A DNA stretch of 51,346 nucleotides from the IMG/VR virus record IMGVR_UViG_3300005515_000005, positions 1 through 51,346 of that record. One strand, written 5' to 3'. This document shows positions 1 to 51,346 of this stretch, piece after piece. The notes under the pieces were generated by a model. It was given only the letters and a program-made list of their open reading frames with translations. It was not told the DNA's origin and ran no database searches. The stretch comes from a virus. The translations under genes and the position numbers were made by a program. Within the stretch, counting starts at the first letter, position 1. Every line of letters starts with the position of its first letter.

Positions 1-64
1 TGAGCGCGCGATGTTTGCGGCGATGGCTGCTACGCAAGCGCTTCAATATCAATGAGATAAGAAG

Positions 65-113
65 GAAATGGTACGGTTGGTGGGAATCGAACCTACGACC
101 TCAGGTGCCACAA
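65..113. repeat. attL: attL core: 49-bp direct repeat, 3' part of tRNA-His
   Basis: This 49-bp stretch is identical to 51227..51275, and the match stops at position 114. Read on the minus strand it is the 3' part of tRNA-His from the anticodon loop through the T arm to CCA, so it is the displaced tRNA 3' end left by integration. Positions 1..64 are host flank in which I see no gene. Use of a tRNA 3' half as attB is typical for tyrosine integrases, and the integrase lies just inside this end. Confidence 0.95.
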
Positions 114-299
114 TGAAGAGGTCACACTTCGACCCCTCCTCAGACCCTCGCCAACCCTGTTGACAGGCCCAGATTTTCCAAGCCATCATTTTCCTAAGCT
201 CCTGAATTTCCTCGCTGTTGTCAACAATTAGCTTGGGTTCATGAGGAGGTTCTGAAATTCAAACCATCAGGCCTCGCTACGCTTGTCCACAAAGTTTGG
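114..299. other. Non-coding phage att arm next to attL
   Basis: There is no credible gene between the attL core and the integrase. The stretch holds AACCCTGT (153..160), the short dyad GTTGTCAAC near 217, and a DnaA-box-like TTGTCCACA at 284..292. The first and last of these recur in inverted orientation near attR (51114..51121 and 51099..51107), so this is probably one arm of attP with protein-binding sites. Confidence 0.6.
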
Positions 300-359
300 A
301 CGGTATGGTGACGGTATGGCTGATCTGCACGGTATGGAGACGGTATGGCGACGGTACGG
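300..359 (+). repeat. Five direct repeats ACGGTATGG, putative integrase arm-type sites
   Basis: ACGGTATGG begins at 300, 311, 329 and 340, and the variant ACGGTACGG begins at 351. The spacing is 11 bp except for one 18-bp step, so neighbouring sites sit on about the same helix face. The related 9-mers TTGGTATGG and GCGGTATGG, also 11 bp apart, lie near attR (51135..51154). Short direct repeats on both sides of the core are what arm-type integrase sites look like. The 340 copy contains the integrase start codon (345) and the 351 copy lies in its first codons. Confidence 0.75.
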
Positions 360-1871
360 GTGGTGATCACCGAGAAGCATGTAAAAGAGGCAGCCGCGAT
401 GGCGGCGTCGGGCGAAGCTCCTGAGGGCGGATTCCATATCTACAGCGACGAGCGGGCGCAGGGGCTCAGGCTCGTCGTGCAGAAGAACCGAGCGTCTTGG
501 GTCGTAAAGTACAAGAGCTGGTCGAAGACAATTGGATGGGTGTACCCGGAGGACAACCGTCCACTGAAGACCGCAAGCGCTGCACGCGACCTAGTCCCGG
601 TGGTCAAAGCAATCCTCGACGAGGACGTCGACCAGCTCGAACCATTCCTGACCGCCCGGCACAACGGACGCGACAACAAGAAGGCTCTCGAGGAGATGCG
701 TCCGGTCGTCAAGACGTGGACGCTGCAGGAATGCGCCGACGCGATGATCGAAGCACGCACCAAGGCGACGTCGTCGTCGCCGCTCCGGAAGGCATCTGTC
801 GACGAGATCCGCCGCACCTTACGCCGAGACGAGATGAAGGACCTCGTCAACGAGCCAGTCGCCGCCATGAAGCGCGGCGAGGTTGAAAAGGTGCGGGACA
901 GGATCGAGGCGGCCGCTGGCATCTCTGCGGCGAAGAAATGCGTCTCCAATATCCGGTCGGTCTTGAGCTACTGCTGTGAGTACAAGTCTGGCGATTCCGG
1001 CCTGGATCACCGGAACATGTGGTGGGAACTGCTCAAGACAGATTCGAAGATCAAGGCTCGGACTAGGACGCCGTCTCTGTCCGACATCGTCGGTACCCTG
1101 CAGCTCATCGAGCACTACCTCCATCATCCCCTCCCCGGTCGTCGAGACGGCAAGCGCGGTGTCCGCGCCAACGTTTACGCCGCCGCATGGTGGCTGATCC
1201 TGACATCACAGCGCACTAGCGCCGGTCTTTCCTTGCTCAAGGTCGACTTCTACGCCGACCCCCGTGATCACGAGTTCTACTTGGCCGCTTGGGACGAGGA
1301 GGCCATGAAGGGCAAGAAGACGCACGTCCTGCCGGTCCCGCGCCGAGCCGTCGACCATATGCTCCCGTTGATCGCAGACGCTTCGGACGACGGCTTCGAG
1401 AGCAAATGGGCGTTTCCCTCGGAGCGTGGCTCCGAGGATGCCGACATTCACGTCTCTCGAACCGCAGTCCGTCAGCTCATCGTGCGCCTGCAGGGCCGGG
1501 ACCCGCTCATGCGGGGCAAGGCCGAGAGCCGAGACCTTCTCGCAGAAGCAGGCATCGTTCACTGGACGCCGCACGACCTCCGCCGCTCGATCACCAGCGT
1601 GATGGACGACGCGGGTATTCCGGGAGGGGCCTCGGCTGTTCTCGCGCACGAAGTGAAGCTTTCTGACAGCCTTGGTGAAGACGCGCTCAGCGAGGCGCAG
1701 CGCGAAGAATGGCTGGCCACTCGGATGGCGAAAATCACGAAGCTCGCCTACGGAGGCGGCGCGTTCTTGAAGCTAAAGAAGACCGCGATGACGGTCTGGA
1801 CAAACGCCGTCCTCGATGCTTGGGAAGCCCTGCAGGTGACCGAGACGGTCGATTTGCAGGCTGCGGCGTAA
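345..1871 (+). CDS. int: Tyrosine recombinase, prophage integrase
   Basis: This 508-residue site-specific recombinase of the tyrosine family is expected to join attP to tRNA-His and, with a directionality factor, to excise the element. The C-terminal catalytic domain shows R290 (SQRTS), a likely lysine near 324, the HxxR box H410-D-L-R413, H435 (LAHE) and the likely nucleophile Y469 (KLAYGG). The N-terminal 130 residues look like an arm-binding domain and the middle like a core-binding domain. The ATG at 345 has GGAG at 336..339 and lies inside the repeat array at 300..359, so Int binding could repress its own synthesis. It converges on the leftward early operon. Confidence 0.93.
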   Translation: MATVRVVITEKHVKEAAAMAASGEAPEGGFHIYSDERAQGLRLVVQKNRASWVVKYKSWSKTIGWVYPEDNRPLKTASAARDLVPVVKAILDEDVDQLEPFLTARHNGRDNKKALEEMRPVVKTWTLQECADAMIEARTKATSSSPLRKASVDEIRRTLRRDEMKDLVNEPVAAMKRGEVEKVRDRIEAAAGISAAKKCVSNIRSVLSYCCEYKSGDSGLDHRNMWWELLKTDSKIKARTRTPSLSDIVGTLQLIEHYLHHPLPGRRDGKRGVRANVYAAAWWLILTSQRTSAGLSLLKVDFYADPRDHEFYLAAWDEEAMKGKKTHVLPVPRRAVDHMLPLIADASDDGFESKWAFPSERGSEDADIHVSRTAVRQLIVRLQGRDPLMRGKAESRDLLAEAGIVHWTPHDLRRSITSVMDDAGIPGGASAVLAHEVKLSDSLGEDALSEAQREEWLATRMAKITKLAYGGGAFLKLKKTAMTVWTNAVLDAWEALQVTETVDLQAAA

Positions 1872-1884
1872 ATCAGAGGGCTGT

Positions 1885-1921
1885 CCCAGTCAGGGGGACT
1901 TTGGTCTCGCCTCCGACTGGG
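1885..1921. terminator. Possible bidirectional hairpin between convergent genes
   Basis: CCCAGTC (1885..1891) pairs with GACTGGG (1915..1921) across a 23-nt loop. It lies between the ends of int and the leftward early operon. The loop is long and there is no strong T run, so this is a weak call. Confidence 0.3.
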
Positions 1922-1945
1922 CGTCAGCCTCAGTCCGACGGTAGC

Positions 1946-2569
1946 TCACCAGATAGAGGCACCGTCGGACGCGGGGTCCGCCATCAGTCCATCCGCCGGC
2001 AATGTCGGCTCCGCTAACCGAGCATGACGATCACACAGCGTGAGCGATCTTGACGAGCTATAACGGAAACGTCCGTTACGACCGCACTCCTCGCACAGGC
2101 TAAGCGACGACAGCCTGACTTCTTCACGGAGCCGCTCGATCTCATTCCGGGCATCCTCCCGTTCGGAGTCGTACTCGAACCCCAAAACAAGGTATCCGCT
2201 CCTCTCCCGCGCTTTCCGGAGCCTCGTCCGCCAGACCGGCGGCATCCATCGCAGACGCTCCGCAAGGTGCTCCAGGAGAGACGTCCAGCCGGGTCGAACC
2301 GTCAGCTCGACACCGTCGACGAGGACGTCGGCGTACTTCTCGCGAAATTGGACAAAGCGCCGCTGCCGGATGAGCTTCTCGTAGATTCGCAGATCGCGTT
2401 CGTTCATGGCAGCGGTCGTTGAAGTCCAGAAGTTCGCGTCTTCCGTCGGATCGAAGACGGTTTCCTTTCTGTCGACGCGGTCGATGAGATCACGCAGGTA
2501 CGAAGGCGAGACCCCCAATCGGTCGGCGGCCTCCGTCAAGCTAATGACAGTCAAGGCGTCCTCCATCAC
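1946..2569 (-). CDS. HTH (MerR/excisionase-like) protein with C-terminal zinc knuckle
   Basis: The product has 207 residues (206 if the ATG at 2566 is used instead of the GTG at 2569). The N-terminus (about 7..30) reads ISLTEAADRLGVSPSYLRDL, a good match to the winged HTH_17 fold of phage excisionases and MerR-like regulators. The C-terminus has CEEC, then about 18 residues, then a CxxH, a likely zinc site also seen in the protein at 3267..3740. It is the last gene of the leftward operon and the nearest to int, so a role as recombination directionality factor or regulator is plausible, though it is much longer than typical Xis. It overlaps the upstream gene by 29 bp. Confidence 0.7.
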   Translation of the reverse strand: MMEDALTVISLTEAADRLGVSPSYLRDLIDRVDRKETVFDPTEDANFWTSTTAAMNERDLRIYEKLIRQRRFVQFREKYADVLVDGVELTVRPGWTSLLEHLAERLRWMPPVWRTRLRKARERSGYLVLGFEYDSEREDARNEIERLREEVRLSSLSLCEECGRNGRFRYSSSRSLTLCDRHARLAEPTLPADGLMADPASDGASIW

Positions 2570-2804
2570 GATCGGCGTCGACGCGCGTCCGGATAGATCG
2601 CCAGCATCGCGCTTTGACGAGTTCTCGCTCGTCGTTGTCGAGTATCTCCGGACAAGAGGCGAGATCGTCTCGAATCCATGCCTCGATGTCCTCGTCGTCG
2701 ATCTGCCCGTCTGCTCCGTGCTTCAAGAGGAAACCTCTCACGCAGTTATGCATGAACGGCGTCATTCTGGTGATGAGGCGGGCGTAATCATCATCAGACT
2801 GCAT
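2541..2804 (-). CDS. Small acidic early protein, unknown function
   Basis: I place the start at the ATG at 2804, inside the end of the upstream gene, giving 87 residues (MQSDDDYARL...). A longer reading frame back to 2972 exists but would lie wholly inside the upstream gene. The middle is rich in Asp and Glu (GQIDDEDIEAWIRDD) and probably helical. It overlaps the upstream stop by 11 bp and the downstream start by 29 bp, which suggests coupled translation in the early operon. I do not recognise the family. Confidence 0.6.
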   Translation of the reverse strand: MQSDDDYARLITRMTPFMHNCVRGFLLKHGADGQIDDEDIEAWIRDDLASCPEILDNDERELVKARCWRSIRTRVDADRDGGRLDCH

Positions 2805-3267
2805 GCTGCATCCTCTTGCCCAGTCGAATCCAGCAGATCTGCGTCCGCGCCCATTCCGCGTGGGCATCGACGTGAAGTAGCGGATACCAGCGCCAATCGT
2901 GGTCAACGCCGTGTAGCCACAAGCGCCCTCCGATCTCCCATCGCGGACGACCATCTCGCCATGCGAGTTCAATGGAGTACGGATTCAGGGTTGCCTCGAG
3001 ATCTGCGGTGCGTTTGCCCGGACCCGGCCACCACCGTTTGTGAGGAGGCGCATGGAGGCGGCCGTTCGCCGCTTTATCGAGGAGTCGACGCCCGCAACAG
3101 AAAGCCTGCTCGTCACCGCTGTTGACGAGCAGCCATCCGACGCGCCGAAGAACATCGGCGTCATCCCCGGAGAGATCCATCACGGACAAGTCCGTGAGAA
3201 TTTCACCAAACGACCGAATTGCACTCGCGATCATCTGTCGGGGTGTCGGTCGAGTATCGGTCGCCAT
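2794..3267 (-). CDS. Early operon protein, unknown function
   Basis: The product has 157 residues. The N-terminal half is helical (TPRQMIASAIRSFGEILTDL). The C-terminal half is rich in Trp, His and Arg (RWEIGGRLWLHGVDHDWRWY). The ATG at 3267 shares its A with the stop codon of the preceding gene, so translation is probably coupled. No family recognised. The gene order argues for a role in replication, early takeover or control of lysogeny, but nothing in the sequence is specific. Confidence 0.65.
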   Translation of the reverse strand: MATDTRPTPRQMIASAIRSFGEILTDLSVMDLSGDDADVLRRVGWLLVNSGDEQAFCCGRRLLDKAANGRLHAPPHKRWWPGPGKRTADLEATLNPYSIELAWRDGRPRWEIGGRLWLHGVDHDWRWYPLLHVDAHAEWARTQICWIRLGKRMQHAV

Positions 3268-3740
3268 CAGTCGTCTCCTGCTGGATGTTCGACAGCGATG
3301 AGCGCGTCGGCGTCCACGTCATAGCGGACAAAGCCATCAGGTAATGAGCGAACGATGGACGCCTGCTGCTCAGCGAGACGCTCACCGACGCCGTGGGACT
3401 CGCATGCCGTAATGACCCGCCGACCGGACTTCCAGCCCGACGCGGGACGACCACACTCTCGGCACGTGTGATAGCTGCGCAGCTCAAGTAGCACGTCTTC
3501 ACGGATCGTCGCGTTGTGCATCGCTTCAGTTAGTGAGGACATCGGCGACGTCCATGTCCAATCGATGCCACCGTGAAGTTCTTTTGCAGTCACCAGCTCG
3601 TACCCGGCGCCTTCCATGACAGGCGCGACGACTTCGAAATAGCGCTCGACGATGCCTAGCCAGCCCTTGGGGACATCCTTCAGGGCGCTCGGATGGAGAA
3701 CTTCGGGGTACTTGGAACAGAGTTCATCTGCCGTAATCAT
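3267..3740 (-). CDS. Early operon protein with CxxC...CxxH zinc knuckle
   Basis: The product has 157 residues. The centre (about 94..115) contains CRECGRPASGWKSGRRV followed by TACESHG, a CxxC-x17-CxxH arrangement that probably binds zinc and resembles the C-terminus of the protein at 1946..2569. The N-terminal part begins ITADELCSKYPEVLHPSAL and continues as a compact alpha/beta stretch. The stop overlaps the next start. No known family is recognised; a nucleic-acid-binding role is an inference from the zinc motif only. Confidence 0.7.
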   Translation of the reverse strand: MITADELCSKYPEVLHPSALKDVPKGWLGIVERYFEVVAPVMEGAGYELVTAKELHGGIDWTWTSPMSSLTEAMHNATIREDVLLELRSYHTCRECGRPASGWKSGRRVITACESHGVGERLAEQQASIVRSLPDGFVRYDVDADALIAVEHPAGDD

Positions 3741-3774
3741 CCAATTTCCTTCCTAAAATGAGCCTAGAGGAAAG

Positions 3775-4320
3775 CTATCGCTCATCACTCCATCCCTTCG
3801 TCAGTTCCTTGAAAGTGCACGGAGTAAATGCGACGTCAGGAAGGTCGACCCCGACGTCGCGGCTGCGCCCGACCCCCGGTAGGCGACCGTGAGCGTGTCC
3901 GTAGAAGTGGTAGCCGCCTTTGTGCTCCCATTGCCACGAGCGCTGGGCGTAGTGAGACAGAACGAGCTTGCGGCCTTCGTCTTCGGTGAAACGGAACCCT
4001 TCTGGGCGGGACGACCAAGGCAGCCCAGCAATCGTCGGATGCAACTCACCATGGCGCAGATCGTGATTGCCAACGCACAAGTACTTGCGGCCGTTCAATC
4101 GGCTGAAAATCTCGCGAACGCGGTCGGCTTTCTCCGTGAGGGAGAAAGCGAAATCGCCGAGATGGTGAACGATGTCGTCAGGGCCGACGACGGCGTTCCA
4201 CTTGTGAATGAGGTGCTCATCGTGCTCTTCGATGCTCGCAAACGGGCGCGGCTGCATCGACAAGATGTTCGAATGGAGGAAGTGGGTGTCTGAAACGTAG
4301 AATTTGCGAACGAAGGACAT
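3775..4320 (-). CDS. Calcineurin-like metallophosphoesterase
   Basis: The 181-residue protein carries all the landmarks of the two-metal phosphoesterase fold in order: D-T-H (10..13, SDTHFLHSN), GDFA (about 55), GNHD (about 84), SHY (about 121) and GHAHGR (about 140). It should hydrolyse phosphomono- or diesters; the substrate is not predictable. Small phosphoesterases of this type are common in phage early regions. The ATG at 4320 follows TTTGGAGA with good spacing. It is separated by 121 bp from the upstream gene, where I see only an 11-codon ORF with a weak ribosome site. Confidence 0.9.
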   Translation of the reverse strand: MSFVRKFYVSDTHFLHSNILSMQPRPFASIEEHDEHLIHKWNAVVGPDDIVHHLGDFAFSLTEKADRVREIFSRLNGRKYLCVGNHDLRHGELHPTIAGLPWSSRPEGFRFTEDEGRKLVLSHYAQRSWQWEHKGGYHFYGHAHGRLPGVGRSRDVGVDLPDVAFTPCTFKELTKGWSDER

Positions 4321-4441
4321 CGAAAGTCTCCAAATGAATAGTCATGCGAAAGCGGTCGCCCGCGAGGGCGTCAGGCTGCTATCGTCGCTATTCGGAGTGC
4401 TTTCATGTGTTGTCGTCCTTCGTCGTCATCGACACTGGAAA

Positions 4442-4630
4442 CTACGCGATAAGATCCAATGAATTACGATCGAGCTCCTGACGTAGTGCGATTTCTTCTT
4501 TGATCGCGCGAATACGCAGTTCACAATCGACGACGTCAAAGAACGCATCGACCGCAGCTTTCAGCAGCGTGTCGAAGTCTGCCGGCGAGAGGTCTGTCTT
4601 GTCTGCGGGCTGGGTGTTGTGCTGCTGCAT
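4442..4630 (-). CDS. Small helical early protein, unknown
   Basis: The product has 62 residues starting at the ATG at 4630, which follows GGGAGA with 5-base spacing. A longer frame to 4801 exists but has no better start and would overlap the neighbouring gene. The C-terminal 40 residues are strongly helical (DAFFDVVDCELRIRAIKEEI) and may form a coiled coil. Function unknown. Confidence 0.6.
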   Translation of the reverse strand: MQQHNTQPADKTDLSPADFDTLLKAAVDAFFDVVDCELRIRAIKEEIALRQELDRNSLDLIA

Positions 4631-4776
4631 TGCGGTCTCCCATTTTTGAGCGACCAGCAATAAGACGCCATTTTGCGGCGGCGTCAACAAGACCTGAGCC
4701 GCAGTTGGGGTTCGTATCGGCGACCTCCCATGAGTGTGTTGAGTGGCCCCGAGCTCCTTGCGGATTTCATGTCCGC

Positions 4777-5550
4777 TTAGAAGAACTTCGTCGCTGCCCA
4801 TTCGGCATCACCATCATCGTCCGGGAGCATGGCGGGCTTCGGCTTCATCGGGGGTATGAAGTCGATAAGTTCCTTCGCCTTTTTCCGGATCGCGTTGATG
4901 TCTGGCCGGCCGTCACGCAGATCGAGAGCCCAACAGCAGCAAACCATAGTGATGCCCGGACGCTTTTCGGCGATGGCTCGCATCGATGTGGTCAGTAATC
5001 CCTTCAGAGCGATGTCGGCGGCGGCGAGCCGTGGCAGTGTCTCCGGCATGGCGGCGATAAACTGCTCAAGCCGAGCCACGTCCCCAGGCGTCTTCTGCAC
5101 AAAGGACGAGAGGAAGCACCAAATGTCGTCGCACTCCTTCCGGCCCTCAGGTTCGAGAAGTGGACGGAGCGCGGGGACAACTTCAGCCGGCTTCATCGAG
5201 CGGTCGATGGGACCGTCGGAGACCACCTTCTTCTTCTCAACGCGTGGCCCCCGGAGCTTCCGAGCGGCGAACGATGGGTCAAAGTTGAAGACGATCTCCG
5301 CACGGCCGATAACCGTGAAGAGCGGGTCCGCCCAGGCCGTGATCGCCTCCATGTCGCAAGGGGTGGTACCCAGCTCCAGTGCCAACACGCCAGACCGACC
5401 GTGAGTGCGGCCAGCGAAGTATGCAGGCAGAGGCTCTCCTACCCATGCCTTGGAGGCATACCTAAAGCTCCGCGTTAGGCCGTCCAGCAGCGCATCGCCG
5501 GGAACAACGGTTTTCGTGACGGTGATGACGATGGCGCGCGTATGAATCAT
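4777..5550 (-). CDS. Early operon protein downstream of rep, unknown
   Basis: The product has 257 residues. The start (ATG at 5550) overlaps the stop of the replication initiator in an ATGA, so the two are translated together and probably act together. The centre and C-terminus are helical, with the Cys-rich segment MVCCCWALDL near 200 and an acidic end (DDDGDAEW). Possibilities include a replication accessory or partition-like partner for Rep, but I recognise no motif, and no Walker box is present. Confidence 0.7.
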   Translation of the reverse strand: MIHTRAIVITVTKTVVPGDALLDGLTRSFRYASKAWVGEPLPAYFAGRTHGRSGVLALELGTTPCDMEAITAWADPLFTVIGRAEIVFNFDPSFAARKLRGPRVEKKKVVSDGPIDRSMKPAEVVPALRPLLEPEGRKECDDIWCFLSSFVQKTPGDVARLEQFIAAMPETLPRLAAADIALKGLLTTSMRAIAEKRPGITMVCCCWALDLRDGRPDINAIRKKAKELIDFIPPMKPKPAMLPDDDGDAEWAATKFF

Positions 5551-7094
5551 TTCCTGTACTCCTGGACACCGTCAATGTGGCGGCCGATCTTCTGCATCAA
5601 GGCGAGGAGGCAGTCCTCCGTTGGGCGATCCTCCCGGACATAAGAATCCCACGTCCCCTTCCTCTGGAAATGGATGACGATCTTTTTCGGCTCGCGGCCG
5701 AGGAACTCGAACTCGGCAAACGGGCTGAAGACCATGTCGTCCTGCTCTTGCGGACTCAGCGCAGGATCGACGGTGAGATGAATCTCCTTGGCCTCGTCAA
5801 AGCTCATGCCGTCCGACGAAGTCTCCCCCGTGGACTGCCCTGCTGAAACCGCCATCTGCGTGTGTGAGGTGTCGAGTTGTTCCGGATCGATGCCCAGACG
5901 AACTTTGCGGGCCGCCCGTCCGGCGATGCCAAGCTCTCGGATGTCGTTCCGGAGAGAAATGTCCGGAGCATCGGCCTCTTCGGCGCAGAAACCCCACGCA
6001 GCCTGGTCGGCGCCGATCAGATCGATCTTCGTCCGGAGGCCTTCACCTCGAAAGACGCGCATTTCCCATTCGCGGGAGAGCGGAATGCCCGTTTCCATCT
6101 CGTCGACCGCAGCCAGCCATAGCTCGTACCATTCGCGATGCCTCATTGGTCTCAGGCCCGCCGAGGGGAACTCGCGAGCAGCTTGCATCCAGAGGCTGGA
6201 GCTGACGCGCAGATCCTCGCGGTCGTTCCCGCCGACGAAACGCATGTCCTCCGCCGAGTAGACGAGCCGCGACTTGTACCGGCTGGGAGGCGCCAGCTCC
6301 AGTCGGAAGACGATCCTTTCGAGCGGTCGACCGCGGCCGGATCCGACGAATGTGGTCATCGAGAAGTAGAAGGCCCGCACCGCTACGAAGTCCTCGGCGA
6401 GGCCGTTCAGGACGCGCTCTCGGAGCTTTCCGACATGCAGACTTCCGTCGCGCAGCCGCGGAAAGCTGGCCCACGACGCCACCTCCTCTGGCGTCGCTTC
6501 GATGGTCACCGCGTTGTCGCCGCCGGGCTCCCACCGTTTTCCGCTCTCGGAAATGGCGGCAACAAACCGGCGATAAATGCGGGAAGAATACGTAGACGAC
6601 ATCGTTGGCAACGCCGCGAGTTCGACGTAGGCGTATCGCGCCCGATCGCTCATGACCGCGCGGATTGGGTCCGGCAACGAATAGAGCACGGCATCCTCCG
6701 CATCCGTCTTTCGGATCCACGAGTTCAGCAGTGCGACATCCTGGTACTCCTCGTCGCCGACCTTGAACGAAACGAACGTCGACTTCAGTCGGTTGAGCGA
6801 TGACCGGACATGATCGCGCCGGGTATCTTCTCCTAGGTACCGCAGGACGAACGACATGGGGATGGACATCGTCTCCGAGTTCATCGATCGGTCGCCTTCA
6901 TATGCCGCCGAGATCAGGAGCTCGCTCAGGGCAGCATCCTTTGCCGTCAGGTCTGCGCCGCCAGTAACGGTAAGGCTTCCCAGAAGTTCCACAGGCCGCG
7001 GCGACTGCGGTCCAACCTTCGTTAGTTGTTTAGGTGAGCCCAACGCCTTCGAAATGGTTCCCATAGGGTTCGGGTAAAATGCAGTCGCGGTCAT
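5547..7094 (-). CDS. Replication initiator, plasmid Rep (winged-helix, Rep_3-like)
   Basis: The product has 515 residues from the ATG at 7094, which follows AGGAGG with 9-base spacing; an upstream in-frame TTG (7145) lacks a ribosome site. The segment around 135..260 (YAYVELAALPTMSSTYSSRI, then YRRFVAAISESGKRW) has the layout of plasmid initiators, in which paired winged helices bind iterons: a beta hairpin, then a helix with the S-x-x-S-x-R-x-Y pattern. The gene is transcribed away from the repeat cluster at 7147..7374, as expected for Rep and its origin. The C-terminal third is an extension of unknown role. Family placement is by pattern, not alignment. Confidence 0.7.
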   Translation of the reverse strand: MTATAFYPNPMGTISKALGSPKQLTKVGPQSPRPVELLGSLTVTGGADLTAKDAALSELLISAAYEGDRSMNSETMSIPMSFVLRYLGEDTRRDHVRSSLNRLKSTFVSFKVGDEEYQDVALLNSWIRKTDAEDAVLYSLPDPIRAVMSDRARYAYVELAALPTMSSTYSSRIYRRFVAAISESGKRWEPGGDNAVTIEATPEEVASWASFPRLRDGSLHVGKLRERVLNGLAEDFVAVRAFYFSMTTFVGSGRGRPLERIVFRLELAPPSRYKSRLVYSAEDMRFVGGNDREDLRVSSSLWMQAAREFPSAGLRPMRHREWYELWLAAVDEMETGIPLSREWEMRVFRGEGLRTKIDLIGADQAAWGFCAEEADAPDISLRNDIRELGIAGRAARKVRLGIDPEQLDTSHTQMAVSAGQSTGETSSDGMSFDEAKEIHLTVDPALSPQEQDDMVFSPFAEFEFLGREPKKIVIHFQRKGTWDSYVREDRPTEDCLLALMQKIGRHIDGVQEYRK

Positions 7095-7146
7095 ATGCGG
7101 TGTCCTCCTGACAAGAATGGTCACCGCCGGCGGAACATGACGCAAG

Positions 7147-7374
7147 ACTTCGTTCCCATTTTTCGAACCATGGGACGGAAACCGGGAAGTTGTCTTCGTC
7201 CCATGGAGCGAAGTGAGAGGACGAAATCATGAGCCGCAAGGGCTTTCGCCCTCCCGATTGACTGAAAGCGGCCTCTTCGTCCCATGTGTTCCAATGCGCC
7301 GGACAGAAAACCGGGAATCTTGGGACGAAGACGTATTTGATGCATCTCTAATGTCGAGAATCTTGGGACGAAAA
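7147..7374. repeat. Iteron-like cluster, putative replication origin
   Basis: The core GGGACGAA occurs exactly at 7322..7329 and 7365..7372 and as its reverse complement at 7195..7202 and 7276..7283. Degenerate copies lie near 7148..7159 and 7170..7182. The two right copies share GAATCTTGGGACGAA (7315 and 7358); the two left copies share TCTTCGTCCCATG. The cluster lies directly upstream of rep, so it is the best candidate for Rep binding, autoregulation and an origin. Confidence 0.65.
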
Positions 7375-7642
7375 CATTGTGGACATTGCCTTATCATGCC
7401 GGGGCTTTTTGGCCCCTCTCGCGCGCGTACGCGAAAGTAAATCCTAAGTAGTTAGGCTGGAGGCCCGTCGGAAAGCCACAGATTCGGTTGTTTGGATGGC
7501 CGCTTGGTCGCCCTCCGGGCTCGGGGCTCTTCGAGCATGACTGCCGTGCGCAAGAGGCAGTCGGATCAGTCCCACTATGGCGGATTTAGTAACGACGCCG
7601 CGGATGTCACGTAGTGAAGGTTGTCCGCGCCCTCCCCCAATC
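7375..7642. other. Non-coding region between origin and rightward genes
   Basis: No credible gene is seen from 7095 to 7722. Beyond the iterons this part carries the first TCACGTAGTGA dyad (7607..7617) and leads into the GCCGGCGG element. It most likely holds control signals for the divergent leftward and rightward transcripts. Confidence 0.5.
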
Positions 7643-7705
7643 CCGCCGGCGGTTTGCAGTATGCGGGGACCCGCGCCATCCTAAGCTCGAAACATCACGT
7701 AGTGA
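7607..7705. promoter_or_regulatory. Two copies of the dyad TCACGTAGTGA, putative operators
   Basis: TCACGTAGTGA occurs at 7607..7617 and 7695..7705, 88 bp apart. Each is a TCAC/GTGA half-site pair around GTA. The second copy lies a few bases before the GGAGG of the gene at 7723. A repeated dyad flanking a leader is a classic operator layout. The regulator is unknown. Confidence 0.5.
7643..7658 (+). promoter_or_regulatory. GCCGGCGG-TTTGCA upstream element (copy 1)
   Basis: The palindrome CCGCCGGCGG (7643..7652) is followed directly by TTTGCA. The gene start is 65 bp further on. A tight GCGGG/CCCGC hairpin follows. The same layout precedes 8387, 11803, 18685 and 20188. Confidence 0.45.
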
Positions 7706-7722
7706 CGGGAAGGAGGGATGAT

Positions 7723-8022
7723 ATGCCGCGTAAGCCGAGCACCGAGCCGCAGCGCAAGCGGCACCAAGAGCGGCAGCGAGTCTACCGCTCCAGGCTTCGC
7801 GCTGAGGGCAGACCGGAGGCGGACGCCGTCGACGCGGCTCTTGCTACGGCCATCTGCGGTTCCGCAGCCGATGAGCGCGAAGCCGCAGTCAAAGACACGG
7901 TCCTGAGGGGATTCCTGTCGACCTTGCTCAAGCGCGCCCGCCAAGAACTCCTGGAGCGCGGCTATGATCGGGATCGGGCGACCGCGGCTCTCCAACGGCG
8001 GCTCAACCGCGTCACGGAGTGA
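7723..8022 (+). CDS. Small basic protein, first gene of rightward accessory operon
   Basis: The product has 99 residues from the ATG at 7723, preceded by GGAAGGAGGG. It is highly charged: the first 35 residues are Arg/Lys-rich (EPQRKRHQERQRVYRSRLRA), followed by a helix with alternating charge ending RDRATAALQRRLNRVTE. The shape fits a small nucleic-acid-binding or regulatory phage protein, but no family is recognised. The stop TGA overlaps a GTG start of the next gene. Confidence 0.7.
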   Translation: MPRKPSTEPQRKRHQERQRVYRSRLRAEGRPEADAVDAALATAICGSAADEREAAVKDTVLRGFLSTLLKRARQELLERGYDRDRATAALQRRLNRVTE

Positions 8023-8339
8023 GATCATCTATGGCTCCCGTTTCCACCCGTTACTTCTTCAATCTGAAACGCGGATCTCGAGATTCACGGCGTGACGAGT
8101 TGCGAGGCCGTGTGGCGGAAGCTCTTCGAGTCCTCGCCGCAGTAGCCGCAGAAGATGCCGATTATGCCAGGACGCAAAATGGGGTGGGGTTCTCCAAGTC
8201 CGACCAAGGCGGACATGCATTGTCGAAGTGCACCGTCGAGCAGGTCCTGACCGACGAAGTTCTGCTCATCGAAGTTCTCGGAATGAGCCGACGGTATTCC
8301 AAGCAAGCTGCGACGATCTCGCAGCTCTCGCTTCTATAA
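8019..8339 (+). CDS. Small protein, unknown
   Basis: The product has 106 residues from the GTG at 8019 (GTGA overlap with the upstream stop), or 102 from the ATG at 8031. It begins VSTRYFFNLKRGSRD. Small proteins with a similar YFFN...G start are found in Rhizobiales, where the family is of unknown function; that is a recollection rather than a proven match. The rest is helical. Confidence 0.6.
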   Translation: MRSSMAPVSTRYFFNLKRGSRDSRRDELRGRVAEALRVLAAVAAEDADYARTQNGVGFSKSDQGGHALSKCTVEQVLTDEVLLIEVLGMSRRYSKQAATISQLSLL

Positions 8340-8362
8340 CCGCCGGCGGCTTGAATCTTTCA
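8340..8362 (+). promoter_or_regulatory. GCCGGCGG upstream element (copy 2)
   Basis: CCGCCGGCGG (8340..8349) is followed by CTTGAATCTTTCA. The segment 8353..8362 differs from the late element GAATCTTGCA by one base, so this site combines both motif classes. GCCGGCGG can pair imperfectly with CCGCGGGC just downstream. Confidence 0.4.
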
Positions 8363-8386
8363 CCGCGGGCGCCGCATCATTCTCGG

Positions 8387-8482
8387 ATGACCGACACCAG
8401 ACCCGCCGAGAAACCCGCCCCCGCCTCCCCTCTTGCACTTCGCAAGAAGGACCGCCGCGCGCGGCCGGGGAGTGTCCGCTGA
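8387..8482 (+). CDS. Possible 31-residue leader or small protein
   Basis: An ATG at 8387 opens a 31-codon frame (MTDTRPAEKPAPASP...), Pro-rich then basic. Its TGA overlaps the ATG of the next gene, so its translation could couple to that gene. It lies 47 bp after the start of the upstream element. The ribosome site is poor, so the call is tentative. Confidence 0.3.
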   Translation: MTDTRPAEKPAPASPLALRKKDRRARPGSVR

Positions 8483-9129
8483 TGGTAGAGACATCAGCGG
8501 CACCTCACTCCATTGCGGCGCGCTACAGTGTCACCGAGCAAGCCGTTCAGTGGCTACTCGACAACCGCAGTGGCGGCGATGCCGAGACAGCGGACTTGCT
8601 CAAGCGTCTCTACAAATCGCTTGTTTACGGTGCGTCTGCATCACCGACGTCATCACCCTGGGATGACGTGTTGGTCTACGACAATCCGGGAGACAGTATG
8701 CATGTCGCCGTCTTCGGAACGAACTATCAGAACGCGGTGAAATGTCTCGACGGCAAGGGTCTGTACGGCCGCATTTTCCCGAACAACGAGACACGTTGGG
8801 AAGGATCGGGGTCGACGTATGACAAGCACCTGGCGACTGACACTTATGGCCAGACTGACTCTCAGTACGTGGAAGCGCTACGAGCCGCGAACAGATCCCT
8901 CGCGCAAGCGATCTTCAAGGCTCCGGAAAATGTCGGCTCAATGACAATTATCGACCGCATCGACGATGTTCAATCCGCAGTCGATGAACTTGCCAACGAC
9001 CTTGCCAACAACATCGAATCTTTGAACATGCAACTCCAATCGCGGACCGACACACTATTCGATCATTACGCATTCATTCAGACGAAGATCAACGACTTGG
9101 AAGACCGGCTGACCGCAGGCGGGCTCTGA
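8482..9129 (+). CDS. Protein with C-terminal coiled coil, unknown
   Basis: The product has 215 residues. The first half has a short helical start (AARYSVTEQAVQWLLDN) and a globular stretch with YDNPGDSMHVAVFGTNYQN. The last 65 residues (from about 150) form a regular heptad pattern (IDRIDDVQSAVDELANDL onward), a likely coiled coil. The gene's TGA overlaps the start of a small membrane protein, so the two probably form a complex, with the coiled coil meeting the membrane partner. Nothing identifies the role; exclusion or membrane-sensing functions are possible. Confidence 0.65.
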   Translation: MVETSAAPHSIAARYSVTEQAVQWLLDNRSGGDAETADLLKRLYKSLVYGASASPTSSPWDDVLVYDNPGDSMHVAVFGTNYQNAVKCLDGKGLYGRIFPNNETRWEGSGSTYDKHLATDTYGQTDSQYVEALRAANRSLAQAIFKAPENVGSMTIIDRIDDVQSAVDELANDLANNIESLNMQLQSRTDTLFDHYAFIQTKINDLEDRLTAGGL

Positions 9130-9416
9130 TGCGCGTACTACTGACCCAGTACCGAGTCCTCTTACTCGTCGCAGCGACCGCAGTCGCCGTATCTGCGGTC
9201 TACGGTCTTCTGGCGGGGCTTGCACTGCTCGGCGTAGTCTTCGCAGTCCACGAGCATCATCTGCGTTTGCGCATGCAAGCATCTTTCAAGAATGTCCGTC
9301 GACTTCTCGCAGCCGAATCTCAGCGCAATGACAGCATCGAGTCTTACCTCGACGGCATCCTGCGAGCAGCTCGCGGCGACGTCGATCCTGAGCCACACGA
9401 GAGAATTCTCCACTGA
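9129..9416 (+). CDS. Small membrane protein paired with upstream coiled-coil protein
   Basis: The product has 95 residues. A hydrophobic N-terminal stretch (about 9..41, LLLVAATAVAVSAVYGLLAG and on) can form one long or two short membrane helices, followed by a charged cytoplasmic helix (LRLRMQASFKNVRRLL). It overlaps the upstream gene at TGATG. Function unknown; a superinfection-exclusion role would fit its place but is only inference. Confidence 0.6.
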   Translation: MRVLLTQYRVLLLVAATAVAVSAVYGLLAGLALLGVVFAVHEHHLRLRMQASFKNVRRLLAAESQRNDSIESYLDGILRAARGDVDPEPHERILH

Positions 9417-9417
9417 T

Positions 9418-9457
9418 GCTGCCGGCGATTCTTGCGCACGCATGCGCCGACAGCAAT
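9418..9457 (+). promoter_or_regulatory. Hairpin-forming GCCGGCG element (copy 3)
   Basis: GCTGCCGGCG pairs with CGCCGACAGC with one mismatch, enclosing GATTCTTGCG (similar to GAATCTTGCA) and an inner GCGCA/TGCGC stem. It starts the 134-bp leader of the gene at 9551. Confidence 0.4.
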
Positions 9458-9504
9458 CATGACCTCAACGGCGCGGGCTCGCGCTCGTTTTCTTCCAGAA
9501 CTCG

Positions 9505-9541
9505 ACCCCGGCTCCGCTAGTGCGGTCCGGGGTTCTTTTTT
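9505..9541 (+). terminator. Strong rho-independent terminator directly before the 9551 gene
   Basis: ACCCCGG (9505..9511) pairs with CCGGGGT (9527..9533). An inner CCGC/GCGG stem closes a TAGT loop, and a T run follows to 9541. The next start codon is only 9 bases later, so any transcript of 9551 must read through this hairpin. Confidence 0.85.
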
Positions 9542-9550
9542 GAGGCGACG

Positions 9551-10297
9551 ATGTCAGATGATCTGAAGCTGAGTTACGGGATTGATCTCAGGGCCTTCGA
9601 GCGGCAACTGACCGCAATCCAGAAACAGGCCCTTCCTGCTGCGCAGAGTGGCTATCTAAACGCTCTTGCGTTCGGCGCCAGGAAGTCGCTGCTGTCGGCA
9701 TTCGAGAAGGAGATCGCCGGTGGGCCGGTTGCGTTCACGAAGCGCGGCGTCGTTGTCGACAAGTCATCGCCCGCGGCAAGCAGCAAACTCGAGTCCGTCG
9801 TGAAGCTCCTGCCTGAGCAAGCCCGCTACCTCCAGTATCCGATACTCGGCGGCGCTCGCCGCGCAGGCGATCCGGGTGCTAGTCGCTATGACGTCCTCAC
9901 AGAGGGCCGCGAGCGGAACGCATACGGCAACATCCGCAAGGGCTATCTCTCCAGGATCGCAAAGAAAGCGAAGGCAGAGAAGAATCGTCGCAAATCGCTT
10001 AGGCTGAAACGCGAGGAGCTGCAGTCGAACGGAAAACCTACGGCGCGATACAAGTGGTCGTCTGGCACCAGAGCTCCCGGCGTCTTCTTCGGCGAGATCC
10101 GGGGTGCGAAGGGGTACTGGCAGCGGCCATCAACTCCGAGCGACAAGCTCGAGTTGCTCGCGCGGTTTTCAGAGCGCGCTACGTACCGGACGACTGTCCA
10201 CTGGTCACGGGCTATCGAAAAGGCGGTATTCATCGAAGACCCGAAATCGGTATTCAACGCGGAGCTGCGGCGAGCGATCGCAAAGCTGGCGAAGTAA
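9551..10297 (+). CDS. Phage structural-like protein (minor tail/head-tail type)
   Basis: The product has 248 residues from the ATG at 9551 with GAGG at 9542..9545. The N-terminal layout (LRAFERQLTAIQKQALPAAQ, then a 'PVAFTKRGVVVDKS' turn, then 'LQYPILGGARRAG') resembles a family of phage head-tail or minor tail proteins that share an FT-x-x-x-V-x-V turn and a GG-x-R segment. The middle is very basic (KKAKAEKNRRKSLRLKRE). It is far from the morphogenesis genes at 22434..40326, so it may be a stray structural paralogue or have another job. It sits behind a terminator, implying conditional expression. Confidence 0.5.
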   Translation: MSDDLKLSYGIDLRAFERQLTAIQKQALPAAQSGYLNALAFGARKSLLSAFEKEIAGGPVAFTKRGVVVDKSSPAASSKLESVVKLLPEQARYLQYPILGGARRAGDPGASRYDVLTEGRERNAYGNIRKGYLSRIAKKAKAEKNRRKSLRLKREELQSNGKPTARYKWSSGTRAPGVFFGEIRGAKGYWQRPSTPSDKLELLARFSERATYRTTVHWSRAIEKAVFIEDPKSVFNAELRRAIAKLAK

Positions 10298-10366
10298 GAT
10301 CTCGTTTAGCAACGCCTGCGGTGTCGCCGGCGTCTTTACCTATGCTTCACCGACGTCGACCATTTG

Positions 10367-10386
10367 ATCACGGATGAATTCGTGAT
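10367..10386. promoter_or_regulatory. Dyad ATCACG...CGTGAT before methyltransferase
   Basis: ATCACG (10367..10372) and CGTGAT (10381..10386) form an inverted repeat with an 8-base spacer. It ends 10 bases before the start at 10397, overlapping the ribosome site region. It could be an operator or an RNA hairpin limiting methyltransferase synthesis. Confidence 0.35.
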
Positions 10387-10396
10387 GAGGTGAGAG

Positions 10397-11713
10397 ATGC
10401 GGGTAGTCGAATTGTTCGCAGGTGCGGGAGGCATGTCTCTGGGCTTATCACAAGCGGGCATGGCTATTTTGATGGCTCTGGAATTTGAGGAGCCGATGCT
10501 CCGGGTCTACAGGCGCAACATGCAGAAGCCTGTCCGCCGATTTGGACACGGTAATCATGCCCATCACTACGATCTCAACGACTTTCCGGACATCGTCTCG
10601 TCGATCACCGACCTCGCGCCGGACGTGATAGTGGGAGGTCCGCCGTGCCAAGATTTCTCGTCGGCGGGAAAGCGGATCGAGGGCGATAGAGCAAAGCTGA
10701 CCGCGTACTATGCGCAACTTCTGTGCATCACGCGTCCAGAGTGGTTTGTTCTTGAGAACGTCCGTGGTGCGCTGGGGTCTGATCAATATGCGGCCGCGAA
10801 GAAGCTTCTAAAAAAAGCGGGCTACGGGCTGTCCGAGAATGTGCTGGTTGCCTCGCACTATGGCGTCCCCCAGCGTCGCCGCCGCTTGATCCTAATTGGC
10901 CGCCTGGGTGAGCAGGACGGTTTTCTGGACTCCGCACTGTCAGCGAAAGCCTCGAAGCATGAAACCTCGGTCAAGGATGTGGTCGGTAAGCGTTTTGGCG
11001 ACGGAGCGTACTTCCATCCCCGCGACCCTTCCCGAAAGGCAGTATGGTCAACGTCGGCTCCGGCTCCCACGATTCGGTCAGCTTCGGGTCGGAACCCGCC
11101 GGCCGACTTCGAACGGCGACCGGGTATCGACGACACGATTAACGGAGAATTTTATAATCCCTCAATGCTAGACCTTGCACTCCTGCAAGGATTCCCGGCG
11201 TGGTGGGACTGGTCTGGCGAGACCGAAAGTAAAATATCGACGATGATCGGGAATGCCGTCCCGCCGCCGCTCGCTCGCGCGATAGGAGAATGCATAGTCG
11301 ATCGACATTTCGGGCGCTCGATACCAGCAATACCTGACGGGTTCGACGAGTGGCTGGCGGCGAGAGGATACACGCCGCCATCGATCCGCAATACCAGAAG
11401 CCGCATTAACGCGGGCCGGCGCCTACTCCGCGGGAGAACGTTCGCTGAGCCTTCCCACGAAGTCGGCGCACTGGAAGAGACGTTCGATCGCACGGAGTTG
11501 TCCGTGAAGGCGAAGTCGGATATTCGGATCGCACTACGTATGCTGCGCGAATATCTAGCTCGATCGGACGGATCTAAGCCGGCGCAAACAGAGACCCAAC
11601 TGAGTTTTGCTGAAATTCGCGTGAATATTCGCCGACGCCGACACTTCTCATATCTTCTTGCACCGAGGGTTGGCGATGACGCAACACGCCGGGAAACCGA
11701 CCTCTCCGACTAG
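10397..11713 (+). CDS. Orphan DNA (cytosine-5) methyltransferase
   Basis: The product has 438 residues. C5-methyltransferase motifs appear in order: I (ELFAGAGGMSLGL, 5..17), IV with catalytic C84 (GGPPCQDFS), VI (ENVRG, 120..124), VIII (QRRRRLILIG), IX (APAPTIRS) and X (IGNAVPPPLARAIGE). It methylates C5 of cytosine in a short target set by the region between VIII and IX, which is short here. A C-terminal extension of about 130 residues (from ARGYTPPSIRNTRSRI) is basic and helical and may aid DNA binding. No endonuclease is adjacent, so it is likely an anti-restriction or regulatory enzyme. RBS: GAGGTGAGAG. Confidence 0.93.
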   Translation: MRVVELFAGAGGMSLGLSQAGMAILMALEFEEPMLRVYRRNMQKPVRRFGHGNHAHHYDLNDFPDIVSSITDLAPDVIVGGPPCQDFSSAGKRIEGDRAKLTAYYAQLLCITRPEWFVLENVRGALGSDQYAAAKKLLKKAGYGLSENVLVASHYGVPQRRRRLILIGRLGEQDGFLDSALSAKASKHETSVKDVVGKRFGDGAYFHPRDPSRKAVWSTSAPAPTIRSASGRNPPADFERRPGIDDTINGEFYNPSMLDLALLQGFPAWWDWSGETESKISTMIGNAVPPPLARAIGECIVDRHFGRSIPAIPDGFDEWLAARGYTPPSIRNTRSRINAGRRLLRGRTFAEPSHEVGALEETFDRTELSVKAKSDIRIALRMLREYLARSDGSKPAQTETQLSFAEIRVNIRRRRHFSYLLAPRVGDDATRRETDLSD

Positions 11714-11735
11714 ATCTTAAAAGGAAGCGCCTGAC

Positions 11736-11751
11736 CCGCCGGCGGTTTGCA
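11736..11751 (+). promoter_or_regulatory. GCCGGCGG-TTTGCA upstream element (copy 4)
   Basis: CCGCCGGCGG (11736..11745) is followed by TTTGCA. GCCGGCGG can pair with the downstream CCGCTGGC (one G:U) around a 13-base loop. The start codon at 11803 is about 52 bp downstream. TTGCATCCTGC here recurs at about 40945. Confidence 0.45.
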
Positions 11752-11802
11752 TCCTGCTCCGCTGGCGCACACGATGTTCTCAGCATCTGAGGAGGGCACG
11801 TG

Positions 11803-12267
11803 ATGCAGCAAGCTTTCATCCGAGTCACACCAACCCATCAGTCGTGGCATTCAATCGGCGATGCGGCTGGCGTTCGTCGCATACTTCGGCTCTGGGACGT
11901 TTTGCTCGTAAGACGGCATCTCGCAGAACTGCCAGACAACGATCACATCTATTCCGGGCTACAGCACGTCATGAGAGGTGGCGTCGGAAGACATGTTCGG
12001 CTAGTGCGCGAGCTGGGGTCAGCATTTGATGCAGTTGCCGTCTGCACTACCCGACTCCGCGAACTGACTGAATCGCTCGAGTGGTTGCATTGTGCGCTCG
12101 TTAGCGATCACGAATACAAATACGTTCAGGTCGACGGCGAATGGGTTGTCATGGACGAAGTCGATGACCCGCCATGTACGGATCTCAGCGAAGCACAACG
12201 CACGGCAGAGTCCATCGACGCGATACTCGATGAGGCTTACTTGCGACTTGTTTTGGAAGACGAATGA
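11803..12267 (+). CDS. Small protein, unknown (first of a pair)
   Basis: The product has 154 residues from the ATG at 11803; the GTG at 11800 is also possible, but GGAGGG (11791..11796) is better spaced for the ATG. Sequence features are an N-terminal SWHSIGDAAGVRRILRLWD and an acidic C-terminus (VVMDEVDDPPCTDLSEAQ). The stop overlaps the ATG of the next gene (ATGA). Function unknown. Confidence 0.6.
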   Translation: MQQAFIRVTPTHQSWHSIGDAAGVRRILRLWDVLLVRRHLAELPDNDHIYSGLQHVMRGGVGRHVRLVRELGSAFDAVAVCTTRLRELTESLEWLHCALVSDHEYKYVQVDGEWVVMDEVDDPPCTDLSEAQRTAESIDAILDEAYLRLVLEDE

Positions 12268-12599
12268 TGGCCCGGAAGCCCTCCACTCCTGTGACCGCAC
12301 CGGAACCAGCCGCCCAGCCGGCTCCCGAACTATCATATGAGCTGACGCCGATCGCGTTCGTGCAGCGTGCTCCAAAGACCCGCGACGAGTTCGCCCTCAG
12401 GGACGAGGTCAGGAAACAACTCCTCTCGGTGGAGAATGCTGTCGTCGATTTCGTTGCCACCAAGCAGCAGGAAGGATTCAGCCTCGACGAGGCATTCGCG
12501 CTCTATAGCCTCGAGCTGCCGCTGCTATTTGCTTACGAGTGCGACGGCAGCCGCGTGCGAGCGCGGTATGGGTTCCGGATCATTGAGCGAACGGAGTAA
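12264..12599 (+). CDS. Small protein, unknown (second of a pair)
   Basis: The product has 111 residues. It has a Pro/Ala-rich start (PSTPVTAPEPAAQPAPELSY) and then a helical domain (EFALRDEVRKQLLSVENAVV) ending with VRARYGFRIIERTE. Start and upstream stop overlap by four bases, so the pair is co-translated. No recognised family. Confidence 0.6.
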   Translation: MMARKPSTPVTAPEPAAQPAPELSYELTPIAFVQRAPKTRDEFALRDEVRKQLLSVENAVVDFVATKQQEGFSLDEAFALYSLELPLLFAYECDGSRVRARYGFRIIERTE

Positions 12600-12641
12600 T
12601 CCGGTCTCGTTGTAACGAAAATGCGAAAGCGTTTTAATTAA

Positions 12642-12667
12642 GGGCAGGTCTACGGTTAACCCTGCCC
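12642..12667. terminator. Hairpin after 12264..12599
   Basis: GGGCAGG (12642..12648) pairs with CCTGCCC (12661..12667). It follows the end of the small-gene pair. The flank is A/T-rich on the left and lacks a T run on the right, so it would end minus-strand transcripts better than plus-strand ones. Confidence 0.4.
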
Positions 12668-12739
12668 CCAAAAGCGTCTCCGCACGATGTAGTTGCAAAC
12701 GCATCATGTGACGGTAGATTGCAAGCTCGGGGGAACTAC

Positions 12740-13336
12740 ATGCTCACCAGAGACGAACTTGACTTCCTGAAAACTCAAGGCCTGACAACTGCAGACGTGT
12801 ATGACGGTCGCGGCCAATCCTCGACGACATGGAAGGCTGGTGTTCGTGCAGCAGCCAAGACCGTCGTGCTTGGCACGCCGTGCTCTTCGAAAGGCCATCG
12901 GCTTCGCACCCGATCGGGCCATTGCGCACAGTGCGACACCGCTAAGCTCTCGTATCAGAAGCGGCACAACTCAGCCGGCTATGTCTACATAGCCGGATCC
13001 AAGTCAGCGAAGCTACTAAAGGTCGGCACGTGCGTCGACATAGAGCAGCGGCGTCGCAATCTGCGGAACCAGATCTACGGGGGCATCGGGGACTGGGAGA
13101 TGCTCTTCACGGCAAAGGTTGATGCCGGAGGGAAAATCGAGGGCGATATCCTGACTCGCCTGTCGACGCACAAGGTCGTTCGCATGTACGCCAAGGACGG
13201 CAAGCAGCAGGAAGCTGCCGAGATGTTGAAGACATCGTTCTCGGTAGCGCTCTCTGCCGTGCAGATGGCATTAAAAGGAACCAAAGCCACGGAGATTCGA
13301 AAGGTCCTGAGAACTGCGGACTACGAGTTTCGTTGA
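12740..13336 (+). CDS. GIY-YIG family protein (T5orf172-like domain)
   Basis: The product has 198 residues from the ATG at 12740 with GGGG just upstream; an upstream TTG (12719) is less likely. An N-terminal Cys cluster (GTPCSSKGH...SGHCAQCDTAK) looks like a zinc ribbon. It is followed by AGYVYIAGSKSAKLLKVGTC and IEQRRRNLRNQIYGG, the Y-V-Y-I, K-V-G and R..L pattern of T5orf172/GIY-YIG domains. Such proteins are nucleases or DNA-binding regulators common in phages. The frame overlaps the end of the convergent membrane-protein gene by 16 bp. Confidence 0.75.
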   Translation: MLTRDELDFLKTQGLTTADVYDGRGQSSTTWKAGVRAAAKTVVLGTPCSSKGHRLRTRSGHCAQCDTAKLSYQKRHNSAGYVYIAGSKSAKLLKVGTCVDIEQRRRNLRNQIYGGIGDWEMLFTAKVDAGGKIEGDILTRLSTHKVVRMYAKDGKQQEAAEMLKTSFSVALSAVQMALKGTKATEIRKVLRTADYEFR

Positions 13337-13590
13337 TCTACAGGCTCATGAGCGAGCATAAACCCGCTTGCGAGATATCCGATGGAACCGACCCCGATGG
13401 ATCCGACGAGTACCATAAAACTCAGCCAGCCGAGATCCGCACCTGTTCGGCACTGGTCTCCCATCTTCTCAAGCATCGGGCAGATGCGTTCGAGTTCCGC
13501 CCCTAGCTTGGCGAGCATCGAGTAGCTGATCCAAAAGAACAGGCCGAAGACCGCAATGCCAACTGCCGAGCGTTTCGTATCTCTTGTCAT
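13321..13590 (-). CDS. Small two-helix membrane protein
   Basis: The product has 89 residues from the ATG at 13590. Two hydrophobic segments (about 10..27, GIAVFGLFFWISYSMLAKL; about 55..78, GWLSFMVLVGSIGVGSIGYL) flank a loop with ERICPMLEKMGDQC containing two cysteines. The start overlaps the stop of the upstream membrane gene by four bases. It could be part of an exclusion or holin-like pair; nothing specific is seen. Confidence 0.6.
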   Translation of the reverse strand: MTRDTKRSAVGIAVFGLFFWISYSMLAKLGAELERICPMLEKMGDQCRTGADLGWLSFMVLVGSIGVGSIGYLASGFMLAHEPVDQRNS

Positions 13591-13829
13591 TTTATCGGCC
13601 GATCTTTGCTGACGCCGTATCGGTTCCCGGCCATGCCTCCAACGAGTGCCAGGATGATCGCGGCTGGCACACCCGCCGCGCCACCCATGGCCGCAATTCC
13701 GACGCCGCCGATCATGAGGCCGACGACAGCTCCAGTCGCGGCTCCGATCAGTGACCATCTGGTCTCGGCAGGTCTGGCCTTTGCGGCTGCGGTCACTTTC
13801 CGTGCGTTAGATGCCAGTTTTTGCTTCAT
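13587..13829 (-). CDS. Glycine-rich small membrane protein
   Basis: The product has 80 residues from the ATG at 13829 after GGTGGGG. A basic N-terminus (KQKLASNARKVTAAAKARPA) is followed by two Gly/Ala-rich membrane segments with glycine-zipper spacing (GAATGAVVGLMIGGVGIAAM and beyond) and GGMAGNRYG. Glycine-zipper proteins oligomerise in membranes. It is first in a two-gene operon divergent from vsr. Confidence 0.6.
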   Translation of the reverse strand: MKQKLASNARKVTAAAKARPAETRWSLIGAATGAVVGLMIGGVGIAAMGGAAGVPAAIILALVGGMAGNRYGVSKDRPIK

Positions 13830-13889
13830 GTCCCCACCAGCCCTATCTGAGGGTATCGACATTATCGTTTTGCAACCGTTTCGCTAGTC

Positions 13890-14321
13890 ATGGCCGACAC
13901 ACTAGATCCAAAATCGAGATCGGAGCGCATGTCCCGCATCCGCGGCAAGGATTCGAAGCCGGAGCTTGTCGTTCGTCGGCTCGTGCACGCTATGGGATTT
14001 CGGTATCGCCTTCATCGAAAAGATCTTCCTGGAACCCCTGATCTCGTTTTTGGTAATCGCAAAAAAGTAATTTTCGTGCACGGTTGCTATTGGCATCGCC
14101 ACGGCGATTCGTCGTGCAAGCTCGCGCGTCTTCCTAAGTCGAGACTTGACTTCTGGTTGCCGAAGCTCGAACGAAACGCCCAACGGGATGCCGAAAACAA
14201 CGCACGTTTGAAGGCGTTGGGGTGGAAGGAGATGGTCGTTTGGGAGTGCCAGGTCAGCAAAGCGAACCTGCCGCATCTCAGCGACCGAATAAGAAAGTTC
14301 CTTTGCGATGAAGTCGATTGA
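13890..14321 (+). CDS. vsr: Very short patch repair endonuclease (Vsr)
   Basis: The product has 143 residues, full length for the family. It nicks 5' of T in T:G mismatches that arise from deamination of 5-methylcytosine. D51 (PGTPDLVF), H64 and H69 (VHGCYWHRH) sit at the numbering of E. coli Vsr; the N-terminal SERMSRIRGKDSKPE is also typical. It overlaps the next gene, a C5 methyltransferase, by 14 bp, so it protects the sites that enzyme methylates. No clear ribosome site precedes the ATG. TTTTGCA lies about 20 bp upstream. Confidence 0.95.
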   Translation: MADTLDPKSRSERMSRIRGKDSKPELVVRRLVHAMGFRYRLHRKDLPGTPDLVFGNRKKVIFVHGCYWHRHGDSSCKLARLPKSRLDFWLPKLERNAQRDAENNARLKALGWKEMVVWECQVSKANLPHLSDRIRKFLCDEVD

Positions 14322-15456
14322 GCTGTTTGCGGGTGCCGGTGGACTTGGACTCGGATTGCACGCAGCAGGATTCAAGCCTGCAAGCGTGATCGAATGGGAC
14401 GACTACTGCGTCGACACAATACGCGAAAACCAGCAGCGTGGCATGCAGGCTGTGAAGGGCTGGAAGGTCAAGCACGGAGACGTCCGCTCCGTCGATTTCA
14501 GTGCCTTTGAGGGAAAGATCGGGCTGGTTTCCGGAGGGCCGCCATGCCAGCCGTTTTCCATGGGCGGGAAGCACGCCGCCTACGACGACCATAGAGACAT
14601 GTTCCCGCAGGCCATCCGCGCTGTGCGGCAAGCTCGACCGCACGCGTTCATTTTCGAGAACGTCAAAGGTCTAACGCGCGCCACGTTCAGAAACTACTTT
14701 GAATACATCCGCCTGCAGCTCGAGCACCCCGAGATCATTAAAGCCGAAGACGAATCCTGGCATGATCACCTCTCTCGGCTCGAGCAGCACCATACCAGCG
14801 GCAGCCGTGAAGGACTCAACTACCGCGTCGTCACGCAACTCTTGAACGCCGCGAACTATGGGATCCCGCAGAAGCGCGAGCGCGTCTTCTTCGTGGGAAT
14901 TCGGGAAGATCTCGGCAAGGCATTCCATTTCCCACATGAGACGCATTCTCGCGAATCCTTGTTGTGGGATCAGGTGCTCGGCGATTATTGGGATCGGCAT
15001 AGGATTGCCAAGAAGGACCGGCCTGAGATTGTCGCGAGCGATCGCATCAGCAAGATGTCGATGCCGGACGAGCTGCCGTGGCGGACGGTAGCCGACGCAC
15101 TCCTCGGCCTCCCGGATCCAGAGAAGAAGACCCCCTCCGACATTATCATCCACAATCATCGCTTCCAGCCTGGTGCCCGCTCGTATCCGGGGCACACTGG
15201 CAGCCCGCTTCACGAGCCAGCAAAGACCCTCAAAGCTGGTGTCCATGGCGTTCCTGGCGGCGAGAATATGCTCCGTCGTCCTGATGGCAGCGTTCGCTAC
15301 TTCACTGTGCGTGAAAGCGCGCGGCTGCAGACGTTCCCCGACAACTATGTCTTCCATGGGTCGTGGACAGAGACGATGCGGCAGCTCGGCAATGCCGTGC
15401 CGGTCGAACTTGCTGCCGTTGTCGGCCGCAGCGTGGCCCAGCAGATCGGAGCCTGA
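14308..15456 (+). CDS. Type II DNA (cytosine-5) methyltransferase
   Basis: The product has 382 residues. Motif I ELFAGAGGLGLGL (5..17), motif IV with catalytic C80 (GGPPCQPFS), motif VI ENVKG, motif VIII QKRERVFFVG, motif IX region EPAKTLKAG and motif X QLGNAVPVELAAVVG are all present. It is the protective partner in a restriction-modification set: vsr before it (14-bp overlap) and a GIY-YIG endonuclease after it (3-base gap). If the endonuclease is Eco29kI-like the target may be close to CCGCGG, but specificity cannot be read from the sequence. Confidence 0.95.
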   Translation: MKSIELFAGAGGLGLGLHAAGFKPASVIEWDDYCVDTIRENQQRGMQAVKGWKVKHGDVRSVDFSAFEGKIGLVSGGPPCQPFSMGGKHAAYDDHRDMFPQAIRAVRQARPHAFIFENVKGLTRATFRNYFEYIRLQLEHPEIIKAEDESWHDHLSRLEQHHTSGSREGLNYRVVTQLLNAANYGIPQKRERVFFVGIREDLGKAFHFPHETHSRESLLWDQVLGDYWDRHRIAKKDRPEIVASDRISKMSMPDELPWRTVADALLGLPDPEKKTPSDIIIHNHRFQPGARSYPGHTGSPLHEPAKTLKAGVHGVPGGENMLRRPDGSVRYFTVRESARLQTFPDNYVFHGSWTETMRQLGNAVPVELAAVVGRSVAQQIGA

Positions 15457-15458
15457 GA

Positions 15459-16232
15459 TTGACGGAAGGTTACGTCGAGTTCGAGTTCGATTTGCCTTCG
15501 GCCCTGCTCCAGAGTCTCGTGAACGAGTTCGCGAAGATGGACTCGGCCTCGCTGACGCACCAGCACACGATGCAGGTGCCGGACGAACAAGGCGTCTATC
15601 AGCTCCTTGTCGGCGGTCAGGTCGTGTATGTCGGCAAAACAGACGCCGACTCCGGCCTCAGGGGACGTTTGTCGAAACACGCGTGGACCATCCAGCATCG
15701 CCAGAACTTGAAGCCCGATGACGTGCAGTTTAAGTGCGCTCGCGTTTTCGTCTTCACGGCGATGGACTTGGAAAAGCTGCTTATCCGGCACTACGCGCAG
15801 ACGGCGGACGTGTGGTGGAACTTCAGCGGCTTTGGATCGAACGACCCCGGCCGCAATCGAGACCAGACCGAACTGAAGGCCGCAGGATTTGACGCCGTCT
15901 ATCCGATCGATCTCGACCATCCCGTTGGCATCAAGACCGATGGTGGCGTTCCGGCGGGGCGGGTTCTGGATGAGCTGCGTTCCGAGTTGCCCTACACCCT
16001 TCGAGCCGAAGGTGACGGCAGCAGAGGTCGCCGGCCGCACCCTGACCTCCTGAACAGCATCGTTGAGCCATTCGTAGTGAAGCCATCGACCACCCGTGAA
16101 GTACTCACCTCGGTATTGAACGTCCTCCCGGAAGGATGGCAGGCTACCGCACTGCCGGGGCGAATTATCATGTACCGAGAAAACAGAAATTACAGCGCGG
16201 GCGTTGTCATCGGGCGTAGCGGCGAGCGCTGA
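15459..16232 (+). CDS. GIY-YIG restriction endonuclease, Eco29kI-like
   Basis: The product has 257 residues from the TTG at 15459, 2 bases after the methyltransferase stop, with GGAG at 15448..15451. The alternative ATG at 15537 would trim the N-terminus. The GIY-YIG core reads GVYQLLVGGQVVYVGK (45..60), R70 and H74 in GRLSKH, a downstream E in MDLEKLLIRHY and N in WWNFSGFGSNDPGR. This last segment is like that of the Eco29kI family of type IIP enzymes. It is somewhat longer than Eco29kI. The downstream gene converges with a 6-base gap. Confidence 0.85.
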   Translation: MTEGYVEFEFDLPSALLQSLVNEFAKMDSASLTHQHTMQVPDEQGVYQLLVGGQVVYVGKTDADSGLRGRLSKHAWTIQHRQNLKPDDVQFKCARVFVFTAMDLEKLLIRHYAQTADVWWNFSGFGSNDPGRNRDQTELKAAGFDAVYPIDLDHPVGIKTDGGVPAGRVLDELRSELPYTLRAEGDGSRGRRPHPDLLNSIVEPFVVKPSTTREVLTSVLNVLPEGWQATALPGRIIMYRENRNYSAGVVIGRSGER

Positions 16233-16238
16233 AACGAC

Positions 16239-16907
16239 CTACTGCGTGACGAGGTCGGAAACGATGTCCATCTCCTCCACCCACGACCGCCATAGGTAAT
16301 CCTTCGTCGCAGGATCCGTCCACTTCATCACATCGGAAGGATGCTTGAAATCAGTGTCCTGGTACCGAACGCGTGCGGCCCTGACCATGGTTAGGGTGTC
16401 GCCGCAGACGTGCGCGCTTGCGTTTCTGCAGGTCTGCAAGTCCTTCAAGGAAGTTACGCCGGCGAAACCGCTGAGCATCGTGCCAGAATTCGTGGGAGCA
16501 AGGCCTGCGACGATCAGATTAGCCTTGCCGACATCACCCCAGGTTGGCTCCTGATGACGGCCTTTCACGGCCTTGATCTTCGTCACGGGCTTCGATTGTG
16601 CAAGGAGTTGCGCAACGTAAGCAATCTCCAGCTCCGAGTTTCCGTTGTAGGCTGGCGAGGACACCGCGACGCCGGCGGTTGTGTTCGCACCCCTCGTCGC
16701 GCCCATGATCGCGTCCCGGCAGAACTCGCACCACGCTTGCCACAGGGAGGAGATCAGGCCCTCCTGTAGAGCGAAGCGGTCGACCGTCTTCGTCACCGAC
16801 GGCGACAGGACGTGGCGCTCGAACGCCTTGTCCAGAGTCGTCACGCGCATCAGGAGCTTGCTGCGGAGTTGATCAAAAGAGATGGGCATATGCCGGGTCT
16901 TGGACAT
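16239..16907 (-). CDS. HEPN-like putative RNase, partner of DUF262 protein
   Basis: The product has 222 residues; the start is ATG 16907 or ATG 16889. It is mostly helical and carries C-R161-N-A-S-A-H166, the R-x4-H signature of HEPN ribonucleases, in the setting LKDLQTCRNASAHVCGD typical of RiboL-PSP-type HEPN domains. The gene overlaps the end of the DUF262 gene by 35 bp. HEPN effectors paired with a sensor are a recurring plan in toxin-antitoxin and abortive-infection systems, so this is probably the effector of a two-gene defence unit. No named system is claimed. Confidence 0.6.
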   Translation of the reverse strand: MSKTRHMPISFDQLRSKLLMRVTTLDKAFERHVLSPSVTKTVDRFALQEGLISSLWQAWCEFCRDAIMGATRGANTTAGVAVSSPAYNGNSELEIAYVAQLLAQSKPVTKIKAVKGRHQEPTWGDVGKANLIVAGLAPTNSGTMLSGFAGVTSLKDLQTCRNASAHVCGDTLTMVRAARVRYQDTDFKHPSDVMKWTDPATKDYLWRSWVEEMDIVSDLVTQ

Positions 16908-17949
16908 CGACGCCGATGGCGCGGAGGATGGACATCGTGCGTGCGTATCTTCTCGGGAGGCGGTTCACTGCGGCCTCGCAGCCCCAGACGTACCTCTCGT
17001 ACGGTCCGTCCACCTCCTTCGCCTCGTGCGCCTGCGCGAGCGCCAGAAGGTTGTTGACCGCCTGGTTACGATCTGCAACGAACCGTCCGTGACTCTGGAT
17101 ATTGTATTCTCCAGTGATCTGGGCGATCCCGAACCGAGAGTGCAGTAGAGCCGTTACAAGCGAGTGGAGAGCGTATGACTTCATCATGTGGGTCTCCCTG
17201 AGATCGCCCAGCTCTCCACCGATGAAGTCAAAGACGCTTTTCAAGTCCGAGTAATAGTTGGCACCGTTTGGGAAATCGTCGTCGTAATGCTTGTAGAGAC
17301 GGGTCAAGTCGGCGGCGCTCGTGCTAATGATTCCGCGTTCCATGGCAAGAACGCTCTCGGAAATCAGTTCGGCGTCGGCCATACGGAGTATCTGCCGATC
17401 CGTGAAGACACCGAACTGCACGAAAAACTCGCTCAGTCCGTCTGACATCTCGTTGACGAACCACTTGAACTGACCCTGATACGTCGAGTGCCGCTTTTCC
17501 GGCTCGTTGAGGGGCAGCGTGTAGGCGTTCATACGCCGGAACATCTGGAGGATTTCTGCTCGCGTAGCATTGCGGATGACGTCCACGCTGACGGCGTAGC
17601 CCATAAAGCGATCCTGATCCTCGTCAGGAAGCTGCGCGAAGGTCATCCCACGGAACCGTGACTCGCCCTTGATCTCGAACTCGTTGTTGAAAAAGCGCCG
17701 GATCGTCGTGATGCGCTGTTGGCCGTCGACTATCTCCTTCCGCATGCGGCGGTCGGGACGGTTGAGGAACTCGTAAAGGTAAATCTTCGGGAACGGGTAG
17801 CCTTCGAGGATCGTATCGATGAAATAAGACGACGGACCATGCGGCCAGAGACCAGTGCCGCGCTGGTACTCGCGGTTCACGATAAGCTCCTTGCGTTCGA
17901 GCATGTCGATGATCTCGGCAACGGAGTAGTTGTTCGTATTGATTTGCAT
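16873..17949 (-). CDS. DUF262 (GmrSD N-terminal/ParB-like) protein
   Basis: The product has 358 residues. N-terminal hallmarks of DUF262 are VNREYQRGTGLW (24..35), F-P-K-I-Y-L-Y-E and the defining DGQQR box (75..79, VDGQQRITTI); downstream come MFRRMNAYTLPLN and EKRHS. DUF262 domains occur in GmrSD-type and other phage-defence nucleases, where the box is linked to nucleotide use. There is no C-terminal HNH (DUF1524) domain. Instead the next gene supplies a HEPN-like protein, so a split system is likely. RBS AAGGATC; 28 bp after the exported-protein gene. Confidence 0.85.
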   Translation of the reverse strand: MQINTNNYSVAEIIDMLERKELIVNREYQRGTGLWPHGPSSYFIDTILEGYPFPKIYLYEFLNRPDRRMRKEIVDGQQRITTIRRFFNNEFEIKGESRFRGMTFAQLPDEDQDRFMGYAVSVDVIRNATRAEILQMFRRMNAYTLPLNEPEKRHSTYQGQFKWFVNEMSDGLSEFFVQFGVFTDRQILRMADAELISESVLAMERGIISTSAADLTRLYKHYDDDFPNGANYYSDLKSVFDFIGGELGDLRETHMMKSYALHSLVTALLHSRFGIAQITGEYNIQSHGRFVADRNQAVNNLLALAQAHEAKEVDGPYERYVWGCEAAVNRLPRRYARTMSILRAIGVDVQDPAYAHLF

Positions 17950-17977
17950 GAGTAGATCCTTGGATGGCGGGCCGAGA

Positions 17978-18553
17978 CTACTTCGACTTCCACCCCTTAA
18001 GAAACTGCGAAAAGAAGACTTTGATGCTATCGTTTACATAGGGAGCGATATCCCGCGCCACTTGCTGATCGCCGAAGCCGGCTCCGATGGTCGTCCTCTC
18101 CCAGAAGACCAGGTCTCCACCCCTCGGAGACGCTTCCGGGTCGCCCGGCTTGGCGTCCTGTTCGATGGCGGTGCTGTAGAATTTCTCGGCAGTCAGACGA
18201 ACATGCACGCCGAGAGGTCCGTTCCTGCTCGACGTCGCGCTGGTGTCTAGTTCGAGAATGAGGGGCGTGCCCAGGCTGCGGGAGTTGACGGTCATCCGGA
18301 ACATGTCCTCGCCATCGGAAACCCGATGCGGGATCCCGGAGTTCTCGGCGAGATAGTTGAACTCGGCCGAAGCCGACTGACAAATGGCGTCCCTGACGAG
18401 CGTGTTGGCGGCGTTCGGCACACAATGCAGAACGATGCCCGTCCAACCCTTAAATTGCGCGATGACGAACTGTCGTTCCTCGTCGTCTTCCTGCGCGTGC
18501 GCTGGGTACGTTGTCACAGCAGCTAGCGCGGTTGCTATCAGTAGTCCTTTCAT
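17978..18553 (-). CDS. Exported protein with signal peptide, unknown
   Basis: The product has 191 residues from the ATG at 18553 after GAGGGG. A clear signal peptide (MKGLLIATALAAVTTYPAHA, cleavage after AHA) precedes an acidic stretch and a periplasmic domain with two cysteines (LHCVPNAAN... AICQSA). It lies 28 bp upstream of the DUF262 gene on the same strand, so the three genes may be one operon. Whether it shares in defence or is merely neighbouring cargo is unknown. Confidence 0.65.
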   Translation of the reverse strand: MKGLLIATALAAVTTYPAHAQEDDEERQFVIAQFKGWTGIVLHCVPNAANTLVRDAICQSASAEFNYLAENSGIPHRVSDGEDMFRMTVNSRSLGTPLILELDTSATSSRNGPLGVHVRLTAEKFYSTAIEQDAKPGDPEASPRGGDLVFWERTTIGAGFGDQQVARDIAPYVNDSIKVFFSQFLKGWKSK

Positions 18554-18613
18554 GAGCCCCTCAACCCTACGTCGGCAAGTCGTAGCATGGAGCACGATCG
18601 ATGTCAGCGGTTT

Positions 18614-18629
18614 CCGCCGGCCGTTTGCA
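18614..18629 (+). promoter_or_regulatory. GCCGGCCG-TTTGCA upstream element (copy 5)
   Basis: CCGCCGGCCG (18614..18623) is followed by TTTGCA, then CCCAGC. The start at 18685 is 56 bp downstream. It lies in the divergent gap between the exported protein and the gene at 18685. Confidence 0.4.
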
Positions 18630-18684
18630 CCCAGCATGGACGTCGCCCACCATTGTCAGCAGGCACCAACACGAGGAGGGAAAG

Positions 18685-19059
18685 ATGCCGGAGATCATTC
18701 AATGGAAGTCGATGGAACCGCTGCAGGAGGGCTGGCGCGGCTTTCTAGGCGACGTATGTATCTTCGCGGTCATCCCGTGGGCGGAAGAAAAGGAGCGGTG
18801 GCCGTGGCAGCTTCAGAATTTGAGGCCGGACCTTATTGAGCAGGAGGCTGTGGTAGCGGCCAGAACGAGCGACGAGGCCAAGCATTTCGCGGAGATGGGC
18901 GTCACCTGGTTCCTGAGGCGCGCGCGGCTTTTGCCGGCGACTGATGAGCAGCTCGACGCCACCATCCAATCGTATCGTAACCGAGAAGCAGAGCAGGATC
19001 GATACCGGTGGCTTCGCGAGACCGGATGGTGGGAACCCGTCGAACCAGTAGCAGACTGA
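18685..19059 (+). CDS. Small protein rich in Trp and Glu, unknown
   Basis: The product has 124 residues from the ATG at 18685 after GAGGAGGG. It has many Trp and Glu residues (IQWKSMEPLQEGWRGFLGD, EEKERWPWQLQNL) and a helical C-terminus (AEQDRYRWLRETGWWEPVEP). It stands alone between an upstream element and a perfect terminator, a classic moron layout. Function unknown. Confidence 0.65.
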   Translation: MPEIIQWKSMEPLQEGWRGFLGDVCIFAVIPWAEEKERWPWQLQNLRPDLIEQEAVVAARTSDEAKHFAEMGVTWFLRRARLLPATDEQLDATIQSYRNREAEQDRYRWLRETGWWEPVEPVAD

Positions 19060-19063
19060 TCCC

Positions 19064-19085
19064 AAGCCGCCTCCGGGCGGCTTTT
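19064..19085 (+). terminator. Rho-independent terminator of the 18685 gene
   Basis: AAGCCGCC (19064..19071) and GGCGGCTT (19076..19083) form a perfect stem with a TCCG tetraloop, ending in TTTT. It lies 5 bp after the stop codon. Confidence 0.9.
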
Positions 19086-19135
19086 CCATATCGTCGAAGC
19101 CCATTGGCGGTTGCGCGAAGTGCTGCTGCGACACG

Positions 19136-20074
19136 TCATGCGGTGTCTATAGTCCATCCCGCCAGATCGAAGTGTTGGTTGACGACCTCTTCCAAGGCTT
19201 GGTGTAGGACATCCTGAGAAGCGAGAAGCGAAACGAGATCGCGCGCTGCCTCTTTCTGATCTGATCCATAAAGAGCCAGGGCGCCTCGCACTACCGCCTG
19301 GCGTGAAGTCCTCTTCTTCAGCGTGCCTTTGAAACGCGACTTGTTCACACCGAGGGCGAGCCAGATGCCGCTGATGCCCACATCGACCTCATCCGCAAGC
19401 ACCCGATCCTTCTGAAAAATAGACGGCTGCTTTAGAATGTGGTCCAAGCTATGCAGATCGTTTCCTAGGATGAAGGCAAGCATCCTGCCTGCGGTGACTT
19501 GAGTATGCTGCGCGCGATCGGGACACGACGGGCCGTTGAGCCGGCAGTAGTTCGGGTTATGGGTGATGAACTCAAAGCCACTGGACTCCGAAAGATCAAG
19601 GTTTCGGTCGATCATGAATTCGGACGTGCACTTCGTGTTCCAGAACCACTCGCCGTTTTGCTCCTTGAGCGGCCCGCTGTCCGTCTTCGGATCGTAGGGC
19701 GTCACCAGCTTCGAGGAACTTAGGTCACGATCCGTCATCAGCATCCGATAAGCTGGGGGCGAGTACTTGTCCATCGCCTCGACCCAGTAGAACCGTCTAC
19801 CCTCCGCAAGTGTCTCCCACGGGAAGCTGAATTGCACATTGCCGTAGATCGAGCCGTACGCCCAGGTGTTTGCCGACAACCATACGACCGACATCCTCGA
19901 CTTGTTCAGCCTGCTTTCGTCGTAGACAAGACCTGCCCGGATTCCTTCGTCTTCGAGAATGCGCCGGGCGGCGGGTATATGAACGATATGATGCACGGTT
20001 TCGAGCTTCGCAGTGCCGGTCGGGGTCTTGCCTCCCGACGGTAGCTTCACCTCGTAATCATCCCATTCCGCCAT
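19136..20074 (-). CDS. Unknown protein, possible ADP-ribosyltransferase-like fold
   Basis: The product has 312 residues from the ATG at 20074 after GGAGGATC. The N-terminal 120 residues have H-H-I-V-H-I-P-A-A-R-R-I-L near 28, SVVWLSANTW near 62 and YGNVQFSFPW near 77. This order (an early His in a strand before a helix, a Ser-rich strand, an aromatic 'FSFPW' strand) recalls ART-fold toxins such as the DarT group, but the match is by eye and weak. The middle has CRLNGPSCP and the C-terminus is helical. It is monocistronic, with its own upstream GTTTGC element on the minus strand near 20126. A defence or toxin role is inferred from the neighbourhood. Confidence 0.55.
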   Translation of the reverse strand: MAEWDDYEVKLPSGGKTPTGTAKLETVHHIVHIPAARRILEDEGIRAGLVYDESRLNKSRMSVVWLSANTWAYGSIYGNVQFSFPWETLAEGRRFYWVEAMDKYSPPAYRMLMTDRDLSSSKLVTPYDPKTDSGPLKEQNGEWFWNTKCTSEFMIDRNLDLSESSGFEFITHNPNYCRLNGPSCPDRAQHTQVTAGRMLAFILGNDLHSLDHILKQPSIFQKDRVLADEVDVGISGIWLALGVNKSRFKGTLKKRTSRQAVVRGALALYGSDQKEAARDLVSLLASQDVLHQALEEVVNQHFDLAGWTIDTA

Positions 20075-20125
20075 GCCGATCCTCCTGTTTTCGCCGACTT
20101 AGCAGGCGTCCTCCTGCATGGCAAA

Positions 20126-20141
20126 CGGCCGGTGGCTTGCG
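20126..20141. promoter_or_regulatory. Divergent GGCCGG/TTTGC elements (copy 6)
   Basis: On the plus strand CGGCCGGTGG is followed by CTTGCG, 46 bp before the start at 20188. On the minus strand the overlapping CCGGCCGTTTGCCATGC (starting near 20132) precedes the start at 20074 by about 45 bp. Each of the divergent genes thus has a copy. Confidence 0.4.
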
Positions 20142-20187
20142 TCCAGCGCAGCCGGCGGCATGGGAGACACCAGCGAGAAGGAGCGAG

Positions 20188-20292
20188 ATGTCGAACGAGA
20201 TTAAGAAGGGAACCGGCGACGCCGCGTTCGACGACCGGGACTTTTTCGAAGATGAAATCGCCCAGGAGGAATGGGTGAAGAGGTCGGTGTAA
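20188..20292 (+). CDS. 34-residue acidic peptide gene
   Basis: The ATG at 20188 follows GAAGGAGCGAG. The product (MSNEIKKGTGDAAFDDRDFF...) is acidic with a basic end (EEWVKRSV). It is preceded by the upstream element and ends 20 bp before the convergent oxygenase gene. The good ribosome site and own control element make it credible despite its size. Confidence 0.55.
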   Translation: MSNEIKKGTGDAAFDDRDFFEDEIAQEEWVKRSV

Positions 20293-20311
20293 GAACCATT
20301 TCTTAGCTTGG

Positions 20312-20905
20312 TTACGCCGGGAAGAATCGGCCGTCCTCATCTTCACGCGACAAATAAACAAATGAACCTATTGCATATTTTGCGGCCCCCGTTGGCGAGT
20401 TCCCCCGGTGGACGTGTGTCCAAAAAGGCGGAAACAGCACAATCGTACCTCTCTTCGGCGTGATCGAAATTTGATCACGCCAAAACTCTAGTTCACCGCC
20501 TATGACACTGTTGAGATAGAGGATTGCGGTTAGCGTCCGACGGTCCCTGCCTCGCTGTAGACTATCCATGTGCCACACGAACCCCCCGCCGGGTTCTACC
20601 CGCTCTACCCTCGGCTTCGTCCAAATGTGGGGTTCCTTCAGTATCGCCGACAAGCCTGGATGAGCTATCGAAGCCTCTATCGCTGCTTCAGAGAAACGCT
20701 GAGAGATGAACTCTTCAAGCAACTCGCCATTCTTTAGTTGAGATAGCAGTACCACCTCGCCTCGTCGGGCCACCGGATTTGAAGAATTGTAAACATGGCT
20801 TGGGATTCGCTGGTCCATGGCGTCAAATCCGTCGATGATCGTTTGGCATGTAGCCTCATCAACGGCGTCCTCGAACACCCACGTCTCGTTGGCAACCTCC
20901 TTCAT
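20312..20905 (-). CDS. 2-oxoglutarate/Fe(II)-dependent oxygenase (prolyl-hydroxylase-like)
   Basis: The product has 197 residues from the ATG at 20905 (GTG 20911 possible); AAGGGGG precedes. The double-stranded beta-helix motif is seen as WHMD (metal ligands H114 and D116 in the longer numbering), then RTLTAILYLN, GGELEFW, a distal His in FPPFWTHVHRG (H166 or H168) and a 2OG-binding Lys in AAKYAIGSF. It should hydroxylate a protein or small molecule using 2OG and O2. It is divergent from the Tat/MauG pair and may act in the same cargo pathway. The base composition looks AT-richer than the phage genes. Confidence 0.8.
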   Translation of the reverse strand: MKEVANETWVFEDAVDEATCQTIIDGFDAMDQRIPSHVYNSSNPVARRGEVVLLSQLKNGELLEEFISQRFSEAAIEASIAHPGLSAILKEPHIWTKPRVERVEPGGGFVWHMDSLQRGRDRRTLTAILYLNSVIGGELEFWRDQISITPKRGTIVLFPPFWTHVHRGNSPTGAAKYAIGSFVYLSREDEDGRFFPA

Positions 20906-20982
20906 ACTCACCCCCTTGTCGCCCCACTTGCTGTATGAGACTATGCGAATGCACGGATATGTTGCAACAGGGGGGAAAGGTC

Positions 20983-21369
20983 ATGGACAACGAAATTACT
21001 CGTCGTGTACTTCTTTCTACATCGCTTGGAATGATTGCAGCTACAGTTGCAATGCGCGAGGCATCAGCGAAAGTATCGGCAGATGGGCAACGCGTAGACG
21101 TCCTGATCAATATCAAATGGAATGACGGTAAAGGGGTTCAAGGTGCGAGAGTGTTTGATCACATCCCCAACCGCCTGCTCGGAGAAACTAATGCAGCGGG
21201 AGATTTTTTCTTTACGGCGGATTTTGGAACAGTAATTCGCCTAGTTGAGCCAAAGTACGGATTGCAACAATCTCTCTTCAGCGTTGCAGGAGTTCCTCGC
21301 ACAGATAAAAGCGAGGTGCCTGGTTCCAACGCGATGACCTCGAGCTTCGCGGAAGGCTGGACTCTTTAG
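20983..21369 (+). CDS. Tat-type exported beta-sandwich protein, possible MauG substrate
   Basis: The product has 128 residues from the ATG at 20983 after GGGGGGAAAGG. The N-terminus has a twin arginine (EITRRVLLSTSLGMIAAT) and an ASA-like cleavage site near 30. The mature domain (VDVLINIKWNDGKGVQGARV, then LLGETNAAGDFFF) resembles carboxypeptidase-regulatory/MetallophosN-like beta sandwiches. Only two Trp remain, one internal (KWND) and one in the last residues (EGWTL). Its stop is 4 bp before the MauG-like gene, so it may be the partner that enzyme oxidises, but this is inference. Confidence 0.65.
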   Translation: MDNEITRRVLLSTSLGMIAATVAMREASAKVSADGQRVDVLINIKWNDGKGVQGARVFDHIPNRLLGETNAAGDFFFTADFGTVIRLVEPKYGLQQSLFSVAGVPRTDKSEVPGSNAMTSSFAEGWTL

Positions 21370-21373
21370 GCTG

Positions 21374-22279
21374 ATGCCTAACCTCTACGTCTGCTTATTC
21401 CTATCTGCCATTGCTTTCTGGAGTTCACAGGCATCGGCCTCCGATGCCTGCAACCCCGCCGCATTGGGCAAACATCTGTTCTCAGATCGAAAAATCTCAC
21501 TAAACGCGGTGTCGTGCAGCAGTTGTCACCGCCCTGAAATGAGCTACCAAGACGGTGAGGAGCGTCCTCTAGGTAGGGCCGGATTAGTTCTCCCGCGCAA
21601 TACACCAAGCCTGCAACACATTCTCCTTTATAAGAGCTATGGTTGGGATGGTCGGAACCCGAAACTTTCAGACCAGATTAGGGAAGTCCTACTTGCGCCG
21701 ACAGAAATTAACCTATCGGCGGAAGCCCTAAGGCTTTCGATTTCTGACGTTTGCCCTGGCACGCTAAATGGACGCCAACATGACGATGCTCTCGCGTTGG
21801 CAGTCACCGCGCTTGCCGAATACGTCGAAGGGGTCGCATCATTCTCCAAGCCATGGGCAGAGCAGAATTTGTCTTCAAATCTTCTCCGCGGCTATCAAAT
21901 TTTCAAGCGCACCGGTTGCGCCGCTTGCCATCCCGCACCTACCTTCACTGACGGCGGTTTTCACGATATTGGGCTTGAGCGCCGGCGTATACTGCCGCAA
22001 TCGTCAGGCCTAACGTCCCAGGGACAAACCTTTACCCTTGGCATAGATTACGGCCGCGGCAATGTTGTCTCTGGCAACAATGCTGTTTACGCGTTCAGGA
22101 CACCAACACTTCTTGATGTAAACCAGACCGGACCCTTCATGCATGACGGTCGATTTCATTCGCTTCGCGAGGTAATTGACTTTTTCCGGAGGCAAGAAGC
22201 GTTCAGCGTTACAGAGGAAGAGCAACAGCTCTTAATCGAGTTCATTTCAAGCCTTTCATCGAGAGGTGGGGGCCCCTGA
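21374..22279 (+). CDS. MauG-like dihaem cytochrome c peroxidase family protein
   Basis: The product has 301 residues. A signal peptide ends near SQASA (22). Two haem-binding CxxCH motifs lie at C48-SS-C51-H52 and C182-AA-C185-H186, the spacing of dihaem bacterial cytochrome c peroxidases and MauG. The C-terminal R-T-P-T-L-L-D...GPFMHDGRF is a family landmark. Members reduce H2O2 or carry out long-range oxidation of Trp residues in partner proteins in the periplasm. It is translated right after a small Tat-type protein. This is an unusual cargo for a prophage. The long plain coding stretch shows no frameshift. Confidence 0.88.
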   Translation: MPNLYVCLFLSAIAFWSSQASASDACNPAALGKHLFSDRKISLNAVSCSSCHRPEMSYQDGEERPLGRAGLVLPRNTPSLQHILLYKSYGWDGRNPKLSDQIREVLLAPTEINLSAEALRLSISDVCPGTLNGRQHDDALALAVTALAEYVEGVASFSKPWAEQNLSSNLLRGYQIFKRTGCAACHPAPTFTDGGFHDIGLERRRILPQSSGLTSQGQTFTLGIDYGRGNVVSGNNAVYAFRTPTLLDVNQTGPFMHDGRFHSLREVIDFFRRQEAFSVTEEEQQLLIEFISSLSSRGGGP

Positions 22280-22380
22280 GACCCTGCCCCTAATGCGGGT
22301 AATTCGCGACCCCAAGTGAACTCTCCTTCCGATTTTTTTTCTCATCGATCAGCATCAGCACCCCCACAGGCATTGTCGTT

Positions 22381-22390
22381 GAATCTTGCA
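22381..22390 (+). promoter_or_regulatory. GAATCTTGCA element before terminase
   Basis: The 10-mer GAATCTTGCA lies 53 bp before the terminase small-subunit start, in the 154-bp gap after the cargo cassette. The preceding T8 run (about 22332..22339) has no convincing stem. It is a candidate start signal for the late operon. Confidence 0.5.
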
Positions 22391-22433
22391 CGCGTTCCGG
22401 GCGCAATCTCCGAGAAAACACGGAGTTGCAAGC

Positions 22434-23051
22434 ATGCCGAGACGCAAAATCACGCCGCCGACGGTGCTGAATCCCGAGGACGGATTCGATGGATCGGCCA
22501 CACCCCACCTTGAGGATTCATCACCCCCTCTTACGAAGAGGGAAGCGGCGAAAGCGCGGCACGTTTCGCTGAAGACGGCAGCCGCGATGCTGAACCGCGA
22601 TCGCAACACCGTCATGAAATGGCTCGACCAGGGATGCCCGTTCGTCGAGCGCGGCGACAAAGATCGCGGGATCTCGTGGACATTGGACCTCGCGGACGTC
22701 GTGAAGTGGCTCGAAGAGCGCGCCGCGAAGAACGTGGCCGATCGGATGGGCGGTATCGAGGGCCAGGTCTCGGAGGACGAGGCGAAAAGGCGCATCGCCG
22801 TCGCCAAGATGATCACCGAGGAGACCGAAGCCGCCGAGGCGGTCAAGATGGTGGCTCGCGTGCACGAAATGCTGTCGATCATCAAGAAGGACTACGCCGA
22901 GCTGCGCTCCCGCCTCATGGGTGTACCCGACGCCCTTGCGGCGAAAGTGGACGCGAAGATGCGAGATCGTGTCCGGAAGGCGTCGGAGGACCTCATCCGC
23001 AACGCGCTGTCCTCCCTTTCCGCGGACAAGGGCACGGAAAATCAGGGGTAA
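22434..23051 (+). CDS. Terminase small subunit (lambda Nu1-like)
   Basis: The product has 205 residues from the ATG at 22434 after GGAG with 8-base spacing. The region LTKREAAKARHVSLKTAAAM ... NTVMKWLDQGCPFVERGD (about 33..75) is the winged-helix DNA-binding domain of Nu1-like subunits. A long helical C-terminal half mediates assembly with the large subunit. It recognises cos/pac on phage DNA. It is the first gene of the head module, 3 bp before the large subunit. Confidence 0.85.
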   Translation: MPRRKITPPTVLNPEDGFDGSATPHLEDSSPPLTKREAAKARHVSLKTAAAMLNRDRNTVMKWLDQGCPFVERGDKDRGISWTLDLADVVKWLEERAAKNVADRMGGIEGQVSEDEAKRRIAVAKMITEETEAAEAVKMVARVHEMLSIIKKDYAELRSRLMGVPDALAAKVDAKMRDRVRKASEDLIRNALSSLSADKGTENQG

Positions 23052-23054
23052 GGC

Positions 23055-25229
23055 ATGCCTTTCGCCATTCCCGCGGACCAGACCGCCCCTCAGCAGCTCC
23101 TTGGACACCTCAATTTCGAGGAAGGGCTCGCCGAATTCTCGCGGGAGATCGAGCGTTACAAGCGCGACTATCTCGAATGGCCGGAGTTCGAGGACGCCGT
23201 CACGTGGATTTTCAACAATATCGAGCTTCCGAAGAGCGAGACCAGTCGCCCCGGCAAGATGAAGCTGACCGTCTACCAGCGCGAGATGGCCATCAACATC
23301 ACGAATCCTAAGTGCAAGCAGCTCACGATCCTGAAAGCCGTCCAGATCGGCTACTCGAAGGCCCTGAAGGCCATCTATGCCTACGTCGTGGGCTATCTTG
23401 CGAAGCGCTGCGCGGTCGCGTTTCCGACCAAGGACACAATCAAGCGCTTCTGGAAGGACGAGATCGTCGACATGTACCGGAGCGTCCGCGCGCTTCAGGA
23501 GCTTATCCGCGACGCCGAGAAGGGTACGGCCTCCGACACGATGGCCGAGCAGCGCTTCATCAACGGCGCTATTGGGTACTTCCGGTCGGCGTTCAACGAA
23601 GACGACCTCCAGTCCTTCACGTCCGAAATCAACATGGCGGACGAGGTCGACCGCGAAGGGTGGCAGCCGCGTGCAGGAACGGCCGGCAACAAGCTTAATC
23701 AGTTCCGTAACCGCGGCACGGATTTCGAGCAGTCCAAGCTCCTCGTTGGCAGCACCCCAGGCGTCCGTCACCAGTCGGTCATCTGGCAAGAATGGCTGAT
23801 GTCCGACCAACGCCGACTGCGGGTAAACTGCCCCCACTGCGGCGAGGAGCAGGTGCTGCGCTGGGGTAACAAGGACTCGCGGTTCGGCTTCAAGTACACC
23901 TGCAACGAGGCCGGACAAGTTGTTAACGTGTTCTATCGTTGCGACAGCGCCAAGCAGTGCCGCATCGTCCAGGACGACCGTGACGATATGGTCGATGCCG
24001 GGCGTTACGTGGCCACCGAAACAGCGAAGACTCCAGGCAACATCGGCATCCACATCCCTGCTTGGATTTCGCCGTCGCCCGGAGCCGACTGGCTAGGCAT
24101 CGCCCAGCGCTGGGTCAACGCCCAAGGTGACACCGAACGCATGAAGGAATTCGTGTGCTTCTGGATGGCGGAGCCGTGGGATGAGTTCGACAGCCGGACA
24201 CTCAGCGACACGGGGCTGGCGGCGAACCGCCGTCCATATCCTGCCGAGGTCCCGGACGACGTCATTGCCATCGTCGCCGGCGGTGACGACCAGACCAACA
24301 AGGAAGGCGACGGGTTTTTCATCCAGGCGTCTCGTGAAATTCAGATTGTCGGCTTCAATAGGCGTTCCGAGCCTCGTGTGATCGGGCACTGGGTAATCAA
24401 GGGCGAAGTCGGTGACCCCGAGGCCGACGCCGAATACCGCGCAATCCTTGACCGTCCTTACCGCAACCGACGCGGACAGGAGTTCTACGTGCAGGCCGAG
24501 GCGATGGACGGCGGTGGTCACCATCCCGACGCCACATGCCGTTTCGCGGCTTCGTTTCCCAAAAACCGTCTCATCATCGCGATCCGCGGAGCAAGTCCCG
24601 CGAAGGGTACGAGGCTGCCCGCCATGCTGCCGGAAAAGGCCACGAAGTCCGCCAAGGGCAACTGGTTCTGGACAGTGGATACTCAACGCGCCCGCGACCT
24701 TGCCGCTTCGAAGCTTGTGCTGGTCGGCGACTCCGCGCCCATGTGGCCGTCGTCGATGCCAGAGGGCTTCGAGGAGAAGATGACGAGCGAACATCAGGAA
24801 CTTCAGAAGAACGGCGGTTACTGGTGGACCGAGAAGCCTGGACGCAGGTCCGAGGAGGAATGGATGTGCTTCTCCTACGCCTTTGTCGCGTGGGAACTGC
24901 TCCGGAGCAAGCGGCCAAGACGTTGGGGCAACTTGAATCTTGCAGCGGAGCGCCTCGGAATACCGGATATCAGCCACGACCCCGACACGGGGGAACTCGA
25001 CTACGATGGTCCGGACATGTCCGTGATGGCAGTCGAAGCCCGCGCCAAGGCCGAGGCCGAACCGAAGCCATTGGCTCCTGTCGTCGTGCGGCAGCCGAAG
25101 GGTCGGGAACAGAAGCCCGCGCCGACCATGCAGCCCGTGATGCCGACCCCGGTTCCGGCGGCACCGGCCGTGGTGCAGCAGCAACCTCGTCGGGCGGCAC
25201 GCATCGTCCGATCGAGTTCAATCTGGTGA
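23055..25229 (+). CDS. Terminase large subunit (lambda GpA family)
   Basis: The product has 724 residues. It is the ATPase and nuclease that packages and cuts DNA. The N-terminal ATPase shows LTILKAVQIGYSKALKAIYA (about 90..109), the deviant Walker A of GpA proteins. A zinc-ribbon-like NCPHCGEEQVLRW ... YRCDSAKQC lies near 257..303 and the nuclease region near 400 (IVAGGDDQTN). The C-terminal 70 residues are a low-complexity Pro/Ala/Lys tail (EAEPKPLAPVVVRQP...). GpA-type terminases go with lambda-like head genes, which follow here. Confidence 0.95.
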   Translation: MPFAIPADQTAPQQLLGHLNFEEGLAEFSREIERYKRDYLEWPEFEDAVTWIFNNIELPKSETSRPGKMKLTVYQREMAINITNPKCKQLTILKAVQIGYSKALKAIYAYVVGYLAKRCAVAFPTKDTIKRFWKDEIVDMYRSVRALQELIRDAEKGTASDTMAEQRFINGAIGYFRSAFNEDDLQSFTSEINMADEVDREGWQPRAGTAGNKLNQFRNRGTDFEQSKLLVGSTPGVRHQSVIWQEWLMSDQRRLRVNCPHCGEEQVLRWGNKDSRFGFKYTCNEAGQVVNVFYRCDSAKQCRIVQDDRDDMVDAGRYVATETAKTPGNIGIHIPAWISPSPGADWLGIAQRWVNAQGDTERMKEFVCFWMAEPWDEFDSRTLSDTGLAANRRPYPAEVPDDVIAIVAGGDDQTNKEGDGFFIQASREIQIVGFNRRSEPRVIGHWVIKGEVGDPEADAEYRAILDRPYRNRRGQEFYVQAEAMDGGGHHPDATCRFAASFPKNRLIIAIRGASPAKGTRLPAMLPEKATKSAKGNWFWTVDTQRARDLAASKLVLVGDSAPMWPSSMPEGFEEKMTSEHQELQKNGGYWWTEKPGRRSEEEWMCFSYAFVAWELLRSKRPRRWGNLNLAAERLGIPDISHDPDTGELDYDGPDMSVMAVEARAKAEAEPKPLAPVVVRQPKGREQKPAPTMQPVMPTPVPAAPAVVQQQPRRAARIVRSSSIW

Positions 25230-25234
25230 GGCGG

Positions 25235-25486
25235 ATGCGCAGACGATTTGTGAACTGGTCAGTCCCTGAACTTGAACAGGCCATCCGGGAGCTTGAAGAA
25301 GCGCAGACATCCGGCGCCGCAAGCGTGAGCTATGGCGGCCCCGGTGGCGGCTCGGTGACTTGGGTCACCTATGAGAATTTCGACAAGATCCTGACCGACC
25401 TCTATCGCGCCCTCGATCGCGCTACCGGCGTCGCGACGCCTCCGCATGTCCGCTTCATCAAGACAGTCACGAGGAGCGGCTACTGA
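25235..25486 (+). CDS. Head-tail joining protein gpW
   Basis: The product has 83 residues from the ATG at 25235 after GGTGAGGCGG. The pattern WSVPELEQAIRELEEAQTSG, then SVSYGGPGGGSVTW and ILTDLYRALDRATG, fits the small helical gpW family, which closes the portal after packaging. It sits between terminase and portal as in lambda. Its stop overlaps the portal start. Confidence 0.8.
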   Translation: MRRRFVNWSVPELEQAIRELEEAQTSGAASVSYGGPGGGSVTWVTYENFDKILTDLYRALDRATGVATPPHVRFIKTVTRSGY

Positions 25487-27126
25487 TGGCCACCCGCAAG
25501 TCCGCCACCACCAGGGTCGTCCCGGCATCAAGAGGCTTGAAGCCGGCCGCCAATTCCAACGTCCAGGCCGAGACGCGCGTGATCCGCCCGCTGTCTTCGA
25601 AGCGCTCGGCCGACTTCACGAGCATCTCAGCGTTCAAAGGCCACTCCTCTTATCACGAAGCGGCCTCGCACTCCGCCCAAGTCGGTGTCGTCCGCGACGC
25701 TGGCCCGAACGCCATGAACGGCGAGATCCCGCGCATGCAGGCGCGCTCGCGCTGGTCGTATGCTAACGATCCATTCTTCCGGCAGGGTGTCGACCAGTTC
25801 GCAAAGAATGTGATTTCGTACGGCATCAAGCCACGTCTCAAGGACAAAGGCCTTCGAAAGCTGTGGAACACGTTCGTTCGCGAGGCCGATATCCGTAAGC
25901 GCTTTGACCTTTACGGCATGCAGAGCCGCACCGCGACGTCGCTCGGGTCCGACGGCGAATCCTTCATCCAGTTCGTGCCGGTCGATCCCGACACGACACG
26001 CTCTGGGCTCGATTTCAAGCTGAAGCAGATCGAAGCCGATCAGGTTCCGGTCAACTGGACAATGCCGACGACGGAGGACACCTTTACGATTTCCGGTGTG
26101 GAACTCGACTACAACGAGACCCCGCAGGCATACTGGGTGTGCCCTTTCCATCCGAAGGACATGTTGGGGGCTCTCGGTCAGGACTTCCTTCCGCAGCGGA
26201 TCGAGGCCTCCGAAATCCTTCAGATCTTCCTCCCCGACCGACCGGGTGCCGTCCGCGGCAAGCCGATGGGCGCTCCAGCCATCAATACGACCGACAACCT
26301 GCGCATTTATGACATCGCGGAAATACGGCGCAAGCAAGGTGGCGCGATGTTCGGTGGCTTTTACAAGAGGCCGGCGAATGCCGACGAAGGATTCAACGGC
26401 ACGGCTGCCAACGGCGCGCCCGTCGATTTCCAAGCCCTCGAGCCGGGTGCCTTCATCGAGGTGCCGGAAGGATACGACGTCGTCCTTTCACAGCCGCAGC
26501 AGAACGATCCGAACTATCCGCTCTTCCGGAGAGAGGGCCTATCGGCGCTGGCCGTGTGCTTCCATCTCTGCGTCGAGCAGGTGAACATGCAGTTCGACAA
26601 GTTGAACGACCGGACTTACCGAGCCGTCATGCTCGAGGTGCAGCGCGGTATCGAGAGCATCCAGTACCACGTCTTCGTCCATCAGTTCCTGCAGCCGGTC
26701 CTCGAGCGCGTGATCTCGTCGGCATATCTTCTCGGCCTCTGGTCCCCGGAGCCGGGCAAGCGCGTCGACGATTATTTCAACGTCGAGTGGATTGCTCCCG
26801 CCCGCGGCCACATCAATCCCGTTCAGGAAGTCGCTGCGTTCACGGCCGCCGTCCTCGGCGGGTTCACGAGCCGCAAGCACGTTGCGAACTCTTTCGGTCA
26901 GGACATCGAAGATATCGACGAAGACAACGCGATCGACCAAGAGCGCTCGAAGCTTCTAGGGCTGTCGTACTCCGTGTACCCGGCGCTCCAGAAGTTCATG
27001 GAGTATGCCATCCAGAAGGCGATGGAAGAGGATGCCGAGCAAGACAAACAGGCCGGTATCGACGCGAGCGGCGATGCCAGCTACGCGGACGACCCCGCCA
27101 CGGATGGGTCCATCGGCAGACGGTGA
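25486..27126 (+). CDS. Portal protein (lambda gpB family)
   Basis: The product has 546 residues. The middle is typical of Phage_portal_2: WSYANDPFFRQGVDQFAKNV (about 85..104), the YGMQSRTATSLGSDGESF strand region, and PQAYWVCPFHP. It forms the dodecameric ring through which DNA enters the head. The C-terminal tail is acidic (AMEEDAEQDKQAGIDASGD). The last 46 bp are overlapped on the other strand by the methyltransferase moron, so that gene was inserted or extended tail-to-tail. Confidence 0.93.
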   Translation: MATRKSATTRVVPASRGLKPAANSNVQAETRVIRPLSSKRSADFTSISAFKGHSSYHEAASHSAQVGVVRDAGPNAMNGEIPRMQARSRWSYANDPFFRQGVDQFAKNVISYGIKPRLKDKGLRKLWNTFVREADIRKRFDLYGMQSRTATSLGSDGESFIQFVPVDPDTTRSGLDFKLKQIEADQVPVNWTMPTTEDTFTISGVELDYNETPQAYWVCPFHPKDMLGALGQDFLPQRIEASEILQIFLPDRPGAVRGKPMGAPAINTTDNLRIYDIAEIRRKQGGAMFGGFYKRPANADEGFNGTAANGAPVDFQALEPGAFIEVPEGYDVVLSQPQQNDPNYPLFRREGLSALAVCFHLCVEQVNMQFDKLNDRTYRAVMLEVQRGIESIQYHVFVHQFLQPVLERVISSAYLLGLWSPEPGKRVDDYFNVEWIAPARGHINPVQEVAAFTAAVLGGFTSRKHVANSFGQDIEDIDEDNAIDQERSKLLGLSYSVYPALQKFMEYAIQKAMEEDAEQDKQAGIDASGDASYADDPATDGSIGRR

Positions 27127-27761
27127 TGCGGGGACAGTGTGGCCGGCTTCACTCCGGCAACTACATAGTACCTCATCGACGAGATGGCGGCGAGTAGACC
27201 ACCACGTGACGGTTGCAAGTCTGGTCGGTCTGTGATCTCAAAACCGGCCTGGCGCATCATCGCGACTATCGCCTTCTTCGAATGGGCGCGCCACGGCAAG
27301 CCCCAAAAGATAAGTTTCGCGACCCACTTCATTGCAAGCTCGACCCAGACCCAAAAATTTCCGCCATCCATATCTGAGATTAGGATAGTGCCGCCTGGCG
27401 CTAGCAGACGATGCGCCTTCTCGAAGGTAAATCTGATTTCCTTCTTTCCCATGTACATCAGCGTGCCGAACGACATGATGAGGTTGTAGCGATCAGATTC
27501 CGGAACCGCTCCCATGTTCCGCCGGTAGATCCGTTTCTTGCCCTTTTTATTGACCAGCCTAATTCGCTGTTCGAGATCATGGGGCGCCGTCGCTGGCAGA
27601 TATCGAATGAATCCCAGCATCGTGCCGCCGACGTCCAACGTCATCGAGTCCGTCTTGGTCATAAATTCCGAGACGATCTTGTCCACTTTTTCCGGGTCTG
27701 ACGATGGAGAGTTTGTGTTCCACACCGGCCACGATGCACGATCAGACCACCAGTTTGACAT
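27081..27761 (-). CDS. SAM-dependent methyltransferase, reverse-strand moron
   Basis: The product has 226 residues from the ATG at 27761 (the GTG at 27767 is also possible; GGAG precedes). Class I methyltransferase traits are a degenerate motif I (TLDVGGTMLGF), then YNLIMSFGTLMYM, AHRLLAPGGTILISDMDGG and a final RPDLQPSRGG strand. The substrate is unknown (glycan, small molecule or protein). It breaks the head operon on the opposite strand, overlaps the portal gene by 46 bp and appears AT-richer than its neighbours, all signs of acquired cargo. Confidence 0.75.
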   Translation of the reverse strand: MSNWWSDRASWPVWNTNSPSSDPEKVDKIVSEFMTKTDSMTLDVGGTMLGFIRYLPATAPHDLEQRIRLVNKKGKKRIYRRNMGAVPESDRYNLIMSFGTLMYMGKKEIRFTFEKAHRLLAPGGTILISDMDGGNFWVWVELAMKWVAKLIFWGLPWRAHSKKAIVAMMRQAGFEITDRPDLQPSRGGLLAAISSMRYYVVAGVKPATLSPHHRLPMDPSVAGSSA

Positions 27762-27861
27762 ACTCACGCTCCTTGATTTCTCAGGGTTCTGTAGCGCGGT
27801 CTTATCAATGACCCGTTAAGTAGGTTATTAAGGTTCGTCAAACCGATCTCCTCGGCAAATT

Positions 27862-27900
27862 GGCACCCCAAGCCTGTGTTAGCAGGGGTACCTATTTTTT
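27862..27900 (+). terminator. Rho-independent terminator after portal/moron
   Basis: GGCACCCC (27862..27869) pairs with GGGGTACC (27885..27892) with one mismatch, followed by TATTTTTT. It would stop rightward transcripts coming from the portal across the reverse-strand moron. A GAATCTTGCA element lies 16 bp after it. Confidence 0.75.
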
Positions 27901-27915
27901 CGCCCGTTCGCTCTC

Positions 27916-27925
27916 GAATCTTGCA
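27916..27925 (+). promoter_or_regulatory. GAATCTTGCA element before protease/scaffold
   Basis: The element lies directly downstream of a terminator and 59 bp before the protease start. Transcription of the capsid genes must restart here or read through, which is the best positional argument that the element is a promoter. Confidence 0.6.
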
Positions 27926-27974
27926 GAGACCCAGGTGATGCTCGTCTTCGATATCAAGTCCGAGACGAGACCGC

Positions 27975-29159
27975 ATGCCGACTGCACCCCGACAGAAGCC
28001 CACCGAGAAGCGCGCCGAGCGGCCGTTCTCCGCGCGCGCATTTGTCGGTTCCCCAACATCCATTGACGTCGATAGCCGCAGCTTCGACGTCGTGATCGCG
28101 ACCGAGACCCCGGTCCGAACGTATGTCCCGAACCCTAGGATCACGAACCCAGAGGTCGACGACTGCAGCGACATTCTCGTCGATGAAGTCCTTATCGCCT
28201 CTGGCCTCGACATGAGCCGCGCGCCGCGCATGCCGTTCATCGACTGCCACGACACCTGGACCAGCATCGATAAAATCCTTGGCAAGGTCGATGCAATTCG
28301 TGTTGAAGGTCAGGCCGTCGTGGGTCGAGTTACCCTGACCCGCAAACGGGCTGATCTCCTCGCCGACATTGCGGACGGCTTCTACGGGCAGATCTCCGCC
28401 GGCTTCAATTACGACGTCCGTACCGACGCCGAAATCGTCGAGCGCGAGGGTGACGTGCCGCTTCTCATCGTGAAGCGATGGTGCCTCACCGAGGCCTCGG
28501 CCGTCCCTGTCGGAGCCGATCCCAACGCTTTCATCCGCAGCCTCTACGGCTCCCCCCATCATCAGGAGAATCCCATGGCCAAGGCCAGCAACACCAGCAG
28601 CCGCAAGCGTGCCGACGAAGGCGCGGCTTCATCCAATCCGGATATCGACGCCGTCGTAGCTAAGGCGGAGGACGCCGTGACGGCCGCCGAAGCCGCCATC
28701 GCCGCTCTCGACGATGCCGTCTCCGCGGCGGGCGACGATGTTCCGGACGATGTTATGGAGCGTGCTGCCTCGATCCGCAGCCGTTTCCGCGCAGCCGACG
28801 ACGAGGTCGACGGCGACGATCCGGCGAAGAAGGACGACGAAACCGACGGCGAGCGCGCTGACGGCGACGACCACGAAATGACTGCCGAAGAGAAGAAGGA
28901 CGTCGACGAGGTGCGTGCGATCGCGCGCTCCTACGGCTCCTCCGCGGTCAAGCTGGTCGATGATCTCGCCAAGCTGGGCAGCCGTGCCCACGCGATCAAG
29001 GTTGTAGTCCGCAAGCACATCGCCGGCGTAGCAGGCGTTGCCGAGGCAGTAAGATCGTCCGTTAAGCCACAGCAGAGATCCGCTCCCGCACCCGAGCTGA
29101 CCGAGTTCCAGCGCAACCAGAAGCGCTTCGACAAGCTTAACAAGCCGGCCGCGAAGTAA
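27975..29159 (+). CDS. Prohead protease (HK97 gp4/U35-like) fused to scaffold
   Basis: The product has 394 residues. The N-terminal 190 residues match the herpes/HK97 prohead protease fold: FIDCH92DTW and GQIS141AGFNYD supply the catalytic His and Ser, and TEASAVPVGADPNA is also typical. The remainder is an Ala/Asp/Glu-rich helical scaffold domain (VAKAEDAVTAAEAAIAALDD) with a basic end. It cleaves scaffold and capsid precursors during maturation. An in-frame internal start at 28575 gives a separate scaffold. U35-type protease next to lambda D/E-type capsid genes is a mosaic arrangement. Confidence 0.85.
   Translation: MPTAPRQKPTEKRAERPFSARAFVGSPTSIDVDSRSFDVVIATETPVRTYVPNPRITNPEVDDCSDILVDEVLIASGLDMSRAPRMPFIDCHDTWTSIDKILGKVDAIRVEGQAVVGRVTLTRKRADLLADIADGFYGQISAGFNYDVRTDAEIVEREGDVPLLIVKRWCLTEASAVPVGADPNAFIRSLYGSPHHQENPMAKASNTSSRKRADEGAASSNPDIDAVVAKAEDAVTAAEAAIAALDDAVSAAGDDVPDDVMERAASIRSRFRAADDEVDGDDPAKKDDETDGERADGDDHEMTAEEKKDVDEVRAIARSYGSSAVKLVDDLAKLGSRAHAIKVVVRKHIAGVAGVAEAVRSSVKPQQRSAPAPELTEFQRNQKRFDKLNKPAAK
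28575..29159 (+). CDS. Nested in-frame scaffold protein (Nu3-like)
   Basis: The ATG at 28575 (codon 201 of the protease) follows AGGAGAATCCC, a ribosome site as good as those of true starts. It would give a 194-residue scaffold (MAKASNTSSRKRADEG...) identical to the C-terminus of the protease. Lambda C/Nu3 uses the same nested design. Basis: ribosome site seen in sequence, parallel from known phages. Confidence 0.7.
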   Translation: MAKASNTSSRKRADEGAASSNPDIDAVVAKAEDAVTAAEAAIAALDDAVSAAGDDVPDDVMERAASIRSRFRAADDEVDGDDPAKKDDETDGERADGDDHEMTAEEKKDVDEVRAIARSYGSSAVKLVDDLAKLGSRAHAIKVVVRKHIAGVAGVAEAVRSSVKPQQRSAPAPELTEFQRNQKRFDKLNKPAAK

Positions 29160-29184
29160 TCACACCGAATTCAGGAGAGCCCAT

Positions 29185-29571
29185 ATGGCCAGAGTTTATC
29201 AGCACCAGCAGGACCAGCTTCACGTCAAGTCGAAGGCGTCCGGCGACCGATCCATCGAAGTCGTCACCCTCAAGCAGTCCGCAACCGTCTACGGCGCAGG
29301 CACCGTCGTCGTCGCCGAATACGCGGCTGATGTCGCGACCGGACTCTACGTCGATCCGGCCGCTACAGGCATCGACATTTCCGCCTACGAGACCGTGAAG
29401 GCGGCAATCCTCAACGACCGCGTCGACGCCTCGGAAGCCAACCACGCTGCCGTCGCCATCGTCCGCGATGCCGAAGTCTACGGTTCGCTCACCTCCCTCG
29501 ACAAGCTCGCCGGAGCCGAACTTACCGCCGTCACCGCAGCTCTCGCCGACGCGCACGTCGTCAACCGCTAA
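29185..29571 (+). CDS. Head decoration protein (lambda gpD-like)
   Basis: The product has 128 residues, the right size and place for the trimeric cement protein that stabilises the expanded capsid. The pattern VTLKQSATVYGAGTVVVAEY and DASEANHAAVAIVRDAEVYG fits the HDPD family. It lies between scaffold and major capsid gene, with GGAG before the start. Confidence 0.85.
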   Translation: MARVYQHQQDQLHVKSKASGDRSIEVVTLKQSATVYGAGTVVVAEYAADVATGLYVDPAATGIDISAYETVKAAILNDRVDASEANHAAVAIVRDAEVYGSLTSLDKLAGAELTAVTAALADAHVVNR

Positions 29572-29585
29572 TCCGGAGAAAACAC

Positions 29586-30590
29586 ATGTCCTTCCAGATC
29601 GCCGATGTCTTCAAGAATGACATCTTCACCGTCCGCTCGATGATGGACTTCATCGACGAGCGGCCGTACGTCCCCGAGCAGCTCAGCAAATGGCTCCCGT
29701 GGAACTCGGCCGGCGAGCTGTCGCACCTGACCTCGATCGAGTTCAGGAACGGTACGCTCGACATCATCCCGGAAGCGGAGCGCGGCGCCCCCGGCTACCG
29801 TGGCAGCGATCCGACGCGGTTCGCGATTCCGGTCGAAATCCCGCACTATCCGCAGGAGAAGTCGCTCTTGGCAGAGTCCGTCCGCGGCGTTCGTGCATTC
29901 GGATCTGAGCTCGTCGAGGTTTTCGAGACCAAGCGCAACGAGATCCTGACCGAATTCAACGTGGCCAACCGCCTGACCTGGGAGCGTGGTCGCGCTGCCG
30001 CGATCACCGGCATCCTGTACCGAGCGGACATGGTAACCCCGCTCATTAACTGGTTCGACAGGACCGGAATGACTCAGTCAACTTACGAGATCAACTTCGA
30101 CGACCCGAACACGGAAGTCATCGAAGAACTTACGGATGCCAAGGGTCTCTCTGAAGACAACCAAGGCGATGCTTCCGCGAGCGGCTACATGCTGATCGCC
30201 GGCCGCAACATCCAGAAGAAGATCAAGACGCATCCGTCGGTCAAGACCGGCTACGAGCGTTGGAACGCCGGCGGCCTTTTCCGCGAGGACGTCCGCGATG
30301 GCTTCCCGATCTCGACCGACATCAACGTCGTGACCTACACCCGCGGCAAGATCAACGGCAACTTCCTGATCCATCCAGACGAAGCCTACCTCTGCCCGCT
30401 CATCAACGGCATGTACCAGACCCGCTTTGCGCCGGGTACGGGCATCCAGACCCTCGGTCAGCTCGGCCAGCCGGAATACGTATCGCCGAAGATCCTCGAC
30501 CACGACGAAGGCGTCGAGCTGAAGGCTCAGACGAACCCGCTGTCCTACGTCAGGAACCTCAAGTCCATCGTCAAGATCACCGCGAAGTAA
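29586..30590 (+). CDS. Major capsid protein (lambda gpE family)
   Basis: The product has 334 residues. Typical E-family features are DIFTVRSMMDFIDERPYVPE near the start, PGYRGSDPTRFAIPVEIPHY (about 61..80), LTWERGRAAAITGILY (about 126..141) and the C-terminal PEYVSPKILDHDEGVELKAQ. It builds the icosahedral shell with the decoration protein. A hairpin follows it, as often seen after highly expressed capsid genes. Confidence 0.95.
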   Translation: MSFQIADVFKNDIFTVRSMMDFIDERPYVPEQLSKWLPWNSAGELSHLTSIEFRNGTLDIIPEAERGAPGYRGSDPTRFAIPVEIPHYPQEKSLLAESVRGVRAFGSELVEVFETKRNEILTEFNVANRLTWERGRAAAITGILYRADMVTPLINWFDRTGMTQSTYEINFDDPNTEVIEELTDAKGLSEDNQGDASASGYMLIAGRNIQKKIKTHPSVKTGYERWNAGGLFREDVRDGFPISTDINVVTYTRGKINGNFLIHPDEAYLCPLINGMYQTRFAPGTGIQTLGQLGQPEYVSPKILDHDEGVELKAQTNPLSYVRNLKSIVKITAK

Positions 30591-30608
30591 CCTCGCTTCG
30601 CGGCGACA

Positions 30609-30645
30609 GCCCGGCCGGGCGTCCTCCTCCTTCATCCGGCCGGGC
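30609..30645 (+). terminator. Hairpin after the capsid gene
   Basis: GCCCGGCCGG (30609..30618) pairs perfectly with CCGGCCGGGC (30636..30645), followed by a pyrimidine tract with short T runs (ATCCTTTCCTTTTCC). It probably reduces read-through into the fibre gene or stabilises the capsid mRNA end. Confidence 0.55.
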
Positions 30646-30679
30646 ATCCTTTCCTTTTCCAAAGCGAGACCGCCCTCTC

Positions 30680-31015
30680 ATGGCAAACACGATTCCGACC
30701 GCCGTCTCGGCACTGGGCGACGCTTTCGAGGCCATGCTGCTCGATACCGAGCGGGTCACGAAGGTCTCCGTGACATCGACAACGCAGGATGTCGTCCATG
30801 AGCTGCGTGGCGACACCACCCTTGTCGTGCTGAACGTCGGCAACAGCTCGGCGGGAGTGCTGGTCTGCCGGCTCGAAGGAGCTTTCGACGGCGCCCGAGA
30901 CTGGCTTCTCCAGCCTGGACAGCACCCACTCAACGTCCCCGGCGGCATCCGCAAGCTGCGCTTCCGTGCGCTTGCGGATGAGACGGAAACGACCGTCCGC
31001 ATTCAGGAGAACTGA
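30680..31015 (+). CDS. Small structural-region protein, unknown
   Basis: The product has 111 residues from the ATG at 30680. It is beta-rich (VSVTSTTQDVVHELRGDTTL, VLVCRLEGAFDG, LNVPGGIRKLRFRALADETE) and looks like a compact sandwich. It is placed between major capsid and fibre, so it may be an extra decoration or attachment protein. The ribosome site is weak. No family recognised. Confidence 0.65.
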   Translation: MANTIPTAVSALGDAFEAMLLDTERVTKVSVTSTTQDVVHELRGDTTLVVLNVGNSSAGVLVCRLEGAFDGARDWLLQPGQHPLNVPGGIRKLRFRALADETETTVRIQEN

Positions 31016-31020
31016 CAGCC

Positions 31021-32826
31021 ATGATGGTTCCCAATCTGACATCTACCGGAACCGGAACGGTCACTCCCGGTCCGCGCGGTTACTCCGCCTACCAAATCGC
31101 ACAGCAGGAAGGTTTCACAGGTAGTGCTGCCGATTGGGTGGCCTCACTCGAAGGTGACAACGGAGAGTCCGTTTACGAGATCGCTCAGCGTAACGGCTTT
31201 ACCGGAACCGAGGCGGAGTTCATCACATCTCTGGCGGGAGAGCCGGGGCAAAGCGTGGAGCTTCGCAAGACTGAAACGTCGATCCAGTCCCGCCAGGTGC
31301 CGGATGGTGCGTGGGCGGATCTTGTCCAGCTTGCCGACCTGAAAGGTGAGCCTGGCATTCCGGGCGGCGGCGGTGAGCCGTACGACGATACCGTAATCGT
31401 GCAGCGTGTTGAGGCCGTGGAAACGGCTGTCGCGTCGAAAGCAGCAGACTCAGACTTAGACACGCAGACGGCCCGTATCGACGGCATCGTCGGCACGGAC
31501 GGTCAGGGTGGGCGTCTTAAAACTGTCGAGCAGGACGTCGCTAACTCGCCCCGATACGACTTTGAAGGGTCGATCTCCGCTCACTACGTCTATGCGGGCA
31601 TCATGTCCGACGATGGCAGCGGGAACTACGTTTCGAACGGCGGCGGCATCATTATCGGCGGCGCGACGGGAGTCAGGTACCGACACGAAGGGTTCTATGC
31701 GCACAACGACGAGGGCAGCATCGCCAGCTACCCGCAAGTCGCAAACCGGGCCAACAGACTGGCTCTCTGCCCGTCCGGAGATCCTCAGAACATCGTGGGT
31801 GAAGACACTGCAAGCTTAGCGCTGCAGCACCTCAACGGTAGTTACGAGCAGCGTTTTGTTCTGGTGTCGAAAAAGGCCGGGGAGTACCGCATCGCCTCCG
31901 TAGCGACGGGTGTCGGAACCAATTTTCCGATCACCGTAGCGCCGGGCAACTACAGGACTACTCGTTTTGAGGTCAACGGAACTACGACGTTTACCGCGGA
32001 ACCGATCAACGGAGGGGCTGTTCAGAACACCGTCGTGTCGGTAAAGAATCCGGCAGCGACGCAATACATGCGGCTCTTCGGCCGGACGAATGGGCAGTTC
32101 GGGATCGAATATGTTTCGGGATCGGGAAATCTTGACTACAGGTTCAATCAGGTCGGCCTCGCTTTGGGCGGCATCGATGCCACACGTCGGTTCACAGCTC
32201 AGATCACGGAGCAATCCGTTGGAGCTTTCTTCGCGTCGTGCACCTCACTGAGCTATACCGGTCTTGCGGCCCAGATCGACGTCGCACGCACCGCCGGCAC
32301 GGACTTCTCGTTCTTCTTCGCACGGTCGAATTCTCTTGCTACGCCAGACATTGAATTCAACCTCCGCGGCGACGGATCGGGTTTCGCAGACGGCGCGTGG
32401 AACGCGAACGGGGCGGACTACTGCGAGTATTTTGAATGGTTTGATGGAAATCAGACCGCTGAAGACAGGGTCGGTCGCAGCGTCGTCCTGGTCGGCGACA
32501 AGATCCGCCTCGCCCTCGATGGGGAAGAGCCATTCGGCGTGATTTCGGCGCTGCCATCGGTGGTCGGAAATGCCGCGTGGAATAGCTGGACGGGCAAGTA
32601 TCGGACGGATGATTTCGGGCGCGTCGTGAAGGACTCGGACGGGAACCCGATCCTAAACCCGGATTTCGATCCGGCGCTCGAATACAAGCCTCGTGAAGAC
32701 CGTCCGGAATGGTCGCCAGTAGGACTCACGGGTCGGCTGCGTCTCTATAAGGGGCAACCGACCGGATCGAGATGGATCAGACTCACTGACGTGAGCGACG
32801 CTGTCGAAGAATGGCTTGTGCGATGA
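31021..32826 (+). CDS. Tail fibre/spike with collagen-like part and C-terminal G2-type autoprotease domain
   Basis: The product has 601 residues. The N-terminus has two repeats of a phage tail unit (SAYQIAQQEGFTGSAADWV and SVYEIAQRNGFTGTEAEFI) with collagen-like G-x-Y pieces (GEPGQS, GEPGIPGGGGEP). A beta-rich shaft follows. The last 150 residues (ADYCEYFEWFDGNQTAEDRV, then GRSVVLVGDKIRLALDG and PFGVISALPSVVGN) match the Peptidase_G2 chaperone domain that folds and cuts itself from spikes. Its place between capsid and connector genes, not after the tail tip, is unusual. The protein should bind the host surface. Confidence 0.8.
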   Translation: MMVPNLTSTGTGTVTPGPRGYSAYQIAQQEGFTGSAADWVASLEGDNGESVYEIAQRNGFTGTEAEFITSLAGEPGQSVELRKTETSIQSRQVPDGAWADLVQLADLKGEPGIPGGGGEPYDDTVIVQRVEAVETAVASKAADSDLDTQTARIDGIVGTDGQGGRLKTVEQDVANSPRYDFEGSISAHYVYAGIMSDDGSGNYVSNGGGIIIGGATGVRYRHEGFYAHNDEGSIASYPQVANRANRLALCPSGDPQNIVGEDTASLALQHLNGSYEQRFVLVSKKAGEYRIASVATGVGTNFPITVAPGNYRTTRFEVNGTTTFTAEPINGGAVQNTVVSVKNPAATQYMRLFGRTNGQFGIEYVSGSGNLDYRFNQVGLALGGIDATRRFTAQITEQSVGAFFASCTSLSYTGLAAQIDVARTAGTDFSFFFARSNSLATPDIEFNLRGDGSGFADGAWNANGADYCEYFEWFDGNQTAEDRVGRSVVLVGDKIRLALDGEEPFGVISALPSVVGNAAWNSWTGKYRTDDFGRVVKDSDGNPILNPDFDPALEYKPREDRPEWSPVGLTGRLRLYKGQPTGSRWIRLTDVSDAVEEWLVR

Positions 32827-33188
32827 CTGCCCGAGTCTTCCGCTCCGCACTCCGCGTCATGCATCGGACGTTCTCCGAGCAACAGTCCGCCGCCTGGATT
32901 CGGTCTGGGGAAGGCGGCGCGCTCGCCGTCGATCCTGTTCGAGTGACGTTCACGGCCAGAGGTGTTGAGGTCGACGTCGATGGCATCAAGGTGTCTACGG
33001 GCAAGCCGCAAGCATCGGTACTCTTGTCAGACGCACTCGCTATTGAACCTCTGCGTGCGGTTGGGAAAGAGGAAGAAATCTTCCGAAATGATGGCCGCGA
33101 TAAACTCGTGATCGACGGCAGGACGTACGGCATCGAATCTTGCAAAGGCAACGGTTACGGTTCCCTTCATCTAGATCTGATCGGGTAA
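32823..33188 (+). CDS. Head-tail connector (lambda FII-like)
   Basis: The product has 121 residues; the ATG at 32823 overlaps the fibre stop (ATGA). The small beta-barrel pattern, with AWIRSGEGGALAVDPVRVTF, QASVLLSDALAIEP and a final TYGIESCKGNGYGSLHLDL, fits FII-type attachment proteins that sit at the head-tail interface. Position before the tail terminator gene supports this. Confidence 0.65.
   Translation: MTARVFRSALRVMHRTFSEQQSAAWIRSGEGGALAVDPVRVTFTARGVEVDVDGIKVSTGKPQASVLLSDALAIEPLRAVGKEEEIFRNDGRDKLVIDGRTYGIESCKGNGYGSLHLDLIG
33135..33144 (+). promoter_or_regulatory. GAATCTTGCA element inside connector gene end
   Basis: The 10-mer is embedded in the last codons of the connector gene, 64 bp before the next start at 33199. 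Its distance to the start matches the intergenic copies at 22381, 27916 and 40911, so it may be a functional internal signal. Confidence 0.4.
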
Positions 33189-33198
33189 TCGAAATCGA

Positions 33199-33660
33199 AT
33201 GCCGCACGTCCGCACACAGCTCAGAAATGCCGTCAAGACGCGACTGTCGACGGTGTCATCATTGAAGGGCGCCCACAACATCACTCGCCTCGAACGCGGG
33301 TTTCAGGCCGACAACTTCCCGGTCGCTCTTATCGCGATCTCCGAGAGCGGGGCCACCCAGCCGGGCAGTTTTGAAGGCAGCAAACCTGTGACCCGTAGCT
33401 ATCAGATCGCCATCGAGGTCGCCGTTCAGGAGGAGATGGCAGATCCAGAAGATGCCCTCGATGCCGTCTGTCTCGACATCGAGAAAGCGATGACGTCATC
33501 GGAGTTTGGAATCGGAGCAGTCCAAAACTGGCGCTACCTCGAAACCTCTCCCGTCCATGACAGACCGACGGCATCGGGCTCATTGATCGCGCAGACAATC
33601 ATCTACTCCGGCGAAATCCAAACTCTGGATTCCGAACCCGACCGCAACCTTCACTGTTGA
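33199..33660 (+). CDS. Tail terminator/minor tail protein (gpU-like)
   Basis: The product has 153 residues. The layout (VRTQLRNAVKTRLSTVSSLK, PVALIAISESGATQPG, TRSYQIAIEVAVQEEMADPE, a late YSGEIQTLDSEPDR) is that of small tail-completion proteins that cap the tail tube at the head side. It sits right before the tail tube gene, as in lambda (U then V). Family assignment is by layout. Confidence 0.7.
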   Translation: MPHVRTQLRNAVKTRLSTVSSLKGAHNITRLERGFQADNFPVALIAISESGATQPGSFEGSKPVTRSYQIAIEVAVQEEMADPEDALDAVCLDIEKAMTSSEFGIGAVQNWRYLETSPVHDRPTASGSLIAQTIIYSGEIQTLDSEPDRNLHC

Positions 33661-33676
33661 TTTTTGGGAGAACAAA

Positions 33677-34474
33677 ATGGCAACCTCACTACCGATCGTA
33701 CCGCTCGTCGCCAAGCAGAGGCTCATGGGCGCGATCTCCCTCTTCAGGCCTGAGGGTTCGCAGCGCTGGTTGAAGATCGGCCCGACCGACACGGCCGAAT
33801 TCAATCCATCTCCGGAGACGGTCGATTCTAAGTCGGCGGAAACGGGCCTGAATAAGCTGGTTCGCAAGTTCACCACGGGCGCGACGGCAACCTTGAATCT
33901 AAGCGGCGTCCAGATGTGGACTGAGTTCCTGTACCAAGTTCTCTACCTGTCGCAGAAAAAGTACATCACCCAAGCCGCTGTCACGAGCGCTACCATCGAA
34001 CTGACCGACGTAGTCGACGGATTTGTTTTTGATATTCCGGTTCGCAACGCGACGATCACCTCGATTACCAACGGCGACGAAGTGGCCCCCGTCGAGCTGG
34101 TCAACCAGATCGATTATATTTTCTCGCCTGAGACGCGCTTCGGCGAGATCAAGAAGCTGCCGGCCGGCTTCGGCACCACCGCGACAATCACCTACTCCGC
34201 ACCTGCAATTACCGAAGCGCAGGGCTTACTCGATCTCGACATTATGTCGGTTGGCGGCATCCGTGGTGAGTACATGTGCATCGGTATGATCGCAGCCGGA
34301 AACGGCGACCCGATCAGCATGTATCTGCCGAGCGTCGAGTTCCGCCCGAACGGCGCGTCTGCCATTGGCGACGCCGCCAATCTGAATACGGGCACCATTC
34401 AAGCCGATGTCTATCAGGATGCGACAGGCAGCTACGGCCGTCTCGAAGCTCGCAGGAAGATCGTCGAAGCCTAA
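33677..34474 (+). CDS. Major tail tube protein (gpV-like)
   Basis: The product has 265 residues, beta-rich with repeated strands (TATLNLSGVQMWTEFLYQVL, ATIELTDVVDGFVFDIPV, TATITYSAPAITEAQG). Size and place between gpU-like and gpG-like genes identify it as the tail tube subunit. Start: ATG at 33677 after GGGAG. A hairpin follows the gene. Confidence 0.8.
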   Translation: MATSLPIVPLVAKQRLMGAISLFRPEGSQRWLKIGPTDTAEFNPSPETVDSKSAETGLNKLVRKFTTGATATLNLSGVQMWTEFLYQVLYLSQKKYITQAAVTSATIELTDVVDGFVFDIPVRNATITSITNGDEVAPVELVNQIDYIFSPETRFGEIKKLPAGFGTTATITYSAPAITEAQGLLDLDIMSVGGIRGEYMCIGMIAAGNGDPISMYLPSVEFRPNGASAIGDAANLNTGTIQADVYQDATGSYGRLEARRKIVEA

Positions 34475-34481
34475 AAAATCC

Positions 34482-34501
34482 GGGGCGGCTTCTGCCGCTC
34501 C
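34482..34501 (+). terminator. Hairpin after the tail tube gene
   Basis: GGGGCGGC pairs with GCCGCTCC (one G:U) around a TTCT loop and is followed by TTTC. It probably lowers expression of the downstream assembly genes relative to the tube protein. Confidence 0.55.
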
Positions 34502-34532
34502 TTTCGAATGCACGCAATAGGAGGACAACCGC

Positions 34533-35084
34533 ATGCTGCCTGAAGAAGTCGATATCCTTAGCCCCGAAGACCTTCTGTCGAAGGTCAAAAGGACGAAAAC
34601 GACCGTGACGATCTGCGGCAAGAGAACTGAGGTGCAGGCACCAACGCTCAATGAGCTGTGTGACCTCGTTGGGCGTCACGAGGAGATCCTCACGATCGTC
34701 GACGGTATCCAGTCTTCGGAAGAAGACCCGGATCAAGACCTGATTATCTACCTGTTGCGCAAAACTCCGAGGGCACTCGCAGCATTCTCTGCATGCGCGC
34801 TGGGGCGAGCGGGAAAGCCCGAAATCGAAGAGGGGATTCTCTCGAGCCCAGACGAACTCCAGTACGAGCTAGCCCTCGCGGGCATCGCAGCGCTTTATCA
34901 TGAGCACGGGACGGTGGCTGGCCTTTTTACGAGGGTCCTGGGTCGGATGCAGGATCTGGGCCTGGGACCGCTGTCCAATCTGCTGTCGAAGATCTTGGTT
35001 TCGAGTTCGAAGAGATTGCCGTCCCCGACACCGTCCAGATCCAAAAACAAACCCCGAAGCGGATCTGGACCAAAGGCGGCCTGA
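34533..35084 (+). CDS. Tail assembly chaperone G
   Basis: The product has 183 residues in the zero frame. The first 130 residues (DILSPEDLLSKVKRTKTTVT, LNELCDLVGRHEEILTIVDG) form the helical domain typical of tail chaperones located before the tape measure gene. The last 40 residues (LLSKILVSSSKRLPSPTPSR and on) look like out-of-frame coding, because the -1 frame carries a better protein there. As in lambda G/GT, a fraction of ribosomes should shift. Confidence 0.75.
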   Translation: MLPEEVDILSPEDLLSKVKRTKTTVTICGKRTEVQAPTLNELCDLVGRHEEILTIVDGIQSSEEDPDQDLIIYLLRKTPRALAAFSACALGRAGKPEIEEGILSSPDELQYELALAGIAALYHEHGTVAGLFTRVLGRMQDLGLGPLSNLLSKILVSSSKRLPSPTPSRSKNKPRSGSGPKAA

Positions 35085-35293
35085 GACTCGATGGCGGTTT
35101 CATCAAGCTCATGAAACTCGCTGTGGAATACGAGGTCCGCACCGGTCGCTCCCCATGGGACATGACGATCGGCCAGCTTCTGTTCCGCCTGAAGCTGGTT
35201 GATCAGCAGGACAAGGCTCAGACGCAGCGTATGGCCATGGCAGTCGCTGTTGCCATGAGCGGCAATAAAGAGGCCTGGGCGGCCTTGGAGTAG
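34533..35293 (+). CDS. Tail assembly chaperone GT, product of -1 frameshift
   Basis: The -1 frame relative to G is open from 34904 to 35293 and encodes a well-formed C-terminal domain (LGFEFEEIAVPDTVQIQKQT, LDGGFIKLMKLAVEYEVRTG) with no start site of its own before 35111. Fusion requires a -1 slip between 34904 and about 34980. The best slippery candidate is the T5 run at 34924..34928 (CTT TTT A), where Phe-tRNA can re-pair on TTT. It is not a textbook X-XXY-YYZ heptamer. GT binds the tape measure during tail assembly. Confidence 0.7.
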
Positions 35294-35296
35294 ACA

Positions 35297-37699
35297 ATGG
35301 CAGGCATGACGCCGGAGATTAGAACGCGTTTTACCCTCGACGGCATGCAGCAGTCGGTCGGGAAGCTCCGCCTTTTCGGGCGTGCCGTATTGCAGCAGTT
35401 CGACACCGTTCGTAGGAAGACCGCCGAAACTTTCGAACCTTTCGCCGCCGGCGTGAAGGCTGCCGAGGACAGGGTCAAGCGCCTCGGCAAGGAAACCGCC
35501 CGAGTGGGTGCCCAAACGGCATTCAAAGGAATTCGGCTCGGCGCACTGGCTTCCTTGGCGAGCGTTACAGCCCTTGGACTGAAGATGGCTGCCGTCGGCG
35601 CAGCCGCAATTAAGTCGAGCAAAGATGCGGCCGAAAGCCTGAATGAAATCGCCATTCAGGCCAAACGGATTTCAGCCACGCCTGAGGAAATCTCGGTGCT
35701 GCGGTTCGCCGCCGAGCGCAATGGGACGGATCTCGATGAGATCGTCACTCAGATCGCTACGATCAGCAGCGAGTTCCTCACTGTGCGCGAAACTATCGGA
35801 AAGGCGGACGAAGCATACCAGCAATTCCTCGGGAACACTGCTCGTCGTGTCGCGATCATGTCCAGGCAGGGTGACCGACAGGGCGTCGTCGACGCGATCA
35901 CGGGATTCGATGAAGCCGCGCTTGAGCAACGCAAAAACTCGCTGATGGCTATCGAGCAGCGCCTTGCCGAAATCGACGGGCTCACGAACCGGATCTTTGC
36001 CTCAAGCGATCAAAGATCGGGCCTGCAGGGGTACATCGCAAACGAAAAGCTGAATCGAGAGCGCGCAGAACTGATCGCCGCTCGTGACCAACTCCAAAAC
36101 GGAGTGGGTCCGCAGGGACAGGCGCTTTTCACATTGCAAGACTATGGTCTCGATGTAGAGCGTGCGTCGCGCGGCGGCGTGGATTCCTTGTACGCGATCA
36201 GCGAGGCCTTCCAAAGGATCTCGGACCCAAGCGAGCGGGCGCGCGTCGCTATGCGATTGTTTGGCGAGGACGCGGGTGTAAAGCTCGTGCCGTTGCTTGC
36301 CGGCGGAAAAACGGCAATCGATGGCTACAGGCGTGAGCTCGAACGGCTCGGCGGGGTGACCACGTCTGACGATATCGTTGTCGGCGATGCGTTCAAGAAG
36401 TCTTCACAGAATTTGCAGACAGCAATCGGTGGGGTGAAGCTCGAGATCGGTCGGCAACTCATGCCGCTCCTGACTGACACGAACAACCAAGTCACCGAAT
36501 GGCTTGTACGCTCGCGCGGCGCTATCGCGTCCTACGTGAAAACCGCCTTCGTTTCCCTGCGCACCTTTGTTCAGGATATCCTCTCGATCCTTCGCGGCGA
36601 CACATCTCAGATCCAGACGAAATGGCTCGACACCCTCGTCAAGAAATCCGCGCTCCTGCGCGAGGTCTGGCTCGACGTCAAGCTACAGATCATAAAGCTG
36701 ATTTCCGGGCAGGATTCCGACTACAAGTGGTTGAACACAATCCGGGACCATCTGCTCGTGATCAAGGCGTTCGCTCTCGACACTTGGGTGGTCATTTCGG
36801 GGGGTAGTGCGAAGGAATTCCCCCTCCTCAACACGCTACGTGATCAGGTCGTTGCATTCGGCAGGAAACTGTCCGACGCCTGGGACCTCTTCAAGGGGTT
36901 TCTTTCCGAAATCCGAGACTTCGCTAAGCCTGTCCTTGATTTCTTTGGCATAGACCCGACCACATTCGCCCTCTTCCTCGGGATCGCACGACTAACCGGC
37001 GTCCTCGGGGGCGTCATGACTGCAGTCAAGTTGCTTGGCGGGGCGTTCACCGGGCTTTTCTCTCTTGGCAGCGGAGCATTGGCCGCTGGTGCCGGGGTCG
37101 CTAGCGCGGGAGCCGCGCTCGGCGGAGCAGCCGCTACCGCGGGTGGGTTCACAGCGAGCTTGATCGGGATCCAAACCGCACTTGGCGGCATTGCACGAGC
37201 GGCTGGCGTCATGGGCGCCGCTCTCGTTGGTGGATTCGCGCTCGGACAGAAAGCCGGAGAAGCTTTCTACAACGCGACCGGCAACCAGGCCGCGTACGAC
37301 AAGCTCATCGACGCACAGACGGCGCTCATAAGGGCGCGCGACAACAACTACCTGAACATGAGACTGAACCGCAGAGAGGAGCGTGACTACGGAACGATGC
37401 GCGCGATCTACGGCCGCGATGGTCAGGACTATTCCTGGCTGAAAACGTCGGCTGAAAGCACGGTAGCTACGCTGCAGAAAATGGATCAGTTGATTTGGGG
37501 TAAACCGCACTACGTCGGTGCAGACGCCGAAGCTCAATACCGTGCCGAGCGGCCCTGGGCATTCCGGAAGGAGCGGCAAGAGGTGGCGAAGCACGTCCAG
37601 GTCGACCTGAACGTGGGAGGGCTGCAGTTCCCAGTTTTCACAGATGACAGCACAGCCGATGGTCTGACCAGAACGCTCGAATCCTTTAATCGCAGGTGA
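35297..37699 (+). CDS. Tape measure protein
   Basis: The product has 800 residues from the ATG at 35297. The N-terminal 120 residues are helical and basic. The region ISATPEEISVLRFAAERNGTD (about 130..150) is a common tape-measure motif for the assembly of Rhizobiales siphophages. Long helices follow, and the region about 560..670 has hydrophobic Gly/Ala-rich segments (AGAGVASAGAALGGAAATAG) suited to membrane insertion on DNA ejection. It sets tail length; 800 residues suggests a tail of roughly 120 nm. It follows the G/GT pair directly. Confidence 0.92.
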   Translation: MAGMTPEIRTRFTLDGMQQSVGKLRLFGRAVLQQFDTVRRKTAETFEPFAAGVKAAEDRVKRLGKETARVGAQTAFKGIRLGALASLASVTALGLKMAAVGAAAIKSSKDAAESLNEIAIQAKRISATPEEISVLRFAAERNGTDLDEIVTQIATISSEFLTVRETIGKADEAYQQFLGNTARRVAIMSRQGDRQGVVDAITGFDEAALEQRKNSLMAIEQRLAEIDGLTNRIFASSDQRSGLQGYIANEKLNRERAELIAARDQLQNGVGPQGQALFTLQDYGLDVERASRGGVDSLYAISEAFQRISDPSERARVAMRLFGEDAGVKLVPLLAGGKTAIDGYRRELERLGGVTTSDDIVVGDAFKKSSQNLQTAIGGVKLEIGRQLMPLLTDTNNQVTEWLVRSRGAIASYVKTAFVSLRTFVQDILSILRGDTSQIQTKWLDTLVKKSALLREVWLDVKLQIIKLISGQDSDYKWLNTIRDHLLVIKAFALDTWVVISGGSAKEFPLLNTLRDQVVAFGRKLSDAWDLFKGFLSEIRDFAKPVLDFFGIDPTTFALFLGIARLTGVLGGVMTAVKLLGGAFTGLFSLGSGALAAGAGVASAGAALGGAAATAGGFTASLIGIQTALGGIARAAGVMGAALVGGFALGQKAGEAFYNATGNQAAYDKLIDAQTALIRARDNNYLNMRLNRREERDYGTMRAIYGRDGQDYSWLKTSAESTVATLQKMDQLIWGKPHYVGADAEAQYRAERPWAFRKERQEVAKHVQVDLNVGGLQFPVFTDDSTADGLTRTLESFNRR

Positions 37700-37702
37700 T
37701 GC

Positions 37703-38248
37703 ATGGTTTATCCGGGAACCCTCTCAAAGCTCATTTGCGCCGATCTCGCCCTTGGATGGCAAAGCGGCGCCGACTTGAGTTTTACGATGCGTCCAATCGC
37801 GGGTGCCGGTCAGATCGAGCGGACGTGGAATGGTAGGTTTGTAGACCTCGGCTCTGACGAATTTAAGCTCTACTCGATTCGGATATCGTCCGGCCGCTCA
37901 GAGCACAGGCTACCTGCGCTCGGGCGACTGTGGCCGGGGGCAGTCTTCAGCATTGTGCCCCCGTTGCCACTCGGCGACGTCATCCCAACCGGGGCAACGT
38001 CAAGAACACTCGGACGACGTCCTCACGCTTCGTCGGTGCGTTGTCTGACGCTAGAGTTTACTGACGTGCCGTTCACTCTAGTAGGAGACGTCGTATCGCT
38101 CGCAGCGCCTGCCACCGAGCCGGTGCGCGTCTATTACCAGCCTGAAATGGAGGTCGTTCTTACTGAACCCTGGGAGGCCACGCTGCGTGAGCAGGATGCT
38201 GAGGTTTCCTGGTCGTTGACATGTGAAGAGGTGGGAGGAGTAGACTGA
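37703..38248 (+). CDS. Minor tail protein after tape measure
   Basis: The product has 181 residues, beta-rich (RTWNGRFVDLGSDEFKLYSI, HRLPALGRLWPGAVFSIVPP). Its place right after the tape measure suggests a distal tail protein that starts tail-tip assembly. The stop overlaps the next start (TGATG). Family not firmly recognised. Confidence 0.6.
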   Translation: MVYPGTLSKLICADLALGWQSGADLSFTMRPIAGAGQIERTWNGRFVDLGSDEFKLYSIRISSGRSEHRLPALGRLWPGAVFSIVPPLPLGDVIPTGATSRTLGRRPHASSVRCLTLEFTDVPFTLVGDVVSLAAPATEPVRVYYQPEMEVVLTEPWEATLREQDAEVSWSLTCEEVGGVD

Positions 38249-40107
38249 TGCCGAGATATTTGCTGCCTCTCGCAAGCTGGGATGCCGAGCTGCCGTCGAA
38301 ACCGTGGACAAACCGGTTGAAGATTTTCGCCGCGACAGTCTCTGAAATCGAGGATAGCGACATCATAACCCCTGTTTTTAAGGTGACCGTTCAAAATCCA
38401 GGCATCGGAGGAATAGTAGCAGGCAGTTCCCGCTACTATTGCCTCGTAGACGATGACATTGAGATATGCCGCGGCAAGATGCTGTCGTTGCCGTCTACAT
38501 TGGGTGGTGCCAAGATCGAGTTGGAATTCCATTGCAAGCCACCTAACTCCGATGGGTTGCTTGAGGCAGCAGCGGACGCGCTTCGTCTTGGTGAAGTCGA
38601 CTACGACCCTAACGCCCCTGCTGCCGACCGTGAAGCTGCGGAAGCTTACGACCCCCTATTCGTGCCGCGCGATCCTGACGATCCTGCATCCGCGCTCGCG
38701 GGCAGACCGGAGATCTGGCGATGGGATCGTAAAACGCTGGCTATTACACGGACACACGTCACGGACGGATCCGTTACGCACGACCTTGGTCGGAACGGTT
38801 TAGTGGGCAAGTCCTTGAGCGATGGCCCCAGCCTTCGTCTGACACAACCTCCCAAGGCGATCACGAAATCCCGACTAACCGCGAGTTGGACCCAAGAAGC
38901 CAAGGGCCGGCAGTCTGTTGCCATCAACGGCAACATAACAACGTTCTCGTGGCAGGATTTCATCCAAGCATTCCCCAGACCCGGAGATTCGATCGGAGCT
39001 AATTCCGGCTGGACCTTTGCGCTAGCATCCATCGATTCCGTGATTGATGCGCCGGTGTCTACGTTCACAATCCGCGGGGGAAAATTTGGATTGGCGTCAA
39101 ACGGGAGCATCAAGTGCCGACCAAAGACGATCTCCTATACGGTTTGCCCCGCATACGATTATCGTCAGCAGCGACAAGAGTACATCGCCTTGTCGCTTCG
39201 CGCCGGAGTCCAGGACATTCTCTACGACGACGAAAGCCAGGAGAAGCCTGAGGAGCTTGAGCTCGCACCGCTCCACGTCGACAACGTTACACCCGAGTGG
39301 GTCTATGAAGACCCGGACACGCTCGAGCGTATGCATTACGCCATAGGCGACGAGGTGCTAGCGTCTGATAAAGCATGGATCTGTCTCATCCCGCATGATG
39401 CAATGGAAAACTTTGCCGTGAGAGATCCAGATACAGGTGAGACGATATGGCAGCGCAGCGACAAACGAGCCCCACTTGCGGACAACCGTAGCCCCAGATT
39501 TGCAGACACGTTCCGTGGCATCCGGGTCATCCGGCATGGTCTCCGTCGTCTTCAGCGGATCGTCCTGAAAAGGTCACGCTGCGCAGAGGTGTCCTTCGAC
39601 GTCCCCTGGGCGTTGGGTCGTGACATCACCTGTGACCATTCGTGCCGTGTCGAGCATCCGCGTCTTCCCGGCGGCGAGGCTATGGGAAAAGTGACGGGTG
39701 TCACGCTGCAAATCGATGGCCCGAGGAAGACCGTCTCGGTGACTATTTCCTGTCCGGTCGGCAACGGGGCCCCTCCGCCACTAGTCGGCGTCGGTCAAGA
39801 GGAGACGGCTGGTATCGTCTACACGCTGGCGGCGCCCGGTGCGAAAGAGCCCGTCAACGCCTACGCGCTTGCGGCAAAGTCACCCCGTGTAAACGAGGTC
39901 GTGAACGGATGGGCGGCTCAAGAGAGCGCCGCAAATGTCCTCTCCGCCGCTGGGCGCGATCCGCTTCTCGCAATCGGAGAAATGCCCACTCAGCTCCGAC
40001 TCGCTTGGGATCCGATTGCAGAGCAAGACGTCATCACACGACGGCTGTCTGCGATCACGCTCCCAATCTACGTGCCGCGCGGCATCAACTTAACGCCCGA
40101 GATCTGA
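38248..40107 (+). CDS. Tail tip/hub protein
   Basis: The product has 619 residues. A beta-rich N-terminal third (LPSKPWTNRLKIFAATVSEI, ... TSRYYCLVDDDIEICRGKML-like strands) and a central segment with TISYTVCPAYDYRQQRQEYI and WVYEDPDTLERMHYAIG suggest a baseplate hub. It has an even Cys spread (CPAYDY, SRCAEVSF, DITCDHSCRVEHP) and a helical C-terminus. It closes the tail operon with a small partner 3 bp later. The call rests on position and size rather than on a diagnostic motif. Confidence 0.65.
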   Translation: MPRYLLPLASWDAELPSKPWTNRLKIFAATVSEIEDSDIITPVFKVTVQNPGIGGIVAGSSRYYCLVDDDIEICRGKMLSLPSTLGGAKIELEFHCKPPNSDGLLEAAADALRLGEVDYDPNAPAADREAAEAYDPLFVPRDPDDPASALAGRPEIWRWDRKTLAITRTHVTDGSVTHDLGRNGLVGKSLSDGPSLRLTQPPKAITKSRLTASWTQEAKGRQSVAINGNITTFSWQDFIQAFPRPGDSIGANSGWTFALASIDSVIDAPVSTFTIRGGKFGLASNGSIKCRPKTISYTVCPAYDYRQQRQEYIALSLRAGVQDILYDDESQEKPEELELAPLHVDNVTPEWVYEDPDTLERMHYAIGDEVLASDKAWICLIPHDAMENFAVRDPDTGETIWQRSDKRAPLADNRSPRFADTFRGIRVIRHGLRRLQRIVLKRSRCAEVSFDVPWALGRDITCDHSCRVEHPRLPGGEAMGKVTGVTLQIDGPRKTVSVTISCPVGNGAPPPLVGVGQEETAGIVYTLAAPGAKEPVNAYALAAKSPRVNEVVNGWAAQESAANVLSAAGRDPLLAIGEMPTQLRLAWDPIAEQDVITRRLSAITLPIYVPRGINLTPEI

Positions 40108-40110
40108 TCC

Positions 40111-40326
40111 ATGTCTAGAGTTCCAAGTGTCCTGCCACTCACAACTTTCGTACAGAAGCAAGTCCGAAGCGCGCTCGACGGCCGCCCGAAGACAGTAACT
40201 TACGACGTACGTGGAAGATGGGATGTCGACGGTGAATTCGGCATTATCATTGGGTCGACGATCGCCGTGGACGTGTCATATTGCGTGGAAGGCACTGACG
40301 TTAACTTCACGCCGCCGACGACATGA
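40111..40326 (+). CDS. Small tail-end protein, unknown
   Basis: The product has 71 residues (MSRVPSVLPLTTFVQKQVRS...) starting 3 bp after the hub gene. It is beta-rich (VTYDVRGRWDVDGEFGIIIG, VDVSYCVEGTDVNF). It is probably part of the tail-tip set. Its stop abuts the stop of the reverse-strand JAMM-like gene. Confidence 0.6.
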   Translation: MSRVPSVLPLTTFVQKQVRSALDGRPKTVTYDVRGRWDVDGEFGIIIGSTIAVDVSYCVEGTDVNFTPPTT

Positions 40327-40968
40327 TCACGGCCACGTCCGCCTCAGGTACGCACTCCACATTTTTTTGATTGGCTCGTGCTGCAGATCGGCAATCGCCA
40401 TGGCGTCGGACGTAGAGAATGACGGTTCGTATTCGACTATCCCCAACTCGGAGAAGCGCTGGCTGATGAATACGGTCGGGAGCCTAGCCGCGTGAACGAG
40501 GAGCTCGGGGTTGTTCATGGAGATGTTCGGCGGACGTATCATTCTATTCAGGCCGTTGAAGACATCGTTCGCCTTCGGCACGATTGCTAGCAGCTCACCG
40601 GCCTGGAAATCATAGTCTACTTTGCCGCGGAAGATCGATCCGTTGGGGCTGACCACCACCATCTCCAACATCGCGTAATACTCAGCCAGTGTCCCCCAGT
40701 CTGAACTGCTGAGGGAGCCACCGCTGGGATGGTTATGAAGCAATCGCACCTTCCGGCCACCGTCAATAAGAGCGGCGATCTTCGGCGACAACGGGCCCCC
40801 ATTTGCTGGGTGGAACGTCACGTCGAGTACTGTTTCGCCATCTTCCGAGAAATAGACGTGGGCCTCGCAATCGCTAAGACCACGGATGTGGTCAAGGGTA
40901 AGGATGCCTCGAATCTTGCAGGGTCGTCGTGTCTGCTCATAGCAGATTGCATCCTGCCGCGAGCACAC
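40327..40968 (-). CDS. JAMM/RadC-like metalloprotease-fold protein, reverse-strand moron
   Basis: The product has up to 213 residues. LLHNHPSGGSLSSSD (77..90) gives the H-x-H-P-S-G...S..D zinc box of the JAB/RadC family, with one residue fewer than RadC between the second His and Ser. An upstream E (SEDGETVLDVTF) could complete the site. Some tail-tip proteins carry JAB domains, but this gene is on the opposite strand, so it is likely cargo. The GTG at 40968 has no clear ribosome site, and the first 25 codons overlap plus-strand control elements, so the true start may be downstream. Confidence 0.6.
   Translation of the reverse strand: MCSRQDAICYEQTRRPCKIRGILTLDHIRGLSDCEAHVYFSEDGETVLDVTFHPANGGPLSPKIAALIDGGRKVRLLHNHPSGGSLSSSDWGTLAEYYAMLEMVVVSPNGSIFRGKVDYDFQAGELLAIVPKANDVFNGLNRMIRPPNISMNNPELLVHAARLPTVFISQRFSELGIVEYEPSFSTSDAMAIADLQHEPIKKMWSAYLRRTWP
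40911..40920 (+). promoter_or_regulatory. GAATCTTGCA element before membrane protein gene
   Basis: The 10-mer lies 63 bp before the start at 40974 and is followed by ATTGCATCCTGC (40946..40957), shared with the 11746 element. It lies just after the reverse-strand moron in the direction of late transcription. Confidence 0.5.
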
Positions 40969-40973
40969 CTTTT

Positions 40974-41258
40974 ATGACATCAGAACTCCCTTCGTCCGAG
41001 ATCCTTGAGCTGATCCGAGGACAGGCCCGCCTCGAGACGAAAATCGACACCTTCTTTTCCGCGCAGACGGCGCTGAAAGACGAGGTCAACGCCGTCAAGG
41101 CGGACGTCGGCTCCGTAAAGTCCGATATTGCTGAGATCAAAACGCAGCGGAAAGTCACGATGTCCTATCTCGCCGGCGTAATCGCGGCCGCCGGCGGAGT
41201 TTCTTGGCTGGTCGGTCAGATTGCCGCGCCGATTATGAAGAAATTTCTCGGCGTTTAG
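40974..41258 (+). CDS. Small coiled-coil membrane protein (XhlA/holin-like)
   Basis: The product has 94 residues from the ATG at 40974. A helical coiled-coil half (ILELIRGQARLETKIDTFFS, then VNAVKADVGSVKSDIAEIKT) leads to one C-terminal membrane helix (about 66..86, VTMSYLAGVIAAAGGVSWLV). The layout is that of XhlA-type haemolysin/holin accessory proteins. It may help lysis, though the main holin candidate is at 45634. Confidence 0.6.
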   Translation: MTSELPSSEILELIRGQARLETKIDTFFSAQTALKDEVNAVKADVGSVKSDIAEIKTQRKVTMSYLAGVIAAAGGVSWLVGQIAAPIMKKFLGV

Positions 41259-41270
41259 CCGATGTCATCA

Positions 41271-41284
41271 GTTGACTTGTCAAC
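41271..41284. promoter_or_regulatory. Palindrome GTTGACTTGTCAAC and promoter-like sequence
   Basis: GTTGAC-TT-GTCAAC (41271..41284) is a perfect dyad. TTGACT (41272) with ATACGC 17 bases later is a plausible sigma-70-type promoter for the 41404 gene, with the dyad covering its -35. This suggests repressor control of that gene. Confidence 0.45.
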
Positions 41285-41403
41285 ACAGTTGTCGATACGC
41301 ATTGAAAATCAATGGGTTGACGACTTGCGAAGAAGCGGGTCGACGACAACAGTCTCCGTCAGAGCCCCACCAAAAAACAAACCGGGGCCAACTGGGAGAA
41401 TAC

Positions 41404-43263
41404 ATGACCACGACGTTTGAACTGCACTCGGAATCCGTGCGGAAGTATCGAGCAGAAGGCCGCTCCTTCGCCAAGATTGCCGCCGCACTCGGCATCAGTT
41501 GCACCCAGACAAAGCGAATCGTCGCTCGCATCCTCGAAGAGACGCCCGCTCCAGAGGTGGAGTCTCCGAAACCCCTCAAGAAATTCCCAAAGCTGACAGA
41601 AGACGATATCCGGGAACGCATCGCGACCGATGAGCTTGTCGTCCCATTCAGCAACTGGCTCGGAGACGGCTGGGTTCGTGAAGCTGGCGAGCCACAGGAA
41701 ATCTACGAGACCGACCAGGATGGTGAGCAGCAGCTCGTAGGTATGAAGATTGACCCCGGCGTGCTCTGGCCGGACGATTGGAATGGGCCGAAGACAGTTG
41801 ACGACGTTTGGATCCACCCGAACGTACCGGCGCCTCGGCGCAGCGTGAAGCACGGCACCATCGTCACGATGCACCAAGCTTTGACGCCCGCGCATGGACC
41901 CTTCGTGGTCAACCTCCATGCTCTTGCGAAGGCTCTCGGTGGCTACGACATCAAGATCGGCGGAGCGACATACGGAAAAAATCTCTTCGTCGAGAAGCGG
42001 CGCAGGGATCTTCTCGAGATTGCGCCCTGGTCGAGCATGATCTCTCACCTTGTGTCGCGCAGTCGCATCGATCTCGGGCCGAACGTGCAGGCGTGTTTCG
42101 AGATGAACATGAGGCCGACAAAGGCCAATCCTCTCACCGGGATGAACACCTACATCCGTGGCAAGACGTCGATCTTCGCTCATCCAAAGCGTGCCGTCGT
42201 ATCGGTTCCCCGTCCTCGGTTCCACGGTCCTGTTACGATGTGGACCACCGGTGCGTGCACGGTCCCGAATTACATCGAACAAGAAGCCGGGCTGAAAGGG
42301 CTGCAGCGGCACACTATCGGCGCCGTCATCGTTGAAGTCGACACCGAGGATCGCGTCTTCATCCGGAACATCGACGCGGAACCGGAGACTGGAAACATCC
42401 GCGACCTCGATCTCGTCGTTTCGTACGGAAACGTTTACACGATCGATGATGCCATCCGCGTGTCCGACGGCGATGTCGACCGACCCTTCCTTGGCATTCC
42501 TTGCACCCATCGTGCAGGCATTTATCCACCCTACGCTCGGGCGATGTGGGGCTACGGTGGTAACCCCGAGGGCGACCGTCCGCTCATCGACCTAGTCCGC
42601 GCGAAGGGCCAGGCGTTCAACGACTTGTTCGACGGTCAAGCAATCAATCATCACGAGGATCGCAATCCTATCGCTATGTATCATCGACATGCGCAGCGGC
42701 GGCAATTCGTTGAACCGGAGATCGACCAAGCCGCCAACTTCCTGACCGAGACGTCTCGCCCCTGGTGCAAGTCCTACATCGTCTATTCCAACCACGACGA
42801 CTTCCTAGCCAGGTGGCTTCAACGGCCGTCGACCGAGGTATCCGTCGAGAATTCCAAGCTGTGGCACCTCGCGAACTACGAGTGGCGGGCTGCCATCGAT
42901 CGCGGTGGACGGTTCGATATTTTCGACTGGTTGATCCGCCGTTCGAATCCCTCGGCCGACTTCGAGCTCGTGAATGCAGACAAGCCGCTCGAAGTCTACG
43001 GCACCTACTACAACTTCCACGGCGATGTCGGCGCGAATGGAGCACGTGGCTCCACAGCCGGGCTGGCAAAGCTCGGGATCAAGATCTCCAAGGCGCACGA
43101 TCATGGCCTCGGATGGACCGACGACTGCATTTCCATGGGAAACCTGATCCACAGCGCGCCCTACGCCAAGGGCCCAACAGGATGGGTCGGTGCATGGCAT
43201 CTTGGCCATTCAGACGGCAACCGCCAGGTAGGGCTTCTCGTCGGCGACAAGTACCGCGCTTAA
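41404..43263 (+). CDS. Large metallophosphoesterase with N-terminal HTH, T5 A1-like
   Basis: The product has 619 residues from the ATG at 41404 after GGGAG; an upstream frame to 41272 has no ribosome site. The N-terminus (about 10..42, VRKYRAEGRSFAKIAAALGI) is a helix-turn-helix. The C-terminal half has phosphoesterase motifs: NHHED (about 414), SNHDD (about 460), HGDVGANG (about 538) and AHDHG (about 564). The arrangement recalls the phage T5 A1 protein, tied to host DNA breakdown; that link is from memory and by motif. It probably acts on DNA. The palindromic promoter region suggests repression in the lysogen. Its stop overlaps the stop of the Abi gene. Confidence 0.7.
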   Translation: MTTTFELHSESVRKYRAEGRSFAKIAAALGISCTQTKRIVARILEETPAPEVESPKPLKKFPKLTEDDIRERIATDELVVPFSNWLGDGWVREAGEPQEIYETDQDGEQQLVGMKIDPGVLWPDDWNGPKTVDDVWIHPNVPAPRRSVKHGTIVTMHQALTPAHGPFVVNLHALAKALGGYDIKIGGATYGKNLFVEKRRRDLLEIAPWSSMISHLVSRSRIDLGPNVQACFEMNMRPTKANPLTGMNTYIRGKTSIFAHPKRAVVSVPRPRFHGPVTMWTTGACTVPNYIEQEAGLKGLQRHTIGAVIVEVDTEDRVFIRNIDAEPETGNIRDLDLVVSYGNVYTIDDAIRVSDGDVDRPFLGIPCTHRAGIYPPYARAMWGYGGNPEGDRPLIDLVRAKGQAFNDLFDGQAINHHEDRNPIAMYHRHAQRRQFVEPEIDQAANFLTETSRPWCKSYIVYSNHDDFLARWLQRPSTEVSVENSKLWHLANYEWRAAIDRGGRFDIFDWLIRRSNPSADFELVNADKPLEVYGTYYNFHGDVGANGARGSTAGLAKLGIKISKAHDHGLGWTDDCISMGNLIHSAPYAKGPTGWVGAWHLGHSDGNRQVGLLVGDKYRA

Positions 43264-44453
43264 TCGGATCCCGCAGGCTGCTCCGCCTTTCTCGCGTTCC
43301 AGGTATCGACGAGGAAGGTGGCCATCGTGCCCGAGAGATTTACAGCGAGCTGTGCGTGCCGCGGAGCCGGACGCACCCGCCGCGGGCCGCGACTATGCGC
43401 ATCCGATATCCGGTTGCGCAGCGACCCCAGGGACTCTACGACCGACTGGCAACTGCCAAGGATTTGCTTGAATACAGTCTCGGTGTGGTCGTCCGGTGCT
43501 AGCTTCAGTATCTTCGCCAGCTTCTTGTAGAGAACGGGGAGATCGTCTTTCTCTTCGTATTCCTCGCCGGCTTCAACGATGATCCACTTACAGACGTCTT
43601 CCAACAACGTCCTTGCGAGCGTGATCGCTCCTTCCGGATTTGTGTCACGGCGGTCAAGTGCTTGCGTCCACCTAGCGTGGATCGTGTCGGCATCGTATGC
43701 GGCAAGCGCCTCTGAGATGGCAGCGTCGGCGGGGCTTCCTACCACGGCCGCTTGCACTTGATAGACTGGGCTGCCGGACATTCGTCTCACGATGGTCAAC
43801 CGGTAGCCGTCGTGTCGCAGGTGATCAGAGATAGCTGCGGCCAGTTCAGCTTGTCCTTCCGCAGACTGGGCCAGCGGACTCGTCACTTCCTCGAGAAAAC
43901 GAAAGAACTGTCGCTGCGAGCACGTGAGCGTGCCCACTTTTTCTAAGATCTCCCTGTTGCTCCAATCATCGTTGCGCACCGTCGCTTGGATCAGATCGTC
44001 TTCCAGCGTCCTACCCGTATCGTACTCCGAAAAAATCGACTGCATCTGGTAGATCGGCCAGACTCGCCGCAGGAAGTCCATGTGATCGTCCTCGGTACTG
44101 ATCGGCCGATTATCGAACAGCGCAACGATCCGTTTCCGGGTGAGTTCGGAAACAGTCGCTCGACCGCACTCCTCCATTTTCGACTTGGCATCCAGAAGAG
44201 AGTAACTGTCGACCTCCTCCAGAAGTCGGGTCGCTAGTGGAATGAGGTCAGCAGCAGATTTCTCCAGGAGACGTCGTTCAGCGTATTTGAATTTGGACTT
44301 GAACGACTCCTCACGGTCGCCTTCGCGAAGACCCAGCCGGGCACAAAGATTAGGCACTTCATTGGCCGAGAAGTCAGAAATTACCGATGCAAGCTCTGAT
44401 CGGAGCGCCCTAACGAGGCCCACAGGATACGATTCTGAAGAGGACTGCTGCAC
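43260..44453 (-). CDS. Abortive infection family protein (Abi-C domain)
   Basis: The product has 397 residues. The C-terminal third (GAITLARTLLEDVCKWIIVE, DLPVLYKKLAKILKLAP, GSCQSVVESLGSLRNRISD-AH, RPAPRHAQLAVNLSGTMATF) is a very clear match to the abortive-infection C-terminal domain. R-N-R-I-S-D-A-H has the R-x6-H spacing allowed for HEPN-type RNases. The N-terminus is a helical AbiJ-like sensor region, with no transmembrane part. It would let the lysogen kill itself or stop growth on infection by other phages. It is monocistronic, on the reverse strand, and shares its terminal TTAA with the upstream phage gene. Confidence 0.85.
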   Translation of the reverse strand: MQQSSSESYPVGLVRALRSELASVISDFSANEVPNLCARLGLREGDREESFKSKFKYAERRLLEKSAADLIPLATRLLEEVDSYSLLDAKSKMEECGRATVSELTRKRIVALFDNRPISTEDDHMDFLRRVWPIYQMQSIFSEYDTGRTLEDDLIQATVRNDDWSNREILEKVGTLTCSQRQFFRFLEEVTSPLAQSAEGQAELAAAISDHLRHDGYRLTIVRRMSGSPVYQVQAAVVGSPADAAISEALAAYDADTIHARWTQALDRRDTNPEGAITLARTLLEDVCKWIIVEAGEEYEEKDDLPVLYKKLAKILKLAPDDHTETVFKQILGSCQSVVESLGSLRNRISDAHSRGPRRVRPAPRHAQLAVNLSGTMATFLVDTWNARKAEQPAGSD

Positions 44454-44533
44454 TCCGATTCGTTCTCCGTCGAAACTGAACCAGTCATAATCCTGATCAT
44501 GCCTTCCGCCAACCGGCGTTTCCCTTACGCAAC

Positions 44534-44560
44534 GTAATGTTAGAACATAGCATTACGTCA
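44534..44560. promoter_or_regulatory. Inverted repeat ACGTAATG...CATTACGT between divergent genes
   Basis: Arms 44534..44541 and 44553..44560 are perfectly complementary with an 11-bp spacer. It lies between the Abi gene (start 44453) and the lysis operon (start 44580). It is a probable operator for the divergent transcripts; the AT-rich sequence around it could hold the promoter. Confidence 0.6.
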
Positions 44561-44579
44561 AGCTTTCCGGAGAGCGCGC

Positions 44580-44831
44580 ATGGCAGCCAGATACATCCCT
44601 CAGAAATTCAAATGTGCGACAGCTCACGAGATCGAACAAGCTCTCGGAACGGCGGCCCTCGCGCGGATCAAGCAACTGGGATTGCAGGCGCAAGAAATCG
44701 CCGAGACCTACCCGACAATCAGGCTTGGACATCTCCGCAAGCTCGAGAATGGTGAACAGCTCGGCTTTCGGATGACGGCCGCGCTGCTGGAGGCGACAGG
44801 CCTCCAGGTCGAGTTCGCGGTGACCGCATGA
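44580..44831 (+). CDS. Small HTH-like protein at head of lysis operon
   Basis: The product has 83 residues from the ATG at 44580 after GGAGA. The sequence IRLGHLRKLENGEQLGFRMT and AALLEATGLQVEF resembles the recognition-helix half of XRE-type regulators, though the first half is not canonical. The inverted repeat just upstream could be its own operator. Its stop overlaps the endolysin start. Confidence 0.5.
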   Translation: MAARYIPQKFKCATAHEIEQALGTAALARIKQLGLQAQEIAETYPTIRLGHLRKLENGEQLGFRMTAALLEATGLQVEFAVTA

Positions 44832-45637
44832 AGGCCACATATGCGCGCGCCATGAAACAGATCCGCTTGTTTGAAGGCGGCTACGTAAACCATCGACGCG
44901 ATCCGGGAGGAGCTACAAATTTCGGCGTCACGCAGGCCGTCTATGACGAGTATCGCTCCTCCAAAAGGATGCCGAAACAGACCATCCGCCTGATCACCGA
45001 AACCGAAGTCAACGATATCTATCTTACTAAGTACGCTGACAAGATCCGGTACGACGAACTTCCCGCCGGCATCGATTTCGCGACGCTGGACGGAGCCGTA
45101 AACAGCGGCGTCTCCCGCGGAGCGAAGTGGCTCCAGACGGCCCTCGGAATATCCGCCGACGGCGTTGTAGGGGTGAAAACCGTTGCAGCAGCCACGGCAG
45201 CCGACGCTCTGGAGACCATCAAGACCCTTTATGCCAGGCGCACCGGGTTCCTCCGGGGCCTGTCGACTTTCTCCACATTTGGAAAGGGGTGGCTCTTGCG
45301 CTGCGCCACGGGCGAGGCAGTCGCCACGAGGCTGCAGTTGGAGCATCGCGGGATCTCTGCGAAATCTCTGCCTATTGCGCTTCAGACCGAAGCCGACAAC
45401 GCAGCCGCCAGCAACAGCTCGGCGTCGTCGGCCGCAAAAGGAATTGGCGCAGGCGCCGCGGGATCCACGACAGCAACGGCGGCCGAGTGGTCGAATCTTG
45501 CAGGGCTCGAGAGCATCCTTCTCGTAGGGGCCACCATCGGACTTGTCGTGCTGGCCGCCTATCTGATCCACCGCAGCCGCGTCCACAGGGAGCGCGCCGC
45601 TGCCTACGCCGCGGTTGCGGCAGGAGCCTTCGCATGA
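44828..45637 (+). CDS. Endolysin, GH108 muramidase with C-terminal membrane helix
   Basis: The product has 269 residues. FE16GGYVNH and DPGGATNFGVT (25..35) are the catalytic Glu and landmark of glycosyl hydrolase 108 N-acetylmuramidases; the peptidoglycan-binding segment ISADGVVGVKTVAAATAADA follows near 108. A low-complexity linker (NNSSASSAAKG region) leads to a membrane helix (about 227..247, LESILLVGATIGLVVLAAYL) and a basic tail. It cuts glycan strands. A C-terminal anchor is unusual for an endolysin and may restrain it until the holin acts. It is the first gene of a lysis cassette. Confidence 0.88.
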   Translation: MKATYARAMKQIRLFEGGYVNHRRDPGGATNFGVTQAVYDEYRSSKRMPKQTIRLITETEVNDIYLTKYADKIRYDELPAGIDFATLDGAVNSGVSRGAKWLQTALGISADGVVGVKTVAAATAADALETIKTLYARRTGFLRGLSTFSTFGKGWLLRCATGEAVATRLQLEHRGISAKSLPIALQTEADNAAASNSSASSAAKGIGAGAAGSTTATAAEWSNLAGLESILLVGATIGLVVLAAYLIHRSRVHRERAAAYAAVAAGAFA

Positions 45638-45864
45638 ATGCTATCTATGGAGCGATGGTCACTATCCTCGCCATCTTCGTTCGGCACGGGTTGACCTTCA
45701 TCGGCGGAGGCATCGTCTTCGAATCCATGACTGATGCCGCGGTGACCGATTTCGCCACTCAGCTCGCGGGTGTGCTGGTCACAGCCGCAGGTCTCACCTG
45801 GTCGATCTATCAAAAGCACCGCACGGATACGCTGCAAAGGCAAACCAAAGGCGGGCGGGCATAA
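45634..45864 (+). CDS. Holin-like membrane protein (Pam3 gp28-like)
   Basis: The product has 76 residues; the ATG at 45634 overlaps the endolysin stop. Two hydrophobic helices (AMVTILAIFVRHGLTFIGGG and AGVLVTAAGLTWSIYQKHR-type) and a basic C-terminus fit a class II holin, and the layout resembles Pam3-gp28 family holins. It forms the lesion that triggers lysis. Confidence 0.7.
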   Translation: MNAIYGAMVTILAIFVRHGLTFIGGGIVFESMTDAAVTDFATQLAGVLVTAAGLTWSIYQKHRTDTLQRQTKGGRA

Positions 45865-46121
45865 TGCTTTCCATCTTCCTCGGGTGGGTGTCATCGAGCT
45901 TCGCCAACCCTTCAGCCAAGTGGGCTGCCATCGTGGCTGCAGCAGCGACGATCTACTGGCGGATCTACGATTCCGGACGCTCGGCCGAGCGGGTCGCTGG
46001 AGCCGCGCGAGACGCCGCCGCGACGAAGAAAAGGGGTACGATCGATGATCAGGTCTCTCGCATGCCTGACGCTGCTGTGCGCGATCAACTTCGCAAGTGG
46101 GTGCGCGACGAGAACGGGTAA
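45864..46121 (+). CDS. Inner-membrane spanin subunit (Rz-like)
   Basis: The product has 85 residues; its ATG at 45864 overlaps the holin stop (TAATG). An N-terminal membrane segment (SAKWAAIVAAAATIYWRIYD) is followed by a charged periplasmic helix (VAGAARDAAATKKRGTIDDQ). The lipoprotein gene nested in its 3' end in another frame identifies it as the i-spanin. Confidence 0.75.
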   Translation: MLSIFLGWVSSSFANPSAKWAAIVAAAATIYWRIYDSGRSAERVAGAARDAAATKKRGTIDDQVSRMPDAAVRDQLRKWVRDENG

Positions 46122-46248
46122 TTGGTGCGTCGCCAACCGACCCATCCGGCCGACTGCCGCAGACGTCGAGACGATGTCGTCTGGGACAGCGCGCGCAATC
46201 TTGAAGCACAACGAGATGGGTGCTGAATCGTGCGGTTGGAAGCGCTGA
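46045..46248 (+). CDS. Outer-membrane lipoprotein spanin subunit (Rz1-like)
   Basis: The product has 67 residues beginning inside the i-spanin gene in a different frame (77-bp overlap). The signal sequence ends in a lipobox (FASGC20). The mature part (NWCVANRPIRPTAADVETMS, then ARAILKHNEMGAESCGWK) is of a kind common in alphaproteobacterial phages. With the i-spanin it fuses inner and outer membranes in the last lysis step. Confidence 0.82.
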   Translation: MIRSLACLTLLCAINFASGCATRTGNWCVANRPIRPTAADVETMSSGTARAILKHNEMGAESCGWKR

Positions 46249-46312
46249 ACTCAGAACGCTCCACAGTTATGTCCGAATGCCGCCCACCCCACCCAGCACG
46301 TCGCCGTCTTCA

Positions 46313-46960
46313 TCACGCTACTTCTTTCGAGGCTGTCTCGACCGCATCAAGAAGCGCAGGTGTCACACTCACACGCCAGGGCGCATACTCGCTACCGATC
46401 TGTCCGATGACGTGTTCGCAGTATCCGTGAGCCGAAGCGGCGCCGCGGACGAAGTCACGTCTCCCAGCGGCGGACAGCGCATAGACAGCCCGACGCCAAC
46501 GGGAGCGGGTCAGGAAACGTTCTGTACCGATAAGCGCCCGTGCTTCGTCCAAATCGATTTCGTTGATGTAGCCGCCATGTAGTTCCGCTAATTCGACTGC
46601 GCGCGGAAGGAAGCTTATCCTGCCTTTCGACAAGTGGTTTGCTCCCGTCGGCGTGTAGTATCTCGGAGCAATTGCGTCGGTGCCTATGACGGCCTCAGCT
46701 CGGATCCACTCGCCGGTGGCACGATCCGCAAAGTCCCAGTGCAACCGGACGGCCTCGTCGCGAAGACGTTGCAGATCTTCGGGAGGGACAAGCCGGTGCT
46801 GAGGACTGGGTGGCATGGTGCCGTATTGCTTGAGCGTTTGCATGCTCTTGAGGAGCATGCCCGCCCGCCGCTTGGGAAGACAGCCGGCGTTTGTCAGTGT
46901 CGCGGATACCTCCCGATAGTGCTCAACGATTTCCTCGGCGGTGAGGTGGTGCTTCAGCAT
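46313..46960 (-). CDS. Unknown protein, right-end accessory region
   Basis: The product has 215 residues from the ATG at 46960 after AGGAG. The sequence begins HHLTAEEIVEHYREVSATLT and includes LPKRRAGMLLKSMQTLKQYG and EWIRAEAVIGTDAIAPRYYT, a mixed alpha/beta protein without known motifs. It converges with the spanin genes (64-bp gap). Confidence 0.6.
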   Translation of the reverse strand: MLKHHLTAEEIVEHYREVSATLTNAGCLPKRRAGMLLKSMQTLKQYGTMPPSPQHRLVPPEDLQRLRDEAVRLHWDFADRATGEWIRAEAVIGTDAIAPRYYTPTGANHLSKGRISFLPRAVELAELHGGYINEIDLDEARALIGTERFLTRSRWRRAVYALSAAGRRDFVRGAASAHGYCEHVIGQIGSEYAPWRVSVTPALLDAVETASKEVA

Positions 46961-46992
46961 TCTCCGGCGCTCCTCCTTCTTCGGCTATCGCG

Positions 46993-47008
46993 ACCCTCCG
47001 CGGAGGGT
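46993..47008. terminator. 16-bp perfect palindrome ACCCTCCGCGGAGGGT
   Basis: The palindrome lies between two minus-strand genes. Read on the plus strand it is followed by TT. It could be a bidirectional terminator or an operator for the gene at 46960. Confidence 0.4.
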
Positions 47009-47033
47009 TTCGCCGCCAGCCACGGCGGCATCA

Positions 47034-47309
47034 TCAGGCGGCAAAGGGTTTGGAACGATGCTCGGGGAAGGCACCTTCGACGACGACTTCGTATCCCGCA
47101 TCCTCGAACGCAGCGACAACCGCCTGAGCCGCACCGTCTGCGAATGAGATCCAACCATCCGCGCTGTCCGAAAATCCGGCATTCCGGATGATGTTCGTCT
47201 TCTCGCGATCAATCCGTCCGCCGTCGACATGAGCCGGAAACCGGCGACGAAAAGATGCGGTGGCGCCGCGCGTCGCGGGTGTCCTGAAAACAAGAATGAT
47301 GCGTTTCAT
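47034..47309 (-). CDS. Small protein, unknown
   Basis: The product has 91 residues from the ATG at 47309 after GGAGGACAC. It begins with a beta strand (MKRIILVFRTPATRG) and later has AAQAVVAAFEDAGYEVVVEG, giving a beta-alpha-beta look. No family recognised. Confidence 0.6.
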   Translation of the reverse strand: MKRIILVFRTPATRGATASFRRRFPAHVDGGRIDREKTNIIRNAGFSDSADGWISFADGAAQAVVAAFEDAGYEVVVEGAFPEHRSKPFAA

Positions 47310-47475
47310 GTGTCCTCCGTTGGGTCGGGTTTGGTCTGCATCGATGATGTGTGTCTACTTCGAGGTAGACAAGCTCGCTGACAGCCATCACCGAGGCCCT
47401 TCATTCATGGCGTCAGCCATAGCTTGCGGCGTCCACGAACTTTTTCCGGATCCCTCTCTGGCGACGTCGAATTCT

Positions 47476-47514
47476 GCCGGCGGAATGCTCGTTGTCGCTC
47501 TCGTCGCCGGCGGA
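47476..47514 (+). promoter_or_regulatory. Two GCCGGCGGA copies before the 47549 gene
   Basis: GCCGGCGGA occurs at 47476..47484 (then ATGC) and 47506..47514, 73 and 43 bp before the start at 47549. This resembles the GCCGGCGG elements at the left end but lacks the TTTGCA half. Confidence 0.3.
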
Positions 47515-47548
47515 GAAGCTCGAAACCTCACAAGGAGGGAGGATCGCG

Positions 47549-48124
47549 ATGAAAAACGAGAAGCGGTGGTGGGAGCAGTGGTGGAATCCGATAGCTTGGC
47601 TTGCAGAGATCACACGCACGGTGTTGTCCGTGATAAACGGAATTCTCGGCTTCTTCGGCATCCGCTTGCCGCAACCGGCAGCGCAATGGGAGGCCATCCG
47701 GCCGGACGACGTCAAAGCCGCGTACGAAGCGGCAGCCGCGGCAGAGACACGCCCGCAAACGCTGGAGCCATCAGTCGATGCGAAAGTGGCAGCGTTCCAG
47801 CGCTACGTCGATGCGCCGACCGAGGACAGGCCGGCTGTTGATCTCAGTGTATTCAGCGTCGATGAGCAAGATTTCGTACTTGGACTATCCGAAGCCGATC
47901 TCAAGAAGCTGCAAGCTGAAGGGCAATTCGGAGCGATGGCAGCCATCATTCTTTGTCGTGTCCCTGAGCAGAAAACAGACCACTCCCCGAAAACGGAAAC
48001 GGCTCCGGAGTTGCCAGAGCCGTCACACGCGGAATTGATCCGTGAGCGTTTTCTACACTTCGTTCGCCGTAGGCCGGAAGAAGCAGCTCCCGACTCTGAC
48101 TTCACCCCACAACTGGCCATCTAA
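47549..48124 (+). CDS. Protein with N-terminal hydrophobic/amphipathic helix, unknown
   Basis: The product has 191 residues from the ATG at 47549 after AAGGAGGGAGG. The Trp-rich N-terminus (KRWWEQWWNPIAWLAEITRT) and VLSVINGILGFFGIRLP could bind the membrane. The middle is acidic and helical and the C-terminus basic (FLHFVRRRPEEAAPD). A strong terminator follows 26 bp after the stop. Isolated on the plus strand with its own terminator, it behaves like a moron. Confidence 0.65.
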   Translation: MKNEKRWWEQWWNPIAWLAEITRTVLSVINGILGFFGIRLPQPAAQWEAIRPDDVKAAYEAAAAAETRPQTLEPSVDAKVAAFQRYVDAPTEDRPAVDLSVFSVDEQDFVLGLSEADLKKLQAEGQFGAMAAIILCRVPEQKTDHSPKTETAPELPEPSHAELIRERFLHFVRRRPEEAAPDSDFTPQLAI

Positions 48125-48292
48125 GCGCATAGATACGCCAGTCGCAGCCTGAGGCCGCTCCGTAGCGGCCTCCTTCTTTGTCTCACGAGCTTCCATTTCG
48201 AGAATTGCGGGGATCACCTCAGGGCATTCGTGCAGGAAGTCTCCGAAACGTTCATAGAGATCAGCGATGACATCGTCCGGGTAGACACGCAT
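48053..48292 (-). CDS. Small acidic protein, unknown
   Basis: The product has 79 residues from the ATG at 48292, whose A is shared with the stop of the upstream gene (a GTG at 48295 is also possible). It begins RVYPDDVIADLYERFGDFLH and is acidic, then lysine-rich. Its last 72 bp overlap the opposite-strand gene. Confidence 0.5.
   Translation of the reverse strand: MRVYPDDVIADLYERFGDFLHECPEVIPAILEMEARETKKEAATERPQAATGVSMRLDGQLWGEVRVGSCFFRPTANEV
48151..48172 (+). terminator. Terminator of 47549 gene, inside an opposite-strand gene
   Basis: GAGGCCGCT (48151..48159) and AGCGGCCTC (48164..48172) form a perfect 9-bp stem with a CCGT tetraloop, followed by CTTCTTTGT. It is read as codons by the minus-strand gene 48053..48292. 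Confidence 0.7.
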
Positions 48293-48621
48293 CACGCGCC
48301 TGCTTTCTTTGCGTTGAGGCGGTCGATGTAGGCCTGACGCTGAGCGAGGGCATTGCGAAGGCGAGCCACTTCGGCTTCGAGTGACGCAACATGGCGGACG
48401 GCGCGGATCGCCACGCGACCAAGCTCATCAGCGCGCCCCTGCGCGGCGGTGAGCTCGTCAGCGTAGCGCTGAGCAGCGCGGCGCTCGCGACCTTCCTCCA
48501 CAGCCGCCGTGCCGGCAGCATGGCACTCAGTGATGAGGCTCGCCATGAGACCAGCGATGATACCAAGCTGTCCGGCGGCCATTCCGGCCGGGGCGCGACT
48601 GTCGAAAATTGTCAAGCTCAT
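48292..48621 (-). CDS. Helical coiled-coil small protein, unknown
   Basis: The product has 109 residues from the ATG at 48621 after GGAGGTACC. The N-terminal 35 residues are weakly hydrophobic (GMAAGQLGIIAGLMASLITE). From 45 on there is a long coiled coil (HVASLEAEVARLRNALAQRQ). It is in the right-end leftward operon. Function unknown. Confidence 0.6.
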   Translation of the reverse strand: MSLTIFDSRAPAGMAAGQLGIIAGLMASLITECHAAGTAAVEEGRERRAAQRYADELTAAQGRADELGRVAIRAVRHVASLEAEVARLRNALAQRQAYIDRLNAKKAGA

Positions 48622-48722
48622 ACGCGGTACCTCCAGGACTGATGGACACGTCGCGGACGCTATACGGACCCGAGCCGGTTGAGAGCCCCAAATTTGCCGG
48701 CAGCGTTAAGAGAGTGCGATCG

Positions 48723-48926
48723 CTACCGTTTAATGCGCCCCGTGATCCACGTGTTGGTGCCACGGTTGCCGCAGGCCGTGCACCGTAGCCGGGGCATGAG
48801 AGCCGCGATCATCGCGCTCTTGCCGAAGCGTCTTGCCACCAGCCATCGATCGACAAAGCCTTTGTGCGCGCATGCAGCGCACTTGCCTCCGAGCGCGTAC
48901 CACTCCTCGAGCTGAGCGAGCGTCAT
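48723..48926 (-). CDS. Small zinc-ribbon protein
   Basis: The product has 67 residues. CAAC (16..19) and CTAC (49..52) are spaced as two zinc knuckles around a basic middle (DRWLVARRFGKSAM). The start overlaps the upstream stop (ATGA). It is likely a nucleic-acid-binding protein; no closer family. Confidence 0.6.
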   Translation of the reverse strand: MTLAQLEEWYALGGKCAACAHKGFVDRWLVARRFGKSAMIAALMPRLRCTACGNRGTNTWITGRIKR

Positions 48927-49291
48927 CTTGTCTGCATCGTATGATCGGAATGCTGCGGCCGACCCGCCCGCTCGGGTGGCCGCTGGCGCTCCGGGAGCGG
49001 CGGATCCGGCGCTCGGTCACATGACATCCGATATCGACCATTCAGATGGATCAGAACTTTCCCTGGACGCGCGCGCACGGCCGCTTTCAGCGATGCGCAT
49101 GACACGGAAAAATCTGTCGATCGCGATATCGTCTCGATCAGGGACCCTCCGGACTCCGGCGGTTCATCCCAGACTTCAATGCGGAATGTCTGGTCAGTCG
49201 GCTCTCTGACTCCCCTGCCGCTGCCCTCACCGACCGTGTAGCCCGGCTGGATGCCTTCGCGAACAAGGTCGATGCCCTTCCGATGTTTCAT
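48923..49291 (-). CDS. Small protein, unknown
   Basis: The product has 122 residues from the ATG at 49291, which overlaps the upstream stop (ATGA) and is preferred over an ATG at 49318. It has beta-rich segments (FRIEVWDEPPESGGSLIETI) and a basic, Pro-rich end (PDPPLPERQRPPERAGRP). Part of the right-end leftward operon. Confidence 0.55.
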   Translation of the reverse strand: MKHRKGIDLVREGIQPGYTVGEGSGRGVREPTDQTFRIEVWDEPPESGGSLIETISRSTDFSVSCASLKAAVRARPGKVLIHLNGRYRMSCDRAPDPPLPERQRPPERAGRPQHSDHTMQTR

Positions 49292-49521
49292 CCCAAGCGC
49301 TCGTACTGCGGCTTCCATCCTCGGGAGATACCCTTCGACATCAGCGCTGAAGCGATGAAGAGCTGCTCTCTCAAGAAATCGGCATCGGCGAGCACGGATC
49401 GGATCGCAGCGAGCGCATCGCCGTCATGCGCTTGCAGAACTGATACCGCGAGATCGACGTCCGCGGTGGACCCGGTGTCGGTTTCAGGCGTGGCGATATC
49501 GAGGGCGAGTTGCTGCGACAT
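49288..49521 (-). CDS. Small helical protein, unknown
   Basis: The product has 77 residues from the ATG at 49521 after AAGGAAC. Helices such as DVDLAVSVLQAHDGDALAAI and FLREQLFIASALMSKGISRG resemble small proteins common in Rhizobiales genomes. It overlaps the next start by four bases, so the operon 49521..48723 is translated as a chain. Confidence 0.6.
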   Translation of the reverse strand: MSQQLALDIATPETDTGSTADVDLAVSVLQAHDGDALAAIRSVLADADFLREQLFIASALMSKGISRGWKPQYERLG

Positions 49522-49591
49522 GAGAGTTCCTTAGGAATTGCTTCCGAGGTCAACGGAATTTGTTCCTATTTTGTTCTCGTTGGCTCTGGAG

Positions 49592-49873
49592 TCAAGCGGA
49601 GTCTGCGGACACCGTTGCGACCAGGCGCTTGTTCCTGAGGATGAGATCCCTGAGTTCCGTGTCGCCATTGAGGACGGACAGAAGTTGGTCGAGATCTGGG
49701 TCCTCGAGATCGTAGGCGTAGACCTCAGATATCGGGACTTCGAAACCGTCTTCGAGTGCGATCTCAGCGCGCACGTCGCGCAGTTCCTCGACGACAGCCT
49801 CAATGGCGTTGCCGAACCCGGTTGTTGTGCTGATGCCAGGTTCGACTTCGTATGCGTAGACAGTGATGCTCAT
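49592..49873 (-). CDS. Small acidic protein, unknown
   Basis: The product has 93 residues from the ATG at 49873 after GGAGACC. The acidic sequence (VEELRDVRAEIALEDGFEVP, YAYDLEDPDLDQLLSVLNGD) could mimic DNA or bind a basic partner. It is separated by 70 bp from the downstream operon. Function unknown; an anti-restriction DNA mimic is only a possibility. Confidence 0.55.
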   Translation of the reverse strand: MSITVYAYEVEPGISTTTGFGNAIEAVVEELRDVRAEIALEDGFEVPISEVYAYDLEDPDLDQLLSVLNGDTELRDLILRNKRLVATVSADSA

Positions 49874-49937
49874 GACGGTCTCCTCGCTGGTCCCTAGTGA
49901 TATTCTGCATGAGACGGATGCTGTCTATTGTCGAATC

Positions 49938-50093
49938 CTACAGGGTTCTCGTCAGGGAATAGAGGTCGCGGGGAGCCGCGTGGGTTCCTAGCCTGTGAGG
50001 CGAGGTCAGCCTCTGCCAGCGTTCAGGCATGCGCTCGGCGCTCTCAGCGAGACGGCGGCGGCGTTCTTCGAGCTTGGCGGGATCGTTGATCAT
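49938..50093 (-). CDS. Possible 51-residue basic peptide gene
   Basis: From the ATG at 50093 the frame encodes a basic helix (NDPAKLEERRRRLAESAERM) and a short tail. No ribosome site is visible, so the call is weak. It is the only candidate in 49874..50252. Confidence 0.35.
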   Translation of the reverse strand: MINDPAKLEERRRRLAESAERMPERWQRLTSPHRLGTHAAPRDLYSLTRTL

Positions 50094-50252
50094 CGCGGGC
50101 AACGTAGCCGGATGACACAGCGACATCGAGGTGCATGTCACTCTTGTAATCGTGGTGGCAAGGCTTACATTCTCCTGCGCAAACGCGGAAAGGCCGAAAG
50201 CCTAGACGCAGTGGAGGAATCCACGATTGACACGAGAGAACGGAGTCACAAA

Positions 50253-50885
50253 ATGCGAATTTATTCGCCACATTTTTCATGCCTTTATGACGAAGCTGAA
50301 CCGATCGGCAACATAGGCCGCGGATCGCACTACTCGGTGTTCAGGACCGCTGAGTGGAGAAATGTCGTTCGAGAACCCCTAGATCATGCCCAGATCCATG
50401 ACTTTGCTGTTGTGTGGGATGAGGATCATGACGAGCGTGTCATTGATGTCGCTGAGCGCATCTACATGGCTGGCTTATTCTCGCCCATTCAATTCATCGG
50501 GGAGCGCAAGGGCGGCCTGACTGTCATTATCGCAGCTCGGTTCAGGTTCTATCATCCGGAACCCGTCTTCTCGAACTGGGTGCGGGATATCCAACGCATC
50601 GCCAGCGACATCAACGGCGACTCTTGGGGACTGAGCTTGGGCCAGTTCGACAAAACCCTTTTTGAAGGAGCACCGCATCAGACCGAGCCTGGATCGATCA
50701 TCCAGGACTCCGACGAGCGAGCGATTGCGTATCTCCGCCACATCGACAATCTTTGGAACCTCGGCACTTGGAACTATGTCTCCAAGCGGTATCCAGAGTA
50801 CCCAGATCCGCTTGCTGCCATGCCCATTCTGCCTCCTTCATCCTCTACGATCCCGTCCCCGCCAGTACCAACTGCGAAGCGATAG
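50253..50885 (+). CDS. Unknown protein, last gene before attR
   Basis: The product has 210 residues from the ATG at 50253 after GGAG with 7-base spacing; a longer frame to 49995 has no ribosome site. It has beta-rich and aromatic segments (IYSPHFSCLYDEAEPIGN, FRFYHPEPVFSNWVRDIQR) and a Pro/Ser-rich end. The gene faces attR and ends 8 bp before a 13-bp hairpin. No family recognised. Confidence 0.65.
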   Translation: MRIYSPHFSCLYDEAEPIGNIGRGSHYSVFRTAEWRNVVREPLDHAQIHDFAVVWDEDHDERVIDVAERIYMAGLFSPIQFIGERKGGLTVIIAARFRFYHPEPVFSNWVRDIQRIASDINGDSWGLSLGQFDKTLFEGAPHQTEPGSIIQDSDERAIAYLRHIDNLWNLGTWNYVSKRYPEYPDPLAAMPILPPSSSTIPSPPVPTAKR

Positions 50886-50893
50886 TCGAATTT

Positions 50894-50926
50894 GTGTGCG
50901 GTCGGCTTAATGCGCCGACCGCACAC
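50894..50926 (+). terminator. 13-bp perfect hairpin after last gene
   Basis: GTGTGCGGTCGGC (50894..50906) pairs with GCCGACCGCACAC (50914..50926) around a 7-base loop. There is no T run, so termination may need another factor, but the stem is among the strongest in the window. Confidence 0.6.
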
Positions 50927-50928
50927 TC

Positions 50929-50938
50929 GAATCTTGCA
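50929..50938 (+). promoter_or_regulatory. GAATCTTGCA element before tRNA-like sequence
   Basis: This copy lies 2 bp after the hairpin and 24 bp before the tRNA-like sequence at 50962, with no protein gene downstream. If the element is a promoter, its product here is a short non-coding RNA. Confidence 0.45.
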
Positions 50939-50961
50939 TGGTCCCGGCGTAGCCTTAATCT

Positions 50962-51078
50962 CGTGACGTAGCTCATGGAGAGCGCCGAGTAGCCGAACGG
51001 GCGCTCGGGACATAGCTTCGCAGCAAGGCGTCCGATGCGAGCATCGATACGTGAGCAGGTTCGATTCCTGCCGTCACC
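50962..51078 (+). ncRNA. tRNA-like sequence with long insertion
   Basis: TAGCTCATGG (50969..50978) is an A-box-like D arm with stem GCTC/GAGC and a short loop. GCAGG-TTCGATT-CCTGC (51055..51071) is a perfect T arm. GTGACG (50963..50968) pairs with CGTCAC (51072..51077). The anticodon arm is not canonical: CCGAG pairs with CTCGG around a 14-nt loop, and about 46 more bases precede the T arm. There is no encoded CCA (CCT instead). It could be a degenerate tRNA, a recombinant of two tRNAs, or a phage RNA that mimics tRNA. Confidence 0.4.
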
Positions 51079-51134
51079 CCTCCTCTGATCCCCAATTCTG
51101 TGGACAAATTCAGACAGGGTTAAAGCGATTGCGT
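51079..51134. other. Non-coding att arm next to attR
   Basis: No gene is seen between the tRNA-like sequence and attR. TGTGGACAA (51099..51107) and ACAGGGTT (51114..51121) mirror TTGTCCACA (284..292) and AACCCTGT (153..160) at the left end. Confidence 0.5.
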
Positions 51135-51154
51135 TTGGTATGGTGGCGGTATGG
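51135..51154 (+). repeat. Two GGTATGG repeats, putative integrase arm sites
   Basis: TTGGTATGG (51135..51143) and GCGGTATGG (51146..51154) are 11 bp apart and match seven or eight of nine positions of the ACGGTATGG repeats at 300..359, in the same orientation. In excised DNA they would lie on the other side of the core, as arm-type sites do. Confidence 0.65.
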
Positions 51155-51226
51155 AGGGTGTCTCTGATCGGAATCTAGAGAATATTAGCCACTCTAGGGG
51201 ATCTTAAGTGGCTGATATAAAAAGAA

Positions 51227-51275
51227 GAAATGGTACGGTTGGTGGGAATCGAACCTACGACCTCAGGTGCCACAA
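51227..51275. repeat. attR: attR core: 49-bp direct repeat within tRNA-His
   Basis: Identical to 65..113. Beyond 51275 the sequence continues into the 5' half of the intact tRNA-His, whereas at attL it diverges. The element between the two cores is 51,162 bp counting one core copy. Confidence 0.95.
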
Positions 51276-51307
51276 ACCTGCGCTCTAACCAACTGAGCTA
51301 CAACCGC
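51231..51307 (-). tRNA. tRNA-His (GTG), restored by the prophage
   Basis: Read on the minus strand: acceptor GCGGTTG/CAACCGT, D arm GCTC/GAGC, anticodon stem CAGGT/ACCTG with loop TTGTGGC (anticodon GTG), T arm GTAGG-TTCGATT-CCCAC, A73 and encoded CCA. G1:U72 and A73 with no pairing partner for an encoded G-1 is the form known for many alphaproteobacterial tRNA-His. Integration kept the gene functional by supplying an identical 3' half. Confidence 0.97.
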
Positions 51308-51346
51308 ACTGCTCGCGACATGTGTGTCGCTTGGCGGCTCACATAC

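Follow-up and report, generated by a model that had tools for sequence, protein, structure and literature searches.

Two overlapping genes on the reverse strand of a prophage form a conserved unit. Their sequences place them in a distinct, unnamed DUF262-HEPN family within a known architecture, and the pair is most likely a two-gene defence system. The window analysed was the whole virus record of 51,346 bases. Gene A (16873-17949, minus strand) encodes a protein of 358 aa that Pfam, PADLOC, and an AlphaFold2 model identify as a DUF262/GmrSD_N (ParB/Srx-like) NTPase/sensor protein. Gene B (16239-16907, minus strand) encodes a protein of 222 aa, predicted to be HEPN-like from an invariant motif, an AlphaFold2 model, and VIA-align. 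At the called starts, the two genes overlap by 35 nt. In the alignment, the relatives of B begin at its seventh codon, and a start at position 16889 is therefore more likely, which would probably shorten B to 216 aa and the overlap to 17 nt. An overlap of 17 nt is also found at the loci L004, L008, L016, L018, and L021. An earlier note on this DNA had described a DUF262 protein with an intact DGQQR box overlapping a helical protein with an R-x4-H motif, and the reading frames, the motifs, and the overlap were all there.

Bacterial and archaeal genomes were scanned with B, which yielded 16 loci, each with A immediately ahead of B. For viral contigs, single-sequence scans gave no matches, and scans with two-sequence alignments recovered 12 distinct contigs; A adjoins B in 10 of the 10 that have room for both genes, while L005 (starting at B) and L010 (ending after A) are cut off and were not counted either way. 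By identity, L018 is the same locus as the viral contig L008. In the 25 rows that could be used, the gap between A and B lies between -35 and +12 nt; the duplicate L007 was removed, as was L017, for which the start had been wrongly chosen. The pairwise distances of the A and B proteins are strongly correlated across 24 non-duplicate loci (mirror-tree, r = 0.888), and none of 5000 permutations gave an equally high value; L005, L010, and L021, with a missing or broken partner, were left out, as were L002 and L017. A profile search with A in 337 genomes of one class recovered two strong matches (>560 bits), i.e. the Aminobacter locus itself and one that appears to be L020, and both are accompanied by B; this B is not found beside two weak matches in the same genomes (166 and 110 bits). 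Wherever the scans covered enough DNA to tell, no full-length A stood without B. A and B are thus a conserved, real unit, and the link between them, which the earlier note had deduced from their overlap, is borne out by the conserved co-occurrence and the correlated distances.

According to the record titles, the pair spans Proteobacteria to Verrucomicrobia, Nitrospirae, and Acidobacteria, and the organisms named include Aminobacter, Paracoccus, Klebsiella, Brenneria, Morganella, Desulfobacterales, Verrucomicrobiales, Nitrospirae, and Acidobacteriaceae. At the Aminobacter locus (L016, 7-6838), genes for an MmeI-type enzyme, a helicase, and a T5orf172 protein lie directly upstream of the pair, forming a defence cluster. 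A tblastn search with B matched one of 50,697 phage records (ON470584, with A directly ahead of B) and none of 72,556 plasmid records. The pair is present in 9 of 5426 complete E. coli genomes, all copies being at least 99% identical, and three of the nine loci were inspected (22AR0747, A17, and S1-JOR-02-A). In 22AR0747 and A17, A and B stand alone between the integrase gene (intE) and icd, and the same arrangement is found in ON470584, with icd as the attachment gene. Because the pair stands alone at this site in E. coli, two genes suffice as a unit.

In the window, a further ORF (17978-18553) ends 28 nt ahead of A. Its product starts with MKGLLIATALAAVTTYPAHA, which looks by eye like a signal peptide, and this putative exported protein had been suggested as a third part of the system. 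A tblastn search found it at none of the 30 other pair loci (two of the 30 are duplicates). A homologue with 77% identity is encoded on the Rhizobium plasmid pRL11, with no credible match to A or B within 10.5 kb. The absence from the other loci and the pRL11 homologue without A or B argue that the exported protein is a neighbour and not a part of the pair, and together with the stand-alone pairs in E. coli they rule it out as a third component.

Protein A belongs to the DUF262/GmrSD_N family, as it matches PF03235 well above the Pfam cut-off (E = 1.3e-18, 68.2 bits versus a cut-off of 33.2) and contains all three motifs that PMC12137116 names for DUF262, i.e. QR, DGQQR, and FxxxN. The motifs are YQR (residues 28-30, 17860-17868), the nucleotide-binding DGQQR box (residues 75-79, 17713-17727), and FxxxN (FRRMN, residues 137-141, 17527-17541), all on the minus strand and each found in all 25 A proteins that were scanned for them. 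Pfam detected no further domain in A and, specifically, no DUF1524/HNH nuclease domain. A sequence search of the PDB returned only 9jfl, a DUF262 protein, at E = 0.031. The best fold for the AlphaFold2 model of A (pLDDT 91.7) is BrxU (Foldseek, 5.4e-5), and the alignment stops at residue 431 of the BrxU chain, which has 580 residues, after starting at residue 1 (Z 9.4, rmsd 12.1, 293 aligned residues); because of this large rmsd, which reflects two domains that are placed differently, only the domain order can be read from it. According to the model, A consists of DUF262 and a C-terminal all-helical domain and lacks the C-terminal (nuclease) part of BrxU. The missing nuclease C-terminus, already proposed for A, is therefore seen both in the Pfam result and in the model.

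The GmrSD_N match and the BrxU fold would also suit type IV (modification-dependent) restriction by a divergent system; modified phage DNA would then be cut by the pair, and B would be an accessory or DNA-acting protein and not an RNase. Two-protein GmrSD-like systems are known, i.e. TgvAB and GrwAB (PMC11411939, PMC12137116), and these as well as the type IV enzymes GmrSD, BrxU, and SspE share with A the DUF262 domain with QR, DGQQR, and FxxxN. In contrast, the DUF1524/HNH domain of these systems is found in neither A nor B, for which Pfam identified no nuclease family among 27 proteins, and the RNase-type motif in B (see below) also speaks against type IV restriction, which we regard as quite improbable. 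The only link of the pair to GrwAB and TgvAB is DUF262. Membership in the GmrSD-type IV systems was rejected on the absence of a nuclease domain from A and from the 27 B proteins and on the correspondence of the A model to BrxU residues 1-431.

Within PADLOC, the best model for A is NsnA of Menshen (1.2e-36), followed by PD-T4-2_A (2.4e-12), and each of the two is matched by 26 of 26 A proteins. The resemblance to Menshen (NsnABC) does not extend to the partners, because NsnB and NsnC lie beside NsnA, whereas only the HEPN-like B is found here. The NsnB model matches 14 of 14 control genomes, which we read as recognition of a common ATPase, and an OLD nuclease is named in Menshen in PMC10952713. 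Menshen was rejected for the pair, as in E. coli nothing but A and B lies between integrase and icd, with no NsnB or NsnC.

For protein B, no family match was obtained with Pfam (above cut-off), PADLOC, NCBIfam, or PHROGs. The alignment of 27 B proteins contains only 12 invariant columns, among them R161, N162, and H166 of an RN(x)3H motif (16410-16427, minus strand), the predicted RNase active site. Since all 27 aligned homologues keep R, N, and H, the motif is more than a chance occurrence. The HEPN motif is given in PMC3710099 as Rx4-6H, where the R is followed by a polar residue (in most cases N, D, or H), and is placed at the end of helix 3; B shows both features, with RN(x)3H at the end of helix 3 or the start of the helix 3-4 loop. 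In the AlphaFold2 model of B (pLDDT 93.6), R161-N162 lie at the end of the helix 152-165, and H166 is the first residue past this helix. In our own reading of the model, this helix would be HEPN helix 3, the helices 11-34 and 41-72 would be helices 1 and 2, and the remainder would be an insert.

When 957 solved chains were re-aligned to the B model with VIA-align, ranks 1-11 were all occupied by HEPN toxins or their complexes (Z 8.2-9.6, rmsd 3.5-4.3, 125-134 aligned residues), and the first non-HEPN chain followed at Z 7.7, from other helical proteins; the top value of 9.6 is below the caution line of the tool for helical bundles (about 13), and such Z values can be reached by shape alone. 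Foldseek gave no significant match for the B model, its best hit (E 1.1) being a HEPN toxin as well, and a sequence search of the PDB with B gave nothing useful (1txx, E = 0.87). The sole HEPN-related hint from Pfam was a weak match to Abi_2 (E = 0.017) in 2 of the 27 members. The motif, its position, and the rank order in combination make a good, albeit not conclusive, case, and B is very probably HEPN-like, in agreement with the earlier proposal. HEPN domains can be non-catalytic RNA binders (PMC3710099), although those mostly lack the motif. From the related families, we infer an endoribonuclease activity for B.

Two further groups of HEPN proteins were compared with B. The Ribo L-PSP-HEPN and MAE_28990 families were described in 2013 as being in an operon with ParB (PMC3710099), a neighbour of a kind like A; the B family differs in that neither PF18735 nor any other HEPN-named Pfam model matched at E 0.1 among the 27 members scanned. 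The nearest solved folds (Z 8.2-9.6) are those of the HEPN-MNT/HepT toxins, which likewise carry an R(x)4H motif.

This similarity to the toxins of MNT-HEPN pairs, as well as the organization as a small operon of two overlapping genes on a mobile element, is compatible with a toxin-antitoxin pair, in which A would hold the HEPN RNase toxin B inactive and stabilize the prophage, and phage defence would be secondary. However, the partner of B is a DUF262 protein and that of the toxins a nucleotidyltransferase, and in the model of B, helices 2 and 3 (in our numbering) are separated by a long insert. The nucleotide-binding motifs of A are kept in 25 of 25 proteins, and to our knowledge the known antitoxins are unlike such a DUF262 protein. 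In Morganella psychrotolerans (L021, 6939-8014), two frameshifts break A next to an intact B; E. coli S1-JOR-02-A shows the converse, a frameshifted B with an intact A, at the same site between integrase and icd (L043, 7062-7713). These are single cases and possibly assembly errors, so that they argue only weakly against a toxin-antitoxin pair. Taken together, we consider a primary toxin-antitoxin function unlikely.

The closest known architecture is that of PD-T4-2 (Vassallo et al. 2022, PMC9519451), which protects E. coli from T4; when it was deleted from its native strain, plating of T4 increased. PD-T4-2 is entered under both DUF262 and HEPN in PMC10952713, where Table 1 gives the HEPN role of DUF262-HEPN systems as N/A. 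PD-T4-2 also consists of adjacent genes for a nuclease-less DUF262 protein and a small HEPN protein with R(x)4H, and, taking B as a HEPN protein, the same order of DUF262 followed by HEPN is found at 16 of 16 genome loci of the pair. In three PD-T4-2-like loci that were fetched, the DUF262 gene is immediately followed by a gene for a protein of 165-169 aa with R(x)4H. The A proteins of the two systems are related across the DUF262 domain (hhalign 98.4%, E = 5.7e-15). In contrast, B is about 50 aa longer than PD-T4-2_B, and the box reads DGQQR in A and DGLQR in the three PD-T4-2-like loci. The PD-T4-2_B model (PDLC04028) matched none of 27 B members, and hhalign of B with three PD-T4-2_B proteins gave a probability of 0.9%, i.e. 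no profile relation. On these two results, with only three PD-T4-2_B sequences in the alignment, membership of B in PD-T4-2 was rejected. The scan with PD-T4-2_B found 0 of 246 genomes in one family and 3 of 398 in its phylum.

The pair had been called undescribed, which applies to the family, as it is in none of the searched libraries, but not to the architecture, since DUF262 plus HEPN has already been validated with PD-T4-2. In the literature, mostly the openly accessible part, we found no description of this pair and no phage or RNA experiment on the family, and no mention of two E. coli protein accessions of the pair.

It is likely that A and B are a self-contained two-gene phage defence system on a temperate phage, in which A senses and the HEPN RNase B acts. 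The defence function and RNA cleavage are suggested by analogy. A would be a sensor of the GmrSD type in which the DUF262 nucleotide-binding and helical domains are retained and the C-terminal HNH nuclease is missing. It may detect something that infection produces, phage DNA or its modification being candidates, and would change its state with NTP binding or hydrolysis, as nucleotide-linked switching is reported for BrxU and SspE in PMC10952713. B would be a HEPN endoribonuclease that stands in for the missing nuclease. After a signal from A, a dimer of B would cut RNA and phage production would stop, probably at the cell's cost. The complex of A and B, the need for a B dimer, RNA cutting, the abortive outcome, and the trigger are likewise put forward by analogy. 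The product of the neighbouring C5 methylase (14308-15456), 5-methylcytosine, can hardly be the trigger, because this would be self-destructive.

More tentatively, and with somewhat less than even confidence, DUF262 proteins may be general infection sensors with exchangeable effectors; here, a DNA nuclease would have been swapped for a HEPN RNase, turning the recognition of phage DNA or its modification into RNA destruction. The profile search with A revealed three arrangements on related DUF262 scaffolds, i.e. with B, with a different HEPN protein, and with a fused HNH-like end. At L046 (1405-3072), a more distant DUF262 protein is followed by a HEPN-like protein with RNHIAH (PF18735 RiboL-PSP-HEPN, E = 0.0036, below the cut-off), and at L047 the C-terminus of a DUF262 protein looks by eye like an HNH nuclease. 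Both arrangements support the view that DUF262 sensors exchange their effectors. As a second, separate DUF262-HEPN family whose two genes form an isolated insert in E. coli prophages, the pair would be a simple two-component test bed, which would show whether a sensor resembling those of type IV restriction drives an RNase. If so, DNA sensing would be linked to RNA-cutting immunity. The pair makes a mechanism so far unsolved testable with two genes.

The pair is carried as cargo by a prophage and lies beside a restriction set; the earlier note had read its position next to this set as a mark of defence cargo. The record appears to be a complete integrated prophage. Copies of a 49-bp direct repeat occupy 65-113 and 51227-51275, and the right copy overlaps a tRNA-His gene (51231-51307); the two copies are probably the attachment sites and would bound a complete prophage of about 51 kb. 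An integrase is encoded at 345-1871, and the head and tail module is lambda-like, with terminase GpA (23055-25229), portal (25486-27126), major head (29586-30590), and tape measure (35297-37699) genes. In the cargo stretch between integrase and terminase, a compact restriction set (13890-16232) of Vsr (13890-14321), the C5 methylase, and an Eco29kI-like endonuclease (15363-16232) is followed by the A-B pair on the other strand.

The pair adjoins integrases and recombinases, as could be expected of genes for prophage maintenance or regulation that have no role in defence. However, it also adjoins restriction genes (L016), and the architecture of DUF262 and HEPN is that of a tested defence system, PD-T4-2, so that a pure maintenance or regulatory role is very improbable and a defence function is preferred. 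No near match to the region 14000-22300 was present among phage records, and an Rfam search of 15300-20000 gave no matches. A 312-aa gene (19136-20074) on the strand of the pair has no family match in Pfam, PADLOC, or NCBIfam. The prophage cargo also contains a MauG/di-haem peroxidase-like gene (21374-22279; Pfam CCP_MauG, 3.3e-24), which is odd for a phage and has no PHROG match at E 0.001, and a 2OG-Fe(II) oxygenase gene (20312-20911), which shares its strand with the A-B pair.

Follow-up and report, generated by a model that had tools for sequence, protein, structure and literature searches.

Just ahead of its terminase genes, a complete prophage was found to carry a block of three genes, the last of which encodes a divergent enzyme of the di-haem CCP/MauG superfamily with a phenylalanine, Phe271, in the place where the second haem normally has its distal ligand. 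The superfamily itself is a known one, and what is notable in this member is the phage setting and the lost haem ligand. The reading that we favor, with a probability of roughly 0.4, is that of a periplasmic, H2O2-using oxidase that would act on, or together with, the small exported protein encoded immediately upstream.

The prophage and its three-gene cassette

The window, by which we mean the whole stretch of DNA analyzed, is the entire IMG/VR record IMGVR_UViG_3300005515_000005 (51,346 nt), and all of it corresponds to one complete integrated prophage. The prophage status proposed in the initial annotation is borne out by the att repeats found at a tRNA-His gene and by the phage genes, among them portal, head and tail genes in addition to those given below. 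The host is a soil-type alphaproteobacterium, and the prophage is of the Hyphomicrobiales type. All three genes of the cassette, spanning 20312-22279, are present where they had been annotated.

65-113: att direct repeat, left copy, 49 bp
345-1871: integrase
20312-20911, minus strand: 2OG-Fe(II) oxygenase, 199 aa (PF13640, phrog_61), divergent from the pair
20983-21369, plus strand: orphan exported protein, 128 aa, with a Tat-type signal read by eye
21374-22279, plus strand: divergent di-haem CCP/MauG-superfamily enzyme, 301 aa (PF03150), with a Sec-type signal read by eye
22434-25229: terminase
44828-45637: endolysin
51227-51275: att direct repeat, right copy, 49 bp, overlapping the end of the tRNA-His gene
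51231-51307: tRNA-His, at the end of the record, with one end covered by the att repeat

Relatives of the large terminase were found in one viral contig (53% identity) and in three Hyphomicrobiales genomes (45-53%). In all four of them (L001-L004) the stretch ahead of the small terminase gene (TerS) is made of different genes, so the cassette appears to occupy a variable site. Elsewhere, the prophage carries a restriction locus (13890-16232) composed of a Vsr endonuclease, a cytosine methyltransferase and an Eco29kI-like endonuclease, a GmrSD_N/NsnA-like gene overlapping a 222-aa ORF without an assigned family (16239-17949), the two of which perhaps constitute a two-gene defence system, and an AbiJ-type abortive infection gene that adjoins the endolysin (43260-44453).

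The three genes of the cassette stand apart in their composition. Their GC3 values (0.57 for the 2OG oxygenase, 0.44 for the exported protein gene and 0.53 for the di-haem gene) compare with 0.70 on average (sd 0.065) in 35 other genes of the prophage, and they are the three neighbours with the lowest GC3, a result reached in 165 of 20,000 shuffles of the gene order. Since the low GC3 is common to all three, they look like a single imported block, and this shared composition supports the view that they entered together as foreign cargo. Neither the common low GC3 nor Phe271 (see below) figures in the initial annotation. The earlier proposal of imported cargo in a prophage is thus sustained by the low-GC3 triple and by the variable site before TerS. 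No repeats flanking the cassette were found, and the search for a sigma-70-like promoter between 20100 and 22600 was also negative, which means little in this bacterial group.

The assignment of the first gene as a 2OG oxygenase proved correct: PF13640 is matched with 49.8 bits, for a cut-off of 27 (E 7e-13), and phrog_61 with an E of 1e-25, and the HxD...H metal triad can be read as HMD followed, further on, by HVH. A tblastn search with this protein reached 434 phage records, mostly Synechococcus phages, the best of them at approximately 30% identity. In viral contigs no close relative was found. Judged by these matches, its relatives are ordinary cyanophage 2OG genes, of a sort common in phages, and therefore what ties the oxygenase to the neighbouring pair is composition and position only. 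Compared with the cyanophage-type 2OG-Fe(II) oxygenases of phrog_61, the cassette gene has the same domain and the same phage location, but it adjoins a di-haem gene and keeps only that low identity. The idea that it might further modify the exported protein is entirely speculative.

The di-haem enzyme and its second haem

The third gene had been annotated as a MauG-like enzyme. Its placement in the CCP/MauG superfamily stands, given its match to PF03150 (86.7 bits for a cut-off of 25.6, E 3e-24) and its two CXXCH motifs, whereas an assignment to MauG or MbnH proper does not, as the scores fall well below the curated cut-offs: 137.6 bits versus 443.85 for TIGR03791, the MauG equivalog and best curated model, and 105.5 bits versus 362.85 for TIGR04039, the MbnH family. 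The residues on which the argument depends are the following.

21515-21529, plus strand: first haem site, CSSCH, residues 48-52 (peroxidatic haem by homology)
21917-21931, plus strand: second haem site, CAACH, residues 182-186 (electron-transfer haem by homology)
22184-22186, plus strand: codon TTC for Phe271, which takes the place of the second haem's distal ligand, 17 residues after Pro254

The Cys, Cys and His residues of both haem motifs are invariant in 149 relatives. In the Neisseria gonorrhoeae BCCP, the peroxidatic haem is served by His59, the bridging Trp98, Gln108 and Glu118, calcium is bound by Asn83, Thr261 and Pro263, and Met280, located 17 residues after Pro263, ligates the electron-transfer haem (PMC10094543). 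The first four correspond in the cassette enzyme to His52, Trp91, Gln101 and Glu111, and the calcium ligands to Asn76, Thr252 and Pro254, with identical spacings between the Asn, His, Trp, Gln and Glu residues of both proteins; by this correspondence, the peroxidatic haem site is intact. The distal-His loop of the classical peroxidases (IGHGW) reads LGRAG in the alignments, so that an open first haem, like that of MauG-type enzymes, is to be expected.

The situation differs at the second haem. The position of Phe271 is occupied in the 149 relatives by Tyr (132 proteins), Met (13), His (2), Arg (1) and Phe (1). An axial Tyr at the second haem is conserved in all MauGs, while peroxidases have Met or His instead (PMC7567364). 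The residues equivalent to Phe271 are Tyr294 in MauG and the Met ligand in classical BCCP. Phe cannot bind iron, and thus the second haem of the cassette enzyme must be five-coordinate or otherwise ligated. The Tyr ligand is needed for the high-valent state of MauG, and the replacement of Tyr or Met by Phe implies that the redox behaviour of this haem must differ from that of MauG, MbnH and the classical peroxidases. A sequencing frameshift was discarded as the source of Phe271, since the frame is in register with the relatives on both sides; a single-base error could still lie behind it, the sequence being known from one record. Phe occupies this position in just one other relative, encoded in a genome of the order Hyphomicrobiales (L158:2669-3736). 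As the clade to which that protein belongs is well supported and made up of Tyr-type enzymes, the Phe of L158 probably arose separately, by a loss of its own.

The comparison with MauG (TIGR03791), which forms TTQ, reveals two c-type haems, the fold family, the open first haem, the bridging Trp and the active-site Gln and Glu as common traits. The cassette enzyme differs in its Phe271 and in its shorter C-terminus, and also in its genomic setting: MauG is found with the mau genes and its preMADH substrate, while here the enzyme is flanked by phage genes on both sides. One of the other loci sampled (L098) does carry a mau cluster, unlike the prophage cassette.

Classical BCCPs provide the highest-scoring solved structures, with the best matches, bacterial cytochrome c peroxidases, extending over residues 24-297, and they have in common with the cassette enzyme the calcium-site and active-site residues and a short loop after the ligand helix. 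These matches, the C-terminal loop that is as short after the ligand position as in peroxidases, and the existence of Met-ligand peroxidases in other viral contigs (see below) would agree with a stand-alone periplasmic peroxidase that removes H2O2 for the lysogen, with the exported protein as its donor, its helper or an unrelated piece of cargo. We regard this alternative as rather unlikely, because the haem through which electrons enter normally has His/Met ligation and here faces a Phe, the classical peroxidatic distal-His loop is missing, and the exported protein has none of the residues with which an electron donor would typically bind a cofactor.

The enzyme is also extremely divergent. 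None of the relatives sampled exceeds approximately 36-38% identity to it, and its end branch, of 3.45 changes per column, is the second longest in a tree where its placement is unsure. Beside the active site, Val105 is found where Pro is usual (this would be Pro107 in MauG numbering, which we take to be the equivalent position), and the near-invariant His82, Leu247 and Gln274 have been lost. Such divergence fits relaxed constraint as well, and to that extent counts against an oxidase acting on a partner. Together with Phe271, these losses and the long branch could denote an imported di-haem gene that, under relaxed selection, is decaying or changing its function. However, the 301-aa frame, the signal peptide, both haem motifs, the Trp, Gln and Glu residues and the calcium site are all intact. 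Decay at random should hardly have left precisely these features untouched, which makes this explanation unlikely.

The exported protein and its relation to the enzyme

The gene for the exported protein is preceded by a good ribosome-binding stretch (GGGGGGAAAGG, before the ATG at 20983), and, as noted at the outset, only 4 bases (GCTG) separate its TAG from the ATG of the co-directional di-haem gene. Gaps of 4 bp are ordinary in phage operons and, taken alone, say nothing on interaction. Both products carry export signals, as judged by eye.

20998-21006, plus strand: codons of the twin-arginine motif (T-R-R of TRRVLLS), read from the sequence
21118-21120, plus strand: Trp46, approximately residue 17 of the mature part
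21358-21360, plus strand: Trp126, third residue from the C-terminus

The Tat-type signal described earlier can indeed be recognized on reading the sequence, with TRRVLLS followed by a hydrophobic stretch and an ASA cleavage site. The mature part would then have about 99 residues and a pI of 5.7, with two Trp, one Tyr, one His, one Met and no Cys, and the only Trp residues are W46 and W126 of 128, the latter close to the C-terminus, in agreement with the initial annotation. With so few of the usual ligands (a single His, a single Met and no Cys), the protein is unlikely to form an ordinary metal site, and the suggestion of a metal-binding cargo loses ground accordingly. As for the proposed beta-sandwich, the structural model consists mostly of strands, which gives the idea weak support, but its mean pLDDT is 45 and no Pfam match accompanies it. 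Foldseek returned insignificant matches only, many of them Ig-like or beta-sandwich, and it was not used for identification because of the poor quality of the models (mean pLDDT 46 for the di-haem enzyme). The stretch GVQGARVFD...GETNAAGDFFF resembles transthyretin-like or carboxypeptidase-regulatory-like strands, a resemblance that is a lead only.

The protein behaves as an orphan in all the collections searched. There was no match in Pfam even at an E of 10, none in NCBIfam, PADLOC or the PDB sequences, and only one at chance level in PHROG. No homologue was detected by tblastn in phages and plasmids, in 397 order-level and 298 family-level genomes (~695), by scanning viral and genome contigs for peptide patterns, which finds close relatives only, or by phmmer among the ORFs that neighbour MauG-like genes (~100 of them bacterial and 18 viral). 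Two candidates were rejected: L020, also a protein with a Tat signal, matches in that signal and nowhere else, while the weak match of L160 is centred on it as well.

These results affect the analogy with MbnH/MbnP on which the earlier proposal was built. The cassette resembles that system in the superfamily of the enzyme and in the position of its gene beside that of a small exported protein. Nevertheless, the analogy fails: the enzyme scores below the MbnH cut-off and has Phe where MbnH has a Tyr ligand, the partner, with one His and no Cys, has no match to MbnP, or to any other family, in Pfam or NCBIfam, and the cassette has no copper or methanobactin context. Lack of conservation of the pair had been named beforehand as evidence against it, and no second occurrence of the two genes together turned up among phages and plasmids, in viral contigs, in the genome collection (by a pattern scan that finds close relatives only), in the ~695 order- and family-level genomes or next to the ~100 bacterial MauG-like genes. 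This absence does not amount to disproof, as a singleton cannot disprove a pair.

The order of the genes, both haem sites, the peroxidatic residues that remain, the loss of the ligand, the foreign composition common to the three genes and the prophage setting can be seen in the sequence itself. What we infer for the favored oxidase and its exported partner are the export routes, the use of H2O2 and the relation between both proteins, as follows. A prophage of the Hyphomicrobiales type, integrated at a tRNA-His gene, would have acquired a foreign cargo (moron) block ahead of its terminase genes. The enzyme would be exported via Sec and would receive its two c-type haems from the host maturation system; H2O2 would be used at the open first (peroxidatic) haem, and a protein substrate would then receive the oxidizing power, whether directly or by way of Trp91 and the second haem. 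The most likely substrate would be the protein encoded immediately before the enzyme, which Tat would export already folded, and the modification might affect either Trp residue or the single Tyr. Oxidation of Trp, as originally put forward, is by analogy a possible special case of this mechanism, one that finds no support in conservation of the pair and is weakened by Phe271, which removes the ligand common to MauG-type enzymes. In its most ambitious form, the proposal would define a new subtype of phage di-haem oxidase, with a second haem devoid of Tyr, Met or His ligand, which modifies a dedicated Tat-exported partner in the course of lysogenic conversion, a version we consider quite doubtful. 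Finally, that the exported protein alters the surface or blocks superinfection by rival phages, with the redox enzyme maturing it, is improbable, for the presence of other defence genes in the prophage (the Eco29kI-like restriction locus, the GmrSD/NsnA-like gene and the AbiJ gene) is offset by the failure of both proteins to match any defence model, the lack of a receptor-like feature and a cassette composition unlike that of the defence genes.

Di-haem enzymes in other viral sequences

Two scans of viral contigs for the enzyme family returned 9 and 18 loci, with overlap between them. In four contigs, a subtilase (S8) gene (PF00082, E 6e-40 to 1e-57) lies directly upstream of a MauG-like di-haem gene, at the positions below, and the MauG-like proteins of the four form one clade (95% SH-aLRT).

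L088:3866-5852, subtilase and MauG-like operon
L092:3710-5870, subtilase and MauG-like operon
L093:3681-5843, subtilase and MauG-like operon
L103:4898-6927, subtilase and MauG-like operon

In L092, L093 and L103 a further ORF of 240-295 aa follows, with a membrane-anchor-like stretch at its start, and the arrangement looks like a recurrent phage operon. These loci resemble the cassette in that a phage-borne di-haem enzyme of the superfamily shares an apparent operon with another gene. In contrast, their partner is an S8 peptidase located upstream, they have their own clade, they lack the exported orphan, and they keep the Tyr ligand (read in L088, L092 and L093) where the cassette enzyme has Phe271. 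Other viral contigs (L106, L112, L115 and L117, approximately bases 5830-6830 of each) encode lipoprotein-like di-haem peroxidases, in three of which the Met ligand was read, with the same motif in L117, and a 597-aa exported di-haem protein is found in L107 (5716-7509), downstream of endolysin-like and GIY-YIG-like genes.

No description of viral contigs repeatedly carrying MauG-superfamily enzymes, the subtilase-linked operon included, was found in the literature searched, and this recurrence, in particular that of the subtilase and MauG-like pair, is perhaps more worthy of study than the cassette, which is a singleton. To our knowledge, only a few substrates are known for the radical chemistry of the MauG superfamily on protein side chains. 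If our reading is true, phages carry and reshape enzymes of this superfamily, and the Phe271 enzyme would be a natural test of the purpose of the axial ligand at the second haem.
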